Shown: piece after piece, positions 1 through 63,046 of the stretch
How the letters are laid out: every line of letters starts with the position of its first letter
Numbering within the stretch: position 1 is the stretch's first letter
From: a virus
Virus record (IMG/VR): IMGVR_UViG_3300028891_000010
Location: 1-63,046 of that record
DNA length: 63,046 nt
Strand: one strand, 5' to 3'
Notes under the pieces: generated by a model
Told to the model about the DNA's origin: nothing
Database searches by the model: none
Seen by the model: only the letters and a program-made list of their open reading frames with translations
Made by a program: the position numbers and the translations under genes

Positions 1-1
1 A

Positions 2-124
2 TTTAATTATGATGATTTCTGCTTTTATTGTGATAAATACTTAAATGATAATGAGAAACACTATTACAATACAGTTATAGGAAAAGTTGTAGTATGTAAG
101 AATTGTTTAAGTAGGCTTGAATGA
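2..124 (+). CDS. Zinc-ribbon protein, 3' end only
   Basis: An open frame runs in from the left edge and stops with TGA at 122-124, giving about 40 visible residues. It holds two Cys-x-x-Cys pairs (CFYC near the start and CKNC near the end), the pattern of a small treble-clef or zinc-ribbon fold. The 5' part lies outside the window. Its stop overlaps the next ATG (121), so the two genes are probably translationally coupled. The function is unknown. Confidence 0.6.
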   Translation, partial: FNYDDFCFYCDKYLNDNEKHYYNTVIGKVVVCKNCLSRLE

Positions 125-399
125 ATATTAGTAAAACAATTACTGAAGTTTGCCGTAAATTAGATATTAATTATAAATCTCCTTTTCTAGACCAGTATAA
201 GGAGGATTTAAAAACCCTCGCTGATACCTATCTACAACTTAAACAGATTATAGAGCGGCTATACGAGATAGAAAAAAGATACAGTCAAGTTAATCATTTA
301 AGGCAAGTTTTGGAAGAGGATATTAAACTACTTTTAAAAATAGATCATGATATTATTAAAGAAGCACAAGAGCTAAAAAAACTAAGAAGGGAGGAGTAA
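121..399 (+). CDS. Hypothetical coiled-coil protein (92 aa)
   Basis: I do not recognise this protein. Nearly all of it is predicted helical, with heptad-like leucine/isoleucine spacing and many Lys/Glu residues from about residue 25 to the end, consistent with a coiled coil. The ATG overlaps the stop of the gene before it. Its own 3' end (GGGAGGAG) supplies the ribosome-binding site for the next gene. Position at the head of the replication block suggests an accessory replication protein, but that rests on context only. Confidence 0.6.
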   Translation: MNISKTITEVCRKLDINYKSPFLDQYKEDLKTLADTYLQLKQIIERLYEIEKRYSQVNHLRQVLEEDIKLLLKIDHDIIKEAQELKKLRREE

Positions 400-809
400 T
401 GAAGGGTATATTACAAGAAGTATCAGGGCATATAGTAAAAATCGATAATACGTATTATGATGCATCTCAAGTGACTCACTTCTTACCTAAAAATACTGGT
501 ATAGAAGTGGAGTACAGTGTAGGAGACGGCAATCAGCTTATTTATATTAAGCCTACTGGAGTACAAAAGGCATCTAAACCATTTACACCTAAGAAAGTAT
601 CTCGGCAGTATAAACAACAACCTAGTCAACCTAAGCAGTCTAATCAGCCTAGTGACAACAGAGGAGAAAAGATAGCTAAGCAGCTGTTACTAAAGATAGC
701 TGATAATAAAACTAACAACTTTAGTTATAACTCTATTGATGAAGCTTTAGACGCTCTGGATCAAACCTATCAAAAACTTAAAGAAAAGTATTTGGACGAG
801 CTTAAATAA
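399..809 (+). CDS. Hypothetical protein, possible small beta-barrel N-terminus (136 aa)
   Basis: The first ~55 residues alternate short beta-like stretches (GHIVKIDNTYYDA, VTHFLP, IEVEYSV, QLIYIKP), which would suit a small OB- or SH3-like barrel. A linker rich in Pro, Gln, Ser and Lys (about 60-85) follows, then a helical C-terminal region (about 90-136). A barrel with a low-complexity linker next to a primase resembles the layout of some single-stranded DNA-binding proteins, but no diagnostic motif is present. Start ATG overlaps the upstream TAA, with GGAGG just before it. Confidence 0.55.
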   Translation: MKGILQEVSGHIVKIDNTYYDASQVTHFLPKNTGIEVEYSVGDGNQLIYIKPTGVQKASKPFTPKKVSRQYKQQPSQPKQSNQPSDNRGEKIAKQLLLKIADNKTNNFSYNSIDEALDALDQTYQKLKEKYLDELK

Positions 810-819
810 GGGAGGTATT

Positions 820-1134
820 ATGGATTTAGAAAACATGACTTTGTGTGAGTACCGTAATTGTTTGGATCACTTAAAAAAGCTAACTGTTAAAGCATGTAAA
901 AGATACAAAATCTTCCAACTATGTAGTAATCCCGTAGATAGAGAGGATATAGTTCACGATGTATGCATTAATGCATTTTTAAAAGCTGTTAAAACGTACA
1001 ATGCAAAGAAAAGCTCGTTTGATACTTATTTTTATTATAAAGCGTCCAGCTTAGCAAGAGTAGCAGCTATAAAGCTAAAACCAAGATACAAAATAATTAA
1101 CACCTTTCCTTTAAAAATAGAGAAAATATGTTAA
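820..1134 (+). CDS. Sigma-factor region 2-like protein (104 aa)
   Basis: Residues about 36-85 have the layout of sigma-70 region 2: an acidic Asp-Arg-Glu-Asp-Ile-Val start, an amphipathic helix with Ala-Phe-Leu-Lys-Ala, then Tyr-Asn-Ala-Lys-Lys-Ser-Ser-Phe-Asp-Thr-Tyr. This matches the core-binding helices of ECF-type sigmas. No region 4 follows; the protein ends about 20 residues later, and no partner with a region 4 sits next to it. It could be a reduced phage sigma (T4 gp55 is a comparable region 2-only protein) or an anti-host factor built on that fold. Start is preceded by GGGAGG. Similarity is by eye and moderate. Confidence 0.5.
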   Translation: MDLENMTLCEYRNCLDHLKKLTVKACKRYKIFQLCSNPVDREDIVHDVCINAFLKAVKTYNAKKSSFDTYFYYKASSLARVAAIKLKPRYKIINTFPLKIEKIC

Positions 1135-3284
1135 AAAATATAGGGTTTTTAATAAAAGAAGTTAAAAAGCATTTAGAAGAGTATCTTAACGAACACGGAA
1201 TAGACACTTCTAAAAAACTCTTCAAGTGCCCAAATCATAGGCTAGGACATAAGCACAGTGATGCTAAGCCCTCTTGTAACTTCTATCCTGATAAGACTAC
1301 GTTTAGGTGCTTTGCATGCAGCTATAAGTCTGGAGATATATTTGATGCTGTTCACCTACTAGAAGGAAAAGATATTACGGGAGAAAACTTTATTGAGGTA
1401 TTAAAGTACTTATGCAATAAATACAATATATCCTACGAAGAAACTACTACAGAAGAAGAGAAGTTTTATAACGAATGCAAAGAGTTCTTAAACAAATTAG
1501 TTGACATAGCTCATCAAAACTTACTAAAAGAACTAAAGAACAATAAAAAATTAGAAAACTTTTTAAAATCTAAACACTGGTACGAATCAGTAGAATATTT
1601 TAAGTTAGGTTATCTTAGTAAAACACCAGCTTTACAGGTGAATAGAGAAATATTATCTTATTTAAATATTAAAAACATAACAAGCTTAGCTAATCGCATT
1701 ATAATTCCTATTTATAGCTACAATGGGAATATAGCTGGTCTGACTCTAAGAAACCTAAGTGAGAATGGCCCTAAGTACACCCACTACCTAATGTATAATA
1801 TACGTAATCTGTTATTTAATATCCACAATATTAGCAGTAATGAAGTCTATGTAGTTGAAGGGCCCTCATCAGTTATAACACTACACTCCTTTGGAGTAAA
1901 TAATGCAGTAGCCACGTTTGGAAATCATTTTCACAAAAAGCAATACGAACTACTTGTAAAGAAAAGAATTAGTAAATTGACACTTATATACGATGGAGAC
2001 AACGGAGGATTGGAGGGAATAAGAAACTCACTGGGAGTTATTTCTAGATACGATATAGATGCATATATAGCTTTTTTACCCGACAAGCTAGATCCAGGGG
2101 ATTATATTATTCAGAGCAAAAGTCTATCAGGCGTTAATACCAAACCACTAATAAATTACCTCATAGAGCAGTATAAAATTAATATAAGCGACAAATACAT
2201 TGAAAAGTGCCTAATGACTTATATCAGTTCTATTACAGACTTAGTTAAAAAAGAAGAAACTATTAATTTAGTATCTAAACAAACTAAAATAAATAAAAGT
2301 ACTTTAACAGATTTGCTAGATTTATATAGCAAAAAGCTAGATTCTATTAGCATTAGTGAACTATTGAAAGAGAGAGAATCTTTATTAGTTACTTTAAACG
2401 AATATGAAAAATGGTCCTGGAGCAGAGGTCAACTGTTAGGCTTAAAGAGTTACAAGTCGTTCGATAATAAGCTGGATGGTATACAAAATGGCTTGATATT
2501 AGTCGGAGGAGTGCCAAATATAGGTAAGAGTGCGTTATTATTGTCACTATTGGTCAAGTTAGTCACTCTAAACGAGAATGTATATGCTATATACTTTACT
2601 ATCGATGATCCTTTATACGTCACTATTTCTAGATTAATAGCTAATATTTCTAACTTGCCTATTAACATAGTGTCCAATCCTAACTTTAAGATTATTAAAG
2701 CAAATTTACCTGAAGAAGTCAAGAAGGATTACATAGCGAGAAGAGAAAAAGCATTAGAGTTTTTAAGAGATAAAACAACTATATTAAACATTAAAGACAG
2801 TTCTGAAGGAAGTACTATTGAAGCTGTAGTGGAAAAAGTTAAGAATATACATCCTTTAGTAGAGCATAAACAACTAGTAGTATTTATAGATAACTTACAC
2901 AATCTTAGAAGCGAAAAATATATTAGTGACAGGCATCTATATTCGTTAATATCAAGTGAGTTAAATAATTTATCTAACGCGTATAAATGTCCTATTATAG
3001 CATCTACTCATGTCACTAAAGAGTCTATGAGAAAGGGCGACGTAGATAACACTGCTATTAAAGAAACGGTAGAGCTAATATACGATGCCAAGCTCATAAC
3101 TTTTTTACACTCGGAAGAAGATTTGGAAGAATCAGAAGTCAGAGATGATGTAGATGTAAGTATCATTATATCTAAGAACAAATTTTCATCTTTTAAAGGT
3201 AGAATTCCTTTTAGATTCTGCCGTTCTGTCTCTAAGATAGAGGAGGTTGATGTAAAGAATGAGTCAAATGAATTATTCACATGA
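1128..3284 (+). CDS. Bifunctional DNA primase-helicase (718 aa)
   Basis: This is the replisome enzyme that lays RNA primers and unwinds the fork, organised like T7 gp4. The N-terminal zinc-binding domain (about 33-65) has Cys-Pro-Asn-His followed by Cys-Phe-Ala-Cys. The TOPRIM fold (about 235-310) shows the glutamate in VVEGPSS and the DGDNGG motif. The C-terminal RecA-like helicase (about 430-700) has a Walker A in GGVPNIGKS and a Walker B in VVFIDN. Length suits a fused primase-helicase. The ATG overlaps the stop of the upstream sigma-like gene, and polymerase and dUTPase follow. Confidence 0.9.
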   Translation: MLKNIGFLIKEVKKHLEEYLNEHGIDTSKKLFKCPNHRLGHKHSDAKPSCNFYPDKTTFRCFACSYKSGDIFDAVHLLEGKDITGENFIEVLKYLCNKYNISYEETTTEEEKFYNECKEFLNKLVDIAHQNLLKELKNNKKLENFLKSKHWYESVEYFKLGYLSKTPALQVNREILSYLNIKNITSLANRIIIPIYSYNGNIAGLTLRNLSENGPKYTHYLMYNIRNLLFNIHNISSNEVYVVEGPSSVITLHSFGVNNAVATFGNHFHKKQYELLVKKRISKLTLIYDGDNGGLEGIRNSLGVISRYDIDAYIAFLPDKLDPGDYIIQSKSLSGVNTKPLINYLIEQYKINISDKYIEKCLMTYISSITDLVKKEETINLVSKQTKINKSTLTDLLDLYSKKLDSISISELLKERESLLVTLNEYEKWSWSRGQLLGLKSYKSFDNKLDGIQNGLILVGGVPNIGKSALLLSLLVKLVTLNENVYAIYFTIDDPLYVTISRLIANISNLPINIVSNPNFKIIKANLPEEVKKDYIARREKALEFLRDKTTILNIKDSSEGSTIEAVVEKVKNIHPLVEHKQLVVFIDNLHNLRSEKYISDRHLYSLISSELNNLSNAYKCPIIASTHVTKESMRKGDVDNTAIKETVELIYDAKLITFLHSEEDLEESEVRDDVDVSIIISKNKFSSFKGRIPFRFCRSVSKIEEVDVKNESNELFT

Positions 3285-3678
3285 TATATATTATATAAGG
3301 AGCAACAAAGATCTAACTGATCCGTTTGTAGCTGCTGATTTCGATAATACAATAGAGATGATTATGCCAGTAATCAGATGCGAAATAGTAGAAAAAGTAA
3401 ACTACAGTCTACCTGAAATTAGAGTAATCTTACCTCTTAGTGATTCTTTCCACATTCTAAGGCCTATTAAGTACAACTATATTTATGATTGTAAACGACA
3501 CTGGCTATTTTTATTCAAAGCACATGAAATCGTTAGACTACTCGATGTTAGTCGAAGTGTGTCTACTGCAGCAGGTACGGGAGATTATAAAAACATAGAC
3601 AAAGTAAATGCTATGTTACTCAACAATTACATATCTAAACATCTCTTTAAAGGATTTTGCGATGGTAGTAAAGATTAA
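3259..3678 (+). CDS. Hypothetical protein (139 aa)
   Basis: Not recognised. The protein is mixed alpha/beta with a conserved-looking middle (RVILPLSDSFHILRPIKY) and no signal peptide, membrane segment or metal motif. It overlaps the helicase 3' end by 26 bp and the dUTPase start by 17 bp, so it is surely part of the replication operon. Its start has a GAGG-type site about 12 bases upstream. No function is proposed. Confidence 0.5.
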   Translation: MSQMNYSHDIYYIRSNKDLTDPFVAADFDNTIEMIMPVIRCEIVEKVNYSLPEIRVILPLSDSFHILRPIKYNYIYDCKRHWLFLFKAHEIVRLLDVSRSVSTAAGTGDYKNIDKVNAMLLNNYISKHLFKGFCDGSKD

Positions 3679-4081
3679 ATTATTACATTCATTAGCTAAA
3701 ATACCTACTAGGAAATATTCAGGAGATGCTGGCTATGATTTATATTCTGTAGAATGTAAAACTATTCCTCCAAGATCTATTGCAGAAGTTCAAACAGGGA
3801 TAGCTATAGAACTTCCTAAAGGATATTATGCAGAAATACATTCGCGTAGTGGATTAAGACTAAAAGGTATATTTCCACCTGTTGGGATAATAGACGAAGG
3901 CTATAGAAATGATTTACGAGTTATACTATATAATTTTACTGACAAGCCTTATCAAGTTAATATAGGTGATAGAGTAGCACAACTTATCGTAAAACCCAGA
4001 GTAGAAGTTAATTTTAAACAAGTAAGCGTATTAAATAAATCAGAAAGAGGTAGTCATGGATTTGGTTCCACAGGTAAATAA
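3662..4081 (+). CDS. dut: dUTP diphosphatase, trimeric type (139 aa)
   Basis: The enzyme hydrolyses dUTP to dUMP and pyrophosphate, lowering uracil incorporation and supplying dUMP for dTMP synthesis. The trimeric dUTPase motifs appear in order: GDAGYDL (motif 1), HSRSGLRLKG (motif 2), GIIDEGYRND (motif 3), GDRVAQLIV (motif 4) and the C-terminal GSHGFGSTG (motif 5). I choose ATG 3662 rather than an in-frame start 54 bp upstream because only the shorter form has the normal family N-terminus. It precedes a polymerase carrying its own uracil-DNA-glycosylase domain, so two uracil-control activities are adjacent. Confidence 0.95.
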   Translation: MVVKIKLLHSLAKIPTRKYSGDAGYDLYSVECKTIPPRSIAEVQTGIAIELPKGYYAEIHSRSGLRLKGIFPPVGIIDEGYRNDLRVILYNFTDKPYQVNIGDRVAQLIVKPRVEVNFKQVSVLNKSERGSHGFGSTGK

Positions 4082-6359
4082 TTGCCAGGAGTGTGCATTG
4101 AGAAAAAATAGCAAACCTATACCTGGAGAAGGACCCATACCCACCGACATAATGATCATCGGTCTAGCTCCAGGATACGAGGAGATAAAGCAAAATAAAT
4201 TGTTTGTAGGTCCATCAGGTCAAAAATTAAACAGCACGCTACAAGAGATAGGTTTAAATAGAGATCAAATTTATATTACAAACATAGTAAAATGTGCTAA
4301 TACTCCAGGCAGAAAACTATCAAAAACATTTATTAAAAAATGCAGCAGTTTATGGTTAACTAAAGAAATTGAATTAGTTCAACCTAAAGTAATTTTAGCT
4401 TTAGGACAAGACGCAAGTAGTTTTTTTGGTAAAAAATTTGTAGTCAATAGTTACTTTTACAATAACAATTACAACTGCTGGATAGTAGTTACACATCATC
4501 CTGCAAGACTGCTAAGAACATATAACGACAAACTACATCAAGAACTTAAAATGGCGTTTATTATAGCAAAAAATTTACTGCATCAGTCTAATTCTAGTGT
4601 AATAAAATCTAACGCACAATACATTGAGAGTATTAGTATTGACGCTCTTAATAGATTAGGAACACTAGTGGCTATAGACTTAGAAACCACAGGACTAAAC
4701 TTTCTTACCGATTCTATAAGAGCAGTAGGAGTTAGTAATGGCAATACATCAATAGGATTTCCTTTTAACGAACAAAATAAAAAAGTATTTCAAGAGTGGT
4801 ATAGGGATAAATCTTTTATACTTCATAATGCTAAATTTGATTATAAATTCTTAAAGAAAGAAGACATTAAAATAGCAGTACATTTTGATACTAAATTAGC
4901 TCATTCAGTTATTGACAGAGACTCTCCTAATGGCTTATCTGAATTAGCCTTAAAATATTTACACACCAAACTAACTAAAGGAACTATTGATTTTGACGAT
5001 GCAGGTTATTCTAATATAGATGCAAAACAGTTATCTATTTATGCTGCTAATGACGCTTTTATGACTTATAAAATATATGAAATTCTTAAACCTATGATAG
5101 ATGTAGAATACAAGTTTGTGTATTACAACATCACTATTCCAACTATGTTATGGCTAGCAGATGCTGAATTTAGAGGAATAAAGGTAGATAGAGAAGAAAT
5201 TAAAAAAGAATTAGCTTATATGAAATTTAAACTAAAATCAATTGAGTCTGATATAAATAATCACCCTGTTGTTAAAAGCTATCTTGCTAAGAAAGGATTA
5301 AATAATCTTAATCTACGCTCACCTAAACAGTTATCAGAATTGTTATACAAGCGCTTGCAGTTACAATGCAATGATAAAAATACTTCTGAAGCTACTTTAG
5401 AATATTTATCTGAAAAATATCCTCAGTATACGTTTATAAAACAAATAGTAGAATACAGGCATTATTTTAAAGGATTTAGAACTTACTTAGAAAATCTATT
5501 AAAATTTAGTGAAGTGGATGGTAGAGTCCACCCTGACTACTCTCAGACTCGAACTTCAACGAGTCGTCTAGCTTGCCGTTCTCCAAATTTACAAAACATA
5601 CCTAAGTCAGCAGAGATATCAAAAATCATAAGAAAATGTTTTGTTGCTACTGAAGGCTATGTATTAATGCAAGCAGACTTTTCTCAAGCAGAGTTCAGAT
5701 GTCTCGGTCACTATTCAAAATGCTCCAATTTAATTAGACTAATAAATGAAAAGAAAGACATACATAGAATGCTAGCATCACTAGCATATGGTAAAGCTGA
5801 GTCGGAGATAAGTGACAATGAGAGAACCATTGCAAAGACCATAACTTTTGGAATAATGTATGGTCGAGGTGCTAAGTCTATAGCAGAGCAGTTTGGCATA
5901 TCTATTGAAGAAGCTCAGAAAATAAGAAATCTGTTTTTTGAAACTTTTCCAGAAGCTACTAGATGGATGCAGAAAGCTAAGGAATTTGCTAAGAAATACG
6001 GATTTGTTAAGACGTTAACAGGAAGAAAATTACCTTTGCCTAAAATATTTTCTAAAAACGAAGAAGAGGCTGCGTATGCAGGTAGATGCTCCGTAAACTA
6101 TCCTATACAGTCTACTGTGGCAGATATGACTAACCTTGCTGGAGCACTAATACATCATGAGTTTAAAAAACAAGGATTAGATGCTTATTTATTATTAAAT
6201 ATTCATGATGCTTTGGTTATAGAATGTCATAAGTCTGCAGTAGATAAAGTAAAAGAGCTGGTTATGGACATAATGAAAAATAAAGTTAAAGAGATTTTAA
6301 AACTAAGAGTAGATTTAGATGTTGATGTTAAAATAGGTAAAACACTTAATTTAGAATGA
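4056..6359 (+). CDS. polA: Uracil-DNA glycosylase / DNA polymerase A fusion (767 aa)
   Basis: This is the replicative polymerase with a family 4 uracil-DNA-glycosylase module fused at the N-terminus. In the glycosylase part (about 1-180) Cys10, Cys13, Cys80 and Cys96 can hold a 4Fe-4S cluster. GLAPG and the HHPAR motif (147-151) form the active-site loops, and the canonical GEAPG is altered at one position. The 3'-5' exonuclease (about 205-345) has AIDLETTG, HNAKFDYKFL and YAANDAFMTY. The polymerase has motif A (QADFSQAEFR), motif B (KTITFGIMYGRG) and motif C (NIHDALVIE). All catalytic carboxylates are present. It overlaps dut upstream and the next gene by 4 bp. Confidence 0.92.
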   Translation: MDLVPQVNNCQECALRKNSKPIPGEGPIPTDIMIIGLAPGYEEIKQNKLFVGPSGQKLNSTLQEIGLNRDQIYITNIVKCANTPGRKLSKTFIKKCSSLWLTKEIELVQPKVILALGQDASSFFGKKFVVNSYFYNNNYNCWIVVTHHPARLLRTYNDKLHQELKMAFIIAKNLLHQSNSSVIKSNAQYIESISIDALNRLGTLVAIDLETTGLNFLTDSIRAVGVSNGNTSIGFPFNEQNKKVFQEWYRDKSFILHNAKFDYKFLKKEDIKIAVHFDTKLAHSVIDRDSPNGLSELALKYLHTKLTKGTIDFDDAGYSNIDAKQLSIYAANDAFMTYKIYEILKPMIDVEYKFVYYNITIPTMLWLADAEFRGIKVDREEIKKELAYMKFKLKSIESDINNHPVVKSYLAKKGLNNLNLRSPKQLSELLYKRLQLQCNDKNTSEATLEYLSEKYPQYTFIKQIVEYRHYFKGFRTYLENLLKFSEVDGRVHPDYSQTRTSTSRLACRSPNLQNIPKSAEISKIIRKCFVATEGYVLMQADFSQAEFRCLGHYSKCSNLIRLINEKKDIHRMLASLAYGKAESEISDNERTIAKTITFGIMYGRGAKSIAEQFGISIEEAQKIRNLFFETFPEATRWMQKAKEFAKKYGFVKTLTGRKLPLPKIFSKNEEEAAYAGRCSVNYPIQSTVADMTNLAGALIHHEFKKQGLDAYLLLNIHDALVIECHKSAVDKVKELVMDIMKNKVKEILKLRVDLDVDVKIGKTLNLE

Positions 6360-6688
6360 TTTTTAAAATTCATTATAGTAAAGGCGTAAAAAAAGCTACT
6401 TTAAAACAAGTGCGTATTTCTAGAGATAAGAAATGGTTAATATGGATATTTGATTCTGACAATAACGAATATAGAGGTATTACTACATCGTACGTAGCTT
6501 ATGGTAATAAAGCGTATGTATGGTATTCTTTACTTGCAGGTTATTTTTTACCCCATGCCTATACTGTCAATATCGAGAACATTATAGGCAAAGAATGCTA
6601 TATTAAGCTAAGTAGCAAAAACATGGTAACAAGTATTATTCCCATTCAAAATAGCAATATAGACAAAGATGAAGATATATTTAAATAA
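6356..6688 (+). CDS. Hypothetical protein (110 aa)
   Basis: Not recognised. It looks mainly beta-stranded and aromatic-rich (KWLIWIFDSDNNEYRGI, AYVWYSLLAGYFLP), with no metal or nucleotide motif. The ATG overlaps the polymerase stop (ATGA), and its 3' end overlaps the RuvC-like gene by 20 bp, so it is co-translated with replication and recombination genes. Confidence 0.5.
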   Translation: MIFKIHYSKGVKKATLKQVRISRDKKWLIWIFDSDNNEYRGITTSYVAYGNKAYVWYSLLAGYFLPHAYTVNIENIIGKECYIKLSSKNMVTSIIPIQNSNIDKDEDIFK

Positions 6689-7205
6689 AGAATTACAAGA
6701 TGGAGTTTACATAGGCATAGATGCTGCTGCTAAAACAGGTTGGGCAGTAATATTTGTACGTAATAAGGTTGCTGATCTAATTGATTTTGGTTCTATTTCC
6801 TTAGAAAGAAATATACCCGAACTAGTTAAATTTGAAATATTCGAAAACACTTTTAATGTTCAGCTATCAAAATATCTTAAACACTCAGAAGTCACAATAG
6901 CCATAGAAGATTGTTTTTTAGGTAAATGGAATCCTAAAACTTTTAAATTACTTGCCAGACTAGAGGGATACTTAATCCATTATTTTAAAACTGTTAAAAG
7001 AAACGTCAACATAACTCTCATGCCTCCGTTAACAGCACGTAAAATAGTAGGAGCTAAAAAAATAAAAGGAAAGTATAGGAAAAAGAAGTTGGTAAATTTT
7101 GTAAATTTTCTACTAAAAAAACAACACTTTACTGAAAAACATCATGATATATGTGACGCTATTATATTAGCTCTGTCGGTTGCGATTAAAGAAGGTAAAA
7201 AATGA
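6669..7205 (+). CDS. ruvC: RuvC-like Holliday-junction resolvase (178 aa)
   Basis: An RNase H-fold nuclease expected to cut four-way DNA junctions before packaging. The first catalytic Asp lies in YIGIDAAAKTGWAV (residue 18), the Glu in IAIEDCF, and the terminal acidic pair in the HHDICDAIILAL helix. This is the RuvC arrangement, and the length is normal for phage RuvC proteins. It sits between the polymerase and RecA in a chain of overlapping genes. The assignment of junctions as substrate is by family. Confidence 0.85.
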   Translation: MKIYLNKELQDGVYIGIDAAAKTGWAVIFVRNKVADLIDFGSISLERNIPELVKFEIFENTFNVQLSKYLKHSEVTIAIEDCFLGKWNPKTFKLLARLEGYLIHYFKTVKRNVNITLMPPLTARKIVGAKKIKGKYRKKKLVNFVNFLLKKQHFTEKHHDICDAIILALSVAIKEGKK

Positions 7206-7432
7206 CCCATACTAAAAAACAGATAATCAAAAAATTATACTTTTTATTGGAAAAATACAACTTACCTTTTATGAATTTATTAGTTACTGCTGTTTGCTTG
7301 CATAGAGGAATTTTTCCTAATACAGTTATTAATGAATTATCTGCTCTTAGTGATGCAGATGTCCTTAAAGCTCTTGAAACTTTTGAAAATAATCTTAAAG
7401 GTTTAAAACATAATACAGAGGAGGATGTATGA
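7202..7432 (+). CDS. Hypothetical small protein (76 aa)
   Basis: Not recognised. It is predicted all-helical. A middle stretch (ITKK-type helix, then TVINELSALSDADVLKALETF) could be a winged-helix-like unit, but no family match is evident. It is coupled by overlap to the resolvase and to recA, and its 3' end carries the GAGGAGG site for recA. Confidence 0.45.
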   Translation: MTHTKKQIIKKLYFLLEKYNLPFMNLLVTAVCLHRGIFPNTVINELSALSDADVLKALETFENNLKGLKHNTEEDV

Positions 7433-8424
7433 ATAAAAATATTGAAAAAATTATACACGCTATTAATAAGAAGTATGGAGATGGTACCATTACAGTGGGA
7501 GGCTTTGATAATATGCTTATAGAACGAGCTAGCAGTGGTATAGTAGCTTTAGACTTAGTGTTAGGGCTAGGAATCCCTCGTAGCAGTATAATAATGTTCT
7601 ACGGTAGAGAATCTTCTGCCAAGTCTAGTATTGCACTAAAGATGATATCTGAGTATCAAAAGAGAGGTGAGCTGTGTGCTTATATAGATATAGAACACTC
7701 CTTAAGCGCTGACTGGGCAGAGACACTAGGAGTTAATTTAAACGATTTAGTAATAGCTCAGCCAGACTCGTTAGAAAAATCCATTGATATTATTGATTCA
7801 CTTACTAGAAGTAAAGAATTTGGACTAATAGTATATGACTCATTAGCTATGGCAGTTCCTGAGGAAGAGCTAGAAAAATCAGCTTTTGACCAGCAGATGG
7901 CACTAAACGCTCGCTTAAACAGTAAGATGTGTAGAAAGTTAATTTCTGCACTGCAACCTGTTAATTTATCTGATAAGACTACCTATAATAAGACTACTGT
8001 ACTGCTGATAAATCAAGTACGCGAAGATGTTGGAAAGCCTTATGCTAGGGGCTATACTTATAGTGGAGGACATGCTTTAAGGCATACTGCACGCATAGTA
8101 GTAGACTTTACGAGGGGAGAGTACATAAAGAATAAAAATCAAGAGCCTATAGGAATAGAGATTAAATTCAGAACTACCAAAAACAAAACCTGGTACCCCT
8201 ATAGATCAGGCATAATAAAGTTTTATTTCGATGGACATATTGATAATAATGAAACCATTCTAATGGAGGCTAAAAAAATAGGTATTATAAAGCAATGCGG
8301 ATCTATATATGAGTACAACCATATCAAGGAAAGAGGTCTTGAGAATTTCCTAAAAGCCGTTTTAAAACAAAATCTTCTAAAGGAAATTTTAGAAAAGGTA
8401 TATAACTATTATAAGAAAGGATAG
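7429..8424 (+). CDS. recA: RecA recombinase (331 aa)
   Basis: This ATP-dependent strand-exchange protein has a Walker A of form GRESSAKSS (around residues 63-71) and the LEKS/GLIVYDSLA region for Walker B. LLINQVRE corresponds to loop L2/motif 4, and SGGHALRHTAR is the conserved stretch after L2. The opening residues (IHAINKKYGDGTI) match the RecA N-terminus. It is slightly shorter than cellular RecA, lacking the acidic C-terminal tail. A strong GAGGAGG site lies upstream. It likely works with the phage SbcCD, RuvC-like and PD-(D/E)XK nucleases. Confidence 0.93.
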   Translation: MNKNIEKIIHAINKKYGDGTITVGGFDNMLIERASSGIVALDLVLGLGIPRSSIIMFYGRESSAKSSIALKMISEYQKRGELCAYIDIEHSLSADWAETLGVNLNDLVIAQPDSLEKSIDIIDSLTRSKEFGLIVYDSLAMAVPEEELEKSAFDQQMALNARLNSKMCRKLISALQPVNLSDKTTYNKTTVLLINQVREDVGKPYARGYTYSGGHALRHTARIVVDFTRGEYIKNKNQEPIGIEIKFRTTKNKTWYPYRSGIIKFYFDGHIDNNETILMEAKKIGIIKQCGSIYEYNHIKERGLENFLKAVLKQNLLKEILEKVYNYYKKG

Positions 8425-8428
8425 AAAA

Positions 8429-8857
8429 ATGAATAATGTAGATTTACAAGTTATATCTCGAGACACAATAGAAAAAGTAAAATCCTTATTCGACATCGTA
8501 AAGCAAATATCTAATGAGCTACTGCAAAATGCTGGAAGTAGTAATTTACATACTTACTACACTTATCTGGATAAACTTACAGCTATATATACTTCTTTAA
8601 TTGAGCATTATAAAAAGATAAGAGCACTAAAAAAGAACAAAGAAGCTGAGTATTATTATTCACTTAAGCTGCAAGCAGATTCAGAAAACAAAAAGTTCGT
8701 ATCTGCTGTAGCGGAGCAAGAGGCCAGTCTATACGTGGCTCCATTGCGCACTGCTAGAGATCTACTCGAAGGTTATGTAGATGCAGTAGCAAGGCTTATA
8801 GACACCTGTCGAACTCATTTATACGAATCAGTTAAGGATAAAAAATATGAACTTTAG
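8429..8857 (+). CDS. Hypothetical helical protein (142 aa)
   Basis: Not recognised. Almost the whole chain is predicted helical, with a central Lys/Glu-rich coiled-coil stretch and the segment EQEASLYVAPLRTARDLLEGYVDAVARLID. It follows recA by 4 bp and its 3' end overlaps the next gene, so a recombination accessory role is possible. No motif supports this directly. Confidence 0.5.
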   Translation: MNNVDLQVISRDTIEKVKSLFDIVKQISNELLQNAGSSNLHTYYTYLDKLTAIYTSLIEHYKKIRALKKNKEAEYYYSLKLQADSENKKFVSAVAEQEASLYVAPLRTARDLLEGYVDAVARLIDTCRTHLYESVKDKKYEL

Positions 8858-9098
8858 TAATTACCAAAGCGAGTTATATGTTTCTACCAATTTAAAAAAA
8901 GTGAAGTACGATGGTAGGATCTACGAAGTAAAGTCGGTAAAAATAATTGAACCAGATTCACTAGATTTTAGACATAAGTGTGTGGATGGGTGTAATTACT
9001 CTGTTAATTTTGATCAGTATATTACTTATCAAGATCAAAGCTATTATGTATTTTTTTGTAATAAATGTAAAACTTTATTTTTAAAACCCATGCTATGA
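8847..9098 (+). CDS. Zinc-ribbon protein (83 aa)
   Basis: Cysteines at KCVDGC and, 30 residues later, FFCNKCKTLF form a four-Cys site expected to hold zinc. The N-terminal half is beta-like (KVKYDGRIYEVKSVKII). The family is not recognised. The gene overlaps its neighbours at both ends and its stop overlaps the phosphoribosyltransferase ATG. Confidence 0.55.
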   Translation: MNFSNYQSELYVSTNLKKVKYDGRIYEVKSVKIIEPDSLDFRHKCVDGCNYSVNFDQYITYQDQSYYVFFCNKCKTLFLKPML

Positions 9099-9526
9099 TA
9101 GTCAATTACACTTATAATAATTTCGAAAAGGATGTTAAAAATTTACTACGTCGTATTAAATACAGTAAAATTAAGTTCAACACCATAGTAGCCGTTGCTA
9201 GGGGAGGTTTATTGCTTGGAGTTAAACTTTCTCACAAACTAAAAGTTCCTCTACTTATTGTGTCCGCAAGAAGCTATAATGGGTACAAACAGGAGAATCT
9301 TGTATTTAACGCATCTTTTACTCGCCCTTTAGAAAGTCCTGCTTTAATAGTAGATGATATCACAGACACTGGAAACACCCTACAAGCGATAGCCAATTAT
9401 ATAACTTCTATGGGTATTGAATGCAAAACAGCTACTTTATGCTATAAGGAGAAATCCATAATAAAACCTACTTGGTACTGTCGAAAAGTAAACAACAAAG
9501 ACTGGATTAAGTTTTTTTGGGAATGA
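9095..9526 (+). CDS. Purine-type phosphoribosyltransferase (143 aa)
   Basis: A type I phosphoribosyltransferase joins a base to PRPP or runs in reverse. The PRPP-binding signature is clear in LIVDDITDTGNT (about 86-97), and the N-terminal AVARGGLLLG is the pyrophosphate loop. The WYCRK tail resembles the hood residues of xanthine/hypoxanthine enzymes. It sits directly before the FolE2, QueD-like and DpdA-like genes, so a substrate related to guanine or a deazapurine is conceivable. The base specificity cannot be read from sequence. Confidence 0.85.
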   Translation: MIVNYTYNNFEKDVKNLLRRIKYSKIKFNTIVAVARGGLLLGVKLSHKLKVPLLIVSARSYNGYKQENLVFNASFTRPLESPALIVDDITDTGNTLQAIANYITSMGIECKTATLCYKEKSIIKPTWYCRKVNNKDWIKFFWE

Positions 9527-9759
9527 TTAAGGTACTAGATATTTTATCGGCTGTATTAACTCTTGTTTGTTTAAATCTAGTATATAAGTCTTACAAAATT
9601 TGGCTTTTGTATGTTATCTCTAGTATAATGTTTACTGTGGTGGTATGCTACAAACACTTACCTGGGTTAACGTTAATGGGGCTGTTCTTAATAGGAACTG
9701 GAATAAGTAACTATATAAAGGGGAGAAAACATGAACTTACCAGACGTACAAAACGTTAA
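9523..9759 (+). CDS. Small membrane protein (78 aa)
   Basis: Two or three hydrophobic segments are visible (about 5-22, 26-45 and 50-66), followed by a basic tail (KGRKHELTRRTKR) probably on the cytoplasmic side. I start it at ATG 9523, overlapping the upstream TGA. The pattern resembles small phage membrane proteins that look like half of a PnuC-type transporter, but this is weak. Its place between a phosphoribosyltransferase and folE2 would allow a role in uptake of a base or vitamin-like compound (inference). Confidence 0.55.
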   Translation: MIKVLDILSAVLTLVCLNLVYKSYKIWLLYVISSIMFTVVVCYKHLPGLTLMGLFLIGTGISNYIKGRKHELTRRTKR

Positions 9760-10561
9760 AGTCAACTCAATTAAGATTAATAGAGTGGGCGTATCTAATG
9801 TTGACTTTCCCATTTATATTAAGTCTAAAAGTGGCGAAAAGGTACTATGTTACGCTAAAGTAAACATCTATATGTCTTTAAAGCGCAATTTGAGAGGGAT
9901 AAACATGAGCAGAGCAACTCAGGCTTTGATGAAATATAGGTATACCAGTTTTGACAGATGGGTACTGTGGAAGTTCTTGTATGATCTAAAAAAACGAAAC
10001 GACTCAGATGACGTTTATGCTGAAATCGCTTTTAAATATTTCACAGATAAAGAAGCACCAGTTACTAAAGAAAAATCAGTACTAGCACATGACTGTACTT
10101 TTATAGGGCATATTAACAAAAACAACCATTATACTTTTAGGCTAAGAGTAAGTGTTATAGGCACTAGTGTTTGTCCATGTTCACGTTCTATCTCAAGGGC
10201 AGGTGCTCATAATCAGCGCAGTATAGCAACTGTAACAGTAGAGACTAAAAAGAAGCGTACTCTATGGTTTGAAGATTTGATTAAACTTATAGAAAATCAA
10301 TTTTCTTGTAAAGTTTACTCTGTTTTAAAGAGACCAGATGAAAAATATGTCACAGAAAAAGGATACGAAAATGCCAAATTTGTAGAAGATATTGCTCGTG
10401 ATATAGCTTTAGCACTACAAAAAACTAATTTGTTGAGATGGTATAAAATAAAAGTAGAAAACGAAGAATCAATTCACACTCATAACGCTGCTGCTTATAT
10501 ATGTAGAAGACTCAAAGGAGGCAAAAAGTGGGTAGAAGCAAAACTAAAAGAGCTCAGATAG
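9731..10561 (+). CDS. folE2: GTP cyclohydrolase FolE2 (type IB, 276 aa)
   Basis: This T-fold enzyme converts GTP to dihydroneopterin triphosphate, the first step toward both folate and 7-deazaguanines. The signature TSVCPCSRSISRAGAHNQRS spans residues 145-164, with the metal/catalytic Cys148 and His160. The N-terminal VGVSNVDFPI and the LKRNLRGINMSR stretch are also family features. Length is typical for FolE2. It is followed within the same operon by a QueD-like and a DpdA-like gene, so the product is more likely channelled to preQ0 than to folate. Confidence 0.9.
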   Translation: MNLPDVQNVKVNSIKINRVGVSNVDFPIYIKSKSGEKVLCYAKVNIYMSLKRNLRGINMSRATQALMKYRYTSFDRWVLWKFLYDLKKRNDSDDVYAEIAFKYFTDKEAPVTKEKSVLAHDCTFIGHINKNNHYTFRLRVSVIGTSVCPCSRSISRAGAHNQRSIATVTVETKKKRTLWFEDLIKLIENQFSCKVYSVLKRPDEKYVTEKGYENAKFVEDIARDIALALQKTNLLRWYKIKVENEESIHTHNAAAYICRRLKGGKKWVEAKLKELR

Positions 10562-10905
10562 ACTGCTATATAGAAATAAAATTTTGTTTTGAAGGATTTC
10601 ATTTTTGGAAAGACGCACCTAAAGACGTAAGTTTTTTACGTAATTTACATAGACATTTGTTTCACGTAAGTGTTGTAGTTAAAGTAGATCATTTAAATCG
10701 TGATATTGAATACTTTCAACTGAAAAGAAAAGCTATAAAATTTACACCCAAATTACAGAAGATACTTAAGAAAGGTGCTAGCTGTGAAATGATAGCTTGT
10801 GAGTTATCTGAATATATTTATAGAGTGACTAAAAGTCCCTATATAAGAGTCAAAGTGAGTGAAGACGGGGAGAATTCGTCTATAGTTGAAAGGAGGCTAA
10901 TATGA
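10528..10905 (+). CDS. QueD-like T-fold protein (125 aa)
   Basis: The GTG start has GGAGG seven bases upstream. Residues FEGFHFW and, later, LHRHLFHV place His residues where 6-carboxytetrahydropterin synthase binds zinc (F-x-x-x-H ... HxH), and the following DIEYFQLKRKAI fits the next strand. The canonical HGH is replaced by HRH, and the DH and PTAEN motifs of true QueD are absent, so catalytic activity is doubtful. A bona fide QueD is encoded at 23578. It may be a relative with another substrate or a structural T-fold partner. Context (folE2 before, dpdA-like after) supports the pterin link. Confidence 0.55.
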   Translation: MGRSKTKRAQIDCYIEIKFCFEGFHFWKDAPKDVSFLRNLHRHLFHVSVVVKVDHLNRDIEYFQLKRKAIKFTPKLQKILKKGASCEMIACELSEYIYRVTKSPYIRVKVSEDGENSSIVERRLI

Positions 10906-11696
10906 AGTGCTGTGCAATTCCTCCTAAGAAACATTTGGATTTAGCTCACGCTGGTGATTGGTATTTTTGCCTAGCTCAGTTATATTATAAAGATAAGAAC
11001 TATAGAAGGTTTTTTAAATCACTAAAACACAACGACTATGATTACATCATTTTGGATAATGGAGCTGCAGAACGTGATCAGATAAACGACGACACACTGC
11101 TAGATATAGTAGAAGATTTGAAGCCTAACGAGGTAATAGCTCCAGATACCTTATATGACGGACATGATACTTTACTACGCACTCGTAAATTTATTAAAAA
11201 GATGATCAAAAGAAGGCTAACTGTGGGTACAGATATAATGGGATGCCCTCAAGGATCTAATGTGAAAGAGTGGGTTAATTGCTACAAGGAAATGTTAGAC
11301 ATACCGCACATTGATGTTATAGGTCTTAGCAAGATATCTATTCCCTACTGCTGGAGTAAAGCAAAACACGACACAGCTATTGCTAAATCACGCAATAAAT
11401 GTATAGACTACCTAGTTAGTAAAGACCTCATAAGAAAACCTCTACATTTTTTAGGAATGGGAGATCCTAAAGAGTTTGAGCACTATGAAGACTTTGCTTA
11501 TGAATATAGAATATACTTTAGAAGTACTGATAGCTGCTACACTATACTTGCCGCATATCATAATATAGACTTTCATAAAGAATTTGAAAGAATAGAAACT
11601 GATAATTCATATTTTGATATAAAATTAACAGATAAGCAGATTAAGCTAGCTTTGAAAAATATTTGGTATTTAAGAAAAATCTTAAGGAGAGTATAG
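10902..11696 (+). CDS. dpdA: DpdA-like TGT-family transglycosylase (264 aa)
   Basis: DpdA enzymes exchange guanine in DNA for a 7-deazaguanine such as preQ0, using the fold of tRNA-guanine transglycosylase (TGT). Visible motifs in order are LDNGAAE (51-57, matching the TGT DSGGF loop), APDTLYD (80-86), GCPQGSN (114-120, the VQGG position), IGLSK (140-144), HFLGMGDPKEF (182-192) and FRSTDSC (206-212), with Asp210 where the nucleophile is expected. No zinc-binding Cys cluster of tRNA TGTs is present, which favours a DNA enzyme. It follows folE2 and the QueD-like gene directly. A second TGT-like domain occurs in the ParB fusion at 59896. Confidence 0.8.
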   Translation: MKCCAIPPKKHLDLAHAGDWYFCLAQLYYKDKNYRRFFKSLKHNDYDYIILDNGAAERDQINDDTLLDIVEDLKPNEVIAPDTLYDGHDTLLRTRKFIKKMIKRRLTVGTDIMGCPQGSNVKEWVNCYKEMLDIPHIDVIGLSKISIPYCWSKAKHDTAIAKSRNKCIDYLVSKDLIRKPLHFLGMGDPKEFEHYEDFAYEYRIYFRSTDSCYTILAAYHNIDFHKEFERIETDNSYFDIKLTDKQIKLALKNIWYLRKILRRV

Positions 11697-11697
11697 T

Positions 11698-11841
11698 ATG
11701 GTAGTTTTAGTGTGTGAAAAATGTGGTAAAGAGTACAGGATTCAGCATATAAATCCCATAGTAGAGGATGCTTGGTACTGTTATGAGTGTGGAGGTAATT
11801 TAGTTATTAAAAAAGAAGGAGGTGTTTCAAATGAGGCGTAG
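11698..11841 (+). CDS. Zinc-ribbon miniprotein (47 aa)
   Basis: A short frame starting at ATG 11698, just after the dpdA-like stop with AAGGAGA upstream, encodes two Cys pairs: CEKCGK near residue 6 and CYECGG near residue 28. This is a classical single zinc ribbon. The product may bind nucleic acid or a partner enzyme. Its end overlaps the next gene, whose GGAGG site lies within it. Confidence 0.6.
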   Translation: MVVLVCEKCGKEYRIQHINPIVEDAWYCYECGGNLVIKKEGGVSNEA

Positions 11842-12019
11842 AGGAAAGATTTTTAAGGATTTTAAACCTGTAGAAACTAGCGATGATGTTACTACAGCAT
11901 TAAGAAAATTAAATGAAAATTTGAAGCTTATTTTAGAGCTCTTATGCGATTTAAGGGTGAACACGTCTGCTAAGCCAGAAAAGAAAGAAGAGAGTAGTAG
12001 TAGTGAGTCGAATTCCTAA
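11831..12019 (+). CDS. Hypothetical small helical protein (62 aa)
   Basis: ATG 11831 is chosen because AAGGAGGT lies seven bases upstream; a GTG at 11822 would be inside that site. The N-terminus is basic (MRRRGKIFKDF), the middle is one amphipathic helix (TTALRKLNENLKLILELLCDL), and the tail is Lys/Glu/Ser-rich. The function is unknown. It overlaps the nuclease gene that follows. Confidence 0.5.
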   Translation: MRRRGKIFKDFKPVETSDDVTTALRKLNENLKLILELLCDLRVNTSAKPEKKEESSSSESNS

Positions 12020-12296
12020 ATATTTGCAGCGAAATGTTAAAAGACAGGGACAAAAGGCAGAGAAAAGAGTTAAAAGAACTTTAAACAGTGGAGCTTTATG
12101 GTTTGATAAGGGAGACTTAAAAACTAGTAAGTATTTAATTGAAGTTAAGCATACCAATAAAAAAGGCTTTAGGATTACTGACAAGTTATTAAGAAAATTA
12201 ATAGATGAAGCTTACTCAGTTCATAAGGAACCTCTTTTGATAATTTATATCGGTAATTACAAAGTAATATCAAGGATAGAAAGAAATGAAATTTGA
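12003..12296 (+). CDS. PD-(D/E)XK nuclease, Hjc-like (97 aa)
   Basis: The start is GTG at 12003. The core fits the small archaeal/phage junction-resolvase-like nucleases: an N-terminal helix with GQKAEKRVKR, then GDLKTSKYLIEVKHT, which supplies the Asp and the Glu-x-Lys of the PD-(D/E)XK active site. The helix LLRKLIDEAYSV and strand PLLIIYIG follow. It probably cuts branched or damaged DNA together with SbcCD downstream. It differs from the RuvC-like resolvase, so the phage has two nuclease folds of this general role. Confidence 0.7.
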   Translation: MSRIPKYLQRNVKRQGQKAEKRVKRTLNSGALWFDKGDLKTSKYLIEVKHTNKKGFRITDKLLRKLIDEAYSVHKEPLLIIYIGNYKVISRIERNEI

Positions 12297-12846
12297 AATT
12301 GATAAGTGTTTAAACAAGTCACAAAAAGAACTAGAAAATATATTTTTAACAGCTTTACGTAAAGTAGTGCCTAAATACTTTGAAATTAACTATTCAAAAA
12401 ACGAAGTACTTCTTGGTATTGGGCGAATAGCTCAACCGTTGAGCCATCCTATAAGTATAGATCTGACTTCTCTTGCGTGTAAGTACACTATAAGCGATGA
12501 GTTGGTTTATGGCAGTCAGATAGACATAGCACGTTTTGTGTTAGGATATATTGTTGACGAGATAACAACGTACGATATTAACTGCTATGTTGCAGTGGGA
12601 AATTATAAACACACTCTATACATTTCAAATCCTACCATTTCAGTTGAAAGATGTACCTTCTCTCTAGTGACTAAGATGTGCTTACACACACAAGCTGCTA
12701 TGGTAATATTTGTCAAATCTCTTGATAAAATTCCTATTAGTAATAAATTAAAAGCTATAGTAGAGCTAGAATCTAAAGGCTATTACAAGACTAAGATGTC
12801 TATAAAAGAAGCGGTAGAAGAATTATGTTTAATGCAAATGAAATAA
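12286..12846 (+). CDS. Hypothetical protein (186 aa)
   Basis: Not recognised. It is mixed alpha/beta and contains many His and Cys residues in the second half (ERCTFSLVTKMCLHTQAAMVI) but no standard metal motif. It and the next gene have similar size and a similar layout (helical start, long beta middle), so they could be diverged paralogs or a heteromeric pair. I cannot align them convincingly. It overlaps both neighbours. Confidence 0.45.
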   Translation: MKFEIDKCLNKSQKELENIFLTALRKVVPKYFEINYSKNEVLLGIGRIAQPLSHPISIDLTSLACKYTISDELVYGSQIDIARFVLGYIVDEITTYDINCYVAVGNYKHTLYISNPTISVERCTFSLVTKMCLHTQAAMVIFVKSLDKIPISNKLKAIVELESKGYYKTKMSIKEAVEELCLMQMK

Positions 12847-13433
12847 CAGATCTTTTTAATAATATTTTTTTACAGGAACTATCATATAAACTAAGTGAAG
12901 TGGGATCTTCTACTTATGTTCACTCTGCATCTGTTTCCATACCTATATTTCGATGTAGCGTTGAGACTAAACATGCAGATATACATGCTCAACTGCATAT
13001 GGCATCTGAAGCTATCGTTTTAAGCGTACTAAATATCCACTGTACATTACCTTACTATGCAGCCCACTATGATAAAAATCGTTTAACAACAGCAATAAAG
13101 TATGCATTTAGTCAAGTGTATCACAACCTTTTAGATGTTCCGTTGAATTGTTTAATAGTTGAAGTTACTGATAAATTGTTTATTAATTGGTATATAAATC
13201 ATGTAACTACAGATGCAAACGTTAATACTCGCATAGATTTCAAAAGCGTGTATGGTTTAGGAGCCGTAATATATACTCCTATAGACATACTTAAAAAATT
13301 TCCTGGCAATCGTCTGAAACTAATTACTAATATATCACAAAACGGAGGGTATGTCCATACTTCAATAACTATTAAAGATATAAAGCAATTGCACGAAAAT
13401 GCACATACCAAGGTATATATTAGTAACAGGTGA
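12825..13433 (+). CDS. Hypothetical protein (202 aa)
   Basis: Not recognised. The middle is beta-rich with a His-rich segment (TKHADIHAQLHMASEAIVLSV) and the C-terminal part again alternates strands. No signal peptide or membrane helix is seen. It lies between an unknown gene and sbcD, overlapping both, so it is translated with the recombination set. Confidence 0.45.
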   Translation: MFNANEITDLFNNIFLQELSYKLSEVGSSTYVHSASVSIPIFRCSVETKHADIHAQLHMASEAIVLSVLNIHCTLPYYAAHYDKNRLTTAIKYAFSQVYHNLLDVPLNCLIVEVTDKLFINWYINHVTTDANVNTRIDFKSVYGLGAVIYTPIDILKKFPGNRLKLITNISQNGGYVHTSITIKDIKQLHENAHTKVYISNR

Positions 13434-14331
13434 TTTTCATATTTGTAAAAATACCTATTCTGAAGTAGATAACTCTCTGAATCAGATACTACGTATTATA
13501 CGGACTAAAAACATATCTTACATAGCTATTTTAGGAGATATTTTTAACTCAGAACATCCTACTTTAGAAGATATTAGTAAATTTATTAGATTTACAACTT
13601 CTATTCCTAACCATATTCAGATTTATTTAGTAGAAGGTAACCATGAGAAAGAAAGAAAAGATAAGAAATTACTACAGTGGATTAGCTGGATAAGACCTAA
13701 TGTTATTTATTCGTCCGATATATTAGAAACTACTATTTTAAACAAAAAGATTATAATGATGCACGAAGCTTTTTTAGAAAGCGATATTCATGAAAAAGCT
13801 AAAAGCAATATATCTTACACTCAGTTTAAAGACTACGATATTATTTTATCAGGCCACGTTCACAAATATCAAGTTATAAGCGAGCAGCCATTAACAATAC
13901 ATCCAGGTAGTATATATTACTGTAATTTTAAAGAGGTGAATGATCCTGAAAAAGGGGTAGTAATTATTGATTTAAATACTTTACAGTATGAACTCATACC
14001 ATTAAAAGTAACTAAATTAAAGCAAATAGAATCTGATTTGACTAATGTTAAGAAAGTAATAAACCAATTGAATAGAAATGCTAAAGTCAAACTTATTCTA
14101 AATTTAAATTATGATGAATCTAAAAAAGTAAATGAAATTAACAAAATAATACAGTTAGGTAAATCTAAGTTTGTATCTTTTTCTTATGATATAAGAGTCA
14201 AAAAACTTGAAATTACTAAAGATACTACAACTAAAAAGAGAAGCTTATCTGATCTATTTAAAAAGTTCTGCAAAGATTTCAAAGTTGATAAAAAATATCA
14301 AGATCAACTAAAACAGTTGTTACCGCTATGA
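13399..14331 (+). CDS. sbcD: SbcD/Mre11-like nuclease (310 aa)
   Basis: The calcineurin-type phosphoesterase core has GDFHI (motif 1), ILGDIF (motif 2), VEGNHEKE (motif 3), MHEAF and SGHVHKY (motifs 4 and 5), supplying the two-metal site for dsDNA exonuclease and ssDNA endonuclease activity. The C-terminal ~90 residues would be the Rad50-binding and capping region. It is immediately followed, with a 4-bp overlap, by the SbcC-like ATPase, as in cellular sbcDC and T4 gp47/gp46. Likely role: processing of ends and hairpins during phage recombination-dependent replication. Confidence 0.88.
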   Translation: MHIPRYILVTGDFHICKNTYSEVDNSLNQILRIIRTKNISYIAILGDIFNSEHPTLEDISKFIRFTTSIPNHIQIYLVEGNHEKERKDKKLLQWISWIRPNVIYSSDILETTILNKKIIMMHEAFLESDIHEKAKSNISYTQFKDYDIILSGHVHKYQVISEQPLTIHPGSIYYCNFKEVNDPEKGVVIIDLNTLQYELIPLKVTKLKQIESDLTNVKKVINQLNRNAKVKLILNLNYDESKKVNEINKIIQLGKSKFVSFSYDIRVKKLEITKDTTTKKRSLSDLFKKFCKDFKVDKKYQDQLKQLLPL

Positions 14332-15815
14332 GATTACTGAAACTATATCTAAAAAACTTTATGTGCTATGAAGAGACAGAGGTAGTATTTCCTGAGTCTA
14401 AATTAGTCAATATATATGGCTTTGATTATGACAGAAATACTTCAAATGGTATAGGTAAATCTAGTTTAGTAGACGCTGTTATATTCTGTTTATTTGGGCG
14501 TTCAAGAACCACTTTACAAAACCTAATCAGAAAAGGTAAATCATTTTGTGCAGTAGGATTAGTATTTGAAAAAGATAATGATGTGTATGAGATTAATCGT
14601 AGATTTGATAGAAGCACTACTTTAAGAATCGTTAAAAATGATAAAACTATGCAATTTCATCGTATTAACCAAGCTCAGTCTTATATCAATGATGTATTAG
14701 GTATGAATTATGATAATTTTGTTAATTTTTCTATATTTGATGTATTAAGATTTGAAGATTTATCTTCTCTTAGTTTAGCTGACTTTAGAAAGCTTCTAAG
14801 AACTGTATTTAATTTTGAGTCTTTTGAAAACACATTAAATAAACTAAAAATAGATATCAAATCAGCAGAACAGTCTTTATCTTTAATTCCTTCTACCAGC
14901 CATTACTATTCAACTAAACGCTTATCTGTTGTACAGGAGGCAATGAAGTCAATAAAGCGCTATAAAGAGATTTTAGATAATCGCCAACATAAATTATTAA
15001 AATTAATAAGAACTTATGAGTCTGAGCTATCCAAATACAATACTATTACTGAGCGCAATAATAACAAGATTAAATGGTTAATGAATAAAGACACTTGCCC
15101 CACTTGTTTTAAGCCTTTAGATAATAAAGTAGATATTTTGAACAAATACCAGCAAGAAATTAACAACTGCCAACGAAAAACTCAGGAATTATCTAACAAA
15201 ATAGCTACAGCTCAAAAGTTGATAGATATAGTAAAAGAAAAATATGAAAAGCTATCAGATAAATTATTCAGACTAAATAAAAGAGAATACGAGCTAAATT
15301 CAGCTGAGAAATACCATAAGAATACTGAGTTTATTAAACAGAAGATAGATAATTTAAAAGTGTTATATGAATTAACTAATAAATTTGAAGAATATGTAAT
15401 TAGTCATACTATACAAAACTTAGAAGCTTTAATAAACAGCTATTTATCTTACCTAACAGATATATCTTGTAGAATTATTTATGAACACAGTGGTAAAACT
15501 GGTAAAATACTAGTAAAAATATATCGTAATAACTCTGAATTCTTATTTCAACAGCTTAGTTCAGGAGAAAAGATGCTTGTATCTTATGCGTTTAAACTAG
15601 CTATAAATACATTTGATTATAAAGATACTATATTGTTTATTGATGAAGGTTTAAGTAGACTAGATAAAAATAATCGTAATAAACTGCTAACTATGCTTCA
15701 GCAAGCACCCTTCAATCAGATATTTTTAATTAGTCACGATGATAATTTTAAAGACTTACCAACTATATTCATTGAAAAAAGAGATAATGTTAGCAACATA
15801 ATAACAAAATTATGA
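14328..15815 (+). CDS. sbcC: SbcC/Rad50-like ATPase, short (495 aa)
   Basis: This is the SMC-type partner of SbcD. The N-terminal part of the ATPase head has a P-loop ending in NGIGKSSLVDA, and a coiled coil runs from about residue 185 to 340. It is interrupted by the zinc-hook motif CPTC (within DTCPTCFKPL). The C-terminal head carries the ABC signature LSSGEK and Walker B LFIDEGLSRLD. Compared with bacterial SbcC (about 1000 residues) the coiled-coil arms are very short, close to T4 gp46 size. All ATPase motifs are intact. Confidence 0.88.
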   Translation: MRLLKLYLKNFMCYEETEVVFPESKLVNIYGFDYDRNTSNGIGKSSLVDAVIFCLFGRSRTTLQNLIRKGKSFCAVGLVFEKDNDVYEINRRFDRSTTLRIVKNDKTMQFHRINQAQSYINDVLGMNYDNFVNFSIFDVLRFEDLSSLSLADFRKLLRTVFNFESFENTLNKLKIDIKSAEQSLSLIPSTSHYYSTKRLSVVQEAMKSIKRYKEILDNRQHKLLKLIRTYESELSKYNTITERNNNKIKWLMNKDTCPTCFKPLDNKVDILNKYQQEINNCQRKTQELSNKIATAQKLIDIVKEKYEKLSDKLFRLNKREYELNSAEKYHKNTEFIKQKIDNLKVLYELTNKFEEYVISHTIQNLEALINSYLSYLTDISCRIIYEHSGKTGKILVKIYRNNSEFLFQQLSSGEKMLVSYAFKLAINTFDYKDTILFIDEGLSRLDKNNRNKLLTMLQQAPFNQIFLISHDDNFKDLPTIFIEKRDNVSNIITKL

Positions 15816-16090
15816 GCGAGCAGCAGCTAGACTCTGGTTATACTCTTTGGCAATATAAAAAGGATAAGAGCATAGTAAAAGCAAAGTTTTTGCGCAAGTT
15901 TGTGCTAGTACAGCCTGTAGAAATAAAGTCGTTAGTATCTGATAGTTTGTTTGATTTCTTGATATTTCTAACTTCGACTAATCACAGTTATTTTGGATGG
16001 TATAAAGTATGTAAATCAATTTTTTATAAATATTTTGAATCCGTTCCTAAATTAAAACAAATTCTTTTAAAAGAAGGATTTGGTATATAA
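15812..16090 (+). CDS. Hypothetical protein (92 aa)
   Basis: Not recognised. It is Lys- and aromatic-rich, with a hydrophobic middle (LFDFLIFLTSTNHSYFGWYKV) not long enough to be a confident membrane helix. The ATG overlaps the sbcC stop by 4 bp. Its end is followed by a 26-bp gap with a strong AAGGAGG site for the next gene. Confidence 0.45.
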   Translation: MSEQQLDSGYTLWQYKKDKSIVKAKFLRKFVLVQPVEIKSLVSDSLFDFLIFLTSTNHSYFGWYKVCKSIFYKYFESVPKLKQILLKEGFGI

Positions 16091-16116
16091 CTATAATAAG
16101 AAGGAGGTAAATTATA

Positions 16117-16311
16117 ATGGAACGACAAAAAACAGAAGTTTACTTTGATGAACCTTTAGAACAAATAATTAGAACGATACTAGATAAATTTGACGCTGTT
16201 TCTAGTGGATTACGTTACTTAGAACAACGGATGAGATGGATGCATGAAGAAATAAGGCTGATACTATCTATAGTGTCAAAATTGAAAAAAGACAAAGAGA
16301 CTAGCAAGTAA
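16117..16311 (+). CDS. Hypothetical coiled-coil miniprotein (64 aa)
   Basis: Start ATG is preceded by AAGGAGGT. The chain is predicted to be one long amphipathic helix (ERQKTEV..., LRYLEQRMRWMHEEIRLILSIVSKL), suitable for oligomerisation. It resembles the small helical protein at 11831 in size and charge pattern. The function is unknown. Confidence 0.45.
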   Translation: MERQKTEVYFDEPLEQIIRTILDKFDAVSSGLRYLEQRMRWMHEEIRLILSIVSKLKKDKETSK

Positions 16312-16330
16312 CTAGGGAGGTAAAAAATTT

Positions 16331-16798
16331 ATGGGTTGGAGTGGATATCTAGTAGACAAGAAAAATAAAATTCAATTTGAAATTTTTAAAACTACAGAAA
16401 GTGATTTTTTAGAGGCTGTTAATAGTGTGCTTGAAGCTCTTAAAAAGAACTACGAAATGCACGAAGATGAAGGGCTTTCTACATACGATATTCAGACTAA
16501 AAAAACACAAGATTTGACTGTAAAAGATATGTATGTATTTAATCAGTGCTTGGATATATCCTTCCACTTAAATCGACCTTTAGATGAATTATTGGCTGCT
16601 CTATACTATATATATACTATGCACCTGACATTAAAGAATAAAGAAGTACTAGGCCTCGATTCTAGATTTGATTTTTATACTGATAGTAACGAAGAAAAAT
16701 GTAAAAAGTATAAAGACTATAAATTAATAACTTGTTATATAAGCGAAGAAGAAGATATCGGCCTTGGTGAGATTGAAATTAACCCTGAGGAGGAATAG
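16331..16798 (+). CDS. Hypothetical acidic protein (155 aa)
   Basis: Not recognised. The N-terminus (MGWSGYLVDKKNKIQFEIFKT) looks like a small beta-sheet domain, a helical middle follows, and the tail is strongly acidic (EEEDIGLGEIEINPEEE). An acidic tail is sometimes found on DNA-mimic or anti-host proteins, but that is speculative. Start has GGGAGGT upstream, and the tail encodes the GAGGAGG site of the next gene. Confidence 0.45.
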   Translation: MGWSGYLVDKKNKIQFEIFKTTESDFLEAVNSVLEALKKNYEMHEDEGLSTYDIQTKKTQDLTVKDMYVFNQCLDISFHLNRPLDELLAALYYIYTMHLTLKNKEVLGLDSRFDFYTDSNEEKCKKYKDYKLITCYISEEEDIGLGEIEINPEEE

Positions 16799-16801
16799 AA
16801 T

Positions 16802-17929
16802 ATGAAAAAATGGACAGAAGAAGAACTTAAACTACTAGAAAAATGTTACAATGAGGGGTTAACATACAGACAAATAGCTCGCTTGCTAAATAGAAGTGAA
16901 GACGCCATAGATCACGCAGTACGCAACTATAGACATGTTCTCGAATTTAACAGATCTAGAGAGCCTAAAAAATACCCATATCGTCAAATATTTAGAGAAG
17001 TTAAAAGCTATATAGATGATAATTTAGAAGCAATAATCGAAAAGAACTTTCAGTATTTTAGTAGAGTTCCTTATAGGGGCACTTATAAAAAAGAGAAACA
17101 ATCTGAAGACTTAGTAGGTTTGTTGAGTGACATGCATATCGGCTCTACTAACAAAGCACCTATTACTGGGGGTGTCACTTTTAATGACGACATACTAAAG
17201 AAAGAAGTAGCTAATTACATACGAGGAGTTAAACGTTTTTACGAGCTTTATAAACCATCATACAATATAGAGCATTTTTATATATTTGATCTAGGTGATA
17301 TCGTTACGGGAGATAGAATTTATGAGGGACAGCTTTACGAAATAACCAGAAGTGTGGGCCAGCAAGTTGTAATTGCTTTGGATTATCTATCTCATGTAAT
17401 TGTAAAAATGTCCGAAATATTTCCACAGGTCACTTATATTAAGATGGTAGGAAACCATGGTAGGAGCTATAGTGATAGAAACGTTGCAGAGCCTATTGAG
17501 AATAATTTTGAGTATTTATTGGGACTATTACTTAAAGAACGATTTAAAAGCAATAAAAGAGTTAACGTAGTGCTCCCAAATGATTACTTTTATTCAGCCC
17601 AGATAAGAGGTCATAAATACCTGTTAATGCATGGCGATTATATAAGAGGCACAGTGCTTACTACCATAGAAAAAGCAGTTAAAGAAATAGCGTTACTTTT
17701 AGGAAGAGACTTTCATGAGGTTATTACCATAGGTCATTTTCACTCAACTCATGAGCTTCCCATTGGTTCTGAATCTACTTTACTAATAAATGGATGTTTT
17801 ATTTATAAGGATTCATACGCATACAAACGACTTAGAAAGTTTTCCGTTGCCAAGCAATTATTATTCAATATATCTAAAAAATCAGCACTGCACAATTTAC
17901 AAAAAATAGACTTGAGGTGGTCATTATGA
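16802..17929 (+). CDS. HTH plus calcineurin-like phosphoesterase (375 aa)
   Basis: An N-terminal Myb/GcrA-like helix-turn-helix (about 3-48: WTEEELKLLEK, YRQIARLLNRSEDAIDHAV) precedes a metallophosphoesterase domain with LSDMHIGS, LGDIVTGD, GNHGR, LMHGDY and GHFHSTHE. The third motif reads GNHGR instead of the usual GNHD/E, a change next to the metal ligand. The combination implies a DNA-directed nuclease or phosphatase. Similar proteins occur in phages without a known role. It is distinct from the SbcD homologue at 13399, so the phage carries two enzymes of this fold. Confidence 0.8.
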   Translation: MKKWTEEELKLLEKCYNEGLTYRQIARLLNRSEDAIDHAVRNYRHVLEFNRSREPKKYPYRQIFREVKSYIDDNLEAIIEKNFQYFSRVPYRGTYKKEKQSEDLVGLLSDMHIGSTNKAPITGGVTFNDDILKKEVANYIRGVKRFYELYKPSYNIEHFYIFDLGDIVTGDRIYEGQLYEITRSVGQQVVIALDYLSHVIVKMSEIFPQVTYIKMVGNHGRSYSDRNVAEPIENNFEYLLGLLLKERFKSNKRVNVVLPNDYFYSAQIRGHKYLLMHGDYIRGTVLTTIEKAVKEIALLLGRDFHEVITIGHFHSTHELPIGSESTLLINGCFIYKDSYAYKRLRKFSVAKQLLFNISKKSALHNLQKIDLRWSL

Positions 17930-18573
17930 ATAAGTTGATAGAATATACCAATCTAAACCCTGCTTTAAACAGCAAAGAAATAAAAGAATTTACACTACTA
18001 GCGGCAGAAAGACAGTATCGTTCTGTAGTACTCACTTACAACTGTTGCTCAGTAGCTAAAAAATTAGTGGATCAAAACAACTTAAACTTAAAAGTAGTGA
18101 CAGTACTTGGATTTCCTTTTGACAGATATAATAGAGATATATTACAATTTTATAATAAATTTTATGATGAAATAGACGTGCTTATTCCTATTCACTTATA
18201 CTACTATAATTATCCTCCCTTTTTAAATGAAATAGAGAAGCTACTAAAAACTATTCGTTCTAGTCTGCCTAATAAAAGAGTTAAGTTTATAATTGAAACC
18301 ACTCTAATGAGAGACAAACCCAGGCAGATTAAAGAGCTATGTAAGCTAGCTAAAAAGTGTGGTGTAGATGTTATAAAAACATGCTCTGGATTATTTAAAG
18401 TTCCTAATAGAACCTTTCAAAATTTAGTGGAGGAGGTTAACTTAATTAAAAAATACTGGAAAAAAGGCATTAAAGCTTCTGGAGGCATCAAAACAAGAGA
18501 TGAAGTAAAGCAATTAGCTAAATTAGGTGTAAAATATATAGGAACTTCAACAGATATATTCAAAGAAAAATGA
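17926..18573 (+). CDS. deoC: Deoxyribose-phosphate aldolase-like protein (215 aa)
   Basis: DERA cleaves 2-deoxyribose-5-phosphate to acetaldehyde and glyceraldehyde-3-phosphate, draining deoxynucleoside breakdown. The barrel strands and catalytic lysines are present: VIKTCSGLF (Lys151, Schiff base), GIKASGGIKT (Lys183), EID in the middle and GTSTDIF at the phosphate-binding end; LGFPFD matches the family GFP-G loop. ATG 17926 overlaps the upstream TGA. The first strand (LTYNCCSVA) departs from the canonical sequence, so substrate could differ. The next gene, a GH13-like enzyme, overlaps by 4 bp and is probably co-translated. Confidence 0.8.
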   Translation: MNKLIEYTNLNPALNSKEIKEFTLLAAERQYRSVVLTYNCCSVAKKLVDQNNLNLKVVTVLGFPFDRYNRDILQFYNKFYDEIDVLIPIHLYYYNYPPFLNEIEKLLKTIRSSLPNKRVKFIIETTLMRDKPRQIKELCKLAKKCGVDVIKTCSGLFKVPNRTFQNLVEEVNLIKKYWKKGIKASGGIKTRDEVKQLAKLGVKYIGTSTDIFKEK

Positions 18574-19472
18574 AAATTCTGGAGATTCATAATAGGGTAA
18601 ATACTATTGAAGAAGTAAAAGAAGTAGAAAAATACTTTGACGCCTTTTATGTAATGGGAATTTATGAACCTACACCTTTTAGTAAACAACACAACGAAAA
18701 TTTTGGATTAGATGGTAGTTTATTTGCTATTTGTGATTATGAATTTCAAGTTATAGATATTAAACTTTTAGAATATTTAAGAGAAACGAATAAATCTATA
18801 ATAGTAGATTTTATTCCTAATCACATAGGTAGAGATTTTAAAAACACAGGTTACGGTTTTAAAGATTTGCGTTGGGGAAATTATGAATGGATTGATACAA
18901 TACAATTAAATTATTCTTCAAGAAACGTTTATGATTTTATGCTATGGAATATTAGATACTTATTGAAAGAATGCCAATTTCATGGTTTGAGATTCGATAT
19001 GGCACACCTATTATTACAAAAGAACTATAACAGAAAACATCATGTATGTTTAGGTTATGAACCTTTAGAAGAATTAATAGAAATGGCAAAACAAATAAAT
19101 TCTAACTGTATTCTAATAGCCGAAGCCTATCAAGATTATGATGATTTAAAAAATTTAGGATTTGATTACGTTTATAGAGTAGAACCAAGAAGAGGGCATC
19201 ATTTTATAGCTACCGATACTGATTTAATTGTGATGGACAACCATGATGAAAAATTACTTTATTGGGAGTGTTATGGTAATTTAGATTGTTTAATATACAA
19301 ATTAAAAAATTTGACTTCCTATTACGGTAATACTCTTTGGTATCTTCCTGCTATAATGGGCTATACTAAAAGACCGTCAGCAAATTACTGGTATAATAAA
19401 CAATGGGATATAAATCCAAAAGTAAAGGAAATCTATTTAGAAGTTTTAGAAAATGAAAATTCTACGAAATAG
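18570..19472 (+). CDS. Minimal GH13 alpha-amylase-like enzyme (300 aa)
   Basis: All four conserved GH13 regions occur in order: region I VDFIPNHIG (79-87), region II GLRFDMAH (139-146; Arg141 and nucleophile Asp143), region III LIAEAY (acid/base Glu185) and region IV VMDNHDE (221-227; His225, Asp226). The catalytic triad is therefore intact. At 300 residues it is a bare barrel, without domain B insertion or C-terminal beta domain, and it has no signal peptide, so it should act in the cytoplasm on alpha-glucosidic material or transfer glucose. It overlaps deoC by 4 bp. The substrate is unknown; a glycogen-degrading or trans-glycosylating role is possible. Confidence 0.85.
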   Translation: MKILEIHNRVNTIEEVKEVEKYFDAFYVMGIYEPTPFSKQHNENFGLDGSLFAICDYEFQVIDIKLLEYLRETNKSIIVDFIPNHIGRDFKNTGYGFKDLRWGNYEWIDTIQLNYSSRNVYDFMLWNIRYLLKECQFHGLRFDMAHLLLQKNYNRKHHVCLGYEPLEELIEMAKQINSNCILIAEAYQDYDDLKNLGFDYVYRVEPRRGHHFIATDTDLIVMDNHDEKLLYWECYGNLDCLIYKLKNLTSYYGNTLWYLPAIMGYTKRPSANYWYNKQWDINPKVKEIYLEVLENENSTK

Positions 19473-19644
19473 AGCTAAATGTTTAATTTGCGGAGAAATA
19501 TTAGAAAGCAAACATAGGCATGATTTTAAGACTTGTAAATGTGGCAATTTAAGTGTAGATGGTGGAAAAGATTACATAAAACGAAGCGTAAAATATATTG
19601 ACAAATACAGAGATTTAAGTAAAGTAGAGAAGGAGAAAAAATGA
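19453..19644 (+). CDS. DUF7695-type zinc-ribbon protein (63 aa)
   Basis: The sequence KCLICGEILESKHRHDFKTC, then KCGNLSVDGG, is the hallmark of a small phage/bacterial family I know as DUF7695, with CxxC...CxC zinc ligands and a conserved HRHDF. Its molecular role is not known. It starts inside the end of the GH13 gene (20-bp overlap) and opens a run of small Cys-rich genes. Confidence 0.7.
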   Translation: MKILRNRAKCLICGEILESKHRHDFKTCKCGNLSVDGGKDYIKRSVKYIDKYRDLSKVEKEKK

Positions 19645-19886
19645 GGCAAGAAAAGCGATTAAAAGTATTAAAAGTATCTTTTATTGTATATCTTTATCCT
19701 GATGGAAAAGTAGATTATATAGCTCGGAAATGTGAATCACCCAACGCTTGTGAGGATTGTAAATTTAATAAAATCTGTGAAAATATAGAAACACTTATAA
19801 AGATTGCAGATTTAATAAACAAAACAAGAATTAAAAAAGCTAAAAGAACTAAATTGAAGAAAAGAAAGAAAGGAATTAGAAAGTAA
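19641..19886 (+). CDS. Cys-rich basic protein (81 aa)
   Basis: Not recognised. Four cysteines at CESPNACEDCKFNKIC form a likely zinc or iron-sulphur site. The C-terminal 25 residues are almost all Lys/Arg (KKAKRTKLKKRKKGIRK), partly because the frame passes through the purine-rich site for the next gene. The basic tail would bind nucleic acid. Confidence 0.5.
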   Translation: MRQEKRLKVLKVSFIVYLYPDGKVDYIARKCESPNACEDCKFNKICENIETLIKIADLINKTRIKKAKRTKLKKRKKGIRK

Positions 19887-20191
19887 TGGCTAAGAAAAGA
19901 AAAAGTAGATTAGAAAGACTGTGGAAAATAGAAGCAGACCCTTGGGTATGTTGTGACGTATGTAATACTGTAGTTAGTTATGGTATTGACTGTCCTTTAT
20001 GTGGAAAGCCTATAACAAGATTTTTTGGGTGTGAAAAAATAAAAGATAAAAATATTTTTTGTAAGTTTTGTAAAATTCAGTTTGAAATAATAGATTTTCA
20101 AAAGTTCTTAACACAAGTAAATAATGAGATAGAAAAACAAAGTAGGAAGCCCATTGTTTTGCAGATAAAATTATTAGAGCACGATGCCTAA
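19886..20191 (+). CDS. Multi zinc-ribbon protein (101 aa)
   Basis: Three Cys pairs or clusters are seen: CCDVC, CPLCGKP and CKFCKI, so one or two zinc ribbons are likely, preceded by a basic N-terminus (MAKKRKSRLERLW). The family is not recognised. It overlaps the bL27-like gene downstream by 8 bp. A ribosome- or RNA-related role would fit that neighbour, but this is inference. Confidence 0.5.
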   Translation: MAKKRKSRLERLWKIEADPWVCCDVCNTVVSYGIDCPLCGKPITRFFGCEKIKDKNIFCKFCKIQFEIIDFQKFLTQVNNEIEKQSRKPIVLQIKLLEHDA

Positions 20192-20435
20192 ACGAAAAAA
20201 AAGTAGATTAGGTGGACATCATAATAATTTAGGAAGTAAAACTTGGAGAAAAAGAATTTATGCTAATGATGGAGAATTTGTAAAAGCTGGAAGTATTATT
20301 ATGAAAATAAATAAAAGTATTAAGTTAGGGGATAATGTTTATAGAAGTAAAAATATAATTCATTCCAAAATAGACGGAATTGTAAGAATAAAAGGAGATA
20401 GAGTATATGTTGATACGGAAAGGAAAAGAAGTTGA
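20184..20435 (+). CDS. rpmA: Ribosomal protein bL27-like (83 aa)
   Basis: The chain follows bL27 closely. An N-terminal basic arm has GG and NN (RLGGHHNN, bL27 usually GGSTRNG). Then come DGEFVKAGSIIM (bL27 G-x-V-x-AG-x-I), KLGDNVYRSKN (pG-x-NV-x-x-g) and SKIDGIVRIKGDRVYVD (dG-x-V-x-F with the final strand). Length is normal. In bacteria bL27 sits near the peptidyl-transferase centre. A phage copy could replace the host protein in ribosomes, or be a recruited beta-barrel with a new job. The usual RQRGT motif is changed. It lies in the accessory cluster of zinc-ribbon genes. Confidence 0.7.
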   Translation: MPKRKKSRLGGHHNNLGSKTWRKRIYANDGEFVKAGSIIMKINKSIKLGDNVYRSKNIIHSKIDGIVRIKGDRVYVDTERKRS

Positions 20436-21078
20436 AGAGTGTTGTAGAGTAGAAGATAGTTTCTTTCATATTAATGATAGACATGGTTGGGATACACTTG
20501 TATATTGTGTATGGTGTAAATCTGTATATGTTTGGTTTAGAGGCTGTTTTATGGATTTTTATTCTAACAAGAATTACCCACCTTCTAAATGGTTTAACAA
20601 AAAAATAGGTGTTTTATCTCCCACAGCAGAAAAACTTGTTTATATTGTATCTTCTGATTTAAATAAGTCTAATATTAAAAAATTCTGTCGTATTCAAGAG
20701 AAAGATATTTTAGGTTTTAATATTCGTAAATGCATTGCAGGAGCTGGGGTGGGTTGTCCTACTCCCGATGACTTTGGTGAAGCTTATTTACCTTTTATCG
20801 AGATTGAAGGTGTAGGAGCATTAAGCATCGCATTTGAAATGCGACCTTGGGTTCATGTATCAACACGCTATCATAGTTTTGAAGAAATTATGAAATATAA
20901 AGATGCTTTTAAAGAAGATACAATTTCTGAGACTTTAGAATTAGGAGGACTTTATGATTTAGAACAAGCGAGAACTATAATTAAATTTGTTATTGCTTAC
21001 TTAAAAGGAGAAATTAAATTTCTTCCTGAATGGAAGACTACAGGATGGTATAAAGTAAGAAAAAGGAGGAAAAAGTAG
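20407..21078 (+). CDS. Hypothetical protein (223 aa)
   Basis: Not recognised. The first 45 residues have CC and CVWCKSVYVWF, a possible zinc site, and a second Cys-rich stretch (CRIQEKD...RKCIAGAGVGCPTPDDFG) occurs near residue 100-125. The C-terminal half is helical. AAAGGAGA precedes the start, which lies within the bL27-like gene. The C-terminal RKRRKK comes from the ribosome-binding site of the following gene. Confidence 0.5.
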   Translation: MLIRKGKEVEECCRVEDSFFHINDRHGWDTLVYCVWCKSVYVWFRGCFMDFYSNKNYPPSKWFNKKIGVLSPTAEKLVYIVSSDLNKSNIKKFCRIQEKDILGFNIRKCIAGAGVGCPTPDDFGEAYLPFIEIEGVGALSIAFEMRPWVHVSTRYHSFEEIMKYKDAFKEDTISETLELGGLYDLEQARTIIKFVIAYLKGEIKFLPEWKTTGWYKVRKRRKK

Positions 21079-21516
21079 ATGTTAAAAAGAATTGATTTAT
21101 TTAAAGCTAAAAGCATTATTGAAGGACTTGATTATTTAAATAAAATTTTTTCTTCTAAATTTATGTGGCATAAATTAGAAAAAAGAAAAATCACAGATAA
21201 AATTTTTAACATTACTTTAATTAGAGAAGAACCCGAAACGGGAGTAAATGGACATGGTTGTGAACATTTGTTAATTTTTTCTCAAACCCTTACAGACATT
21301 TTTTATAGCATAGAAAAAACTGAAATATTTAAAACTTATATAGCAATTAAAATTCTCTTTTTTCCTAATAGCCCTATTTTTGATAAAAATGATTTTGTAT
21401 TTGAAGAGGATGCTAATTTTATTTCGAAAAAAGTGAGATTTCTTTTATTAGATTTGCCTTGTGGAGAATACACTAAGAAAGAATTAGAAAAAATAGTAAG
21501 AAAAAGGAGGAAATAA
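21079..21516 (+). CDS. Hypothetical protein (145 aa)
   Basis: Not recognised. It is Lys/Phe-rich, mixed alpha/beta, with a loop NGHGCEHLLIF in the middle and strands IAIKILFFP. GGAGG precedes the start. The end carries another AAAAAGGAGG site that reads as basic residues. Position within the accessory small-gene run is all that can be said. Confidence 0.45.
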   Translation: MLKRIDLFKAKSIIEGLDYLNKIFSSKFMWHKLEKRKITDKIFNITLIREEPETGVNGHGCEHLLIFSQTLTDIFYSIEKTEIFKTYIAIKILFFPNSPIFDKNDFVFEEDANFISKKVRFLLLDLPCGEYTKKELEKIVRKRRK

Positions 21517-21681
21517 ATGTCTCTCAAAAGTAAAATATTGAGAATATTACGAAAAGAAGCAATATTATATGATGAAACAGAAGGAACTTATGCTATATTT
21601 AGTAGTGACGAGACATTTGAAAGAGTGGCAGAAAAGATTGCGGAAATGGTTAAGAGGAGCATTAAAAAGAAAAGGAGATAA
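21517..21681 (+). CDS. Hypothetical small protein (54 aa)
   Basis: A short frame starts at ATG 21517, right after the previous stop, with AAAAAGGAGG seven bases before it. It reads as two amphipathic helices around a short acidic turn (YDETEGTYAIFSSDETF) and a basic tail. It fills what would otherwise be a 167-bp gap, and its spacing and ribosome-binding site match its neighbours, so I accept it as a gene of unknown role. Confidence 0.55.
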   Translation: MSLKSKILRILRKEAILYDETEGTYAIFSSDETFERVAEKIAEMVKRSIKKKRR

Positions 21682-21683
21682 AG

Positions 21684-22085
21684 ATGGATTTATCGCTTCG
21701 CTACATAAAAATGTGTGAAAAAGCGAAACAGTTACAAAAAGAATGGAAACCTAAAATTGGTGATTTTTATAATTGTGAAGGAGAAATATTTTTAAATGGA
21801 TTTGAAAAAGAAAAAGATTTTGAAAATTTTCTTAGAAAAACTGAAAAATGTTTCTGTGTTTTTAAACAAGACCAATTACAAGAAATACTTAACTTAAAAG
21901 TAATTAAATATGGATTACTAAACGAAATAGGTAACATTCTATATAGGGCTTATAAAGATAGATATGTTTCTGGATTTGCTTTTGATTCATTTGAACAACT
22001 ATGGCTTGCTTTTGTAATGTATAAAAAATATGGAAAAATTTGGGATAATAAAAAAGAAGAATGGATTAAGGAGGAAGAGAGATGA
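21684..22085 (+). CDS. Hypothetical protein (133 aa)
   Basis: Not recognised. Helical with many aromatic residues (GFAFDSFEQLWLAFVMYKKYGKIWDNKKEEW). This resembles small phage proteins that hold a 'phage ABA sandwich'-like fold only in general character, so no call is made. AAAGGAGA precedes the start, and the stop overlaps the next ATG. Confidence 0.45.
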   Translation: MDLSLRYIKMCEKAKQLQKEWKPKIGDFYNCEGEIFLNGFEKEKDFENFLRKTEKCFCVFKQDQLQEILNLKVIKYGLLNEIGNILYRAYKDRYVSGFAFDSFEQLWLAFVMYKKYGKIWDNKKEEWIKEEER

Positions 22086-22270
22086 AATTTCATATTCATA
22101 TTTACGAAGTTAAATCAAAGTATGAAATAGATATAGAAGCAAATAATCCAATTGAAGCTAAAACAAAAGCTATTGAAATGTATAAAACAAACAAAGAGAA
22201 ACTTATAAAATGCGAAAAAGATTGTGACATAATAGTTTTAGCTTTTAATGAGAAAGGAGAAGAAGTATGA
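22082..22270 (+). CDS. Hypothetical small protein (62 aa)
   Basis: Not recognised. A beta-alpha-beta pattern (FHIHIYEVKSKYEIDIEA, then a helix NPIEAKTKAIEMYKTNK, then CDIIVLAFN) suggests a compact ferredoxin-like half-domain. It overlaps both neighbours by 4 bp, so it is translationally coupled. Confidence 0.45.
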   Translation: MKFHIHIYEVKSKYEIDIEANNPIEAKTKAIEMYKTNKEKLIKCEKDCDIIVLAFNEKGEEV

Positions 22271-22854
22271 AGAAAAACAAGAAGACAATATCGGGTAGAG
22301 GTACAAGACCAAAAACATGCAAACCTAAATGGATTTTAGAGAAGAACCAATCGAAAGCAAAACTTCATTATAATTTTAGACATAATCACTTAGTGCCTTT
22401 AGTAGGATTTAGAGTGGATTTATATGAAAACGAAGATGAGTATGGTTGGGGACGAATGGATGAAAGTGTAAGTTTTGTAGTAGAAAAAATAGAAAATAAT
22501 AAATTATATGTAAAAGTTTATCATATGAAACATATAGGAGAGTATAAACATATAGGAAAACACTTAGAAGATAGTCATAAGCTATATGAAGTAGATTTAA
22601 GTAAGGATTTTGATGAAAGTAATGTAAAAGAAGTAAAAGAAATAGATACTAAAGAGAAACTGTGGAAAGAATCATCTCTAGGTAATTTGTTAGAATTGTT
22701 GACAGGAGAAACTTTTCGAGTAGTTGAGAGTAGTCTAGAAGAAAGACTTTGGAGAGCAGTTAGTAAATCTTACGAATTTAAATTTATAGATTGTGGAAAC
22801 GGATGGTGTAAGCTTATTGAAGGTAGTTTTAAGAAAAGGAGAAAAAAGAAGTGA
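22267..22854 (+). CDS. Hypothetical protein (195 aa)
   Basis: Not recognised. A basic N-terminal arm (KKNKKTISGRGTRPKTCKPKW) is followed by a beta-rich domain with repeated His (KVYHMKHIGEYKHIGKHL) and an acidic helical part. The C-terminal FKKRRKKK again overlaps the site for the next gene. The basic arm suggests nucleic-acid contact (inference). Confidence 0.45.
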   Translation: MKKNKKTISGRGTRPKTCKPKWILEKNQSKAKLHYNFRHNHLVPLVGFRVDLYENEDEYGWGRMDESVSFVVEKIENNKLYVKVYHMKHIGEYKHIGKHLEDSHKLYEVDLSKDFDESNVKEVKEIDTKEKLWKESSLGNLLELLTGETFRVVESSLEERLWRAVSKSYEFKFIDCGNGWCKLIEGSFKKRRKKK

Positions 22855-22940
22855 GACTTGTAACTATAGCATTATTTCAATTTACTTGTATGTTATTGGG
22901 TTTCATAATAGGTCTTTTAATTTTTCGGAGGTACAAATGA
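22851..22940 (+). CDS. Single-span membrane miniprotein (29 aa)
   Basis: A GTG start at 22851 with AAGGAGA upstream leads a 29-residue frame consisting of one hydrophobic helix (about residues 4-25) and a basic end RRYK. The stop overlaps ATG 22937 of the next gene, and the CGGAGG site for that gene lies within it. The size suits a small membrane effector or a leader peptide. Weak support by length alone, better by arrangement. Confidence 0.4.
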   Translation: MRLVTIALFQFTCMLLGFIIGLLIFRRYK

Positions 22941-23479
22941 ATGATGTCATTTTATTTGCTGAAAAAATTATAGAGTTCAAATCAGTGTATTTAGCAGGAG
23001 GTATTCAAAATCGCAATAATCCCGAAAGCTGGAGAGAGCCTTTAACTAAATTCTTTAAGTCCAATAATATAGAGGTGTACGATCCTGTAAAAGATAATGA
23101 GAATATTTTTAACCCAAGCGTGCTAGGTCTAGATGTTAAAACTCTAAGTGATTTAATGGGAGTGGACGAACTAAAACATGCTGTGCTACTGAAACAGACC
23201 GAACTAAATGATATGTACGTTGTCAAAAACAAAGCAGATCTAGTGGTATTTTATCTAGATGGGACTGAAAGCTTTGGAACTTGGACAGAGTTTTCTTGGG
23301 TTTATAGTTTAAAGAAGCCTTTTATAATAGTAAGAACTGAGCCTCGTAAAAAATTACCTGACTGGGTAAAGTGGAGACGATACTATGCTTTAATTATAGA
23401 TAGAATAGCGTTGGAATTTAGAAGTTTTGAAGAGTTAAAAAGATTTTTTATAGAATATTTAGGATTCAAAGATGTATAA
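22937..23479 (+). CDS. Nucleoside 2-deoxyribosyltransferase-like protein (180 aa)
   Basis: I start at ATG 22937 (CGGAGG seven bases upstream) because an in-frame start 144 bp upstream would overlap the whole preceding gene. The N-terminal VYLAGGIQ, the WREPL helix, YDP loop and the later NKADLVVFYLDGTESFGTWTEFSWVY are the pattern of the nucleoside deoxyribosyltransferase/DUF4406 superfamily. This group binds nucleotides or cleaves N-glycosidic bonds. The Glu in TWTEF would be the catalytic residue. Together with the DeoC-like and dNTP-hydrolase genes it points to handling of unusual deoxynucleotides. Confidence 0.75.
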   Translation: MNDVILFAEKIIEFKSVYLAGGIQNRNNPESWREPLTKFFKSNNIEVYDPVKDNENIFNPSVLGLDVKTLSDLMGVDELKHAVLLKQTELNDMYVVKNKADLVVFYLDGTESFGTWTEFSWVYSLKKPFIIVRTEPRKKLPDWVKWRRYYALIIDRIALEFRSFEELKRFFIEYLGFKDV

Positions 23480-23577
23480 CGGTTATTATTGCAGCCCCAC
23501 TCCTAAAGAACACTTAAATCAGGTTCAGTAAGATTTTATGGTGAGGGTGAAAAGATTAAATAAGAGGGAGGATACGA

Positions 23578-23952
23578 ATGAGATTAAGAGAAATAACTTT
23601 AACTTTTCATGAGTGTATTGAAGCAGGACACTGGGTACCAAATGACCCAGGGGTCTGCAGTCAAAGACATGGACATTCTTGGACTATAAATGTGTCTATA
23701 ATAGGCCTATATCACCCAACGCAGGGAATGCTAGTTAACTTTAGAGATGTTAAAAAAATTATACGAAGATTTGATCATACAACTCTAAACGATTACTTTA
23801 AGTTACCTACTGCTGAAAACCTAGCTAGATATTTTGCTATGAAAGTATTAAGACTAAATTCTGATAGTATCATTTCAGTTAAAGTTGACGTTGCTGAGAA
23901 GCAAGATAACAACATAGCTACTGCTATTATAGATAACTGGAGGTTTAGATGA
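23578..23952 (+). CDS. queD: 6-carboxytetrahydropterin synthase QueD (124 aa)
   Basis: This T-fold enzyme turns dihydroneopterin triphosphate into 6-carboxytetrahydropterin, the second step to preQ0. Zinc ligands are His18 (AGH), His31 and His33 (HGH). Cys27 is the catalytic Cys position, and GMLVNFRDVKK (50-60), DHTTLND (66-72), PTAENLA (77-83) and Glu107 complete the active site. All canonical motifs are intact, unlike the relative at 10528. Start has GGGAGG nine bases upstream. It is coupled to the dNTP diphosphohydrolase gene by a 4-bp overlap. FolE2 at 9731 would supply its substrate. Confidence 0.92.
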   Translation: MRLREITLTFHECIEAGHWVPNDPGVCSQRHGHSWTINVSIIGLYHPTQGMLVNFRDVKKIIRRFDHTTLNDYFKLPTAENLARYFAMKVLRLNSDSIISVKVDVAEKQDNNIATAIIDNWRFR

Positions 23953-24296
23953 TGAAAGAAGGTGGTACTAAATACGATAATCAAAAACCTAAACTAGCTT
24001 TACTTCCTCCTGCAGCTATAGTTGAAGTAGGTAAAGTTTTCACTTTTGGAGCTAGTAAGTATGGTGAAAACAATTGGAGAGGTGGATTTAAATGGACTAG
24101 ATTACTAAGCGCATGTCTAAGACATATATTTGCTTTTTTAAAGGGAGAAGACTTAGACGAAGAAAGTGGATTAAATCATTTGGCCCATGCAACTGCTTGT
24201 CTACTAATGCTACTGGAATTATACTATACAAGAAAAGATCTAGATGATAGATATAAACATGAAAAGAAGAAAGAAAAAAAGAAAAAGAATAGTTAA
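23949..24296 (+). CDS. dATP/dGTP diphosphohydrolase-like (MazG-related, 115 aa)
   Basis: The opening GGTKYDNQKPKLALLPPAAI, then VFTFGASKYGENNWR and LLSACLRHIFAFLKGEDLDEESGLNHLAHA, is the signature of the phage family annotated as dATP/dGTP diphosphohydrolase N-terminal (PF18909-type, all-alpha NTP pyrophosphohydrolase group). It would remove pyrophosphate from specific dNTPs, helping to remodel the pool for modified or hypermodified DNA. It directly follows queD. No PurZ-like gene is visible, so a diaminopurine genome is not indicated. The Lys-rich tail overlaps the next gene. Confidence 0.8.
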   Translation: MMKEGGTKYDNQKPKLALLPPAAIVEVGKVFTFGASKYGENNWRGGFKWTRLLSACLRHIFAFLKGEDLDEESGLNHLAHATACLLMLLELYYTRKDLDDRYKHEKKKEKKKKNS

Positions 24297-24636
24297 GATA
24301 CCAGAAAAAATACACGAAATAATTAGCTATTTAGCTCATGCATTTAAAAATAGCTTTCTAGAAGAAGACGATCTAAAGCAGAATATGTACTTATGGTATT
24401 TAGAACGAATAAAAAAGAATAAGAAGCTAACTAACATAAAAAAGTTTACTCCAGGATATTGGTTTCTATGGTTTAAATGGAAGCTAAAAACATTATATAG
24501 AAAAGAAGTAAATAGAATTTGTAGAGAGTGGAATATTAAACTAGGAGATAGTGATGGTAGAACAAAACTACAATCTAAAATTGGATATCTCTCTTGTAAT
24601 TCACGATTTGAAGAAGAAACTGGGACAGAGATATAA
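24244..24636 (+). CDS. Sigma region 2-like half of a split sigma factor (130 aa)
   Basis: After a very basic N-terminus (KRRKKKRKR), residues about 20-90 read like sigma regions 2.1-2.3: an LEEDDLKQNMYLWYLER helix followed by an aromatic-rich segment (FTPGYWFLWFKWKLKTLYRKEV) suited to DNA melting. No region 4 follows. Instead an overlapping gene in another frame (24554) encodes a region 4-like protein. Two ATGs (24244 and 24259) are possible and neither has a strong GGAGG. T4 late transcription uses a comparable pair (gp55 and gp33). Homology is judged by eye. Confidence 0.5.
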   Translation: MIDINMKRRKKKRKRIVKIPEKIHEIISYLAHAFKNSFLEEDDLKQNMYLWYLERIKKNKKLTNIKKFTPGYWFLWFKWKLKTLYRKEVNRICREWNIKLGDSDGRTKLQSKIGYLSCNSRFEEETGTEI

Positions 24637-24832
24637 GATACTTGAAGACTATTTAATGGGGTATAAAATAAGTGAAATATGCAAAAAGCATAGTCTTAGT
24701 AGATTTATAGTAACCAGTGTTCTCAAAGGGTGTCTAGAATATGCTCGTAAAATTTTAGAAGAGGAGGGAGTATATCATGCCAAGAAAAAGAGGAAGAAAA
24801 ATAGACGTTTACAAAAGAAGATTAGAAGTTAA
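24554..24832 (+). CDS. Sigma region 4-like half of a split sigma factor (92 aa)
   Basis: ATG 24554 is chosen since AGGAGATA lies six bases upstream. The core (about 17-65) has a helix KKKLGQRYKILEDYLMGY and a helix-turn-helix SEICKKHSLSRFIVTSVLKG, the form of sigma-70 region 4. A Lys/Arg tail follows (KKKRKKNRRLQKK). It overlaps the region 2-like gene by 83 bp in a different frame, so the two could be natural separate subunits or one sigma broken by a frameshift. The good ribosome-binding site favours separate translation. It directly precedes the small terminase gene. Confidence 0.55.
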   Translation: MVEQNYNLKLDISLVIHDLKKKLGQRYKILEDYLMGYKISEICKKHSLSRFIVTSVLKGCLEYARKILEEEGVYHAKKKRKKNRRLQKKIRS

Positions 24833-25310
24833 AAAATTATACTTGCAAGGATCTTCTTTATATGATATAGCTCAAAGACTCAACGTATCTGTCAGCACTA
24901 TAAAAAAAGATATACAAGAAATCAATAGATGGTATTTAGAAGCTGTAGAAAAAAACCCACACATATTAGAAAAGCAAGCTGTGTATATACTACGTCACTT
25001 GGATGAGTTAAGAATGGTTAAAGAAAGGCTATGGAAGCTTGCTGATGAAACAAGCACTTCAAAAGACGAAGTAAACGCCTTAAAAGCGATACTAGATGAG
25101 CTATCTCACGAAGCAAGAGTGTTAAGATTAATTGATGTATCCAAAACCATTAACAACTACATTAAGATAGATAAGATAGAAGTGCTAGTAAACGGAGCCA
25201 TTGAGGTAATTAAGGAGTTTGTTCCTCCTGACAGACAAAAATACGCATTAGAAAGACTAAAAAATTTAGGTCAAGAAATAATAGAGGGAGAAAAAATAGA
25301 TGCGAGATAA
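24777..25310 (+). CDS. terS: Small terminase subunit (177 aa)
   Basis: This is the DNA-recognition subunit of the packaging motor. After a basic start (PRKRGRKIDVYKRR), residues about 20-50 form a helix-turn-helix (KLYLQGSSLYDIAQRLNVSVSTIKKDI). A long helical oligomerisation region (about 55-150) follows, and then a C-terminal part that would contact TerL. GAGGGAG precedes the start. One unknown gene lies between it and TerL, an unusual but not rare insertion. Assignment rests on fold pattern and position. Confidence 0.75.
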   Translation: MPRKRGRKIDVYKRRLEVKKLYLQGSSLYDIAQRLNVSVSTIKKDIQEINRWYLEAVEKNPHILEKQAVYILRHLDELRMVKERLWKLADETSTSKDEVNALKAILDELSHEARVLRLIDVSKTINNYIKIDKIEVLVNGAIEVIKEFVPPDRQKYALERLKNLGQEIIEGEKIDAR

Positions 25311-25611
25311 TAATAACAAATTTATTAAAAGCATCAATATAGAAAACAACATGAAATTAATAACTTTACTCACATGTAAAGAATTAATAGATCAGGCTTT
25401 AAGTGATCCTGTAGTTAACTTAATGCATGAGGGAGCCTTAATTACCTCAATAATGAGGTTATACTTATACGCTGAGATCATATACTTGCTTAGCAAAAAT
25501 TCCACTATTTATCAGGCAATACAGAGTCTTATATCTGATCTAAGCATTAAAGCTATTAAAGAGTTAAAAAAACCGAAAGACTCACAAGAGGGAGATAATG
25601 AACATCAATAA
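25300..25611 (+). CDS. Hypothetical helical protein between terminase genes (103 aa)
   Basis: Not recognised. All-helical and moderately hydrophobic (TLLTCKELIDQALSDPVVNLMHEGALITSIMRLYLYAEIIYLL), without a clear membrane span. It overlaps terS by 11 bp and terL by 14 bp, so it is part of the packaging operon and could be a terminase accessory protein. No motif confirms this. Confidence 0.5.
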   Translation: MRDNNNKFIKSINIENNMKLITLLTCKELIDQALSDPVVNLMHEGALITSIMRLYLYAEIIYLLSKNSTIYQAIQSLISDLSIKAIKELKKPKDSQEGDNEHQ

Positions 25612-27415
25612 GTTCAAAAATATCTGGAACTCTTCTATAGACAACGCTATTAAAAATATAGAGGAAGGAAAACATCTTTCTAAATTTAAAATAAAACCAG
25701 TTCCTCCTAAAGAGTTTTTTGAAGTCTGGTTAAAACAACCTCTCTTTCCTATGCAGTATGAAGTTTTAAATCAAGTATTTACTAATAATTATATGGATTG
25801 GAATACCAGTATAAATGAAATAGTTCTGATATGGGGCGAAGGGTCAGGAAAGGACTACACTATAGTCAGAACTTTAGTATATGTGTGTTACTGGTTATGC
25901 TGTCTTATGAGACCACAAGAATATTTCAAGTTAGGTAAAGATACACCTATTGTAATTGCTAATATGTCTGTAAATGAAGATCACGCTAAAGATGTGTTTT
26001 TTAGTCAGTTCACATCTTGTCTAAGAAGTGTTATAAATCCCGCAACTGGAAATAATTTTTTTGAGGAGTTAGGTGTGGATCTGAGAGAAGGAAAAGATAT
26101 ACAGACACGTAAAGTACTGTTGCCTAGTTACATAGAGGCTTATGCATTAGACCAAAGTAAGTACGCAGCAGAAGGTAAGAACGTATTGTTCGCAGTGTTC
26201 GACGAAATAGCTGAATTTAGGTTTGATAAGGCTAAACAAAGATACGAAAACTTAAAAAACACTGCTTTTTCTAGATTTCCAGAACATTATAAAATAGCTA
26301 TGTTATCCTATCCAAGAGACGAATATGACTTTTTAATGACTCATATGAAAGAAGTACAGAATTGGCCAGAAGAATTAAAATCTAAAGTCTACGTTAAAGT
26401 AGCTGCTCCCTGGGAGGTAAGATCTAAAGAAGGAGCTCATTCTGATTTAATTAAAAAGAGATTATATAAAACTAAAGCTGATTATATTCAGATGTATCGT
26501 ACTGATCCTGTTGATGCTATGAGAAGATATGAGTGTAAATTTCCTAAAACAGGTATTAATAGATTTTTAAAGAAGTTTGATATAGTGTTGAGTAAATGCG
26601 TTAATTTTGATAGATCTTCTCCTTTTATATGGGAGAGTATTGGTAAAGAAAAAGAAATATATTTAACTGAAAAAGAATTAAACGAAATTACATTACAGCC
26701 TTGGTTTAAAAACACTTATACTTACGAGATATATCAATTAGAGCAAAAACTATTAGAAAGGCCTAATGATGAGCAATTAAAAAAGAAATTAGAGTTAGAA
26801 CTTCAAAAACACGAAAATGCTCAATACTTTATACATATTGACTTATCGAGAGGAATAAAAGACTGTGCTGGTTTAGCCGTAATACATCCTTACTTTATAT
26901 CATCTACTATTACTGGGTACTATGTAGATTTAGTAATACAGATAAGACCAGAAGATGTAGAAATAGATTTTGAAGAAATAAGACGGTTTATATTCAAATT
27001 AAATGATAGGGGTTTTGATATAGCTAAAGTGACATTAGACGGATTCCAGAGCGCCGACTTTTGTCAAATAGTCAAGAAGAGAGGAATAGATAGTGACATT
27101 ATATCAGTAGATAGGTCTAAAAAACCTTACGATACTTTTAAAAGCTTGCTATACCAAGGTAAAGTAAACATGTATAATTACTTAGTTTTAGTGAGAGAGC
27201 TAAAAGAACTAATAGTAACTCCTAAAGGTAAAGTAGATCACCCTGAGGAATCCCAGCAACGATTGAAAGAAGAAGGACTTAAGGAGGGAAGTAAAGACTG
27301 CAGTGATGCTATTTGTGGAGCTATATATACTGCAGTACTACAAGAGGCTGAATTTGGACCTACTATAGTAGATGAATCTGATTTAGAAACACCCGATGTT
27401 GAAGATATACTATAA
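25598..27415 (+). CDS. terL: Large terminase subunit (605 aa)
   Basis: The ATP-driven motor and headful/cos nuclease. Walker A is WGEGSGKDYT (about residue 85), an atypical GxGSGKD form. Walker B is LFAVFDEIAEF (about 203-213). The RNase H-like nuclease begins with FIHIDLSRGIKDCAG (about 410-424), has DGFQSADF, and ends with GSKDCSDAICGAIYTA carrying the last Asp pair. Length is typical. It is on the + strand with the replication genes. The late-type motif GTTTTCAATA begins only after its stop, so terminase and portal may be transcribed separately. Confidence 0.92.
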   Translation: MNINKFKNIWNSSIDNAIKNIEEGKHLSKFKIKPVPPKEFFEVWLKQPLFPMQYEVLNQVFTNNYMDWNTSINEIVLIWGEGSGKDYTIVRTLVYVCYWLCCLMRPQEYFKLGKDTPIVIANMSVNEDHAKDVFFSQFTSCLRSVINPATGNNFFEELGVDLREGKDIQTRKVLLPSYIEAYALDQSKYAAEGKNVLFAVFDEIAEFRFDKAKQRYENLKNTAFSRFPEHYKIAMLSYPRDEYDFLMTHMKEVQNWPEELKSKVYVKVAAPWEVRSKEGAHSDLIKKRLYKTKADYIQMYRTDPVDAMRRYECKFPKTGINRFLKKFDIVLSKCVNFDRSSPFIWESIGKEKEIYLTEKELNEITLQPWFKNTYTYEIYQLEQKLLERPNDEQLKKKLELELQKHENAQYFIHIDLSRGIKDCAGLAVIHPYFISSTITGYYVDLVIQIRPEDVEIDFEEIRRFIFKLNDRGFDIAKVTLDGFQSADFCQIVKKRGIDSDIISVDRSKKPYDTFKSLLYQGKVNMYNYLVLVRELKELIVTPKGKVDHPEESQQRLKEEGLKEGSKDCSDAICGAIYTAVLQEAEFGPTIVDESDLETPDVEDIL

Positions 27416-27422
27416 TAAAATA

Positions 27423-27432
27423 GTTTTCAATA
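27423..27432 (+). promoter_or_regulatory. GTTTTCAATA motif upstream of portal
   Basis: Exact copy of a 10-base element that recurs before seven gene groups. It lies immediately 5' of the AGGGAGG ribosome-binding site and 17 bases before the portal ATG. This is the only copy I found on the + strand, and the only + gene it precedes is structural. Confidence 0.6.
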
Positions 27433-27449
27433 AGGGAGGAGTGTAAACT

Positions 27450-28703
27450 ATGCCTTTCTGGTTTTTTAATTTCAAAAAAGGTAAAACAGAAGAGAAAGAG
27501 TCTCAGATATCCGAAACTGCTAGCGCTTATGGAGCTCACGACTACGTAGAACCTTCCTACGAGCAAATATCTCCTAATACTATTCAACAATTATATGATC
27601 GGTCTAATCTGCTAAAAAAATATGTAAAACTTATTATAGACGAGTGTTTGCGTTATGAATTTAAAGCACACCCTAAAAAAGAATATGAAAGTGATAGAGA
27701 AGCTAAAGAACAAGCTAAAGAAATAAACGATTTATTATCTTTTTGCAATATCTACGAAACTTTTAATGAAATACGAGAAAAATATTTAAAAGACTTACTA
27801 TTATATGGTTATGCAGGGGTAGAATTAGAGCCTACTGAAGGACATATAGTAAAAGCTATTTACGCTGTGCCAGGCTATGCTATTCGTTTAAATGTTGATG
27901 ATACAGGTGCAAACTTTAAAGATGATAAAAAAGCTTATATCCTATTAAATCCTAATGAACTTGAAGAAATTGTGGCTTATTACCCTGCAAATTCTTTTAT
28001 ATATTTTGTATTAGATAAAATGAGTGATAGGGTTTACGGATCTCCTCCTATCACTAGTATATACCAGGAAATTATGACTGATATTAACTCATCTAAAAAT
28101 CTTAAAGCTGGTTCTAATTCTTTAAAAGCAGGAGTGTTATGCTTGCCTAAAGCACCCAGAACTCTTTTAAAAGATATTATTAATAGATTATTATTGATGT
28201 GTAAGAAAGACGCTAGAGTTAAAATAGTAGCATCTAGTACTGATGGTAAGTTTTTAGACCTAACTAATCTAAATCCAAAAGATACAATAGAATTGCAAAA
28301 ATGGTTGCTACAAAAAGCTAACATCTTTAATATTCCTCCTCTTAAGTTAGGCTTAACTGCTGACATAGGCTCTACTAGTGCAAGAGAGCAGAGAGATGAT
28401 TTTAAAGCCTTAATAGAAGATTTTGTTAAGTATGAACTGTCTAAATGGAATGCTATACTATTAAAAGCTAAGTTAAAATATAATAAAATAGAAATAACCT
28501 GCCCTAACCTAGCCACCAAATTAGAATATGAAAGAGCAAGAATAGCAGTTAGACTAGTAAATGGAGGTATAATCACTCCTAACGAAGCTAGGGTTAGGTA
28601 TTTAGGCCTGCCCAAACTGAAAGATCCTGCCGCAGATCAGTTAATGAGAGGAAAACAAGCTGTTTCTAGCCACGCTTCTGAAAAGAGAGAAGTGAAGGAA
28701 TAA
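27450..28703 (+). CDS. Portal protein (417 aa)
   Basis: This forms the dodecameric ring at the capsid vertex. The layout suits HK97/SPP1-type portals: a variable N-terminus, a helical wing region (about 50-120), the hydrophobic LLLYGYAGVELEPTEG strand (about 110-126), YGSPPITSIYQEIM at the stem, and the C-terminal clip/crown with NGGIITPNEARVRYLGLP, a motif frequent in portals. It follows terL and is the last + strand gene, ending 2 bp from the convergent tail gene. A strong GGGAGGAG site and the GTTTTCAATA element precede it. Confidence 0.85.
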   Translation: MPFWFFNFKKGKTEEKESQISETASAYGAHDYVEPSYEQISPNTIQQLYDRSNLLKKYVKLIIDECLRYEFKAHPKKEYESDREAKEQAKEINDLLSFCNIYETFNEIREKYLKDLLLYGYAGVELEPTEGHIVKAIYAVPGYAIRLNVDDTGANFKDDKKAYILLNPNELEEIVAYYPANSFIYFVLDKMSDRVYGSPPITSIYQEIMTDINSSKNLKAGSNSLKAGVLCLPKAPRTLLKDIINRLLLMCKKDARVKIVASSTDGKFLDLTNLNPKDTIELQKWLLQKANIFNIPPLKLGLTADIGSTSAREQRDDFKALIEDFVKYELSKWNAILLKAKLKYNKIEITCPNLATKLEYERARIAVRLVNGGIITPNEARVRYLGLPKLKDPAADQLMRGKQAVSSHASEKREVKE

Positions 28704-28705
28704 GT

Positions 28706-31450
28706 TTAAAAAGTTAAATTTTCTCTTACTATCCTATACGTGTGCCTTGCTTTATACTGATTATAATAATTTATATTAGCTCTTATTACGCTAGGATCAA
28801 TAGTAATTCCTGTCATGCTTGGAAGAGTGGAGAGATGAATAGTGGTAGTTTTTTCTACAACATTGTAAGTTATTTCATATACTTTTAAATTAGAGCTTTC
28901 TGAGCTTGGAAGATTAGTATTTGTAATAGATATTAAGTCTCCTAAATTAATATTAGTATGGAGACCGTCTAAAACTAGAGTTCCTCCATATATAGGTTTG
29001 TAATACTCTGCTAACTTAGCAGCTATTATTTTCATTATTGATGTATCATCTACTTTCTGTTCCTGACTTTCTATCTTTTGAGCTTCAGGCATATGAAAAG
29101 TATAAGTACCTCCTGGATAGTTTGTATCAATATAAACTACCAGAGGCTTAGTCATATCTTTATAGGCGTAGTATATAAGCCAATACTCGTCTAGCTGATC
29201 TGATATACAGTTTCCGTTCCAATAACCAAATCTATCTCGATATGCCAACCACTTACCAAACACTAAAGTTCTACTGCTAGCGTAGACTAATCTACCCTCA
29301 ACTAGTTCAGCACCTTTCTTTTCTGGAAGTACTTGTCGGTTAGAGGTATCATAAGAAGTGTATTTATGCGTAGAATAGGAAGAACTTCCGTTTCTAAGTT
29401 GCTTCAAAATTTCATTTCTCTCTTTTACCGACACTACCAGATACACATCGTACCCCCCTATACCTCCAAACATAGAAGGGCGAGGTATAGCATACCAGCC
29501 ATTTCCTCCTTCCATATCTGAAAAAGAATCAACTATTTTAAAAGGACGATTGGGAGGACTAAATACAGCATACCTGCTAATTCCGCTAAACTTAGATACT
29601 TTTTCTTTAATTTCATAACCTCCTCCTCCAAGTACTACTATTTTAGAGCGACTAAAAGATAGATCTTGCATGGTGTTAAAAGATAATACTTTGTGAGTAC
29701 CTATCGATTCTCCTTCTGACGGTATTCTGAAAGAGTGAACAGTTCCGCTCAGTCTATCTATATGTAAATATCCGTTCTTATCAATCCAATAATAGTACTC
29801 TCCAGCTACACTACATAAGTAGTCTAAAACCATACTTAACGGTTCTGCTTGCCAGTTAACTTTAACTTTAACACCTGAAGGTAGATTATTATAAAAGTTA
29901 GTTACACCTGCTCTAATTAATATATCGTTTGCTATATACTTTATACCATGTTTAGTACTTTTATAGACTACTGGAGTATATAACTGACTAAAATAATGCT
30001 TCAAATCTCTACACTGATATACTATTTCTTGCCCATTAGGTCCCAGTCTTCTAGAAATAGAATAGACATAGCCTGCAAAAGAAGGTTGATAATCTCCATC
30101 TTGGTTAATAATATATCCATATACTTTTTCTCCTACACTTAACTTTAAAGTAGAGTCAAATTTAGCCACTTGAACTACAGTCATAGTACTTCCTGTTATA
30201 CTTAGCTCAATTGACTCTATATACAGGGCTTCTCCATTGGGATACACTCCGCTTTCAGATATAATACCTCCTCCACTACTTACTAAACTATTATAATCGC
30301 TACCAACCAAGTAAATACTATCAAAGGAAGTTACTATATCATTGTAGTGAGTGTGTGTTTTATTTAAGCCTGAGGATAGTGAGCCTTTAGTAGTACTTAC
30401 ATCACTATCACTATCTTTATCTCCTTTATCATCTCCTCCCTCTGGAGGCTCATCTGGTGGTTTTTTTCTTTCGTCTTTGTTAGAAACAAATATACCACCT
30501 CCCCCAGGCCATCCATCCTCACTAACGTAAGATATAGGGATCAAAAATACTTTAATGGTAGCGGGAAATTCTATATAATAGCAGTTATCACTTTCTTTAA
30601 CTGCTTTAGGGTGTATAGCCTCTACACTTAAAAGATTAAACTTAGTATTATATTTGTTGTTAGCAGTGTCGTATGTTTTCGTCCAGTTATATCTAAAAGC
30701 GATGTGTTTAGCATTAAATATTTGCTTGTGCTCGTTTTGACCTTTATCGTGATATGCTTTATTTAAATAGGTGGATAAATCAGTGATAACAAGAGCGTTT
30801 TCTGACTCGTATTTCATAGAAGGATCCATTATAGCTAAATTTTCACTATTCCAATCTGTGTCTCCCAATTGCCAGTTGACTATAGAATATTGATCTGGAT
30901 TTACATAATCAGAACTATCTGGATTGTAGAGAGGTTCTAACGTTTTTTTCCAATCTATTATATATTGCTGTTGTTTAATTAAATACACAGCATCTATACC
31001 TAATGAGTCTACTGAAGATCCCCATGTGTGCTTCCATATAAAACCTCTCCAGTGAGTAGCATCTACTTGTTTTATATTACCGTAATAGTAGTGGTAGGGA
31101 GTACTATCAGTCATTACTAATTTATCTCCATATTTACCACTACCTCCTTCATCATAAGGACTTACGCAATGGTATGCTCTTACTACTTCGCCAACATAGT
31201 TTTGCTCCGACTTTTTAGAATAGTGCACTTTAGAGTGATATGTTCCTTTATACAACGATCCCCATCCGCTTAATTCTTTCCAGCCTAGATATGGACTGTT
31301 AGTTTTATAGTTTTTGTCGGCATTTATACCTATAGTCTCGTAAGTAATTAAAGTACCATATAGAGGGAGCTCCTTTATTATAACTTCGTCAACTCTGAAT
31401 ATATTTTTTATTTTAGCTATTCTACCCTGTACTAAATCACTATTAATCAT
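28706..31450 (-). CDS. Distal tail/baseplate hub-like protein (914 aa)
   Basis: Last gene of the leftward structural operon. The N-terminal ~370 residues are beta-rich with Tyr/Trp and a Gly/Pro/Asp linker (about 325-345). The C-terminal half contains a hub-like segment: VGEKVYGYIINQDGDYQPSFAGYVYSI-type domain, a YQCRDLKHYFSQL helix, and a YYYWIDKNGYLHIDRL strand pair. These resemble gp27/Siphovirus distal-hub domains. A terminal region (YGGTLVLDGLHTNINLGDLISI) is typical for tail proteins of the gpD/late-control superfamily. It probably joins tail tip to fibres. Confidence 0.65.
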   Translation of the reverse strand: MINSDLVQGRIAKIKNIFRVDEVIIKELPLYGTLITYETIGINADKNYKTNSPYLGWKELSGWGSLYKGTYHSKVHYSKKSEQNYVGEVVRAYHCVSPYDEGGSGKYGDKLVMTDSTPYHYYYGNIKQVDATHWRGFIWKHTWGSSVDSLGIDAVYLIKQQQYIIDWKKTLEPLYNPDSSDYVNPDQYSIVNWQLGDTDWNSENLAIMDPSMKYESENALVITDLSTYLNKAYHDKGQNEHKQIFNAKHIAFRYNWTKTYDTANNKYNTKFNLLSVEAIHPKAVKESDNCYYIEFPATIKVFLIPISYVSEDGWPGGGGIFVSNKDERKKPPDEPPEGGDDKGDKDSDSDVSTTKGSLSSGLNKTHTHYNDIVTSFDSIYLVGSDYNSLVSSGGGIISESGVYPNGEALYIESIELSITGSTMTVVQVAKFDSTLKLSVGEKVYGYIINQDGDYQPSFAGYVYSISRRLGPNGQEIVYQCRDLKHYFSQLYTPVVYKSTKHGIKYIANDILIRAGVTNFYNNLPSGVKVKVNWQAEPLSMVLDYLCSVAGEYYYWIDKNGYLHIDRLSGTVHSFRIPSEGESIGTHKVLSFNTMQDLSFSRSKIVVLGGGGYEIKEKVSKFSGISRYAVFSPPNRPFKIVDSFSDMEGGNGWYAIPRPSMFGGIGGYDVYLVVSVKERNEILKQLRNGSSSYSTHKYTSYDTSNRQVLPEKKGAELVEGRLVYASSRTLVFGKWLAYRDRFGYWNGNCISDQLDEYWLIYYAYKDMTKPLVVYIDTNYPGGTYTFHMPEAQKIESQEQKVDDTSIMKIIAAKLAEYYKPIYGGTLVLDGLHTNINLGDLISITNTNLPSSESSNLKVYEITYNVVEKTTTIHLSTLPSMTGITIDPSVIRANINYYNQYKARHTYRIVRENLTF

Positions 31451-33288
31451 AAGCCCTCTATTTTATATGTTAAAGAAGATTCAAAATGAATTTGACCTTG
31501 CTTAATCTCGTTTCCATCAGAATCGAACACTCTTAATCTATAAAAATATGACTTAGATTCAGCTGGATATTTTAAAGGCATTTCGATTTCTTTACTACGC
31601 CCTACTATATCATAAACCTTGTATTTTAACGAGGTGTAAGCTGTGTAAACAGGCAACTTTAATGCGTAATAAATACGATTTGTTTCTTTTAGAGCTAATT
31701 CAGTGGGAGTAAAATCTAAATCTTCACTAATATCCCCCTCCACTCCAAATAAAAATCTCCATATTGGTATAAAAGTATCTGAACCTATATCTTCATAGCT
31801 TTTTATTAAGGTATCGTTTTCTTCTAACTCTCGAAGCTCTAATGTTAATGACTCTGTGTTAAATCCTATAGCTAATACTACTAAACCAGTGTCATAATCT
31901 AAAGAATCTCTAACTTTAAAAGTAGTAGAATCGAAACTATACTCTACTCCTCTATAATTTACTGTCCCTTCATCTATAGTAAGCTCATAAGTACTACTAT
32001 CATAAGAATAAGAAGAAAATCCTTCTATAAGACATGTAGGTTTATAAGTAGTAACTAATCCATCATCTACGTAGACTTCTACTCTATCTAAAGGTATTTC
32101 ATCATTATAGTTTAAAGTCATAGTAGAAAAATCTATAGAAGCATTTACTTCTGAAGCATAGTAAGTAATAGTTACTTCATCTGTTAATATTTTAGTACCG
32201 TAATCATCAAAATAGTACTTAATATACAGAGTATTTTCACCTTCTTTAGGAGGTAGATGTTCTATTCTTATAGTATTATGATTAACATCATATAGACCAT
32301 ACCAAGTGTTATTATCCCAAGAATAACAGTATTTTTTAACTGATAAATAAATAGTAAAAGAAAAAGCATCGTTTATATAAGTAGGATAATCACAAATATT
32401 ATATCTATATTCAAGCCTTTTGCTTACTGCTCTAAAAACACTATTTATGTCTTGAGCTTGAACTATTAGAGTATCTCCTGTTATATTAACGTCAGGAGCA
32501 GCTTCAAGTCTATTATCTCTGTATTCTCCTTCTATTTGTTTGTAAGTTAGTGTGTTTATAGTGTTAGTATCACTATCTAATAATAAAACATTATCTATTT
32601 GACATATAGGCTGATTTAACACCACTATCCATTTATCAGCAATACCAAATAAATAAGGACTTTCAAAATACACACCCCTATAAACATTAAACACTTTTAA
32701 AATTTCAAGAAAAGGAGGAAATGTTTTTTGCTTTATAGATATTTTTAAATCACTAGCGTTATTAGCTACTTCAGTTATCTTGATTTTTATTTTGTCATTA
32801 GTATAGACTAAAGAATCATCTAAAAGTAAGTAAGTATGATAGGATTTATTATTTGCGTTTATAGTTAAGCTCTTTTTAATAGTGTTGTTAAGATATATTT
32901 CTATTTTAGTCTGACCTGAATCTCCTGTATTATAAACATCAATAGTTACAGAGTCTAATAATCCAGCCACTGAAGTAGTAAAAGTAAATTCAGAAATAGT
33001 GGGAGTAGTTAGATGCAAAGGATAACTAATAAGATGGTGCAATCTTTGAGCTACTAAAAGTTTCCATTTGAATAGTAGAGATTTTTTTACTGCTTTTAAT
33101 AAATTCCAATAGAACCAAAAAGAAGATGTAATTCTTTTATATAGTATCCAATCAAAATAGAATTTAGAAGATTTAGTTTCTGCTTGTGCTTCTTCTAAAG
33201 TGAAATTTACACTATCTCCACTTGGAGGAGTATAAGATTTTAATCCAAAATTCGCATTGTTTCCAGAAGGTGGACTATATAATGGCAT
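31447..33288 (-). CDS. Tail-tip structural protein with N-terminal repeats (613 aa)
   Basis: The first 35 residues contain two near repeats (PLYSPPSGNNANFGL and SYTPPSGDSVNFTLEE), a short repeat also seen in some phage tail proteins. The rest is almost all beta-strand with several Ig- or jelly-roll-like modules (VSIDVYNTGDSG, TYKPTCLIEGFSSY, GVEYSFDSTTFKV). No enzyme motif is visible. It overlaps the hub-like gene by 4 bp. A role in the adsorption apparatus is likely by position and composition. Confidence 0.6.
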   Translation of the reverse strand: MPLYSPPSGNNANFGLKSYTPPSGDSVNFTLEEAQAETKSSKFYFDWILYKRITSSFWFYWNLLKAVKKSLLFKWKLLVAQRLHHLISYPLHLTTPTISEFTFTTSVAGLLDSVTIDVYNTGDSGQTKIEIYLNNTIKKSLTINANNKSYHTYLLLDDSLVYTNDKIKIKITEVANNASDLKISIKQKTFPPFLEILKVFNVYRGVYFESPYLFGIADKWIVVLNQPICQIDNVLLLDSDTNTINTLTYKQIEGEYRDNRLEAAPDVNITGDTLIVQAQDINSVFRAVSKRLEYRYNICDYPTYINDAFSFTIYLSVKKYCYSWDNNTWYGLYDVNHNTIRIEHLPPKEGENTLYIKYYFDDYGTKILTDEVTITYYASEVNASIDFSTMTLNYNDEIPLDRVEVYVDDGLVTTYKPTCLIEGFSSYSYDSSTYELTIDEGTVNYRGVEYSFDSTTFKVRDSLDYDTGLVVLAIGFNTESLTLELRELEENDTLIKSYEDIGSDTFIPIWRFLFGVEGDISEDLDFTPTELALKETNRIYYALKLPVYTAYTSLKYKVYDIVGRSKEIEMPLKYPAESKSYFYRLRVFDSDGNEIKQGQIHFESSLTYKIEGL

Positions 33289-33290
33289 TT

Positions 33291-34460
33291 TTAACTACTT
33301 CCTTCTACTGGAGTTATATCCCATTTACTTTCTGCGTTATATTTTTGTCCTGTATCTGGGTCTGTATATTCTACTACTACATGATATTTTTTATTTGGGT
33401 CTAAATCTGTAATTTCATAATTTCCATTAGTGTCAGTAGTAGTATCTCCAGCATAGGAATTATCATCTTGACAAATACACCTAACTTTAGCTCCTTGAAC
33501 AGGATTTCCGTTTAAAGTAACTTGTCCTGATATGTAATAAGGTATTGTTTCCTCGTTCCCCACGCTCGAAGAGGGTTCAGGATCTGTGTATTTTCTAACT
33601 CTAATATTGTCATAGTATAGATTTCCAGCGTCTCCAGTTTCTTCATTCCAAATACGAGGAATTATAATGTAAACAGAGTTTCCTATTTCAGTTATAGACC
33701 AAGAACCTACTTGAGATTCATCTTGATAAAAAGAAAAACCACTTCCCTCTCTGATAATTTTAAAATTATACCAAGTATTTTCAGTCCAACTTCCTGTGTT
33801 AGCTAAATTAGACCAACTTCCACCTGTTCTCTTAAAACACCCAAAATACTTGTTACCGTTAAAGAAAGGAAAAAATCCATTTCCATCAGACTGATTACTG
33901 TCCATAATTCCTAAACCTAAATTATAATTACTTCCTACGTCTGATTTTCCTTTATACTCAAGTATAAAATCACCTGAAATACTATCCTGAGACTGACAAG
34001 TTTTACAAGGAGAGCCTTCTTCGTGCAGATAAAGCTTGTTATCTACTGTAATTTCTATAGTGTCGCTCGCAGAACCTGAGGATATATACCATTTACTTAG
34101 GTCTCCACTAAAGTCATCAAAAAATTCGAAGGTATTCACTCCATCACTTGCATCCGAAGCTGAAGAATTACCATAATACATGTAAATAGTCTTAGTAGAA
34201 GAAGCTAGAATAGAAGGAACTTTTACCCAAATAACAGCTTCCTGATTAGCAGAATCCCATTTTTCTATCCAATGATATAGTAAAGTAGAACCATCATCAT
34301 CAGTAAAACGAATATCACTACCATCATTATTAGCTTTAGAGAAATCAAAATTAGTGTTGTCTAAAGTAATTTTAACTTGATAATCGGTTAAATTATTAGA
34401 ATTAGAAGTATTATCTATTGTTATTTCTCTTCTATAAGACCAACTAGTTAACCAAGCCAT
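33291..34460 (-). CDS. DUF2341/LamG-type tail adhesin with C-terminal Ig-like domain (389 aa)
   Basis: The N-terminus (WSYRREITIDNTSNSNNLTDYQV ... YHWIEKWDSANQEAVIWVKVP) is a DUF2341 carbohydrate-binding-like domain. A concanavalin-like jelly roll follows (FFDDFSGDLSKWYI through IIIPRIWNEETGDAGNLYYDNIRV). The end (YISGQVTLNGNPVQGAKVRC...DTNGNYEITDLDPNKKYHV) is a carboxypeptidase regulatory-like Ig fold. This modular set is common in surface-glycan binders. It is probably a tail protein that contacts the host envelope. Confidence 0.75.
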   Translation of the reverse strand: MAWLTSWSYRREITIDNTSNSNNLTDYQVKITLDNTNFDFSKANNDGSDIRFTDDDGSTLLYHWIEKWDSANQEAVIWVKVPSILASSTKTIYMYYGNSSASDASDGVNTFEFFDDFSGDLSKWYISSGSASDTIEITVDNKLYLHEEGSPCKTCQSQDSISGDFILEYKGKSDVGSNYNLGLGIMDSNQSDGNGFFPFFNGNKYFGCFKRTGGSWSNLANTGSWTENTWYNFKIIREGSGFSFYQDESQVGSWSITEIGNSVYIIIPRIWNEETGDAGNLYYDNIRVRKYTDPEPSSSVGNEETIPYYISGQVTLNGNPVQGAKVRCICQDDNSYAGDTTTDTNGNYEITDLDPNKKYHVVVEYTDPDTGQKYNAESKWDITPVEGSS

Positions 34461-34483
34461 CTTTTATCTACTCCTTTTATTTA

Positions 34484-34978
34484 TTATACCTCATCGTACT
34501 GATAATAAACAGTAAAATCTTCATAAGCTCCTTGTTCTGCTGCACTGTCTATTTCTAATTGAAATACTATGTAAGAAGTTTTATCACCTACATTATTTAA
34601 CTCTCCTGCTACAGATAACTTATTACTTTCAGTATAGTTAGAAAAATCATCTCTAGTACCCACAGTAGATTTAGTATTTACAGGCGTTTGATAAGAGTTC
34701 ACTGCGTCTTTATTAACTGTTATTTTCATACCAGAAGGAACGTTACCATCACACCATATCTTAAAGTTTTTACAGTATTGAGAGGGAGCTACATCACATC
34801 TAAAAAATAACCACACTTCATAAGAATAATTAGTTCCAGACTCAGGTATCTTTAGAGGCCAATCATCAGGAGTTTCTACATTGCTATCAATAGGTAAAAA
34901 ATAAAATTCATTCTTAGCTACTACAGTAGAAGAATATCCTAAACCTGATTGTTGACATGCACTAATTACTGCAGACAT
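34484..34978 (-). CDS. Beta-rich tail protein (164 aa)
   Basis: Not assigned to a family. It is beta-sandwich-like with one WPLKIPESGTNYSYEVWLFFRC strand group and a C-terminal VFQLEIDSAAEQGAYEDFTVYYQYDEV. Many phage adhesion modules have this style. It lies between the DUF2341 protein and small tail genes and overlaps the upstream gene by 13 bp. No start ambiguity. Confidence 0.5.
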   Translation of the reverse strand: MSAVISACQQSGLGYSSTVVAKNEFYFLPIDSNVETPDDWPLKIPESGTNYSYEVWLFFRCDVAPSQYCKNFKIWCDGNVPSGMKITVNKDAVNSYQTPVNTKSTVGTRDDFSNYTESNKLSVAGELNNVGDKTSYIVFQLEIDSAAEQGAYEDFTVYYQYDEV

Positions 34979-35286
34979 TTAGTTACCCTCCTGTATATTT
35001 GATATAGTCCCTTTACAAATTCAACAGCCTTTTCTTCACTATTAAATAAAGTATCTGTTTCTTTATGGTAAAAATATTGTTTGTCTTTATATCTAATGCA
35101 GTGTAATACAATATGAAAACTACTATTAAGTACGCCTATATGGCGTCTAAAAAAGACTAAATTTTCTTTGTTGTTTATTTTAAATAATGTAACGCCCTTA
35201 TAATTAACTTCAAAAGGAGCATCTATTTTCATAATTTCATCTATATCGTAAATTTTATCTTGTTTTATTATTCTTAATTTATTCAT
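34966..35286 (-). CDS. Hypothetical tail-region protein (106 aa)
   Basis: I choose ATG 35286, which overlaps the stop of the upstream gene by four bases (ATGA), rather than an in-frame start 36 bp further. The middle has alternating strands (PFEVNYKGVTLFKI, LVFFRRHIGVLNSSFHIVLH). The family is not recognised. It may be a distal tail accessory protein by location. Confidence 0.45.
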   Translation of the reverse strand: MNKLRIIKQDKIYDIDEIMKIDAPFEVNYKGVTLFKINNKENLVFFRRHIGVLNSSFHIVLHCIRYKDKQYFYHKETDTLFNSEEKAVEFVKGLYQIYRRVTKCLQ

Positions 35287-35672
35287 AAGCTCTTTACAAA
35301 AGTTATAGTTATATGGTTCCATCTACTACTTGTTTTACTACTTTTAATATCTAATATATAGCAGTCTGAGATGGTAAAAACACCTTCTATAACCAAATCA
35401 CCTTTTTTATTAGCTAGGTTATTAATTAAATTCACTATATACTGCTCTACCTCCAGCCTGTTATTTTTAACTACAAAAGTATCCACTGTTACAGTTAAAG
35501 ATCCACCTCCTAATTCGGAGGTATTCCATATTTTAATACCTTTAGCTCTTGGTATAATCCTGGTATGTACATTTCCTGAATAATCTACGTTAACCCACTC
35601 TGTTACTCCTAATTCGTATTCAGTGCTATTAACTACAAACTTAACTCTTTTATAATTACCAGGTACACTCAT
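35283..35672 (-). CDS. Hypothetical tail protein (129 aa)
   Basis: A beta-rich protein (KRVKFVVNSTEYELGVTEW, SLTVTVDTFVVKNNRLEVEQYI, YILDIKSSKTSSRWNHITITFV) directly downstream of the tape-measure gene. That position in siphoviruses is usually taken by the distal tail protein, and the size would suit a small Dit-like domain, but no motif proves it. Confidence 0.5.
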   Translation of the reverse strand: MSVPGNYKRVKFVVNSTEYELGVTEWVNVDYSGNVHTRIIPRAKGIKIWNTSELGGGSLTVTVDTFVVKNNRLEVEQYIVNLINNLANKKGDLVIEGVFTISDCYILDIKSSKTSSRWNHITITFVKSL

Positions 35673-35674
35673 AA

Positions 35675-37933
35675 CTACCTTGCACTTTTAGATTCTGATG
35701 CTTCTAATTGTTTTTTTGTTTTCAGTACTGTATTTGTAATCCACTGAAGTCTTCTTTCTATACTTTGTAATAGTTCTACTGTATCATAGCTGTACCCTTC
35801 AAACCTTTCAGCTATACTGGCAGCAGCATCTCTAACTTGTTTCTGCGCCTCAGGTACCTTAGCAAACTCTATTTCAAAATAAGGTCCGAAAGGTACTAAT
35901 TGAGGGGCTAGTCCATATCGTCTTGATAATTGTACAGCCTGTTCATACCTTTGACGGTATTTTTCAGGTATATTCTCAAACTGACCTCGTAAAGCATATG
36001 CAGCGTAGCGCCGAAGAGTTTTATGATACTCCCAATGTGGAAGTTTTCGTTCTAACTCTGGTATAGGAGTCATTAATAATCCACGTATATAAGATCGAGG
36101 GCCTGGCAAGATAGCTCTAGATATAGCACCTAGTATTCCTGGTTGCCTTCTTGCTACTTCTGATCCCGTTGCAAATATTATTTCCCAAAAAGCAGTTCCT
36201 ATTTCACGAGCAGCTTTAGCTAAATGCTCTTTAATAAGATTTATAACAGGCTGCATTCTTTGAGCCAGTCTTTCTCGTATAGGAATCAGTCTTTTTTCTC
36301 TCTGTTCTTTGGATTCACCTTTAGCTATTGAGTCTAAATATTCAGTAATCAGTTTTCCCACATCTTCAAGCACGGGTCCAAAGGCATTTTCTACTCGTAC
36401 TCGTAATTCCTCTAAGGATTCATTTAGTTCTTCATTGCTAGTAATCCATTTAGATGTAGGATCTATTACTTTTTCACGTATTAGTTTATTTATAGGTCCT
36501 AAAACTGAAACTCCAAATGTGTTAGCTATTGAATCTCCTAACTTTCCTATAGCATTAGTTAAAGCTTCTGTCTGTGCCTCCCAAGTTTGCATGAGTTTTT
36601 CTACCATCTCTTTAGACTTACCCATGGATTCCTTAACTTGGCTCAAAATATCTTGAAAAGTCTCGAATTGAGCAGTAAGAGTGCCTAGTCCTCCAGCTCC
36701 CCTGATATTAGCAATATCTCTGTAAAGCAACATTAGCTCTTCTCTAGATGCTTTACCTGATTTCACTAAATCTAAAAAAGCTTTAACTATTTCAGAAGGA
36801 TATTTTATTCTACCACCAGCTCTTACAAAGTATCTGAATGTTTCTTCTGCAAATTCCTTTTCTGATTCGATCATATCTTTCAACTGAGCTTTTCTCTCTT
36901 GTATTTCAGCAAGTCTTTCTTTATCTCTTCTTTTTCTAGCAACGCTTTCTAAATCATATAACTTACTTAATTCTTTCTTATAATCCATTATACGTCTCGA
37001 AGCAGCTTTAAGTTCTTCTGCATATCGTCTTGATTTACCTGTTGCTTCATAAACTTCTACTCCATACTCAGTTAATAAACCTATAGTTGCTGAAGCAGGA
37101 GCCATAATTTCCAACAAAGCGCGTTTTAACCATCTTGCACCTTTATTACCCTTTACAGCTACAGATGTCATAGTCATTATAGATCCTATATACTCTCTTG
37201 CTACCTTCATACCTTTACCATATGCCATAGCCATAGCATAACCCACGTTACTTACTCCCTGCACTAAATCCTTTAAAGTACCAGTAGTTGAAGCAACACC
37301 TACTATGACTGCATCTGTAAATTCTTCCCACTGATCTTGAGAAATTCCAAAAGTACGAGCTAGACGTAGTATGTCTAAAGCCATGCTAGATACGTCTTCT
37401 CCTGTAATGGCATGAGCTCTAGATAATAACTCTAAGAACCGTTTGTATTCTTTAGTTTTTAAACCACTTTTAGCTAAATCTACTGAAAGTTTTCCTATTT
37501 GTCTGGCATTTAGCATTATAGCGTTTCCTGTGTAATAAGCTTGTTTTTTTAATTCCTGATAAGTTTTAGTAAAGTCTTCACCTCCCCTAGTCATTATAAC
37601 AGCTGATCTGGCTAAGTTTAGTCCCACCTTTTGTGCTTCTTCTATAGTTTTCTTAATCTCTTGTAGTCCACTACGAAACAAGTTAACTATACCATAAGCT
37701 ATAGTTCTAAATACAGCAGATTTTAAAGTTTGACCAAAGTGTCTTAAAGTCTTTTCTAACTTAGTTAATTTTCCGTAGAACCACCCCACAGCAAAAGCCA
37801 TTCCTCTAAAAGCTGCACTATGTTTTTTAAGATCTTTAATAGCAGTTTCTATCTCTTTAAGTCTTTTTTTAGCTTCTTCTGCTCTAACTCTAACTAATAA
37901 TTCTATTTCTGCTCCTAGAACTTTTTTGTGCAT
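35675..37933 (-). CDS. Tape-measure protein (752 aa)
   Basis: This sets tail length and is ejected at infection. It is nearly all helical with long Lys/Glu coiled-coil runs (RVRAEEAKKRLKEIETAIKDL; RRIMDYKKELSKLYD). A conserved-looking core (about 130-290: AYYTGNAIMLNARQIGKLSV, ALDILRLARTFGISQ, VIVGVASTTGTLKDLVQGVSNVGYAMAMAYGKG) is the 'phage tail tape measure' region that carries TP901-type signatures. No lysozyme or peptidase domain was noticed. 752 residues is short, implying a short flexible tail. It follows two small helical genes in the chaperone position. Confidence 0.8.
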   Translation of the reverse strand: MHKKVLGAEIELLVRVRAEEAKKRLKEIETAIKDLKKHSAAFRGMAFAVGWFYGKLTKLEKTLRHFGQTLKSAVFRTIAYGIVNLFRSGLQEIKKTIEEAQKVGLNLARSAVIMTRGGEDFTKTYQELKKQAYYTGNAIMLNARQIGKLSVDLAKSGLKTKEYKRFLELLSRAHAITGEDVSSMALDILRLARTFGISQDQWEEFTDAVIVGVASTTGTLKDLVQGVSNVGYAMAMAYGKGMKVAREYIGSIMTMTSVAVKGNKGARWLKRALLEIMAPASATIGLLTEYGVEVYEATGKSRRYAEELKAASRRIMDYKKELSKLYDLESVARKRRDKERLAEIQERKAQLKDMIESEKEFAEETFRYFVRAGGRIKYPSEIVKAFLDLVKSGKASREELMLLYRDIANIRGAGGLGTLTAQFETFQDILSQVKESMGKSKEMVEKLMQTWEAQTEALTNAIGKLGDSIANTFGVSVLGPINKLIREKVIDPTSKWITSNEELNESLEELRVRVENAFGPVLEDVGKLITEYLDSIAKGESKEQREKRLIPIRERLAQRMQPVINLIKEHLAKAAREIGTAFWEIIFATGSEVARRQPGILGAISRAILPGPRSYIRGLLMTPIPELERKLPHWEYHKTLRRYAAYALRGQFENIPEKYRQRYEQAVQLSRRYGLAPQLVPFGPYFEIEFAKVPEAQKQVRDAAASIAERFEGYSYDTVELLQSIERRLQWITNTVLKTKKQLEASESKSAR

Positions 37934-38256
37934 TACTTTATCCTCTTTATATCAGTTTTCAAAACTTTAGCTAATTTTTCTAAATTTTTTATCTCGTCTT
38001 CTTTATGATCTTTTTCTACTTTAAAGGGGTCTTTAAGATTAGGAGATATCTTACCTGAAAAACCCTTGGCTACGTTTAACTGTTGCAATTGATCTTCTAG
38101 ATTCCGTCTAAATCTTATTGTTTTTAAGAGATTGATTACGACATTCTGAGGCAGATTTAAGATATACTCCATACTCCAGCCATATTCTTTAGCTAGAGTA
38201 TCTACTACCATGTAAATATAAGCATCCGTATATCGTAAAAGTAATTCTTTTAACAT
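37933..38256 (-). CDS. Putative tail assembly chaperone, second gene (107 aa)
   Basis: A helical protein (TLAKEYGWSMEYILNLPQNVVINLLKTIRF) in the slot between the tail tube and tape measure, where chaperones such as lambda gpGT map. The ATG overlaps the previous TAA (TAATG), so translation is probably by re-initiation. I see no slippery heptamer in the overlap that would make a frameshift fusion. A Lys-rich C-terminus follows. Confidence 0.5.
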   Translation of the reverse strand: MLKELLLRYTDAYIYMVVDTLAKEYGWSMEYILNLPQNVVINLLKTIRFRRNLEDQLQQLNVAKGFSGKISPNLKDPFKVEKDHKEDEIKNLEKLAKVLKTDIKRIK

Positions 38257-38564
38257 TATGCATTAGTTATAGTTTTAACTAACTCACTAAAAGGATCTAC
38301 TAAAGCAAAGGTTAATATTTTACGCATAGACTGAGCATCTATTAAATTATCCACATCTTCTCTTTTAAAAGAAGGCTCTGATCTGGATATAATATAGTAA
38401 ACTAGATCTCCTTGAATTTTAAAATAGTCTATGTTAGTGCTTTCTTCGGAAGGAAAAAACTTTAAACACTCGCGTCTTTCTTTAAGGGTGAGAGATCTAA
38501 TAGTAATTTTAGATCCATTAACTAAAGTTACAGTAAGCTTTTCAGGTTCTATGTTCATTTTCAC
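38256..38564 (-). CDS. Putative tail assembly chaperone, first gene (102 aa)
   Basis: Two N-terminal strands (EKLTVTLVNGSKITIRSLTLKERRECL) precede a helical region. This opening is typical of small phage chaperones and of a tail-assembly family where a beta hairpin leads a helical bundle. It is placed directly downstream of the tail-tube gene. GGGAGG precedes the start. Confidence 0.55.
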   Translation of the reverse strand: MKMNIEPEKLTVTLVNGSKITIRSLTLKERRECLKFFPSEESTNIDYFKIQGDLVYYIISRSEPSFKREDVDNLIDAQSMRKILTFALVDPFSELVKTITNA

Positions 38565-38590
38565 CTCCCTCTACCTTATCAAAAATTAGA

Positions 38591-38965
38591 TTATGAACTG
38601 TAAGCTTTTCTTAACTCTAATCTATAAGTTACAAATCCATCTTGAGTAGAAGCTATTTCCCAAGAAATGGCTTTACAATTCTTTAAAGTCAATCCTGAAA
38701 TACCTCTTTCAGGATCAGCTGCAGAAGCTAACAAAGTAACATCTACATAGTTGTTAGTTAGTATAGTGTCAGGATCTAATCCTTTGCTCCACTCTGCGTA
38801 TTCTACGGTAATAGTAATAGCCCTGTTGCCTATTTCAATAGCCAAAGGATCCATATAACCTCCACCGTAAAAGTCAACAGCACCACCATCATATCTAACT
38901 GTAATTCCAGAACATTTGGCAATTATGTCACTTCCTATTTGGATACGACCTACTGAGAATTTCAT
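38591..38965 (-). CDS. Major tail tube protein-like (124 aa)
   Basis: The all-beta chain (FSVGRIQIGSDIIAKCSGITVRY, AITITVEYAEWSKGLD, GFVTYRLELRKAY) suits a small tail-tube fold. It sits between the tail-completion gene and the chaperone/tape-measure genes, as the major tail protein does in siphoviruses. The start has a strong AAAGGAGGTG. A GTTTTCAATA copy framed by an inverted repeat lies about 40 bases upstream, consistent with high expression. Confidence 0.65.
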   Translation of the reverse strand: MKFSVGRIQIGSDIIAKCSGITVRYDGGAVDFYGGGYMDPLAIEIGNRAITITVEYAEWSKGLDPDTILTNNYVDVTLLASAADPERGISGLTLKNCKAISWEIASTQDGFVTYRLELRKAYSS

Positions 38966-38991
38966 CTAATTCACCTCCTTTTAGACAGTAT

Positions 38992-39024
38992 AAGCTCCTC
39001 CTATATTGAAAACTTTAGGAGCTT
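38992..39024. repeat. Inverted repeat framing a GTTTTCAATA motif
   Basis: AAGCTCCT at 38992-38999 pairs with AGGAGCTT at 39017-39024. The 17-base loop contains the control motif (39004-39013 read on the - strand), and one arm overlaps the end of the upstream gene at 39015. It could hide or expose the motif, or be a weak terminator for the upstream gene. No U-run follows, so I favour regulation. Confidence 0.45.
39004..39013 (-). promoter_or_regulatory. GTTTTCAATA motif upstream of tail tube gene
   Basis: Exact copy on the - strand, followed by TATAGGAGGAG and, further on, the AAAGGAGGTG site of the tail tube gene. It is the third structural gene group preceded by this element. It lies inside the loop of the 38992-39024 inverted repeat. 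Confidence 0.6.
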
Positions 39025-39443
39025 TCAGTAATTACAAACCTAAAAACTATAGCAAGCTCATAATAATGTATATTGCTATAATAAGTAAAGTCAGTGTCTA
39101 GTTTTTGTACCCAATACACACTATTGCTAGCATTATCTAAAGTACTTCCTTTAAGATCTAATAGTTCTAGAACCCTATTAGCAATCTGATGTAATGTTTT
39201 AATAGGATTACTTACTGTATCTTTAACTAAAATATAAATCGTAAATTTACCATCCGATGTTTTAGCTTCCTGATCAAACGGTACTGTTTCACCTCTTTCA
39301 TAGGACACGTTTATTTGTTTGGAATAAGTATCATCAAAATTAAAAGTGGTAAACACAGGGCAGTCACTAGAGCTAGAAGCTTCTAGTAAGGATTGTATTT
39401 CTGAATCGTTTCTTAATATTGCTATTATTAAATCTGTTATCAT
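39015..39443 (-). CDS. Tail terminator/completion-like protein (142 aa)
   Basis: Alpha/beta protein beginning with a helix (MITDLIIAILRNDSEIQSLLE) and continuing with strands around YSKQINVSYERGETVPFDQ and a C-terminal IHYYELAIVFRFVI. The order and size match the tail terminator (DUF3168/gpU-like) that caps the tail tube before head joining. It overlaps the HK97 gp10-like gene by 4 bp. The fold assignment is by context and secondary structure. Confidence 0.5.
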   Translation of the reverse strand: MITDLIIAILRNDSEIQSLLEASSSSDCPVFTTFNFDDTYSKQINVSYERGETVPFDQEAKTSDGKFTIYILVKDTVSNPIKTLHQIANRVLELLDLKGSTLDNASNSVYWVQKLDTDFTYYSNIHYYELAIVFRFVITESS

Positions 39444-39919
39444 AACCCTAGATATCTGTTTAAACTCATATCTACATAACGATCAAAATGCTCTGTTAAC
39501 CATACCTCTCCAAAATAAGTAAAATGAAGACCTCTCTTATAGAATCCCCTTGCTCTCTTAGCGTAAACTACCTCTCCCGTAGGAGTTGTCCATTTCATAA
39601 CTTTTTTACGTCTTGGAAATCTTATAGGTATAGTAGCATCCACATCTGCATAAAAAGAATACCATAGTTTAGACCATATACGAAGGTATACTGCAGGACC
39701 TGATTGTATTCTAGTAGATACTCTAAAAGAGTCTCTTAAGTGAGGCCTCTTCAGGTGGCTAACAGGTATTATTTGTTTTAGATATAGTTTGTAGCAGTCG
39801 TGGCCCAATCGAGAAACATCATGTCTTAACTTTCCACAGAAAGAGAACATACCTCGAGAAAATAACCACTTTAATCTTTTCAGCTGTACGTCTTTAATTT
39901 TCAAATCTACTTGCAGCAT
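39440..39919 (-). CDS. HK97 gp10-like head-tail joining protein (159 aa)
   Basis: The protein begins with a positively charged helical segment (DVQLKRLKWLFSRGMFSF), followed by HLKRPHLRDSFRVSTRI, a stretch close to the 'tGtLrdSi' core of HK97 gp10 proteins. Then come YSFYADVDATIPIRFPRRKK and a tail with VYAKRARGFYKRGLHFTYFGEV. It lies in the normal place between the head-closure protein and tail terminator. Confidence 0.65.
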   Translation of the reverse strand: MLQVDLKIKDVQLKRLKWLFSRGMFSFCGKLRHDVSRLGHDCYKLYLKQIIPVSHLKRPHLRDSFRVSTRIQSGPAVYLRIWSKLWYSFYADVDATIPIRFPRRKKVMKWTTPTGEVVYAKRARGFYKRGLHFTYFGEVWLTEHFDRYVDMSLNRYLGL

Positions 39920-40248
39920 TATTCCACCTTAACTATATATATTTTTAAATGATGCTGTCTTCCTCCATCATCCTCCACAGCAACTACCAGATACTGCTTA
40001 TTATCTATTTCAATTACATCATCAGGATCTATATCGGTTCTATAATCGCAGTAAACTACTTTAGTGATTACGTACGTTTTACCTGCTCTTTTGATTTCCA
40101 ACGACTCTCTTAGAGGCTGTACGGCGCATTTTAGAGATGATATAGATTCACTTAAAGTAAAAGATCGCTCTCCAAACTCATTAACAGAGCCTTTAGATTT
40201 AGTATAAACTTTAGCTGTTTTATTTAATAATTTACTACTTACTCCCAT
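39919..40248 (-). CDS. Head closure/head-tail adaptor (109 aa)
   Basis: Beta-barrel adaptor protein. The N-terminus (LLNKTAKVYTKSKGSVNEFGERSFTL) and later LKCAVQPLRESLEIKRAGKTYVITKV, then DIDPDDVIEIDNKQYLVVAVEDDGGRQHHLKIYI, follow the phage head-tail joining family (SPP1 gp16/HK97 gp7-like). It is tightly coupled with both neighbours by single-base overlaps (40248, 39919). Confidence 0.75.
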   Translation of the reverse strand: MGVSSKLLNKTAKVYTKSKGSVNEFGERSFTLSESISSLKCAVQPLRESLEIKRAGKTYVITKVVYCDYRTDIDPDDVIEIDNKQYLVVAVEDDGGRQHHLKIYIVKVE

Positions 40249-40835
40249 TAGTATACTTCAGATACGTTTCCACCCTTTTTAACTAGCATACATAAATAAT
40301 CCACCCACTCATCCAAAGATTTGAATTTAGATGCTTTAATGTTAGCATATTTTACTGCATAATCTCCTATTTTTTCAGATACTATAGTTTGGGACGATAT
40401 AGCTTTATCTGGTCTTAATGAGTAGTATTGGTTTACTGTTAAAACTATTAAAAAGAGCTTTACTATGCTAGTAACATTTTCAGAAGTCCATCCTATTTTA
40501 AAAGTAACTTTTACAGTGTAATTTTCTTTCAATTTAGTATCAAATATTATTATACCTTCATTTTTAATAACTCTATACTCGGTAGATTCTATAGTTTCTT
40601 CATCTGCACTAGCTGATGTTTTATAACTAATTGATTCTATACTGGTTATGGGATATAAATCAAGCCTTAAAATATCTGTATCTTCGTAAATAAAAAACTC
40701 TTGAGTTCTAGTTTCTTCTTCTAAGAAACCTAACATAGCTTTAGCTTGTGCTTCTGCATAAGGTATTAAAGAGTCTAAAGCTGAATCTGTTAAGCCTGTG
40801 ATATTGGTAATATCAGATAGAGTTATTAAGTTCAT
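40248..40835 (-). CDS. Head-tail connector gp6-like (195 aa)
   Basis: The first 50 residues (LITLSDITNITGLTDSALDSLIPYAEAQAKAMLGF) have the helical start of HK97 gp6-like connectors. A beta region with LRLDLYPITSIESISY, a common connector motif in 'fxLP.pitsI', follows, and then a helical end (IVKLFLIVLTVNQYYSLRPD). It docks on the portal. The order connector, closure, gp10, terminator is conventional. GGAGGAAATA precedes the ATG. Confidence 0.7.
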   Translation of the reverse strand: MNLITLSDITNITGLTDSALDSLIPYAEAQAKAMLGFLEEETRTQEFFIYEDTDILRLDLYPITSIESISYKTSASADEETIESTEYRVIKNEGIIIFDTKLKENYTVKVTFKIGWTSENVTSIVKLFLIVLTVNQYYSLRPDKAISSQTIVSEKIGDYAVKYANIKASKFKSLDEWVDYLCMLVKKGGNVSEVY

Positions 40836-41341
40836 TATTTCCTCCTCGTATTATTGGTAAACAACCAATAAGGAATAAATTTGTAATCTAGCTTACCTTT
40901 TAATATTAGCTCTTTTAAAAACAAATTAAAATTATCTGATTTGCAGTTTTTCACATCTTTTGATAAGAATATAAACAGTCCAGAATCTGCTAATCGATAA
41001 TTATCGAAACTTAATTTATTATTTTTAATAGACCAAGTCTTAGAACCTTTTAATTTTTTTAAAAAAACTATACTTTTATTAGTATTCCTGTAAGTATTAA
41101 GAAGTTCTTTATAGGAAGAAGGAGGAAAAATACGCAAACCAAAACTAACTGCAAACTTATCAAATACCTCTGCATGCTCTCTTATTCTTTTCATAGTATC
41201 TTTTATTTCGCATCTTTCGTACTGATTGTCTTTAAAACGAGCATATACTTTAACGAAATCACCTTTTAAATAATCAGATAACTTACGCCCTAAAAGATAT
41301 GATTTAATATCCTTTTCGTTTAAAAACACCAACAAAACCAT
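40835..41341 (-). CDS. Hypothetical protein in connector operon (168 aa)
   Basis: Not recognised. It is basic and aromatic-rich with a helical middle (KDTMKRIREHAEVFDKFAVSFGLRIFPP) and strands near the end. It begins the head-tail operon, preceded by a GTTTTCAATT element (41357-41366) and AAGGGAGAGG. Its length and place might suit a head decoration or minor head protein, but the evidence is thin. Confidence 0.45.
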   Translation of the reverse strand: MVLLVFLNEKDIKSYLLGRKLSDYLKGDFVKVYARFKDNQYERCEIKDTMKRIREHAEVFDKFAVSFGLRIFPPSSYKELLNTYRNTNKSIVFLKKLKGSKTWSIKNNKLSFDNYRLADSGLFIFLSKDVKNCKSDNFNLFLKELILKGKLDYKFIPYWLFTNNTRRK

Positions 41342-41356
41342 ACAACCTCTCCCTTA

Positions 41357-41366
41357 AATTGAAAAC
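41357..41366 (-). promoter_or_regulatory. GTTTTCAATT (one-mismatch copy) upstream of connector operon
   Basis: Nine of ten bases match the recurring element. It is read on the - strand, immediately followed by TAAGGGAGAGG and ATG 41341. The motif starts in the end of the upstream glycan gene, so it separates the sugar-gene pair from the connector genes. Confidence 0.55.
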
Positions 41367-43024
41367 TATACTTTACTATAAAAAACTCTATGAAGATGTT
41401 TAATACTATTTATAGCGTTAAGACTAGTATCACCTATATAGTTTGGATCAATAGGTCTAAAGCCTTCTATAGAAAAGTGATAATCCCACCATTCTTTAGG
41501 CTTTAAGTTAATGTGAGTTTTGTCTATATCGTTATCAGCCTTTGCTATTTGATTTTCGTAGCCTAATACTAGAAACAGATATAACAAACATCCTTTTTTA
41601 CACACTCGTTTAAGTTCTTTTACAAGTAATGGTACTAATTCTGTTGGTAAATGCTCTAAAACTTGCTGAGAATAAATCAGGTCAAAATAGTTATCGGGAA
41701 ACATACGAAGGTCATGTATTGAAGAAACAAATAATTTATTTTTTAAATTTAGTTTTTCTTTTCCTACTTCAATAGCATACTTAGATATATCAACTCCTAT
41801 AAAATCTTTGTTTCTCTTATTCACTAAATAAACAAAATAACCTCCACCACAACCTAGCTCTAACCCTCGCTTAAAAGGGACTTTAGATATCATATCCGCT
41901 AAAACTTTTTGTACTTCGGTTTTAACTACTGCGTTACTATAATTAGATTTAGTCTTTCGAGTCCAGTACTCCCTATCAAAATAACTAGTTATTTCTTGAA
42001 GTTTGTTGTGCCCATACTTGGCTTGAAGATGTCTATAAAAAAAAGATATAAAAAGCTTTTCACAGTCCTTTAGCTTACTCTCGTTTATAGTAGCTCTTTC
42101 AAAGCTGCATTGTAATGGGTTGTTTAAAAAATCTTTGAACTTATATACTTTAAGACCTAAGTATTCTAATATGGTAGATCTACTATCTATTAGAATGTGA
42201 ATGGTAGGTACTCCAAACACAGTAGCTAGAACAGAACCATGAACTCTAAGAGATATTACCTGATTAGCATGAGAATATAATTTAACTAAAGATTTAGGAT
42301 CATTTACACATATAATATCTGGAAAATACTGCTTAAATATATAGTAATCAGTTAAATCATGTGCTATGTGTAAAATAGGTCTAGTTCTATCCAGTTTCTG
42401 AGATAGTATTTTTAAACTCTTTGTAATTCTACTATTCCACTTCCCTAGATTTTTTACTACCACTAAGTTAACAGACTTATTTTCAAATTTAATACCGTAA
42501 TAAAAGGGAGTATAACATACAGAATCATAAAGTAAAAAGTTTTGTATGTCACATTCATCTAAAATTTGTTTGGTTATGGGGCTCCTAGAAATTATCAAAT
42601 CATATACATTAAAGTTTCCTTGTATAAAGTCTCTATGACTGCCTACTATAGTATTGATATTTTTATAGTTCACGGAATCTTGATTTACTATACCTATCCA
42701 TAAGTTAGCGATTCTTTTATTGATTTTCTTAGCTAATCGAAGTTTATCGTAAAAAGGCCTGTTAAAATATACAGGTATTTTATGACTTAGCTGAGGAGTA
42801 CCACATAGTATAATATAATCAATATCCTCTATAAGTTTTAACCACTCGTTATTATCCATTTTGTACACATTAAAAATATTAGCATATCGAAATATAGGAA
42901 AATTGCAGAGCTCTTTTTCTGCTTGTAGTATTAAATATTCTATACCTTTACCTATTAGAATGTCTCCTGGATTTGGATTTTCATAACTAGTATCTGTGAT
43001 TAATAAATATTTTCTAATATTCAT
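41366..43024 (-). CDS. Polysaccharide pyruvyl transferase / SAM methyltransferase fusion (552 aa)
   Basis: The N-terminal ~330 residues resemble polysaccharide pyruvyl transferases: NPGDILIGKGIEYLI at the start, SRSPITKQILDE, and ISLRVHGSVLATVFGVPTIHIL, the 'R.H..v.a...g.P' motif. The C-terminal ~190 residues are a class I methyltransferase with LELGCGGGYFVYLV (SAM loop), GVDISKYAI, and FDLIYSQQVLEHLP. The fusion suggests sequential decoration of one sugar. It lies between capsid and connector genes beside a GT9 enzyme with 4-bp overlap. It may modify virion or host surface glycans. Confidence 0.8.
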   Translation of the reverse strand: MNIRKYLLITDTSYENPNPGDILIGKGIEYLILQAEKELCNFPIFRYANIFNVYKMDNNEWLKLIEDIDYIILCGTPQLSHKIPVYFNRPFYDKLRLAKKINKRIANLWIGIVNQDSVNYKNINTIVGSHRDFIQGNFNVYDLIISRSPITKQILDECDIQNFLLYDSVCYTPFYYGIKFENKSVNLVVVKNLGKWNSRITKSLKILSQKLDRTRPILHIAHDLTDYYIFKQYFPDIICVNDPKSLVKLYSHANQVISLRVHGSVLATVFGVPTIHILIDSRSTILEYLGLKVYKFKDFLNNPLQCSFERATINESKLKDCEKLFISFFYRHLQAKYGHNKLQEITSYFDREYWTRKTKSNYSNAVVKTEVQKVLADMISKVPFKRGLELGCGGGYFVYLVNKRNKDFIGVDISKYAIEVGKEKLNLKNKLFVSSIHDLRMFPDNYFDLIYSQQVLEHLPTELVPLLVKELKRVCKKGCLLYLFLVLGYENQIAKADNDIDKTHINLKPKEWWDYHFSIEGFRPIDPNYIGDTSLNAINSIKHLHRVFYSKV

Positions 43025-44346
43025 AGCTTTTTAAGATATTTAACGATTGTTTCTGGTTTAATTGACCTCATACAAGCGTCTTTAATTCTATTACATAGGC
43101 ATTTATCAGGATCTATGCTTTGACGATCATCACATTTAAAGCAAGGTACACTAGGTCTAATAGGTATGCAATTTTCATAAGTAGAGCATCTCCATTCTGG
43201 TCTAATAGGTCCAAATAAAGCTACTGTTTTTTTATCAAATGCTCCTGCTATATGTAAAACACTAGTATCTACTGTTATAACGTAATCTGCTTGTTTTACT
43301 ATAGCAAATAGCTGTCTTATATTAGTTTTTTTCTGTAAATTAATACAGTTATGAAAATCAAATTCTTGCGTTCCTACTACTATGGGAGTGTAACCTTCTG
43401 ATTTCAGTAAGTTAATAAGTTGTTGAGTTAAATCTGAAGGATACGTTCTGTTGGAACCTACTGCGTACCAACATATAGCAACTGTGTTTTTGTAGTTTTT
43501 TAGTAAATCCCTAGCATGTTCTTTTTCTTCGTCGCTGAGTACTATAATTGGTTTTTTAATCAGTAAGTCTTTGGGATTTAAACCACATAAATAAGCTGTC
43601 GAATAAATTCTATGTTGCCTATTATAAAACTGTTTATAATTGCTTAACCGATATGATAATATAACAAAGCTGTGATATTGATGGATAGGAACATCTTGTC
43701 TTAAATAATAAACTTTGTCTATAAAGTCTAAATTATCAAAAATACACATTCTATTTCTATCCACTATATAGGAAACTTTCCAACCTTTCTTATGCAGTGT
43801 ATAAGCAGCAGGTAAAGACATTAATACGTCTCCTAATCCGTCAAAGGTTTCTATTAAAAAGCGTTTGTTTTGTTTTAGGTCTTTTTTAATAGATTGTAAC
43901 ATAGGTAATTCGTCTGGAGATTTAATCACTGGTAAGATAAAGCCCCAGTGGGTAGCAAATAGTTTAGCTACCTGTCTAGCTCTTGGAGTGTCATTACTAA
44001 AAACAGCTTTAAAAACAGCTGGGTTTTTAAACAATAAATGAGAAAACCATCTAAAATCCGTTTCTATATAAATTATATTATCGTGAATTATACGATTATC
44101 AGGAAGTTTAGTGCAGACGTATATTATTCCTATATTGCGTCTTAAGATAGATTTGATAAATTTAACATCTAATTTTTTACCATAGTGGTGAAATCCAAAA
44201 CCCACTATATAATAATCGCAGTCTAAAGGTAGGAATACAGAAGTTCCTGTACTGGCATATAAGAACTTATGATTTGTAACGGATTTATAATAAGTAGTAA
44301 CTGTATGCCAATTTGGATTATGAGCTAAATATAAAATGGGAGACAT
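43021..44346 (-). CDS. GT9-family glycosyltransferase (heptosyltransferase-like, 441 aa)
   Basis: GT9 enzymes transfer heptose or related sugars to lipopolysaccharide-type acceptors. FDGLGDVLMSLPAAYTLHKKGW (about 168-189) is the GT9 N-domain loop. CWYAVGSNRTYP, VGTQEFDF and YVITVDTSVLHIAGAFDKKTVALFGP (about 360-385) form the donor-binding C-domain. Cys-rich CFKCDDRQSIDPDKCLC near the end may hold zinc. An extra ~150-residue N-terminal region is shared in order with the paralog at 57548. A terminator-like hairpin separates it from the capsid gene upstream. Confidence 0.82.
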   Translation of the reverse strand: MSPILYLAHNPNWHTVTTYYKSVTNHKFLYASTGTSVFLPLDCDYYIVGFGFHHYGKKLDVKFIKSILRRNIGIIYVCTKLPDNRIIHDNIIYIETDFRWFSHLLFKNPAVFKAVFSNDTPRARQVAKLFATHWGFILPVIKSPDELPMLQSIKKDLKQNKRFLIETFDGLGDVLMSLPAAYTLHKKGWKVSYIVDRNRMCIFDNLDFIDKVYYLRQDVPIHQYHSFVILSYRLSNYKQFYNRQHRIYSTAYLCGLNPKDLLIKKPIIVLSDEEKEHARDLLKNYKNTVAICWYAVGSNRTYPSDLTQQLINLLKSEGYTPIVVGTQEFDFHNCINLQKKTNIRQLFAIVKQADYVITVDTSVLHIAGAFDKKTVALFGPIRPEWRCSTYENCIPIRPSVPCFKCDDRQSIDPDKCLCNRIKDACMRSIKPETIVKYLKKL

Positions 44347-44370
44347 TAAAACTCCTTCTACTTTTATGTC

Positions 44371-44391
44371 AAAAACCTCCTAACGGAGGTT
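44371..44391 (-). terminator. Rho-independent terminator after capsid gene
   Basis: On the - strand AACCTCC, loop GTTA, GGAGGTT, then TTT follows the capsid stop by about 8 bases. Stem 44374-44380 pairs with 44385-44391. A seven-pair stem with a short T-run suits an intrinsic terminator, or an attenuator that lowers expression of the sugar genes relative to capsid. Confidence 0.7.
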
Positions 44392-44399
44392 ACTTATTT

Positions 44400-45386
44400 T
44401 TATGAATTAGGATTATACAGAGCAACTATTCCTTCATAAGTTCCAGAAGAGTTTTTCAAAACAGGTTTAAAATCTACTTCTTCAGCAATAATGATTCTCT
44501 TCTTGAACTCGTCAACTAAATCTTTTGTTCTGAAAGCCACATTCTTCCTAATTCCAATGATGAAAGCATCTTTTCTAACTAACACTGCACAGTTTCCAGC
44601 ATACTTATCGTCAAGATATGTGGTCTCTAAAACTTTAACTCCTAAAATCGGAGGTAGATGTCCTGTCTTCAAAACATCAGTATCTACACGATACTCTTGA
44701 CTGTAGACTCTATCAGTCTTTCTTAAGTTAGTAGCAAACTTAGAACCACATACCAACACTAAATTCACTGGCTCTTTTCCGTAAACTCCCAGAGCATTCT
44801 TAGCATCTGCGATCTTATCTACTAAATTATCAGAGCTAGAAAAAGTAATTGGAGATGTGGCCGCTGCTAAGGTTCCCTCTCCCTTAGCTACTGTCCAGAT
44901 ACCATCGAAAGCTTTATCATATGTCTGATTCCCAGATGCATAAACTCCTTTAATCATGGCGATCTCTTCAGCAGCCGCTAACTGAGTAGTTAATGTCTGT
45001 CTGATGTATTTAGCCAAGTCCACGATTGCTGTTTCGAGATCATCTTCAATAACATCAACATAAGCTACTAAGAGTCTAGGAGTTAAGATTACTGAACCAG
45101 TGCTGAATGTTTGCTCATTAAGAGCAGATGCAATGCTAGTCCCATACCCTATAGTCTTAACGTTATTAGAACCGTAAGTAAGCACAGGAATAGTAAGGTT
45201 TCTAGCACTCTTAGGAACCTGAATGCTAGGAAACAAACGTCTGATGATATTTTTCTCTTTAATCTCCTCAATAACCTTCTTAGCTATGGGGCGAGGAAGA
45301 TCATCACCACTAGGAGAATCCAACTGACCTAAATCATCTGCTTTAATTAAATCCAATAATTTTTTCTCAAGATCCTTTTTATTCAT
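44400..45386 (-). CDS. Major capsid protein, HK97 fold (328 aa)
   Basis: Typical HK97-type layout: a short helical N-terminal leader (1-45), an N-arm with IIRRLFPSIQVPKSARNLTIPVLTYGS, E-loop and spine (about 70-140: AEEIAMIKGVYASGNQTYDKAFDGIW), A-domain (NLVLVCGSKFATNLRKTD) and the end VALYNPNS. Residues 15-33 (KADDLGQLDSPSGDDLPRP) recur inside the 1495-residue polyprotein (980-998), probably marking a processing or targeting signal. The leader is short compared with the 102-residue HK97 delta domain. AAAGGAGGTG precedes the ATG. Upstream is the protease-scaffold. Confidence 0.9.
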   Translation of the reverse strand: MNKKDLEKKLLDLIKADDLGQLDSPSGDDLPRPIAKKVIEEIKEKNIIRRLFPSIQVPKSARNLTIPVLTYGSNNVKTIGYGTSIASALNEQTFSTGSVILTPRLLVAYVDVIEDDLETAIVDLAKYIRQTLTTQLAAAEEIAMIKGVYASGNQTYDKAFDGIWTVAKGEGTLAAATSPITFSSSDNLVDKIADAKNALGVYGKEPVNLVLVCGSKFATNLRKTDRVYSQEYRVDTDVLKTGHLPPILGVKVLETTYLDDKYAGNCAVLVRKDAFIIGIRKNVAFRTKDLVDEFKKRIIIAEEVDFKPVLKNSSGTYEGIVALYNPNS

Positions 45387-45408
45387 TTATATGCACCTCC
45401 TTTCAAGA

Positions 45409-45936
45409 TTACTTTCTCTGTATGTATTTTAAGAACAGTTCGTCTACGTCCTCTTCGCTCTCTTTTTTCTCTTCTTTTTTAATGTCTTCTTTCTTAATAA
45501 CAGATTTCTTTTCGGCTACGACCTCTATTGTTTTAACCTTCTCTTTAACCAACTTAATTAAATCATCTAACTTTTTAGAAATTTCTGCAGTAGCTTCTCC
45601 TAGCTTATCCAGCTTCTCAAGTATGTCTTTACCATAGTAGTAATAATAAGGTTTAGTTGCATCTTCTTCCTTTTTTTCTTCTAGTAAGTCTTTAATTTCC
45701 TCTTCAGATAAATCTTTGTTTTCTTCTTCATCCTTGTTGCCTGTATCTTCTGATTCCTGCTTCTCCTCTTCGTGTTTTGAATCTTCTTGTTTGTGCTCTT
45801 CTTTTTTCTCTTGCTCTTCATCCTTAGATTCGTTTTCCTTAGTCTCAATTTCTTTCTTTTCTTCTGTATCCTTTTTTTCCTCTTCCTCTTGTGTTTGCTC
45901 TAATTGTTTCTGTTCTAATTTTTCCTTATCTCCCAT
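45409..45936 (-). CDS. Nested in-frame scaffold protein (175 aa)
   Basis: ATG 45936 lies in the same frame as the protease and is preceded by AAAGGAGGTGAAGGT, as good a site as those of independent genes here. The product would be the 175-residue acidic/basic low-complexity region plus a C-terminal helix that could bind capsid. The arrangement copies lambda C/Nu3. Most scaffold would come from this start because scaffold is needed in excess of protease. Confidence 0.65.
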   Translation of the reverse strand: MGDKEKLEQKQLEQTQEEEEKKDTEEKKEIETKENESKDEEQEKKEEHKQEDSKHEEEKQESEDTGNKDEEENKDLSEEEIKDLLEEKKEEDATKPYYYYYGKDILEKLDKLGEATAEISKKLDDLIKLVKEKVKTIEVVAEKKSVIKKEDIKKEEKKESEEDVDELFLKYIQRK

Positions 45937-46488
45937 ACCTTCACCTCCTTTATATAGATTCTCTAAGGCCTTTACCAATGACAATACTCGTGCTCCTGGA
46001 TTAGCTGGAACTCCTACAAAGGAAACCTCGTACAGTTCAATCTTTTTAATAACATGAATTTTATCAAAAGGACAGTCTTTATCAACCAAACCTCTCCTAA
46101 TAGCTTCATCTTTAGTAATAGTCTCATCGTCTATTACTCTCCCACCGATAGAAAGCTTACTAATAATACCTTCTTTAAGTTTAATTCTCAATTCCTTAGC
46201 CCAGGAACTTATAAATATTTTAAGTTTAAGGCCGATATCATCAACTGTGGATTCTACTATTCTTCCTACTGCGTTTTTTAAATCATAATTATGACCATAA
46301 AAAGCTGTGCTATTTACATTAACTAAATGTTTAGAGGCTTCTCTCAAAGCATCTGCAATTATGATATCACCTTGTCTATCTAGTGCAGTAGTAGATGCAT
46401 AGCACTCTACGTAAAAATCAGTATCTTCTGTACCTTCTGACTTTAATATATCAGCATAAAATTTAAATATCTTTTTAGACCTAATCAT
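45409..46488 (-). CDS. Prohead protease with C-terminal scaffold region (359 aa)
   Basis: Residues 1-175 are an S78-type prohead protease: FYGHNYDL with His65, KLSIGGRV with Ser113, and ELYEVSFVGVPANPGA holding the third active-site residue and substrate loop. Residues 185-359 are nearly all Glu/Lys/Gln (EQEKKEEHKQEDSKHEEE type) ending in helical YYGKDILEKLDKLGEATAEI, the look of a scaffold. An internal ATG (residue 185) with a strong ribosome-binding site can yield the scaffold alone. The gene is preceded by a GTTTTCAATA element and followed by capsid. Confidence 0.88.
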   Translation of the reverse strand: MIRSKKIFKFYADILKSEGTEDTDFYVECYASTTALDRQGDIIIADALREASKHLVNVNSTAFYGHNYDLKNAVGRIVESTVDDIGLKLKIFISSWAKELRIKLKEGIISKLSIGGRVIDDETITKDEAIRRGLVDKDCPFDKIHVIKKIELYEVSFVGVPANPGARVLSLVKALENLYKGGEGMGDKEKLEQKQLEQTQEEEEKKDTEEKKEIETKENESKDEEQEKKEEHKQEDSKHEEEKQESEDTGNKDEEENKDLSEEEIKDLLEEKKEEDATKPYYYYYGKDILEKLDKLGEATAEISKKLDDLIKLVKEKVKTIEVVAEKKSVIKKEDIKKEEKKESEEDVDELFLKYIQRK

Positions 46489-46508
46489 AGTGCTACACCT
46501 CCTCCTAA

Positions 46509-46518
46509 TATTGAAAAC
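46509..46518 (-). promoter_or_regulatory. GTTTTCAATA motif upstream of protease/capsid operon
   Basis: Exact copy on the - strand, immediately followed by TTAGGAGGAGG and ATG 46488. It marks the capsid operon, with the protease, scaffold and capsid genes downstream. Confidence 0.6.
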
Positions 46519-46523
46519 TTGGT

Positions 46524-48362
46524 CTAAATATGGAAATTTAAATATTTATATAAACTACTATATATTAACTCTACGTCTTCCAAAAGTATAATATCTATAT
46601 TTTTCTTTTTGCCTCCAAAGTAGTGTTCTTCATACTCTCTTTGCTTCTTTTCTTTAGGCTTATAACATATCCAAATTCTCCTACCTCCTATAGGAGCATA
46701 CATAAATACTATCCAGTCATTAAGAAGTTTTCCTTTAAATTTAAATAATTTAAAATGTCTTCCGTGAGGAGAAGTCTGCCTTCCTGCAAACCACTCTCCA
46801 TAATCATGTCTCCAGAAGAAAGCATATGCATTAGGAGTGCTTCCTATACTATTTGGTGAAACTACAAATGGTTCTTTTGCTCCTATATTTAGCCAACTAT
46901 TATGTACTACAAGCAAACCTGTTAAAAAGCTTTCATCCTCTTCTACCTGAAAATCGTAAAGTCTGATAGAAGTTTTGGAATTGTTCTCTAAGCTTTTTTT
47001 ATTGATAGAATAATACCAGAAATTCTCATCTTCTTCTTTTGGAGAGCTATAAGAACATACTTTTTTGTGAAACTCTACTATGTACGTTGTGTGTTTAGGA
47101 ATTATGGTATGTTTTTTATTAAGTCTGATAATCTCATTTGTATGTTTGGTATCTATTTTTCTTAATGTTGGATAATAACCTAAGCGCATTCCTATATACA
47201 ACACTTGCCCTATTAGATGTCTAGAAACTGATGTGTAACTATAAGCATCGTAAGTTTTGATGTTTTTCAACTTAGTCCCGTCGCTATCCATTAAACCTTT
47301 AAAAACAGCTTTTAGTTTATTATCAGGTAAATATAAAACCCACGAAGGTAGTTTTTTGAACCAAGATTTATATCCTAATCTATGAAGTTCTTCTTTAGAA
47401 GCACAATAGCAGTTCTCCTTTAACCACGTTACTAAACCTGAATCATAAAAACGTAAACTAGGATTTGTATTATAACAGACTCCTACATGATCTACTTTGA
47501 ACAGTTTTTTAGTTAGTTGTATAAGTTTATTAGCCTCATCTGTATTAGCACATTCTATACTAACTCCATGGCTTGCCATGTAAGTAGAACTTTTGCTAGA
47601 GATATTATGCGATGTGCTTACGTGACCATCTCCCACATAAAAACCTAACCAATAGCAGAAGTCTTCATTCACTGGAACTCTTTTAGTATATCCTGGAGGT
47701 ATAGTTAATTCTATATAATTAACATCTTTTATTTCAGGTTTAGGTTTAGGTAACAATAGTAAATCTTTGCTAGGACTAATCTCTCTTTCTAATTTTAAAC
47801 CATCTTTGGTAAATATACGGTGGTTGTTAAAATATATAGCAAAGTTACTACCATCAGGTTTTATATAGCAAAATCTATTTGATACTCCTTTTTCCATTAC
47901 TTTATCTTTAAACTGATTTCCAGGAGTAGTCCAGTGGCCTCCTTCAAAGTAAGAAGCTAGTTTTTTCTTTTTAGGATCTGTATAAGGAACTAGTCTTAAG
48001 TCTTGATGTATGCTTACTGGATCTAATAAAGCTATGATGTGTTTGATTTCTTTAGGTAAAGATTTAAATTTTTCTTCGTCTTTTAGTACTTTATCAATTA
48101 ATTTAGTTAGTTTCTTAGAACTTTTACCTTCTTGAGAGGCTTCTTTTATAGCTGATTTCCAGGAAAAGTTATAGTGTTTTTCAACTTTTTCTATTTTATT
48201 ACTATCTAAAAAATAATCTCTATCTAAACCAAACTTTTTCATATCAGATTTAGTAATATAGTCTATTAATTCAACTCTTACGCCACGTATATGAGTCTGA
48301 ACACAGTATTTTCCTGTCATGCCTTCTTCAATTGTCCATTGACCTGTATTTACTTTTATCAT
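46524..48362 (-). CDS. LigD 3'-phosphoesterase-like protein interrupted by an intein (612 aa)
   Basis: The flanking parts resemble the 3'-phosphoesterase (PE) domain of LigD. The N-part has GKYCVQTHIRG, VSIHQDLRLVP (like 'R-LHYDLRLE'), and FEGGHWTTPGNQ. The C-part has SWLNIGAKEP, GSTPNAYAFFWRHDYGEWFAGRQT, and FKFKGKLLNDWIVF. Between them lies an intein with LAGLIDADG motifs (YWLGFYVGDGH, 237-247; FKGLMDSDG, 354-362) and the C-terminal splice motif DESFLTGLLVVHN|S (Asn488-Ser489). It overlaps the ligase polyprotein by 4 bp, so a PE and a ligase are encoded side by side. PE homology is by eye and could instead indicate a related structural domain. Confidence 0.7.
   Translation of the reverse strand: MIKVNTGQWTIEEGMTGKYCVQTHIRGVRVELIDYITKSDMKKFGLDRDYFLDSNKIEKVEKHYNFSWKSAIKEASQEGKSSKKLTKLIDKVLKDEEKFKSLPKEIKHIIALLDPVSIHQDLRLVPYTDPKKKKLASYFEGGHWTTPGNQFKDKVMEKGVSNRFCYIKPDGSNFAIYFNNHRIFTKDGLKLEREISPSKDLLLLPKPKPEIKDVNYIELTIPPGYTKRVPVNEDFCYWLGFYVGDGHVSTSHNISSKSSTYMASHGVSIECANTDEANKLIQLTKKLFKVDHVGVCYNTNPSLRFYDSGLVTWLKENCYCASKEELHRLGYKSWFKKLPSWVLYLPDNKLKAVFKGLMDSDGTKLKNIKTYDAYSYTSVSRHLIGQVLYIGMRLGYYPTLRKIDTKHTNEIIRLNKKHTIIPKHTTYIVEFHKKVCSYSSPKEEDENFWYYSINKKSLENNSKTSIRLYDFQVEEDESFLTGLLVVHNSWLNIGAKEPFVVSPNSIGSTPNAYAFFWRHDYGEWFAGRQTSPHGRHFKLFKFKGKLLNDWIVFMYAPIGGRRIWICYKPKEKKQREYEEHYFGGKKKNIDIILLEDVELIYSSLYKYLNFHI
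46899..47870 (-). mobile_element. Intein with LAGLIDADG endonuclease
   Basis: The C-terminal junction is clear: VHN before Ser489 of the host protein (46899-46901 for Asn). The block F/G string FQVEEDESFLTGLLVVHN is diagnostic. Two LAGLIDADG motifs identify a homing endonuclease. Cys165 (47868-47870) is the best N-terminal candidate since an intein must begin with Cys/Ser/Ala, followed by FNNHRIFTKDG resembling block B. The distance between the two is unusually short, so the N-junction is uncertain. Confidence 0.7.
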
Positions 48363-49627
48363 GACTTTAACCTAGCAGCTAGATTCTTAATGGTTTTTAA
48401 TATGTAAGGATACCCACTTATTTCTTTGTCAAAAGACTTGTTAAAGCTAAATTTGTCATGAAGGTTTTTTATCTCTCTCAAGGACTGTTTTAGAAGCTCT
48501 AAAGTAACCTTTTTACCGTTACTCAGTAAGAAAGATCTAACTATAACCTCTTTCAGATGTGCAGGAGTTAATCCTTCAGATATCCTAGCAATACATGCAA
48601 GAGATTTTTTCTTATTTTCTATATCTATATTTTCACTGTATCTCCAAAGAATTTTAAATCTAAGAACTGCATCAGGTAGCTTAAACTCAATAATATCGTC
48701 AAATCTTCCAGGACGATCTATTAAAGTTTTGGGAAGCCTTTCAGGAAAATTAGTAGTTAGTATAGTTAGTATTCCTTCGTTAGGTACCAATCCATCCATC
48801 TGAGTCTTAATAGTGTCTAGTGTTGGTCCTTGTAAGCATCTATCAATGTCCTCTATAAAAAGTATTGACGGCTGTAACTCTCTAGCCATATCGAATAAGT
48901 AGGAAGTTTTCAAATGCATAAAGTCTGTTGCAGTTACCCATATAAAAGTAGCGTTTTTAACAGTATTCATTATAATTTTTCCTGACAAGGTTTTTCCAGT
49001 GCCAGGAACACCTGAAAAAATAACACCTCGTTTAAAAGGAATATTTGCTTTTTCATATTTCTCTTTGTGATTAAAGAAACTAAATACTGTGTCATTCAGC
49101 TTTTGAAGAGTACTCTTATCTAGAATTATCTTATTACTATCTATACTGGATAATGGTAAGAATTTTCCAAATGGAGTTATTTTTTCGTTCTTCCAAGGAT
49201 TATTATTATTGACGAAACGATGAATGTCCTTTACAAAGGAATCAATAAACGAGTAGTCCTTATCTCTACCATAAATAACAAGCTTTTGACAGTCAAAGGC
49301 AGGGTAAAAATGAATTACCAAAGGAACAGTGTCTTTAACGATAATAAACCCACTTACTAATAACCTTTCTTTAGTGTCTCTACCTACTTCAAGCAGTTCA
49401 TAAGTAGCGGGAACGTATGTTTCGTTATACTTTAAATTAATTATCTTCACTTCTTTTTCTTTCACTGCATTTTTTAGTCCTTTAGAGTAAAGAGCTACCT
49501 TATAAAAAGGAATCTGGATATCCAAACGAGTCTGACCGAAAACATCTACTCCTAAGATTTTTTCTAAGACTCTATCTAGCAAGCTTTTAGAACCCATGCC
49601 TTGGGGTAACTGAATTTCCTTTTTCAT
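48359..49627 (-). CDS. Nested in-frame AAA+ ATPase (422 aa)
   Basis: Residue 1074 of the polyprotein is ATG 49627, with AAAAGGAGGTATAGAG before it. The codons preceding it read ISKGGIE, exactly what a ribosome-binding site gives when translated through. The product would be a complete AAA+ protein with N-domain (about 1-170), Walker A, Walker B, sensor-1 (TTN) and Arg-finger. Independent translation, with occasional readthrough from a lost stop, is plausible. This could be a remodelling or packaging-associated ATPase. Confidence 0.6.
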   Translation of the reverse strand: MKKEIQLPQGMGSKSLLDRVLEKILGVDVFGQTRLDIQIPFYKVALYSKGLKNAVKEKEVKIINLKYNETYVPATYELLEVGRDTKERLLVSGFIIVKDTVPLVIHFYPAFDCQKLVIYGRDKDYSFIDSFVKDIHRFVNNNNPWKNEKITPFGKFLPLSSIDSNKIILDKSTLQKLNDTVFSFFNHKEKYEKANIPFKRGVIFSGVPGTGKTLSGKIIMNTVKNATFIWVTATDFMHLKTSYLFDMARELQPSILFIEDIDRCLQGPTLDTIKTQMDGLVPNEGILTILTTNFPERLPKTLIDRPGRFDDIIEFKLPDAVLRFKILWRYSENIDIENKKKSLACIARISEGLTPAHLKEVIVRSFLLSNGKKVTLELLKQSLREIKNLHDKFSFNKSFDKEISGYPYILKTIKNLAARLKS

Positions 49628-52600
49628 CTCTATACCTCCTTTTGATATTAACAATTCACAAAGAGGAGCTCTGTTAATAATTGTATAAGAGTTAATTTTA
49701 TCAGCTTTAACTCTCTGTAGCTTGCCTCCACAAATAGGACATATTAAATTGTTAGGAAGTTCTTCATCGCTATCTATAGTATAGTCACACTTTTCACATC
49801 TATAAACGTATTTAGGTTTTTCTTTAGAAGGTTTTGTAGGTTCTGTAGATACAGGCCAAGGTAAAGGATCACCATGAGGAGAAGTTATTTGACCTAAATC
49901 ATCTGCTTTTAATAAAGCTTCATAAAAAGACTGTGCTTTTTCTACACTCATTCTATCTATAACTAAATAACTATCAGGCTCTTTCTTATTGGGTTTAAGT
50001 GTAATAACTCTACTCTGAAAAAGAGTATAACGAATTTTGCTGTTAACTTTTTCTTTTTTATACTCAGTAGCTGCTATGTTTAATATCTGCCCTACTTCAG
50101 CCTTGATCTCAGTATTAAAGGTTTTTCCAAGAACTCCATACCATTTACCGTTTAGCTCTTTTATAGGTGTAAACAAGTCTTTTTTATCTTGAGGTATTCC
50201 GTAACCTACTGTGTAATTATAAACATTTTTATTTTTGACTTTGTGAACTTCTAAGACTATTGTATCTGCCTCATAGCTATACTTCGCTTTTACCCATGTC
50301 ATAGTCTTACCATCTAACTCATAAACTCCACTATAAGCTTTTATCATTAATCCATCTATTCCATTTAATCCTCCTAAACGATAAGATCCTAAGTGATGCT
50401 TTAAATAGTTAAATTTCTTTACTAATTGTTCTTTAGTCTTAATATCAAATCCAGGACATAGTACAAAGTGCTTTTTGAATTTTTTAGAGACCTCTTTTAA
50501 AACTTTTAGTCTTTCCGATAAAGGTTTATTGTGTAAATCTTCTCCATTGTAATAAAGAATGTCGAATACAAATACTCTAACATTCTCATCAGATCCTGGT
50601 TTTTTAGCTTGAGACCACTTCATTAAATCGTGTCTAGATAACCATCTATTTTTATTAGGATCCCATTCCATTAGTTCTCCATCTAAAATAATACCTGAAT
50701 CATGTAAAGTTGATAGTTCTTTAACTAAACTAGGAAGCTTACTTGATACATCTTTCATAGCATCTTCAAAGTAGATTAAACTTTTTTTGTTAGCATCTTG
50801 AGAAGCAATCATTCGAAAGCCATCAATTTTATATTCTGCTCTAACTTTACCTTCTTGCTCTACATAAAACTTACAGAAGTACTCCCAAGCTTCTTCTGGA
50901 TCAAAGTATTCAAGTTCGTGGTAAGAGCTAGCGGTTGCTTTCAAAGGAGGAAATCTCATAAGAGGTTTAAGCTTTTTGTCTTTTTGGATAGACTTACCTA
51001 CTCCAGGTCTATCACATCTTCTCATTTCTCCATTGCACCGAGGACACTTAATATCCTTACAGTGGTTATCAGATATCATCTTATAGCCGCAGTCTAAACA
51101 CTCACAGCAGAACTTCTCTTTTTTGAAATGAAGTATAAATTTACCATCGTAGTATCTAAAAGTAGCTGGTCTTATTATAACTGCGTCGTATTTATTTTTA
51201 ATTGAGCTTAAAAAACTCCACAGTTTACTCTTTTTAACTATCCATCTAATAGGCAAATAAAAAGGTCTATCTGCTTTGTTTAACCATTTCTTGTGCATGA
51301 ACAATAATCTATTTATAATGATTTCTTTAAATAAGTTATCGCTTCTATACGCTAACAAGTCAGTAATAATCTCCTTATTATTATCCGTTATTACATGCTC
51401 ATAAATTAGTCTGTTTTTCTTATCAACTACTATTCCATGCTTGCCTTTGATAAGAGGCTCTATTACATACGTATCAGACTTGAAAGGAAGTTTTGGAATA
51501 ATTTTACAAGATTTATAAAATTTAGTATAGTCAGGAAGTCTAGGGTTAACTATATTGGGTGAGTCTTTTTTCTTTAATATCAAATCATATACATTTAAAA
51601 CATCACCATGAGATATCTCATTTCCTATATAGTGAGGATTGTATTTTTTTAAAAACTGTTTAATGGCTTTGTATATGACTTCTGGGGATATTATATCTAA
51701 ATCATTAGGATCACTCTTGTGTAAAGACGAACCAACAAATCTAACTATATTGCTCTTAATAACTATCTCATCCTGCAGCTCATTCCATATCTCATAAACT
51801 TTTATTTCTCTTCCTAGAATACGATATGTTTTTTTATCTAGATCATTAATTACACGATGTTTTAATCCTCTCCTAAACATTTCTTTAACTACTAAAACAT
51901 GAACTTGAAGAACTTTATTAGTTTTCTTAATGGCCCATAACTGATGACACCTTAAGTGAACCATTAGTAACTCTTTTTTAGAAATTTTTCTAAGTATATC
52001 GGGATTGTTTAGGATAGTATCGAAGCCCGGCTTCAAAACAAACTCGTCTCTTTGACTATATAATTTATTTAAGTCTATTAATAGCTTTTCGCCTTCTTTA
52101 GCTGTCCTTATTTCTACTATTTTACAGTTAGGATGTTCTTTTTTATATTTTTTAAGTCTTTCTTTTAATATTTTGTTGGCTTTACTAAATTCGGGCCACT
52201 GATTTCCCATTCCAGTAAACAGAGTATATTTATTATTTAGACTTAGTATGAAATCTAAATGTTCCAATACAGCTACATGATTATTCAAAGGTATTTGATG
52301 ATCCCAGTAAGCACCATCTAAAATAGCTAAGATGTTATTAGAAAAATACTTAAGTTCATATTCGTCCCATATTGGACCTCCATCTGACATATATACAAAA
52401 ACGTTATCTATATTATAAGCAACAGTAGGAAAACGAGGATCGTGAAATACTTTTAAAGCTTTTATAGTGTGATCTACTATTTTGAAAGGTTTTTTAGTAC
52501 CAATAGGAACAAATAAATAGTTGCTATAGGATTTTTCAGACCATCTTAGTTTAATTCTTTCAAAGACTTGAGGTAAAGCGTATAGTTCGACTGTTTTGTT

Positions 52601-52846
52601 ATTTTCTTCTAAGAATTTGTTAAAAGTTGGTATTCCGTCTACTGCATCAGAGTGAAAGTGACTAATTAATACATGAGTCACATCTAAAAGCTCTTCTTTA
52701 GTTGCTTTTTCTAATATATCTTTACCTACATCTATCAAAATAGTAACGGGAGGAGATATGATAAGACAAGAAGGCTTATACTTTCCTAAATAAGACTTGG
52801 GAGGTTTGGTTGTTTCTGCTCCTGTTCCTAGTATTTTTATAATCAT
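48359..52846 (-). CDS. Polyprotein: metallo-beta-lactamase / nucleotidyltransferase-like / DNA ligase / AAA+ ATPase (1495 aa)
   Basis: Domains in order: MBL fold (about 1-250) with SHFHSDAVDG (His63, His65, Asp67), SDGG and NNH; a region with VGSSLHKSDPNDLDI (371-385), like a nucleotidyltransferase; a Cys-rich zinc knuckle (580-611); and an ATP-dependent DNA ligase with EYKIDGFR (Lys673), LDGELMEW, VFVFDILYYNG, GIDGLMIKA and WVKAK. Then come a linker with a capsid-like peptide (980-998), a second zinc ribbon (1017-1039), and AAA+ with GVPGTGKT (1279-1286), ILFIEDID (1328-1335) and RPGRFD. It starts at TAAATG overlap without a strong site. A likely separate start exists for the AAA+ part. Confidence 0.8.
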   Translation of the reverse strand: MIIKILGTGAETTKPPKSYLGKYKPSCLIISPPVTILIDVGKDILEKATKEELLDVTHVLISHFHSDAVDGIPTFNKFLEENNKTVELYALPQVFERIKLRWSEKSYSNYLFVPIGTKKPFKIVDHTIKALKVFHDPRFPTVAYNIDNVFVYMSDGGPIWDEYELKYFSNNILAILDGAYWDHQIPLNNHVAVLEHLDFILSLNNKYTLFTGMGNQWPEFSKANKILKERLKKYKKEHPNCKIVEIRTAKEGEKLLIDLNKLYSQRDEFVLKPGFDTILNNPDILRKISKKELLMVHLRCHQLWAIKKTNKVLQVHVLVVKEMFRRGLKHRVINDLDKKTYRILGREIKVYEIWNELQDEIVIKSNIVRFVGSSLHKSDPNDLDIISPEVIYKAIKQFLKKYNPHYIGNEISHGDVLNVYDLILKKKDSPNIVNPRLPDYTKFYKSCKIIPKLPFKSDTYVIEPLIKGKHGIVVDKKNRLIYEHVITDNNKEIITDLLAYRSDNLFKEIIINRLLFMHKKWLNKADRPFYLPIRWIVKKSKLWSFLSSIKNKYDAVIIRPATFRYYDGKFILHFKKEKFCCECLDCGYKMISDNHCKDIKCPRCNGEMRRCDRPGVGKSIQKDKKLKPLMRFPPLKATASSYHELEYFDPEEAWEYFCKFYVEQEGKVRAEYKIDGFRMIASQDANKKSLIYFEDAMKDVSSKLPSLVKELSTLHDSGIILDGELMEWDPNKNRWLSRHDLMKWSQAKKPGSDENVRVFVFDILYYNGEDLHNKPLSERLKVLKEVSKKFKKHFVLCPGFDIKTKEQLVKKFNYLKHHLGSYRLGGLNGIDGLMIKAYSGVYELDGKTMTWVKAKYSYEADTIVLEVHKVKNKNVYNYTVGYGIPQDKKDLFTPIKELNGKWYGVLGKTFNTEIKAEVGQILNIAATEYKKEKVNSKIRYTLFQSRVITLKPNKKEPDSYLVIDRMSVEKAQSFYEALLKADDLGQITSPHGDPLPWPVSTEPTKPSKEKPKYVYRCEKCDYTIDSDEELPNNLICPICGGKLQRVKADKINSYTIINRAPLCELLISKGGIEMKKEIQLPQGMGSKSLLDRVLEKILGVDVFGQTRLDIQIPFYKVALYSKGLKNAVKEKEVKIINLKYNETYVPATYELLEVGRDTKERLLVSGFIIVKDTVPLVIHFYPAFDCQKLVIYGRDKDYSFIDSFVKDIHRFVNNNNPWKNEKITPFGKFLPLSSIDSNKIILDKSTLQKLNDTVFSFFNHKEKYEKANIPFKRGVIFSGVPGTGKTLSGKIIMNTVKNATFIWVTATDFMHLKTSYLFDMARELQPSILFIEDIDRCLQGPTLDTIKTQMDGLVPNEGILTILTTNFPERLPKTLIDRPGRFDDIIEFKLPDAVLRFKILWRYSENIDIENKKKSLACIARISEGLTPAHLKEVIVRSFLLSNGKKVTLELLKQSLREIKNLHDKFSFNKSFDKEISGYPYILKTIKNLAARLKS

Positions 52847-54260
52847 TTAAATTATTATTTCTTGAAAGCTACAGCCTACTTTATTAGGTACTTTGATCCT
52901 AAACAATCGATTATTTATGTTTACTATATAATAACTACCAGATTCCATATTTTCATTTTCAACTAACTTAAGTTCAAAGTATCCATTAGAATTAGAATAA
53001 AAAGTCTTAGTTTCGTTAATTAATATTATATTATCCCTGTATCTGACAGTACTTTTACACAGAGATACTTTAATTGGCACATTATCTATATCAGATAAAT
53101 CATTTGCAATATCTGTAATCCAACCAGTGACAGTGCATACAGTAATATCGTCTTTATCACTTCCTACGTAGTCATAGTTTACTTCTAACTCGCTTAATTC
53201 TGGTGAATTAAATCCATCAGAATGCAGTATAGCTTTAACATATACTTCTGATGGGTTGCCAGGAAAATTATTTAAGTTGTTATTAACCTCATCTATCGTA
53301 TTTGCTTGAGAATAACTTCCATCGGACTGAACCCAACTACTTCCATTCCAGTAATAATCAGTATCATTCACCTTTATGATATACTTAATATCAGTCCCTG
53401 AAGGTTTAGTACTAGTTTCTGATAAAGAGATAATCTCGTCTGTCCGAATTGATGACTTAGGATATATAATTGGGTTACTAGTAGAATAAGGAAGCTGACC
53501 GTTTCCTGAATTATATCTTATAGCTATATCATCAGAAGATAATACTCGTGTATATATAAGCAGCTCATCGATTAGTCCTTTAAATAAAAGACGTGGCTGT
53601 TGTGCACTGCCCCATCCTCCTATGAGGAGATCAATATCAACTTGTATAGTCTCACTAAGAGTATCTTTAAGTATAGTTAGAGAGACTTGAGAGCCATCGA
53701 CGTACATCTTTACTCCTGATGCAGATGAGCTACCGTCATAAGTAACCACTAAATGATGCCAATTTCCATCATTGTATGTATATCCGGTTTGAACAAATAT
53801 ATAGTTTTCTGGAGTAGGATAAGTATTCACTAAGTAAAATCTAATTCTACCTCCTGAGTCTATCATTATATTCCATCCTCTATAGTCACTAGAGGCCTTT
53901 CTTCGAGCTATAATCTGTTGACTGATAGATTCTGATGTTTTAAACCAACACTCCACGCTAAAAGGTTGGTCTCTTTCAAAATTACATATGTTTCCACAGT
54001 CAACATATGCATCTCCATCAAAATTTATACAGTTTCCTATCTTTCCAGTAGTCCAACTTTCTTTGTTTAATGTGCCGTTTCTATTATTTCCTGAAAAGTC
54101 CTTAACTATCAGTCCCCCCCCCCTCTTGCATAGAGTACCAAGTATACGCGTTCGTAACAGTAGTTTTTAACTTAACTACACTATTAGAAACAGTAATTTT
54201 AGCACTATCAAAGTTATAATTAGAAGGGTTATCAAAAGGATAGGTTACTTTTAAAGCCAT
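52847..54260 (-). pseudogene. LamG-domain fibre/adhesin split at a 10-G tract
   Basis: ATG 54260 (AAAGGAGG upstream) opens a frame that meets TAA at 54102 after 52 residues. Removing one G from the 10-G run (54114-54123) restores a single frame of about 470 residues to 52847, reading through EGGGLIVKDFSGNNRNG into SVECWFKT. The downstream part (first ATG 53956) carries a concanavalin/LamG jelly roll (VECWFKTSESISQQIIARRK, GNWHHLVVTYDGSSS, LLIGGWGSAQQPRL) then Ig-like strands. It is either a true slipped tract switching the protein on and off or a sequencing error. Confidence 0.75.
54114..54123 (-). repeat. Poly-G tract (10 G) causing frameshift
   Basis: Ten consecutive C on the + strand, reading as G10 on the coding strand. 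Nine G put the upstream and downstream frames together. Homopolymers of this length are prone both to polymerase slippage (phase variation) and to sequencing error. Confidence 0.9.
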
Positions 54261-54270
54261 ATTGCCTCCT

Positions 54271-54705
54271 TTAAGTTGAAAACGTAAGTAGTATTAAAGT
54301 AGTATTCAGAATAAATCCTCTACTTAGTTCTTCTATCCAATCACTATGTTTTAATGAATATTTATTAACTAAATAGTTAATTAATCCTAGTAAAAGAGAG
54401 CAAACTATGCATCTTAGAATAAATCCCACTATATTTCCGCCGAAGAAGATGTAAGGTAAGTAAGCTAAAGAACACATAAAGCCGTGAAAGTATAAATTAT
54501 CATAACTGAATAATCTATCCCAATAAGTAGTTAAAGAACCGAAATAAAGTAGAAAAGAAATTAAATGTATATAAAAAGGAGCTTTAATTTTTAGTAAAGA
54601 TAGAGTTAGTAATCCTATTAAAGGAACTCCTAAATCTCTTATTTTGGTGTTAAATATTCCACCTAATCGGTATAAAAAAGCTGAAATTAAAGATAGAATA
54701 AGCAT
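54271..54705 (-). CDS. Multi-span membrane protein (144 aa)
   Basis: Four or more hydrophobic segments are seen (about 1-20, 30-55, 70-100, 100-120). It includes GGIFNTKIRDLGVPLIGL and YFHGFMCSLAYLPYIFFGG. This family appears often in phages and prophages as an uncharacterised membrane protein beside fibre or lysis genes. A holin function is possible but the family is not a known holin. Its start overlaps the stop of the upstream gene. Confidence 0.55.
   Translation of the reverse strand: MLILSLISAFLYRLGGIFNTKIRDLGVPLIGLLTLSLLKIKAPFYIHLISFLLYFGSLTTYWDRLFSYDNLYFHGFMCSLAYLPYIFFGGNIVGFILRCIVCSLLLGLINYLVNKYSLKHSDWIEELSRGFILNTTLILLTFST
54274..54283 (-). promoter_or_regulatory. GTTTTCAACT (two-mismatch copy) upstream of LamG gene
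   Basis: Eight of ten bases match the element, followed by TAAAGGAGG and ATG 54260 on the - strand. The position relative to the ribosome-binding site is the same as in the exact copies, which is why I accept it. Confidence 0.45.
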
Positions 54706-54914
54706 TATAATTTTCCTTCTTTTTTTAGTTCTTCTATTGCTTGTCTTTCTAAAATCTCTTTTTTCTTTTCTTCTATCATCTCTCTAATTCTTATCTCTTC
54801 TTCTGCCTTCTTTGCTTCTTCTAATCTTTTCTGATATTCTTCATCACTTATTTCCTCAAAAACTTCTTCTATTTTGCCTGCCCTTACATCAACTCTTAGT
54901 CTTCTTATTTTCAT
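54705..54914 (-). CDS. Charged coiled-coil protein (69 aa)
   Basis: Highly charged, mostly Glu/Lys/Arg in heptads (DEEYQKRLEEAKKAEEEIRIREMIEEKKKEI), so a single long coiled coil. Short beta start (IRRLRVDVRAGKIEEV). It may be a fibre- or membrane-protein accessory. GGAGG precedes the ATG. The function is unknown. Confidence 0.5.
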   Translation of the reverse strand: MKIRRLRVDVRAGKIEEVFEEISDEEYQKRLEEAKKAEEEIRIREMIEEKKKEILERQAIEELKKEGKL

Positions 54915-54915
54915 A

Positions 54916-56103
54916 CTATCCCCTCCTTGCTTTAAAAAGTATAAATCTTGAATCTGCTCCTATTCCATTTGTTTGTTGAGCCTGAATTCTTATTGATGTT
55001 ATATTTGTGTCAGTCGTATTCTTTGCTATCGCTTTCGCTATATATTTGATTGAAGATGGGGATTCATAATTCATACTAAATATACAGCGAATATGATTAT
55101 CGGGTTTTAAGGATATTGTGAATTCGCCTTCACACGTTTCACCAGCCGCAGCATACAGACAGGATGGGTCATTACTGCGACCTGCATTTGCGTTTGAACC
55201 GTTCCCTTGTAAGTATTGGTTATAGTAGTTTGTATTGGTTGTATCACCATTGAAGTATATGTAGAAGTTCTCTCCACTACCTGTAGGATTTTTAACCGAA
55301 GCAAATAATATATAAAACCACGCACTATCTCCATCCAAGTTATCAAAGTCTATAGAGTCGCAATTAGAACTAACTTCAACTTCACTTACCTTTTCCATTA
55401 AGTTAGGAGCTAAATTTACTACTTCTTTTAACTGAGAAGCTGAAACTTGATTAGCTCCTCCATAGTCAAGATATTGATCTTTGTTTTGTTCGTGTTTTTT
55501 ATCTACTGCATCGGCAACATCTGTTTTTGTTTTTCCTCCAATTGTTTCTACTGTTGCATTTCCCACTGTTCCAGACAAGTCTCCTCCTGCTGACTCACTT
55601 CCTGCTGTATGAGCTTTACTTACTGCATCTGCTACTTCTGTATCAGTGTTTGTTGAAACTTCTAAACCAGTTTCATCTGATTTTACTTTAAATAACTTAC
55701 CTGCTAAACCTGAATAGGAGTTTGGAGTATCTTCTAAATCAGTGAATTTAGCTACTGCTGTCGCTACTTCTCTAAACCACCCCCTTTGCGGAGTATAAAA
55801 TAAACTATCCTTGGATGATAAAGATACTCTCTTTAAGACTTTCTGGCTTGTTCCGTCATCTATCTTAATAACTACATTATGACTTGTGTCGTCTGCATTA
55901 TAAATGCTAACAAAACGAACAAGCCTTTTTCCAGAAGAAGGACTGTTAACTAGTGTTACATCAGTAGTATCGTTAGTAGTTCCTTCAGTACTTCCAACTT
56001 CATCATTAGCAGTATCGATATAAGATGCATAAAAATGAAGTTGGGTTGTAGCTGTTCCTTCTAATACTATCTTTAATGTGTGGCTTGTATCTAGTACTAT
56101 CAT
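54916..56103 (-). CDS. Tail-fibre-like protein (395 aa)
   Basis: The centre has a spacer typical of fibres: KAHTAGSESAGGDLSGTVGNATVETIGGK with repeats of 'VADAV..KH' (about 150-210), consistent with a trimeric shaft. The C-terminal half (about 250-395) is a beta-rich knob ending in SIRIQAQQTNGIGADSRFILF. The N-terminal region would attach to the virion or to another fibre. This could be the receptor-binding protein. It follows a short gene likely to be its adaptor. Confidence 0.7.
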   Translation of the reverse strand: MIVLDTSHTLKIVLEGTATTQLHFYASYIDTANDEVGSTEGTTNDTTDVTLVNSPSSGKRLVRFVSIYNADDTSHNVVIKIDDGTSQKVLKRVSLSSKDSLFYTPQRGWFREVATAVAKFTDLEDTPNSYSGLAGKLFKVKSDETGLEVSTNTDTEVADAVSKAHTAGSESAGGDLSGTVGNATVETIGGKTKTDVADAVDKKHEQNKDQYLDYGGANQVSASQLKEVVNLAPNLMEKVSEVEVSSNCDSIDFDNLDGDSAWFYILFASVKNPTGSGENFYIYFNGDTTNTNYYNQYLQGNGSNANAGRSNDPSCLYAAAGETCEGEFTISLKPDNHIRCIFSMNYESPSSIKYIAKAIAKNTTDTNITSIRIQAQQTNGIGADSRFILFKARRG

Positions 56104-56104
56104 G

Positions 56105-56479
56105 TTAATTATAAAACCACTTTTTCCAAAGATATCTCTGCTCTACCGCATTCTTAATTTCTTGAGCTGTAGCGCTATAATTCCCATCATCTATACTTTC
56201 AGCTTTATCTACAATACCATCATTATTAGTATCATATACTGATTTTAACATATCTCCAGAGCCTGAACCTGATGTAGGGTATCCTAAATTATGCCACTTA
56301 TTGTCTTCTTTCCAATACTGATAAACTTTATTTTCACTTCTTACATATCTACATTCTCCATCTAAAGGAAGGTCAATGTTGTTTAATTCATCTAAAGAAT
56401 CTACTGGCTCTCTCCATACTATCGGAACTATTGCAGATTCATCTACTTTATTTGTGATAGGGTTATAGTTAATTTTCAT
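56105..56479 (-). CDS. Fibre-associated protein (124 aa)
   Basis: Short beta segments include VWREPVDSLDELNNIDLPLDGECRYVRSENKVYQYW, a pattern often seen in phage tail-fibre N-termini ('sl..lp..g..g..r.v...n..y.w'), then SGSGSGDM and a helical end. It is placed one base before the fibre gene and is probably an adaptor module or a split fibre N-terminus. Confidence 0.6.
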   Translation of the reverse strand: MKINYNPITNKVDESAIVPIVWREPVDSLDELNNIDLPLDGECRYVRSENKVYQYWKEDNKWHNLGYPTSGSGSGDMLKSVYDTNNDGIVDKAESIDDGNYSATAQEIKNAVEQRYLWKKWFYN

Positions 56480-56482
56480 TTT

Positions 56483-57151
56483 TTAAAACTCCCACTTGTA
56501 GTAAAGAATAATTCTTTTATCTCCTTCTTTAAAACCTATTCCATAACCCAAACCTAAATAACTATTATCTATTTTTTTAAATTCTATTTTATAAGACACG
56601 CCACCGTAAAATCCTTTGTTAGTAAGAAAAGTATCTAATCTCCATTTAAACCATTTAAAAAGTTGTAATCCAGCTCCTACTTCTCCTTTTTTCTTGCTAT
56701 AACCTAAGATTCCGATGGGTTTTATTTCTACTCCGTAGGGCTTTAACCTCTCTCTTAAAACGGGTATATCTTTAACTTTTATAGTTTTTAAAATAGTCTT
56801 CTTATCCCTATCTACTACTTCCGCCGTTCCATCTTTTTTAATATGAAGATAGTGTTCGTTTAACTTAATAAAAGTCTCTTTTCCTTTCAAATCAAAAGTA
56901 GGTATCCTTTCTCTTAATCCCATATATTTTCCCCAACCGAATACTGCTAAAATTATAATAGAGTAAATAATTAGTTTTCTTAAATTAAAAAAGTGATAAA
57001 AATCTTTAACCCATAACACAGGCTCGTTTAGTTTAAAGAACTTTTTAAATTTATTCTTATCAAAAAATTCCTCTCTCACCTCGTTAAACAGAAACTTTCT
57101 AAAAGAAACTATTATTATTCCTATTAAGACACCTATTAGTATTTGAATCAT
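56483..57151 (-). CDS. Membrane protein with beta-rich C-terminal domain (222 aa)
   Basis: Two hydrophobic segments (about 3-19 and 60-78) flank a basic loop, so the C-terminal part (from about 80) is likely on one side of the membrane. That domain is full of strands with Lys, Gly and Tyr (GGVSYKIEFKKIDNSYLGLGYGIGF). Not recognised. It is next to a holin-like gene, so a lysis or superinfection role is possible from context only. Confidence 0.5.
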   Translation of the reverse strand: MIQILIGVLIGIIIVSFRKFLFNEVREEFFDKNKFKKFFKLNEPVLWVKDFYHFFNLRKLIIYSIIILAVFGWGKYMGLRERIPTFDLKGKETFIKLNEHYLHIKKDGTAEVVDRDKKTILKTIKVKDIPVLRERLKPYGVEIKPIGILGYSKKKGEVGAGLQLFKWFKWRLDTFLTNKGFYGGVSYKIEFKKIDNSYLGLGYGIGFKEGDKRIILYYKWEF

Positions 57152-57177
57152 TTAAAAACCTCTATTTTAACTTAATT

Positions 57178-57375
57178 CTAAGCAGCTCCTTTTTCCTCTT
57201 TGCTCTTAAAAACAGGTTTACCAAACATTAGCTTTATTTTATAGATCTCTAAACAACTAGGGCATCGTTTATAGATGTATTTACTAGTCCAATTTTCTTC
57301 TGATTTTACACAGTAAGTTTGTAAAGCAATTCCACATTTTTTACATTTAAAAATTTCTTCGTTGAGTAATTTCAA
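57178..57375 (-). CDS. Zinc-ribbon miniprotein (65 aa)
   Basis: CKKC and CPSC pairs 28 residues apart give a one-zinc ribbon (residues 10-13 and 38-41), similar in form to a rubredoxin-like knuckle. Its start overlaps the neighbouring holin-like gene boundary by none, one base apart. The function is unknown. Confidence 0.55.
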   Translation of the reverse strand: MKLLNEEIFKCKKCGIALQTYCVKSEENWTSKYIYKRCPSCLEIYKIKLMFGKPVFKSKEEKGAA

Positions 57376-57558
57376 CTATTTACCCCACTTCAAGTAGCAA
57401 AACATTATTACTACAAGTAAAAAATAAATAGCATTAATTATCTTTGTGGATCTATGGTTGTGAAGGTGATTAGTAAAATGCTTGTCTAGATTCTGTAATT
57501 TAACCTCTAAGACAGCAATTCTTTCTAAAATCTCTACAAAATACTTCTTAACGTCCAT
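57376..57558 (-). CDS. XhlA/holin-like membrane protein (60 aa)
   Basis: An N-terminal coiled-coil (ILERIAVLEVKLQNLDKHFTNHLHNH) followed by a single C-terminal membrane helix (KIINAIYFLLVVIMFCYLKWG) is the layout of PBSX XhlA-type proteins. These associate with holins in lysis. It is preceded by a GTTTTCAATA copy and GGGAGGA. No endolysin gene was recognised next to it. Confidence 0.65.
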   Translation of the reverse strand: MDVKKYFVEILERIAVLEVKLQNLDKHFTNHLHNHRSTKIINAIYFLLVVIMFCYLKWGK

Positions 57559-58813
57559 TTAAATTCCTCCCATTATTGAAAACTTTAAAAAGTGCACTCA
57601 AGATGGAATTAAATCTCACTGTATGTAGGCAGTTTTGATTATTAGTTTTAATACATTCTGCTTTATTAGCATCTATCGCCTCATTGCAACAATAGCAAGA
57701 TACTTTAGGTATTAATGAAACTACATTATCATACGCTCTCCATTTATGGTAAATAGTAGATGGTAAAAATACTGTAGGCTTATTAAAAGCAGCTGCTATA
57801 TGTAAAGTAGATGTGTCTACTGTTAGTACTAAATCCGAACTGTATGCTACTGAAAAAAATGTTCTAATATCTAATTGACCTGTTAAATTTAGGCAATTAT
57901 TATAGGCCTTTCGATTGTATCCAGTAATTACTACGTTAAAACTTTTAGACAAATAATCAATCAAAGGTTGTTGCATTCTATCAGGATAGCTTCTTCTCAC
58001 ATCAAAAGATTCAAAAGTAATAAGCAGCTTAGGACTTTTAACACCTTTTAAAAGAGTTTCACCTTTTTTTATTTCATCTTCTGTAAGTATAATTTCTGGT
58101 TTACTTATCACTAGTTCGTCGTTTTTTAATCCACACATATTAGCAGTAGCATAAATACGGTGTTGCCTGCAGACTAAATTACTATAATTAGATAATTTAA
58201 AACTTATATCATAAAAACGCTTGTAAAATAACAGACTAAATTCCTTGGGATTGGTATATATACGATTTATATAAGGTAGATTTTGCAAAACTACTTCTCT
58301 TCCAGGCCATACTAAAAAGTCTACAGTGTAACCTTTAGAGTAATAAGTTTTAGCTGTGGGAGTGCACATCAGTAGATCTCCTATACCATCGTAAGTTTTA
58401 ATTAGAATAGCCTTACTAATTAGTTTTTTAAGAGCAATTATTCTTTCCAGATCTTTTAGTTTGTATATCTTTAATCCTGTGAATTGACTAAATGCATTCG
58501 CTAATACTTTACCTTTCTCTCCTACTCCATAAACTGCTTTAAATATAAACGGATCCATAAAAAGAGTATGTATATACCAGTGAGAATTAACATGAATTAT
58601 AGCAAGTTTTTTATCTGAAATAGGTTCTCTGGTATCTAAGGTAACTATTACTACTGAGATATTATTATTTAGTATATTTTTAACTTTAGACACTAAGTCT
58701 TCATATAGTAGATCTGCAAAAATTAAGACTACTGCGTCTCCATCTATACTAAAACATCTATCTCTAAATGGCTGATTAATTTTAACCTTTTTTGTTATTA
58801 GCTCTACTTTCAT
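57548..58813 (-). CDS. GT9-family glycosyltransferase, paralog of 43021 gene (421 aa)
   Basis: Shows the GT9 loop TYDGIGDLLMCTPTAKTYYSKGY (about 140-162), FESFDVRRSYPDRMQQPLIDYLS, and LTVDTSTLHIAAAFNKPTVF (about 342-361). The first ~130 residues match the N-terminal extension of the other GT9 gene in order (HxLFxxPxxFKAVxG and a linker before the loop). So the two are duplicates of one unusual extended form. Cysteines near the end (CYCCN) resemble the paralog's Cys patch. It may act on host or virion glycans. HAD phosphatase lies just upstream. Confidence 0.8.
   Translation of the reverse strand: MKVELITKKVKINQPFRDRCFSIDGDAVVLIFADLLYEDLVSKVKNILNNNISVVIVTLDTREPISDKKLAIIHVNSHWYIHTLFMDPFIFKAVYGVGEKGKVLANAFSQFTGLKIYKLKDLERIIALKKLISKAILIKTYDGIGDLLMCTPTAKTYYSKGYTVDFLVWPGREVVLQNLPYINRIYTNPKEFSLLFYKRFYDISFKLSNYSNLVCRQHRIYATANMCGLKNDELVISKPEIILTEDEIKKGETLLKGVKSPKLLITFESFDVRRSYPDRMQQPLIDYLSKSFNVVITGYNRKAYNNCLNLTGQLDIRTFFSVAYSSDLVLTVDTSTLHIAAAFNKPTVFLPSTIYHKWRAYDNVVSLIPKVSCYCCNEAIDANKAECIKTNNQNCLHTVRFNSILSALFKVFNNGRNLNGR
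57574..57583 (-). promoter_or_regulatory. GTTTTCAATA motif upstream of holin-like gene
   Basis: Exact copy on the - strand, inside the 3' end of the GT9 gene and just before ATGGGAGGA and ATG 57558. It marks the start of the holin/fibre gene group. A TTGAGT hexamer and AATAAT-like sequence around it could also be read as a weak conventional promoter. Confidence 0.6.
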
Positions 58814-59186
58814 ATTTACCTAGCTCATAATTCCATTTAGATATTCTATCTGCTAGGTCTATTATCATCTCTTCATTTAGATATCTATAAGGTGGAAAAC
58901 ATCTATCATCTATTAACAAATCATACTTAGGCTTATCCATAACTAATGCATCATATGGAATTTTATAATCCTCCAACCACTGCTCTGTAGCATGCCTAGC
59001 TACTGGATGTCTATGGGTGAATATTACTATTTTACATCCTTTCTCTTTAAGTCTTTTAACTAATTCTACCATGTATTTCTTAGGTTTTCTATCATAGCAT
59101 TCACCTACGTTCTTAGAAGAAGATACAGGTTCACATAGAGTGTTATCTAAATCAATTGCTATTATTGGAAGATTTATTTCTTCCAT
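58782..59186 (-). CDS. HAD-superfamily phosphatase (134 aa)
   Basis: DLDNTLCEP (Asp-x-Asp-x-Thr, the phosphoaspartyl nucleophile), VIFTHRH (Thr of motif II) and KPKYDLLIDDR (motif IV Asp pair with a Lys) form a small HAD phosphatase. This size and the C-terminal IDDRCFPPYRYL are close to capsule-biosynthesis and nucleotidase-like HAD proteins. It overlaps the GT9 gene by 32 bp, so it could act on a sugar phosphate feeding the transferase; a deoxynucleotidase is an alternative. Confidence 0.8.
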   Translation of the reverse strand: MEEINLPIIAIDLDNTLCEPVSSSKNVGECYDRKPKKYMVELVKRLKEKGCKIVIFTHRHPVARHATEQWLEDYKIPYDALVMDKPKYDLLIDDRCFPPYRYLNEEMIIDLADRISKWNYELGKYESRANNKKG

Positions 59187-59623
59187 GCTTTGTCAGGTTT
59201 AATAAATTTAATATTCCAGATCCAGTCCTCTTTCAACACCTTCTCTATAAAGTATCTACAGCACCTAATTACATCTTCTTCAGTTATAGGTGCAAATTTT
59301 TTTAGTGTGAATATTCTATCAAAGTAAAAAGGAGTAATACTTGCTGACTCTACATCGAAATATTCATAAAATCCTGTGTCTTTCATATAAAAGCTATATC
59401 TAGCTTCAAAAGTTTTGAATGCTCTTAAAGTTATTATTTCAAATAAGTATTGATAGTTCTTTTCGTCCTCTTTATCGATTGCTACTATACCTAAGAAATG
59501 ACGTTTATTCTTTTTCCATTCCCAGGAAGTAATATAAAGCATCTGATCGTTCTTATCATAGAGCTTACAAAGAGATTTTTTCAAGTCCCTAAGTGCTTTC
59601 TTGGTCTTCTTTCTTACTATCAT
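59174..59623 (-). CDS. Hypothetical protein (149 aa)
   Basis: I use ATG 59623 because AAAGGAGG lies nine bases before it; a longer in-frame start would have none. The chain is Lys/aromatic-rich, alpha/beta (KKALRDLKKSLCKLYDKNDQMLYITSWEW, TITFYFDRIFTLKKFAP-like), without a known motif. Not recognised. It precedes the HAD gene with a small overlap. Confidence 0.5.
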   Translation of the reverse strand: MIVRKKTKKALRDLKKSLCKLYDKNDQMLYITSWEWKKNKRHFLGIVAIDKEDEKNYQYLFEIITLRAFKTFEARYSFYMKDTGFYEYFDVESASITPFYFDRIFTLKKFAPITEEDVIRCCRYFIEKVLKEDWIWNIKFIKPDKAWKK

Positions 59624-59942
59624 CTTGATTTGCCTCCTTTTGAGCAGGTTGTTCGTTAGTAGTTTCGGTTTTCTCGTTTGGCGAAGACGGCACTTTATTA
59701 GGGTCATAGTAACCTGGTGGAGTCTGAGGTTTTACTAGTTTACCCGATAGTTCTTTAGAATAGTCTTTACTAACTTGTTCTTTAAGTTGTTCTAATAAAG
59801 AGACTACTTCCATTAGATAGTAAGAAGCTTTTACTATTAATTTTCGATGCTCTCTATAAGGTGAATAAAGTCTCCATAATATTCTCATTAAATGATCAGC
59901 TTTCTTCAGTTGTGTCTCTATACGTCTCGGTGTTAGATACAT
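59589..59942 (-). CDS. Hypothetical protein with Pro/Glu-rich tail (117 aa)
   Basis: A helical N-terminal half (RRIETQLKKADHLMRILWRLYSPYREHRKLIVKASYYLMEVVSLLEQL) is followed by a Pro/Glu/Ser/Thr-rich disordered tail. It starts inside the ParB-TGT gene with AAGGAGGT upstream. A helix bundle with acidic tail next to ParB could be a partner. This is speculative. Confidence 0.5.
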   Translation of the reverse strand: MYLTPRRIETQLKKADHLMRILWRLYSPYREHRKLIVKASYYLMEVVSLLEQLKEQVSKDYSKELSGKLVKPQTPPGYYDPNKVPSSPNEKTETTNEQPAQKEANQDDSKKEDQEST

Positions 59943-61542
59943 CTTCTACCTCCTTCAAACTTATCTTTTCCTGTTCTTCATTTATATTAACGCCTTTTAG
60001 TTTAGCAAATTTCTCTGTTAATTGGCCCCAAAAAGATATAGCGTTAAAATAAAATCTAACTTTTCTTGTTAAAGGTGATTCATGTATTATATGTCTAGCT
60101 ATTTTACCATTTCTTAACCAATAGCCTCCTGTATTGGTGATAATTATAGTAGTTACTGCGTCAAATGAATTGACTCCTAATTGATACAAAGTAACTATTC
60201 TTTCTGGATTACCTACTCCAAATCCATGAACAAACTGTATTTTATTCTTTATCTCTTGAAATTCTTTGCTTTTAGTTACATAAGATATCCATTCTACTTG
60301 GTTTTTTAAAGATGTAGTAGCTATACCTCCAAATGCTAATGCTATGTTGTCCTGTTCAAATATCTTTAAATCTATGTATCTTTTTAAACACTCTAGATAT
60401 TCCTCTTTGTTGTTGCCTTGTAATACGAATACTTTAGTAGTTTTAAATGAGGGCTTCCAGTCTCTGAATTTAATAGCATTTTTAATAGTCATGTCTACAG
60501 CCTCTTGAGGTGTGATTTTCCAGTGCTCAAATAAGAATGGAAAGGTAGGTATGTCTAAAGAAGTGCATATTTCTGGTTTAATATTCTCATAAAACGCTAT
60601 TAACTCATCTATTTTAGAAAAGAAATCCCACTGTTTATGCTTCATGCAAGTAAACGCTCCACAATCTAGAAATAATCCATCTAACTTATCTCTATTTAAC
60701 AGGACGTTAGAGAACTGCTTTGCTATACCTCTATCGTGCATAATTGTAAATGCACTATATAGTAAACGTTTACTTGGTAAATATTCTATATCTCTAGCGT
60801 CAAATCCGTAGTCTCCTATAAAGTGAAATCTTAAGTCGCTTGGTACTATCTGCTCTTTTATATCAAATCTACCCGCTTTTCCTTTACGTTTTAATACATC
60901 CTCCACACTTATTCCTAGTCTTTCAGCTATTTCATAGGCATTGCATATTCTATTTACATAGTGTTTAACATTGGTCCTCTTTATTTCTTCTCTTTCCAAC
61001 TTCCGCAGCAAATTAAGTTTTTCCATCTTATTAGGTAATTTCTTAATCCACACGAATGCCGCTAGTGTTAATACTCCCTTATTAACGTACTCTTGTATTT
61101 CTTCTGGTTCCTCCAATATAGACATAATATTACTTATATTAGATACTGATTTACCTGTGACCTTGGATAAGTCCTCTAGTTTGTAATTAAATTGTTCTTT
61201 TAGATACTTATAGCCCCTAGCTTCCTCCAGTAGAGTTAGATCCTCTCGCTGTATGTTCTCTAATAGAGTTAACTCGTATGCCGTCTTATCATCACACTCT
61301 ATTACCCTTGCTTTTATATTGTCCCTTTTTAGTATCTGGTGTGCTCTATATCTTCTCTCCCCTGCTATTATAGTATAATTATTTTCCCCTATTTTCCTAA
61401 CTACTATAGGTTGTAGTAATCCATTTAATTTTATATTTTCGGCTAATTCTCTTAATTTAGTCTTATCAAAATTAATTCTTGGTTGGTAGGGGTTTCTATG
61501 AATTTGATTTAAGGGAAGGTTAAATACTCCTAAATCTTTCAT
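59896..61542 (-). CDS. parB: ParB-TGT (DpdA-like) fusion protein (548 aa)
   Basis: Residues 1-~215 are a ParB/Spo0J-like domain: IHRNPYQPR start, GERRYRA (61-67), ENIQRED (95-101) and a helix-turn-helix (KSVSNISNIMSIL, 131-143). Residues ~285-465 carry the TGT motifs in order: DCGAF (293-297), SLDIP (328-332), LQGN (374-377), FGGIA (404-408), FGVGNPERI (441-449) and NSFDAV (458-463), whose Asp matches the TGT nucleophile. No tRNA-TGT zinc site is seen. The fusion joins sequence-specific DNA binding to base exchange, implying a DNA-directed modification. It is the first gene of the leftward operon under the GTTTTCAATA element. Confidence 0.85.
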   Translation of the reverse strand: MKDLGVFNLPLNQIHRNPYQPRINFDKTKLRELAENIKLNGLLQPIVVRKIGENNYTIIAGERRYRAHQILKRDNIKARVIECDDKTAYELTLLENIQREDLTLLEEARGYKYLKEQFNYKLEDLSKVTGKSVSNISNIMSILEEPEEIQEYVNKGVLTLAAFVWIKKLPNKMEKLNLLRKLEREEIKRTNVKHYVNRICNAYEIAERLGISVEDVLKRKGKAGRFDIKEQIVPSDLRFHFIGDYGFDARDIEYLPSKRLLYSAFTIMHDRGIAKQFSNVLLNRDKLDGLFLDCGAFTCMKHKQWDFFSKIDELIAFYENIKPEICTSLDIPTFPFLFEHWKITPQEAVDMTIKNAIKFRDWKPSFKTTKVFVLQGNNKEEYLECLKRYIDLKIFEQDNIALAFGGIATTSLKNQVEWISYVTKSKEFQEIKNKIQFVHGFGVGNPERIVTLYQLGVNSFDAVTTIIITNTGGYWLRNGKIARHIIHESPLTRKVRFYFNAISFWGQLTEKFAKLKGVNINEEQEKISLKEVEDVSNTETYRDTTEES

Positions 61543-61560
61543 AACTTCCTCTACTTCTTA

Positions 61561-61570
61561 TATTGAAAAC
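61561..61570 (-). promoter_or_regulatory. GTTTTCAATA motif upstream of ParB-TGT operon
   Basis: Exact copy on the - strand, followed about 19 bases later by the ATG at 61542. The ribosome-binding site (GAGGAAG) is farther than in other copies. It ties the ParB-TGT gene to the same control set as portal, tail tube, capsid and holin genes. Confidence 0.6.
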
Positions 61571-61665
61571 GCTATTTTTTATAGAAATTTTACAAAAATA
61601 TATAAATTTTTTATTACTTCTTTATGTATAATAAAATACAAATATCTGTATAAAAATATACAATT

Positions 61666-61694
61666 ATGTTAACCAATATTAAGTAAGTTAACAT
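61666..61694. repeat. Inverted repeat ATGTTAAC / GTTAACAT
   Basis: Perfect eight-base arms at 61666-61673 and 61687-61694 with a 13-base spacer. It is a typical operator geometry and could be bound by the ParB part of the adjacent fusion protein or by a repressor. No other copy was noticed in the window. Confidence 0.5.
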
Positions 61695-61716
61695 GAGTTT
61701 ATTTTTATTCATTATT

Positions 61717-61733
61717 GTATATTAATAATATAC
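61717..61733. repeat. Inverted repeat GTATATT-AAT-AATATAC
   Basis: Seven-base arms with a three-base loop. Very A+T-rich, so chance is more likely than for the 61666 repeat, but it lies in the same control region and could form a small cruciform or a protein site. Confidence 0.35.
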
Positions 61734-61837
61734 GTAAATTTAATAAATTGAACTGGTATAATTAACGCTGGTGAATAATACGATATTTTAAAGAAAATTC
61801 AAACCGCTTTCATTCTTCTTTTTTTTCTGAAACAATC

Positions 61838-61866
61838 TTGATTTTCTCTTTGAAATATGGTATAAT
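61838..61866 (+). promoter_or_regulatory. Sigma-70-like promoter P1, rightward
   Basis: TTGATT (61838-61843), 17-base spacer, TATAAT (61861-61866). The -10 is perfect and the spacing optimal. The start would be near 61873, giving a leader of about 130 bases before ATG 62001. It probably drives early rightward genes with host polymerase. Confidence 0.75.
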
Positions 61867-61962
61867 ATAAGTTTGTTTATATTAAATGTTTTCTTCTTTA
61901 TATCCTTGAAAAGAAGTAATTATTTTTATATTTTTATACACAAAAATTTTTAGTGATTAATC

Positions 61963-61991
61963 TTGATTTTTTTGATAATATATGTTATATT
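61963..61991 (+). promoter_or_regulatory. Sigma-70-like promoter P2, rightward
   Basis: TTGATT (61963-61968), 17-base spacer, TATATT (61986-61991). The upstream context (AATCTTGATTTT) repeats that of P1. Transcription would begin around 61998, only a few bases before ATG 62001, so its message would be almost leaderless. Confidence 0.65.
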
Positions 61992-62000
61992 ATAATCGCA

Positions 62001-62153
62001 ATGGAAAAAGAAAAGAAAATTAGAGAATTAGCAAAAAAAACATTAGAGTTATTAGAAGAATTAGAAAAGTATATTAAATTAGATTGTTATGGAATAGAAT
62101 TACAGGACGAATTATATTTATTATTAGAATACGGAAGAAAATATTATGAATAA
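62001..62153 (+). CDS. Small helical protein (50 aa)
   Basis: ATG 62001 opens a helical, Glu/Lys/Leu-rich protein (EKKIRELAKKTLELLEELEKYI), a typical small phage early product. No ribosome-binding site is visible. P2 transcription would start just before it, so leaderless initiation is plausible. An in-frame start 48 bp upstream would lie inside the promoter and is unlikely. Confidence 0.5.
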   Translation: MEKEKKIRELAKKTLELLEELEKYIKLDCYGIELQDELYLLLEYGRKYYE

Positions 62154-62676
62154 AAAGAAAATCAAGAGAACGAAGATTGAGAATATTAAAATAGTATATT
62201 GTAAAAATATTGATTTGATAACAAAGCACTATAAGAAAAAATGGAATAGTAATTGTTGCAAAATAGTAGGATACTGCAATCATCAGACCAATACTATTAT
62301 TACATCTGATACAAAGACAATACTACACGAATTATTTCATATTATACAAGGTCAAGTTATACATCATTTTGAAACTATTTATCCTTGCATATATATGAGA
62401 TTTATAATAGAAGAAAGAGAAAAACTAAAAATGGTATATAAGAAAGACAAAAGATATTTAAACTATAGATTAAGAGAAAATGAAATATTAGCATATTACA
62501 CAGAAAATACTTTTGATGTTTTAGTTGATATTAAACAGTTTACTGCCAACTTGAGAAAATTAAAAAGATTGTATTCTATGAATACTTTCAAAGGCTTATT
62601 ATTAAGGATATTAGCAAGATATAAATATTTCACTAAATTATATGAAATTTTAAAGGAGTTAAATAGAGATGTTTAG
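62146..62676 (+). CDS. HExxH putative metallopeptidase (176 aa)
   Basis: The sequence ILHELFHIIQ contains the HExxH zinc motif, and a downstream Glu (RENEILAYYTE) could be the third ligand. It is compatible with the IrrE/ImmA-like or M78 class of small peptidases. In phages these can cleave repressors. The rest is basic and helical with Cys residues near the start. No helix-turn-helix is visible. It overlaps both neighbours. Confidence 0.6.
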   Translation: MNKKKIKRTKIENIKIVYCKNIDLITKHYKKKWNSNCCKIVGYCNHQTNTIITSDTKTILHELFHIIQGQVIHHFETIYPCIYMRFIIEEREKLKMVYKKDKRYLNYRLRENEILAYYTENTFDVLVDIKQFTANLRKLKRLYSMNTFKGLLLRILARYKYFTKLYEILKELNRDV

Positions 62677-62767
62677 TTCAGGAGATAGAATATTGTTTAT
62701 TTTAAGAATGAGTTTTAGTTTGGGGTATATTATATTTTTAATATGGCTTTTAATAATGGTATTGTAG
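62669..62767 (+). CDS. Small membrane protein (32 aa)
   Basis: A 32-residue frame overlapping the peptidase stop, preceded by AAAGGAGTT. It has a hydrophobic helix (ILFILRMSFSLGYIIFLIWLLIMVL). It may be a small membrane effector or toxin-like peptide. Length alone is weak evidence; the ribosome-binding site supports it. Confidence 0.4.
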   Translation: MFSSGDRILFILRMSFSLGYIIFLIWLLIMVL

Positions 62768-62772
62768 ATTTT

Positions 62773-62934
62773 ATGAATAAAAAGAAAATAGCAATTAAGA
62801 TAATGCCAAGTAAAATAAGAGGCTATAGTTTTGAATATCATTTTATAAGCAAAAGAGAATATATTGAGTATAACTTAAGAAGATATTTACGGATAATTGA
62901 ATATTTAAGAAAAAGAGGTCTAATATGCTTATAA
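62773..62934 (+). CDS. Hypothetical basic small protein (53 aa)
   Basis: ATG 62773 opens a basic chain (NKKKIAIKIMPSKIRGYSFEYHFISKREY, then YLRIIEYLRKRG). No strong ribosome-binding site. An in-frame start 30 bp upstream is also possible but would overlap the previous gene. Not recognised. Confidence 0.4.
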   Translation: MNKKKIAIKIMPSKIRGYSFEYHFISKREYIEYNLRRYLRIIEYLRKRGLICL

Positions 62935-62965
62935 TTGGTCTAATTTTGATTATATTGAGCTTAAC
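62925..62965 (+). CDS. Membrane peptide, 5' end only (truncated by adapter)
   Basis: ATG 62925 begins a hydrophobic stretch (MLIIGLILIILSL) that is cut at 62965 where adapter sequence begins. AGAGG lies upstream. Likely another small membrane protein. Confidence 0.4.
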
Positions 62966-63046
62966 CTGTCTCTTATACACATCTGACGCTGCCGACGAAG
63001 GCTTAGGTGTAGATCTCGGTGGTCGCCGTATCATTAAAAAAAAAAA
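62966..63046. other. Illumina Nextera adapter contamination plus poly-A
   Basis: 62966-62984 is the 19-base transposase mosaic end (CTGTCTCTTATACACATCT), 62985-62998 is GACGCTGCCGACGA, 62999-63006 AGGCTTAG is an eight-base index (reverse complement of the Nextera S508 index), 63007-63035 is the P5 end (GTGTAGATCTCGGTGGTCGC, continuing), and 63036-63046 is poly-A. None of it is biological. The - strand frame across it encodes the well-known contaminant peptide beginning MIRRPPRSTPKPS. Confidence 0.98.

Follow-up and report, generated by a model that had tools for sequence, protein, structure and literature searches.

The maltogenic amylases of subfamily GH13_48, among them AmyB of T. neapolitana (PDB 4gkl) and the L. 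plantarum enzyme 3dhu, are built of three canonical domains, A, B (30-40 residues) and C (PMC11239784), in a total of ~420-450 aa. AmyB is an intracellular enzyme that liberates maltose from starch and glycogen, and a Cys directly before the catalytic nucleophile, common to GH13_49 (81% of sequences), is a mark of the subfamily (PMC11239784). The GlgB branching enzymes (GH13_9) are full-length, multi-domain proteins of 600+ aa. Viral members of the family have been described as well: alpha-amylase/GH13 genes were found in viral contigs from mangrove soil, in a paper that refers to rumen viromes as well (PMC6460857), and in viral contigs from landfill (PMC12607003), and Microcystis phage MaAM05 carries an annotated glgX.

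Here we analyze a GH13-type gene in a 63,046 bp viral sequence (IMG/VR record IMGVR_UViG_3300028891_000010, positions 1 to 63,046; hereafter, the window). Like the GH13 genes of mangrove, rumen and landfill viral contigs and the MaAM05 glgX, it is an accessory gene. Given these earlier cases, the view taken in an initial sequence-only reading, that few, if any, phage GH13 genes exist, was too strong. Whereas the landfill viral amylase has a near-identical bacterial counterpart (PMC12607003), the protein encoded here is divergent, and its gene spans 0.9 kb versus 2.2 kb for the MaAM05 glgX. It is this small size and divergence, and not its being a GH13, that makes the phage protein distinctive. 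If active, it would rank among the smallest GH13 enzymes and would test whether the superfamily functions without domain C and helix alpha6, and it would suggest that the phage, which has a complete set of replication genes, exploits host alpha-glucan stores.

Identification of a compact GH13-type protein

The ORF begins with ATG and remains open over 300 codons (Table 1). Comparison of its product with NCBIfam returned GlgB (E=1.4e-6) and TreZ (E=4e-5), with a GlgB score of 27 bits against a cut-off of 741 bits, and the PDB sequence search returned GlgB 6joy (E=2.6e-4). GlgB enzymes thus provide the best curated-library and PDB sequence matches, covering residues 65-180. A profile made from 19 cellular GH13 proteins scored the product at 53 bits (E=2e-16), while the next-best ORF in the window reached 3.6 bits and the best of 2000 shuffled copies 6.9 bits. 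Because these 19 sequences were picked by their similarity to the phage query, it is the curated-library matches that constitute independent evidence for GH13 homology. The Pfam Alpha-amylase model (PF00128) scored below its cut-off (17.5 vs 22 bits); since this cut-off is a sensitivity threshold and not a biochemical definition, we refer to the protein as GH13-type and make no formal CAZy assignment. A PHROG comparison yielded no match. Judged from these sequence comparisons, the ORF is a real gene for a predicted GH13-type (alpha-amylase superfamily) protein, and we consider it almost certain that its product adopts the GH13 fold.

The initial reading had all four GH13 regions intact in the 300-residue protein, and this was confirmed. 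Regions I, II, III, IV and V are all recognizable, against the four to seven conserved regions by which clan GH-H is delimited, and the subsite -1 and catalytic residues are complete (Y57, D80, N84, H85, R141, D143, E185, H225 and D226). The Asp/Glu/Asp triad (D143, E185, D226) is placed after predicted strands at residues 139-142, 181-186 and 220-222.

Table 1. Features of the GH13 locus and its surroundings in the window.
Feature	Positions	Strand	Remarks
HTH + metallophosphoesterase gene	16802..17929	+	left neighbor of deoC in all three phages
deoxyribose-phosphate aldolase (DeoC/DERA)-like gene	17917..18573	+	core gene of this phage group
Accessory block: GH13 + nine small ORFs (~4.2 kb)	18570..22792	+	no counterpart in L032, L033
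GH13-like compact barrel ORF	18570..19472	+	300 aa; full catalytic residue set; without domain C
GH13 region I, DFIPNH (D80, N84, H85; residues 80-85)	18807..18824	+	end of beta3
GH13 region V, TIQLN (residues 110-114; ends L-N, D109 before)	18897..18911	+	as in GH13_48
GH13 region II, GLRFDMAH (residues 139-146; R141, putative nucleophile D143)	18984..19007	+	end of beta4
GH13 region III, LIAEAY (residues 182-187; putative acid/base E185)	19113..19130	+	end of beta5
GH13 region IV, MDNHD (residues 222-226; H225, putative transition-state stabilizer D226)	19233..19247	+	after beta7
nucleoside 2-deoxyribosyltransferase-like gene	22793..23479	+	right border of block; weakly similar ORF after deoC in L032/L033

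Structural models and domain composition

Two AlphaFold models, generated from different, shallow alignments, reached pLDDT values of 61.7 and 59.8 and pTM values of 0.66 and 0.62, and both place the catalytic residues directly after beta3, beta4, beta5 and beta7. Foldseek searches against the PDB with either model retrieved mainly GH13 structures at probability 1.0, comprising branching enzymes, TreZ and debranching enzymes, with AmyB (4gkl) at rank 9 for the second model. The structure comparison that the initial reading had proposed as a check hence returned GH13 at the top; yet TM values to GH13 structures are ~0.4, the beta7-beta8 half is modeled at low pLDDT and is unreliable, and the C-terminal third is predicted poorly, so that the active-site geometry is not proven. 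A comparison with the library of viral structure models gave no convincing GH13 match.

Domains B and C had both been described as missing. This holds for domain C: no further GH13 segment was found downstream in any frame, and a DUF7695 zinc-finger protein gene begins 20 bases before the GH13 stop. It does not hold for domain B, which is reduced, because the beta3-alpha3 loop that occupies its position comprises ~35 residues, within the range of GH13_48. Between regions III and IV, ~20 residues of the cellular homologs are lacking at the position of helix alpha6, which on this alignment seems to have been lost, and a 13-residue insertion relative to the same homologs follows region II (residues ~150-165). 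Without alpha6 and domain C, the protein might be less stable or take a different substrate.

Relationship to cellular and viral GH13 proteins

The phage protein has the region I-IV catalytic residues in common with the GH13_48 amylases, and its region V also ends in L-N after an Asp (W-I-D109-T-I-Q-L-N), following the L-[DN] pattern given for that subfamily (PMC11239784). Unlike GH13_48 enzymes, it consists of domain A and a short domain B, with alpha6 shortened and domain C absent, and carries Phe instead of Cys directly before the putative nucleophile (GLRF-D143). It also differs in having no GQ at the end of region VII/beta8 (none in residues 245-300); in an ungapped reading from NHD, aligned by eye, PAIMG occupies the corresponding position. 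With two GH13_48 marks present (L-N and the preceding Asp) and two absent (Cys and GQ), we do not file the protein in GH13_48.

In cellular genomes, the phage protein is closest to GH13 proteins of Bacteroidota, ~490-500 aa in length, with 38-44% identity over residues ~106-203. Their framework (GSPYAIRDY..DFVPNH..DW.DTVKLNY..EVY..FDYLYD..NHDE; e.g. loci L006, L008 and L009) can be aligned with the phage protein, but they possess domain C and, in most cases, a larger domain B, whereas the phage protein lacks domain C and alpha6 and carries the 13-residue insertion. The best PDB matches of one of these relatives (L006) are 4gkl and 3dhu, both assigned to GH13_48 (PMC11239784). Among the 795 Chloroflexota and Bacteroidota genomes searched, 56 had matches, none of them to a bare barrel; every matching open frame measured at least 345 aa.

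No viral GH13 relatives were recovered from IMG/VR with the protein query, with a hand-made degenerate probe alignment, whose rows are invented sequences serving only to broaden the search patterns, or with an alignment of real homologs; these scans rely on short peptide patterns, so distant viral GH13 relatives may go undetected. The deoC protein likewise retrieved no relatives from IMG/VR, and no close homolog of the phage GH13 was found. Many GH13 matches in the phage collection came from unannotated faecal or bacterial-looking records, the latter impression being drawn from two that were read. Two of the matches (MT838276 and MT835815) were rejected as phage GH13 genes, as both are ordinary GlgB genes on contigs carrying cellular genes.

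Genomic context and conservation of the locus

Scans with the polymerase, capsid and terminase identified a sole close contig, L003, which does not include the GH13 locus. Using the phosphoesterase gene as query, we identified L032 (67 kb) and L033 (90 kb), both viral contigs related to the window. The gene order of L032 matches that of the window through recA, SbcC, phosphoesterase, deoC, QueD, a dATP/dGTP diphosphohydrolase-like gene, terminase and portal, and most of these genes are 44-69% identical; L033 shares a more divergent subset. In both contigs, deoC adjoins the phosphoesterase gene and GH13 is absent, with no match to either the query or Pfam PF00128; the ORF directly after deoC is instead weakly deoxyribosyltransferase-like and not recognized by Pfam. 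No ORF of the accessory block has a convincing counterpart in L032 or L033, and synteny resumes past it. GH13 is therefore an optional accessory gene, and since neither the nearer nor the more distant relative has it, a gain in the lineage of the window is favored. As the gene is optional, any benefit that it brings must depend on host or habitat. The conserved linkage with deoC that the initial reading had suggested looking for was not borne out, and a functional deoC-GH13 unit was rejected on the basis of synteny, as deoC is kept without GH13 in both relatives. A small ORF within the accessory block (20184-20435, +) matches Pfam Ribosomal_L27 (25.5 bits, cut-off 20.5) and may encode a bL27-like protein. 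The terminase large subunit of L032 (14583-17444) is 953 aa long versus 605 aa in the window, with an apparent intein containing a nuclease-like segment.

The deoC product retains the catalytic Asp, Lys and Lys residues (DEID, IKTCSG and KASGG, aligned with T. maritima DERA, 3r12), with an NCBIfam score below the cut-off (85 vs 117 bits), and its true start is probably the ATG at 17926, behind a GAGG site. The GH13 ATG overlaps the deoC stop by 4 bp (ATGA at 18570-18573). The reported 4-bp coupling to a DeoC-like aldolase is thus real as an overlap with a DERA-like gene, but such overlaps are common, occurring in 14 of the 74 same-strand neighbor pairs of the window. Shine-Dalgarno sites (GGAG/GAGG) precede 36 of 71 starts against a background of 4.5%, and none was found before the GH13 ATG. 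Together with the ATGA overlap, this absence makes it probable that translation of GH13 is coupled to that of deoC. The strong use of Shine-Dalgarno sites speaks against a typical Bacteroidota host, even though the DpdA-like protein of the phage has relatives in Flavobacteriia phages.

Proposed function and alternative interpretations

The product of the GH13 gene is likely to be an active enzyme. It would be a retaining glycoside hydrolase or transglycosylase with little beyond the catalytic barrel, operating by double displacement with D143 as nucleophile, E185 as acid/base and D226 as transition-state stabilizer. The enzyme would be an early product of infection, encoded in the accessory block behind the core deoC gene and located in the cytoplasm of the host; no signal peptide is evident in its N-terminus (MKILEIHNRV...), and the gene is located among replication and nucleotide genes. 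It would act on alpha-1,4-glucans, among which host glycogen or maltodextrins are the likeliest, and the outcome would be short sugars for the infected cell or a remodeled glucan, from which the phage might benefit. Starch, maltodextrin and glycogen are the substrates of the characterized relatives that match best. As the best explanation we regard an accessory enzyme of the cytoplasm that works on host glycogen or maltodextrin; we hold this with about as much confidence as doubt, and give glycogen or maltodextrin as the substrate an even chance. Of the roles first suggested for the protein, mobilization of host glycogen thus appears possible, whereas glucosylation of DNA gained no support.

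The enzyme might also be active but take a different small molecule as its substrate, for instance trehalose, sucrose or a glucosyl phosphate, in the manner of TreZ, TreS or a phosphorylase. TreZ appears among both the NCBIfam and the Foldseek matches, region II is as similar to GlgB/TreZ as to amylases, and the insertion after region II may reshape the pocket. Scores to such families nevertheless fall far under the curated cut-offs, and in trehalose and sucrose enzymes the pocket is usually closed by domain B and other loops, which are small in the phage protein; we therefore consider this reading unlikely, if still credible. A target outside storage glucans, with the protein adding glucose to or removing it from virion glycans, cell-surface glycans or modified DNA, is improbable. 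The phage does encode two GT9 glycosyltransferases and a pyruvyl transferase-methyltransferase fusion, one GT9 gene and the fusion lying beside the capsid gene, as well as genes for DNA modification of the 7-deazaguanine type, and GT9-like genes are retained in the relatives. These relatives lack GH13, however, so the GT9 genes do not require it. The known 7-deazaguanine modification pathway has no hexose step, and one relative keeps FolE2, a DpdA-like ORF and QueD without GH13. No UDP-glucose-dependent DNA glucosyltransferase was recognized among the scanned proteins, and we know of no precedent for a GH13 acting on nucleic acid. A bolder proposal, which we treat as a long shot, is that a minimal GH13 enzyme, a barrel lacking domain C, evolved in the virus and turned from storage glucans to an acceptor or substrate specific to the phage, be it a glycan of the virion, the surface or nucleic acid; it would then be the founding member of a viral subfamily of GH13.

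The shortened barrel, the low similarity to cellular GH13 proteins and the absence from relatives could also reflect a gene in decay, or a non-catalytic protein that serves, like 4F2hc, in binding or as a scaffold. The 300 open codons with every conserved active-site residue, the dense operon and the absence of a domain C remnant downstream in any frame argue against this, and we deem it rather improbable. Finally, the failure to find a viral relative and the resemblance of several phage-collection GH13 matches to bacterial DNA might point to a chimeric or mis-assembled contig that includes a host gene. The low GC content of the gene (0.276; GC3 0.19) is, however, equal to that of its overlapping phage neighbors, and it overlaps both the deoC gene retained in the relatives and the gene downstream, with synteny returning after the block, which makes an assembly artifact very improbable indeed.

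Additional features of the window

The DNA modification set of 7-deazaguanine type comprises FolE2 (9731), the DpdA-like protein (10902), which is related to Cellulophaga and Flavobacterium phage proteins, QueD (23578) and a ParB-TGT fusion, in which a ParB/Noc-like domain is joined to a TGT/DpdA-like domain (59896-61542, -). The GT9 glycosyltransferases and the pyruvyl transferase-methyltransferase map to 41366-44346 and 57548-58813 (-), partly beside the capsid gene. L032 and L033 carry two GT9-like genes each, and virion glycosylation is possible. A 1495-aa protein (48359-52846, -) combines a metallo-beta-lactamase fold, an ATP-dependent DNA ligase, a zinc ribbon and an AAA ATPase, and is partly kept in L003. 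Another gene (46524-48362, -) contains a LAGLIDADG intein-like segment of ~1 kb (~46.9-47.9 kb) that is absent from L003. The motif KADDLGQ(L/I)xSPxGDxLPxP occurs both near the N-terminus of the major capsid protein (44400-45386, -) and around residue ~980 of the ligase fusion, and is perhaps a common cleavage or targeting site.
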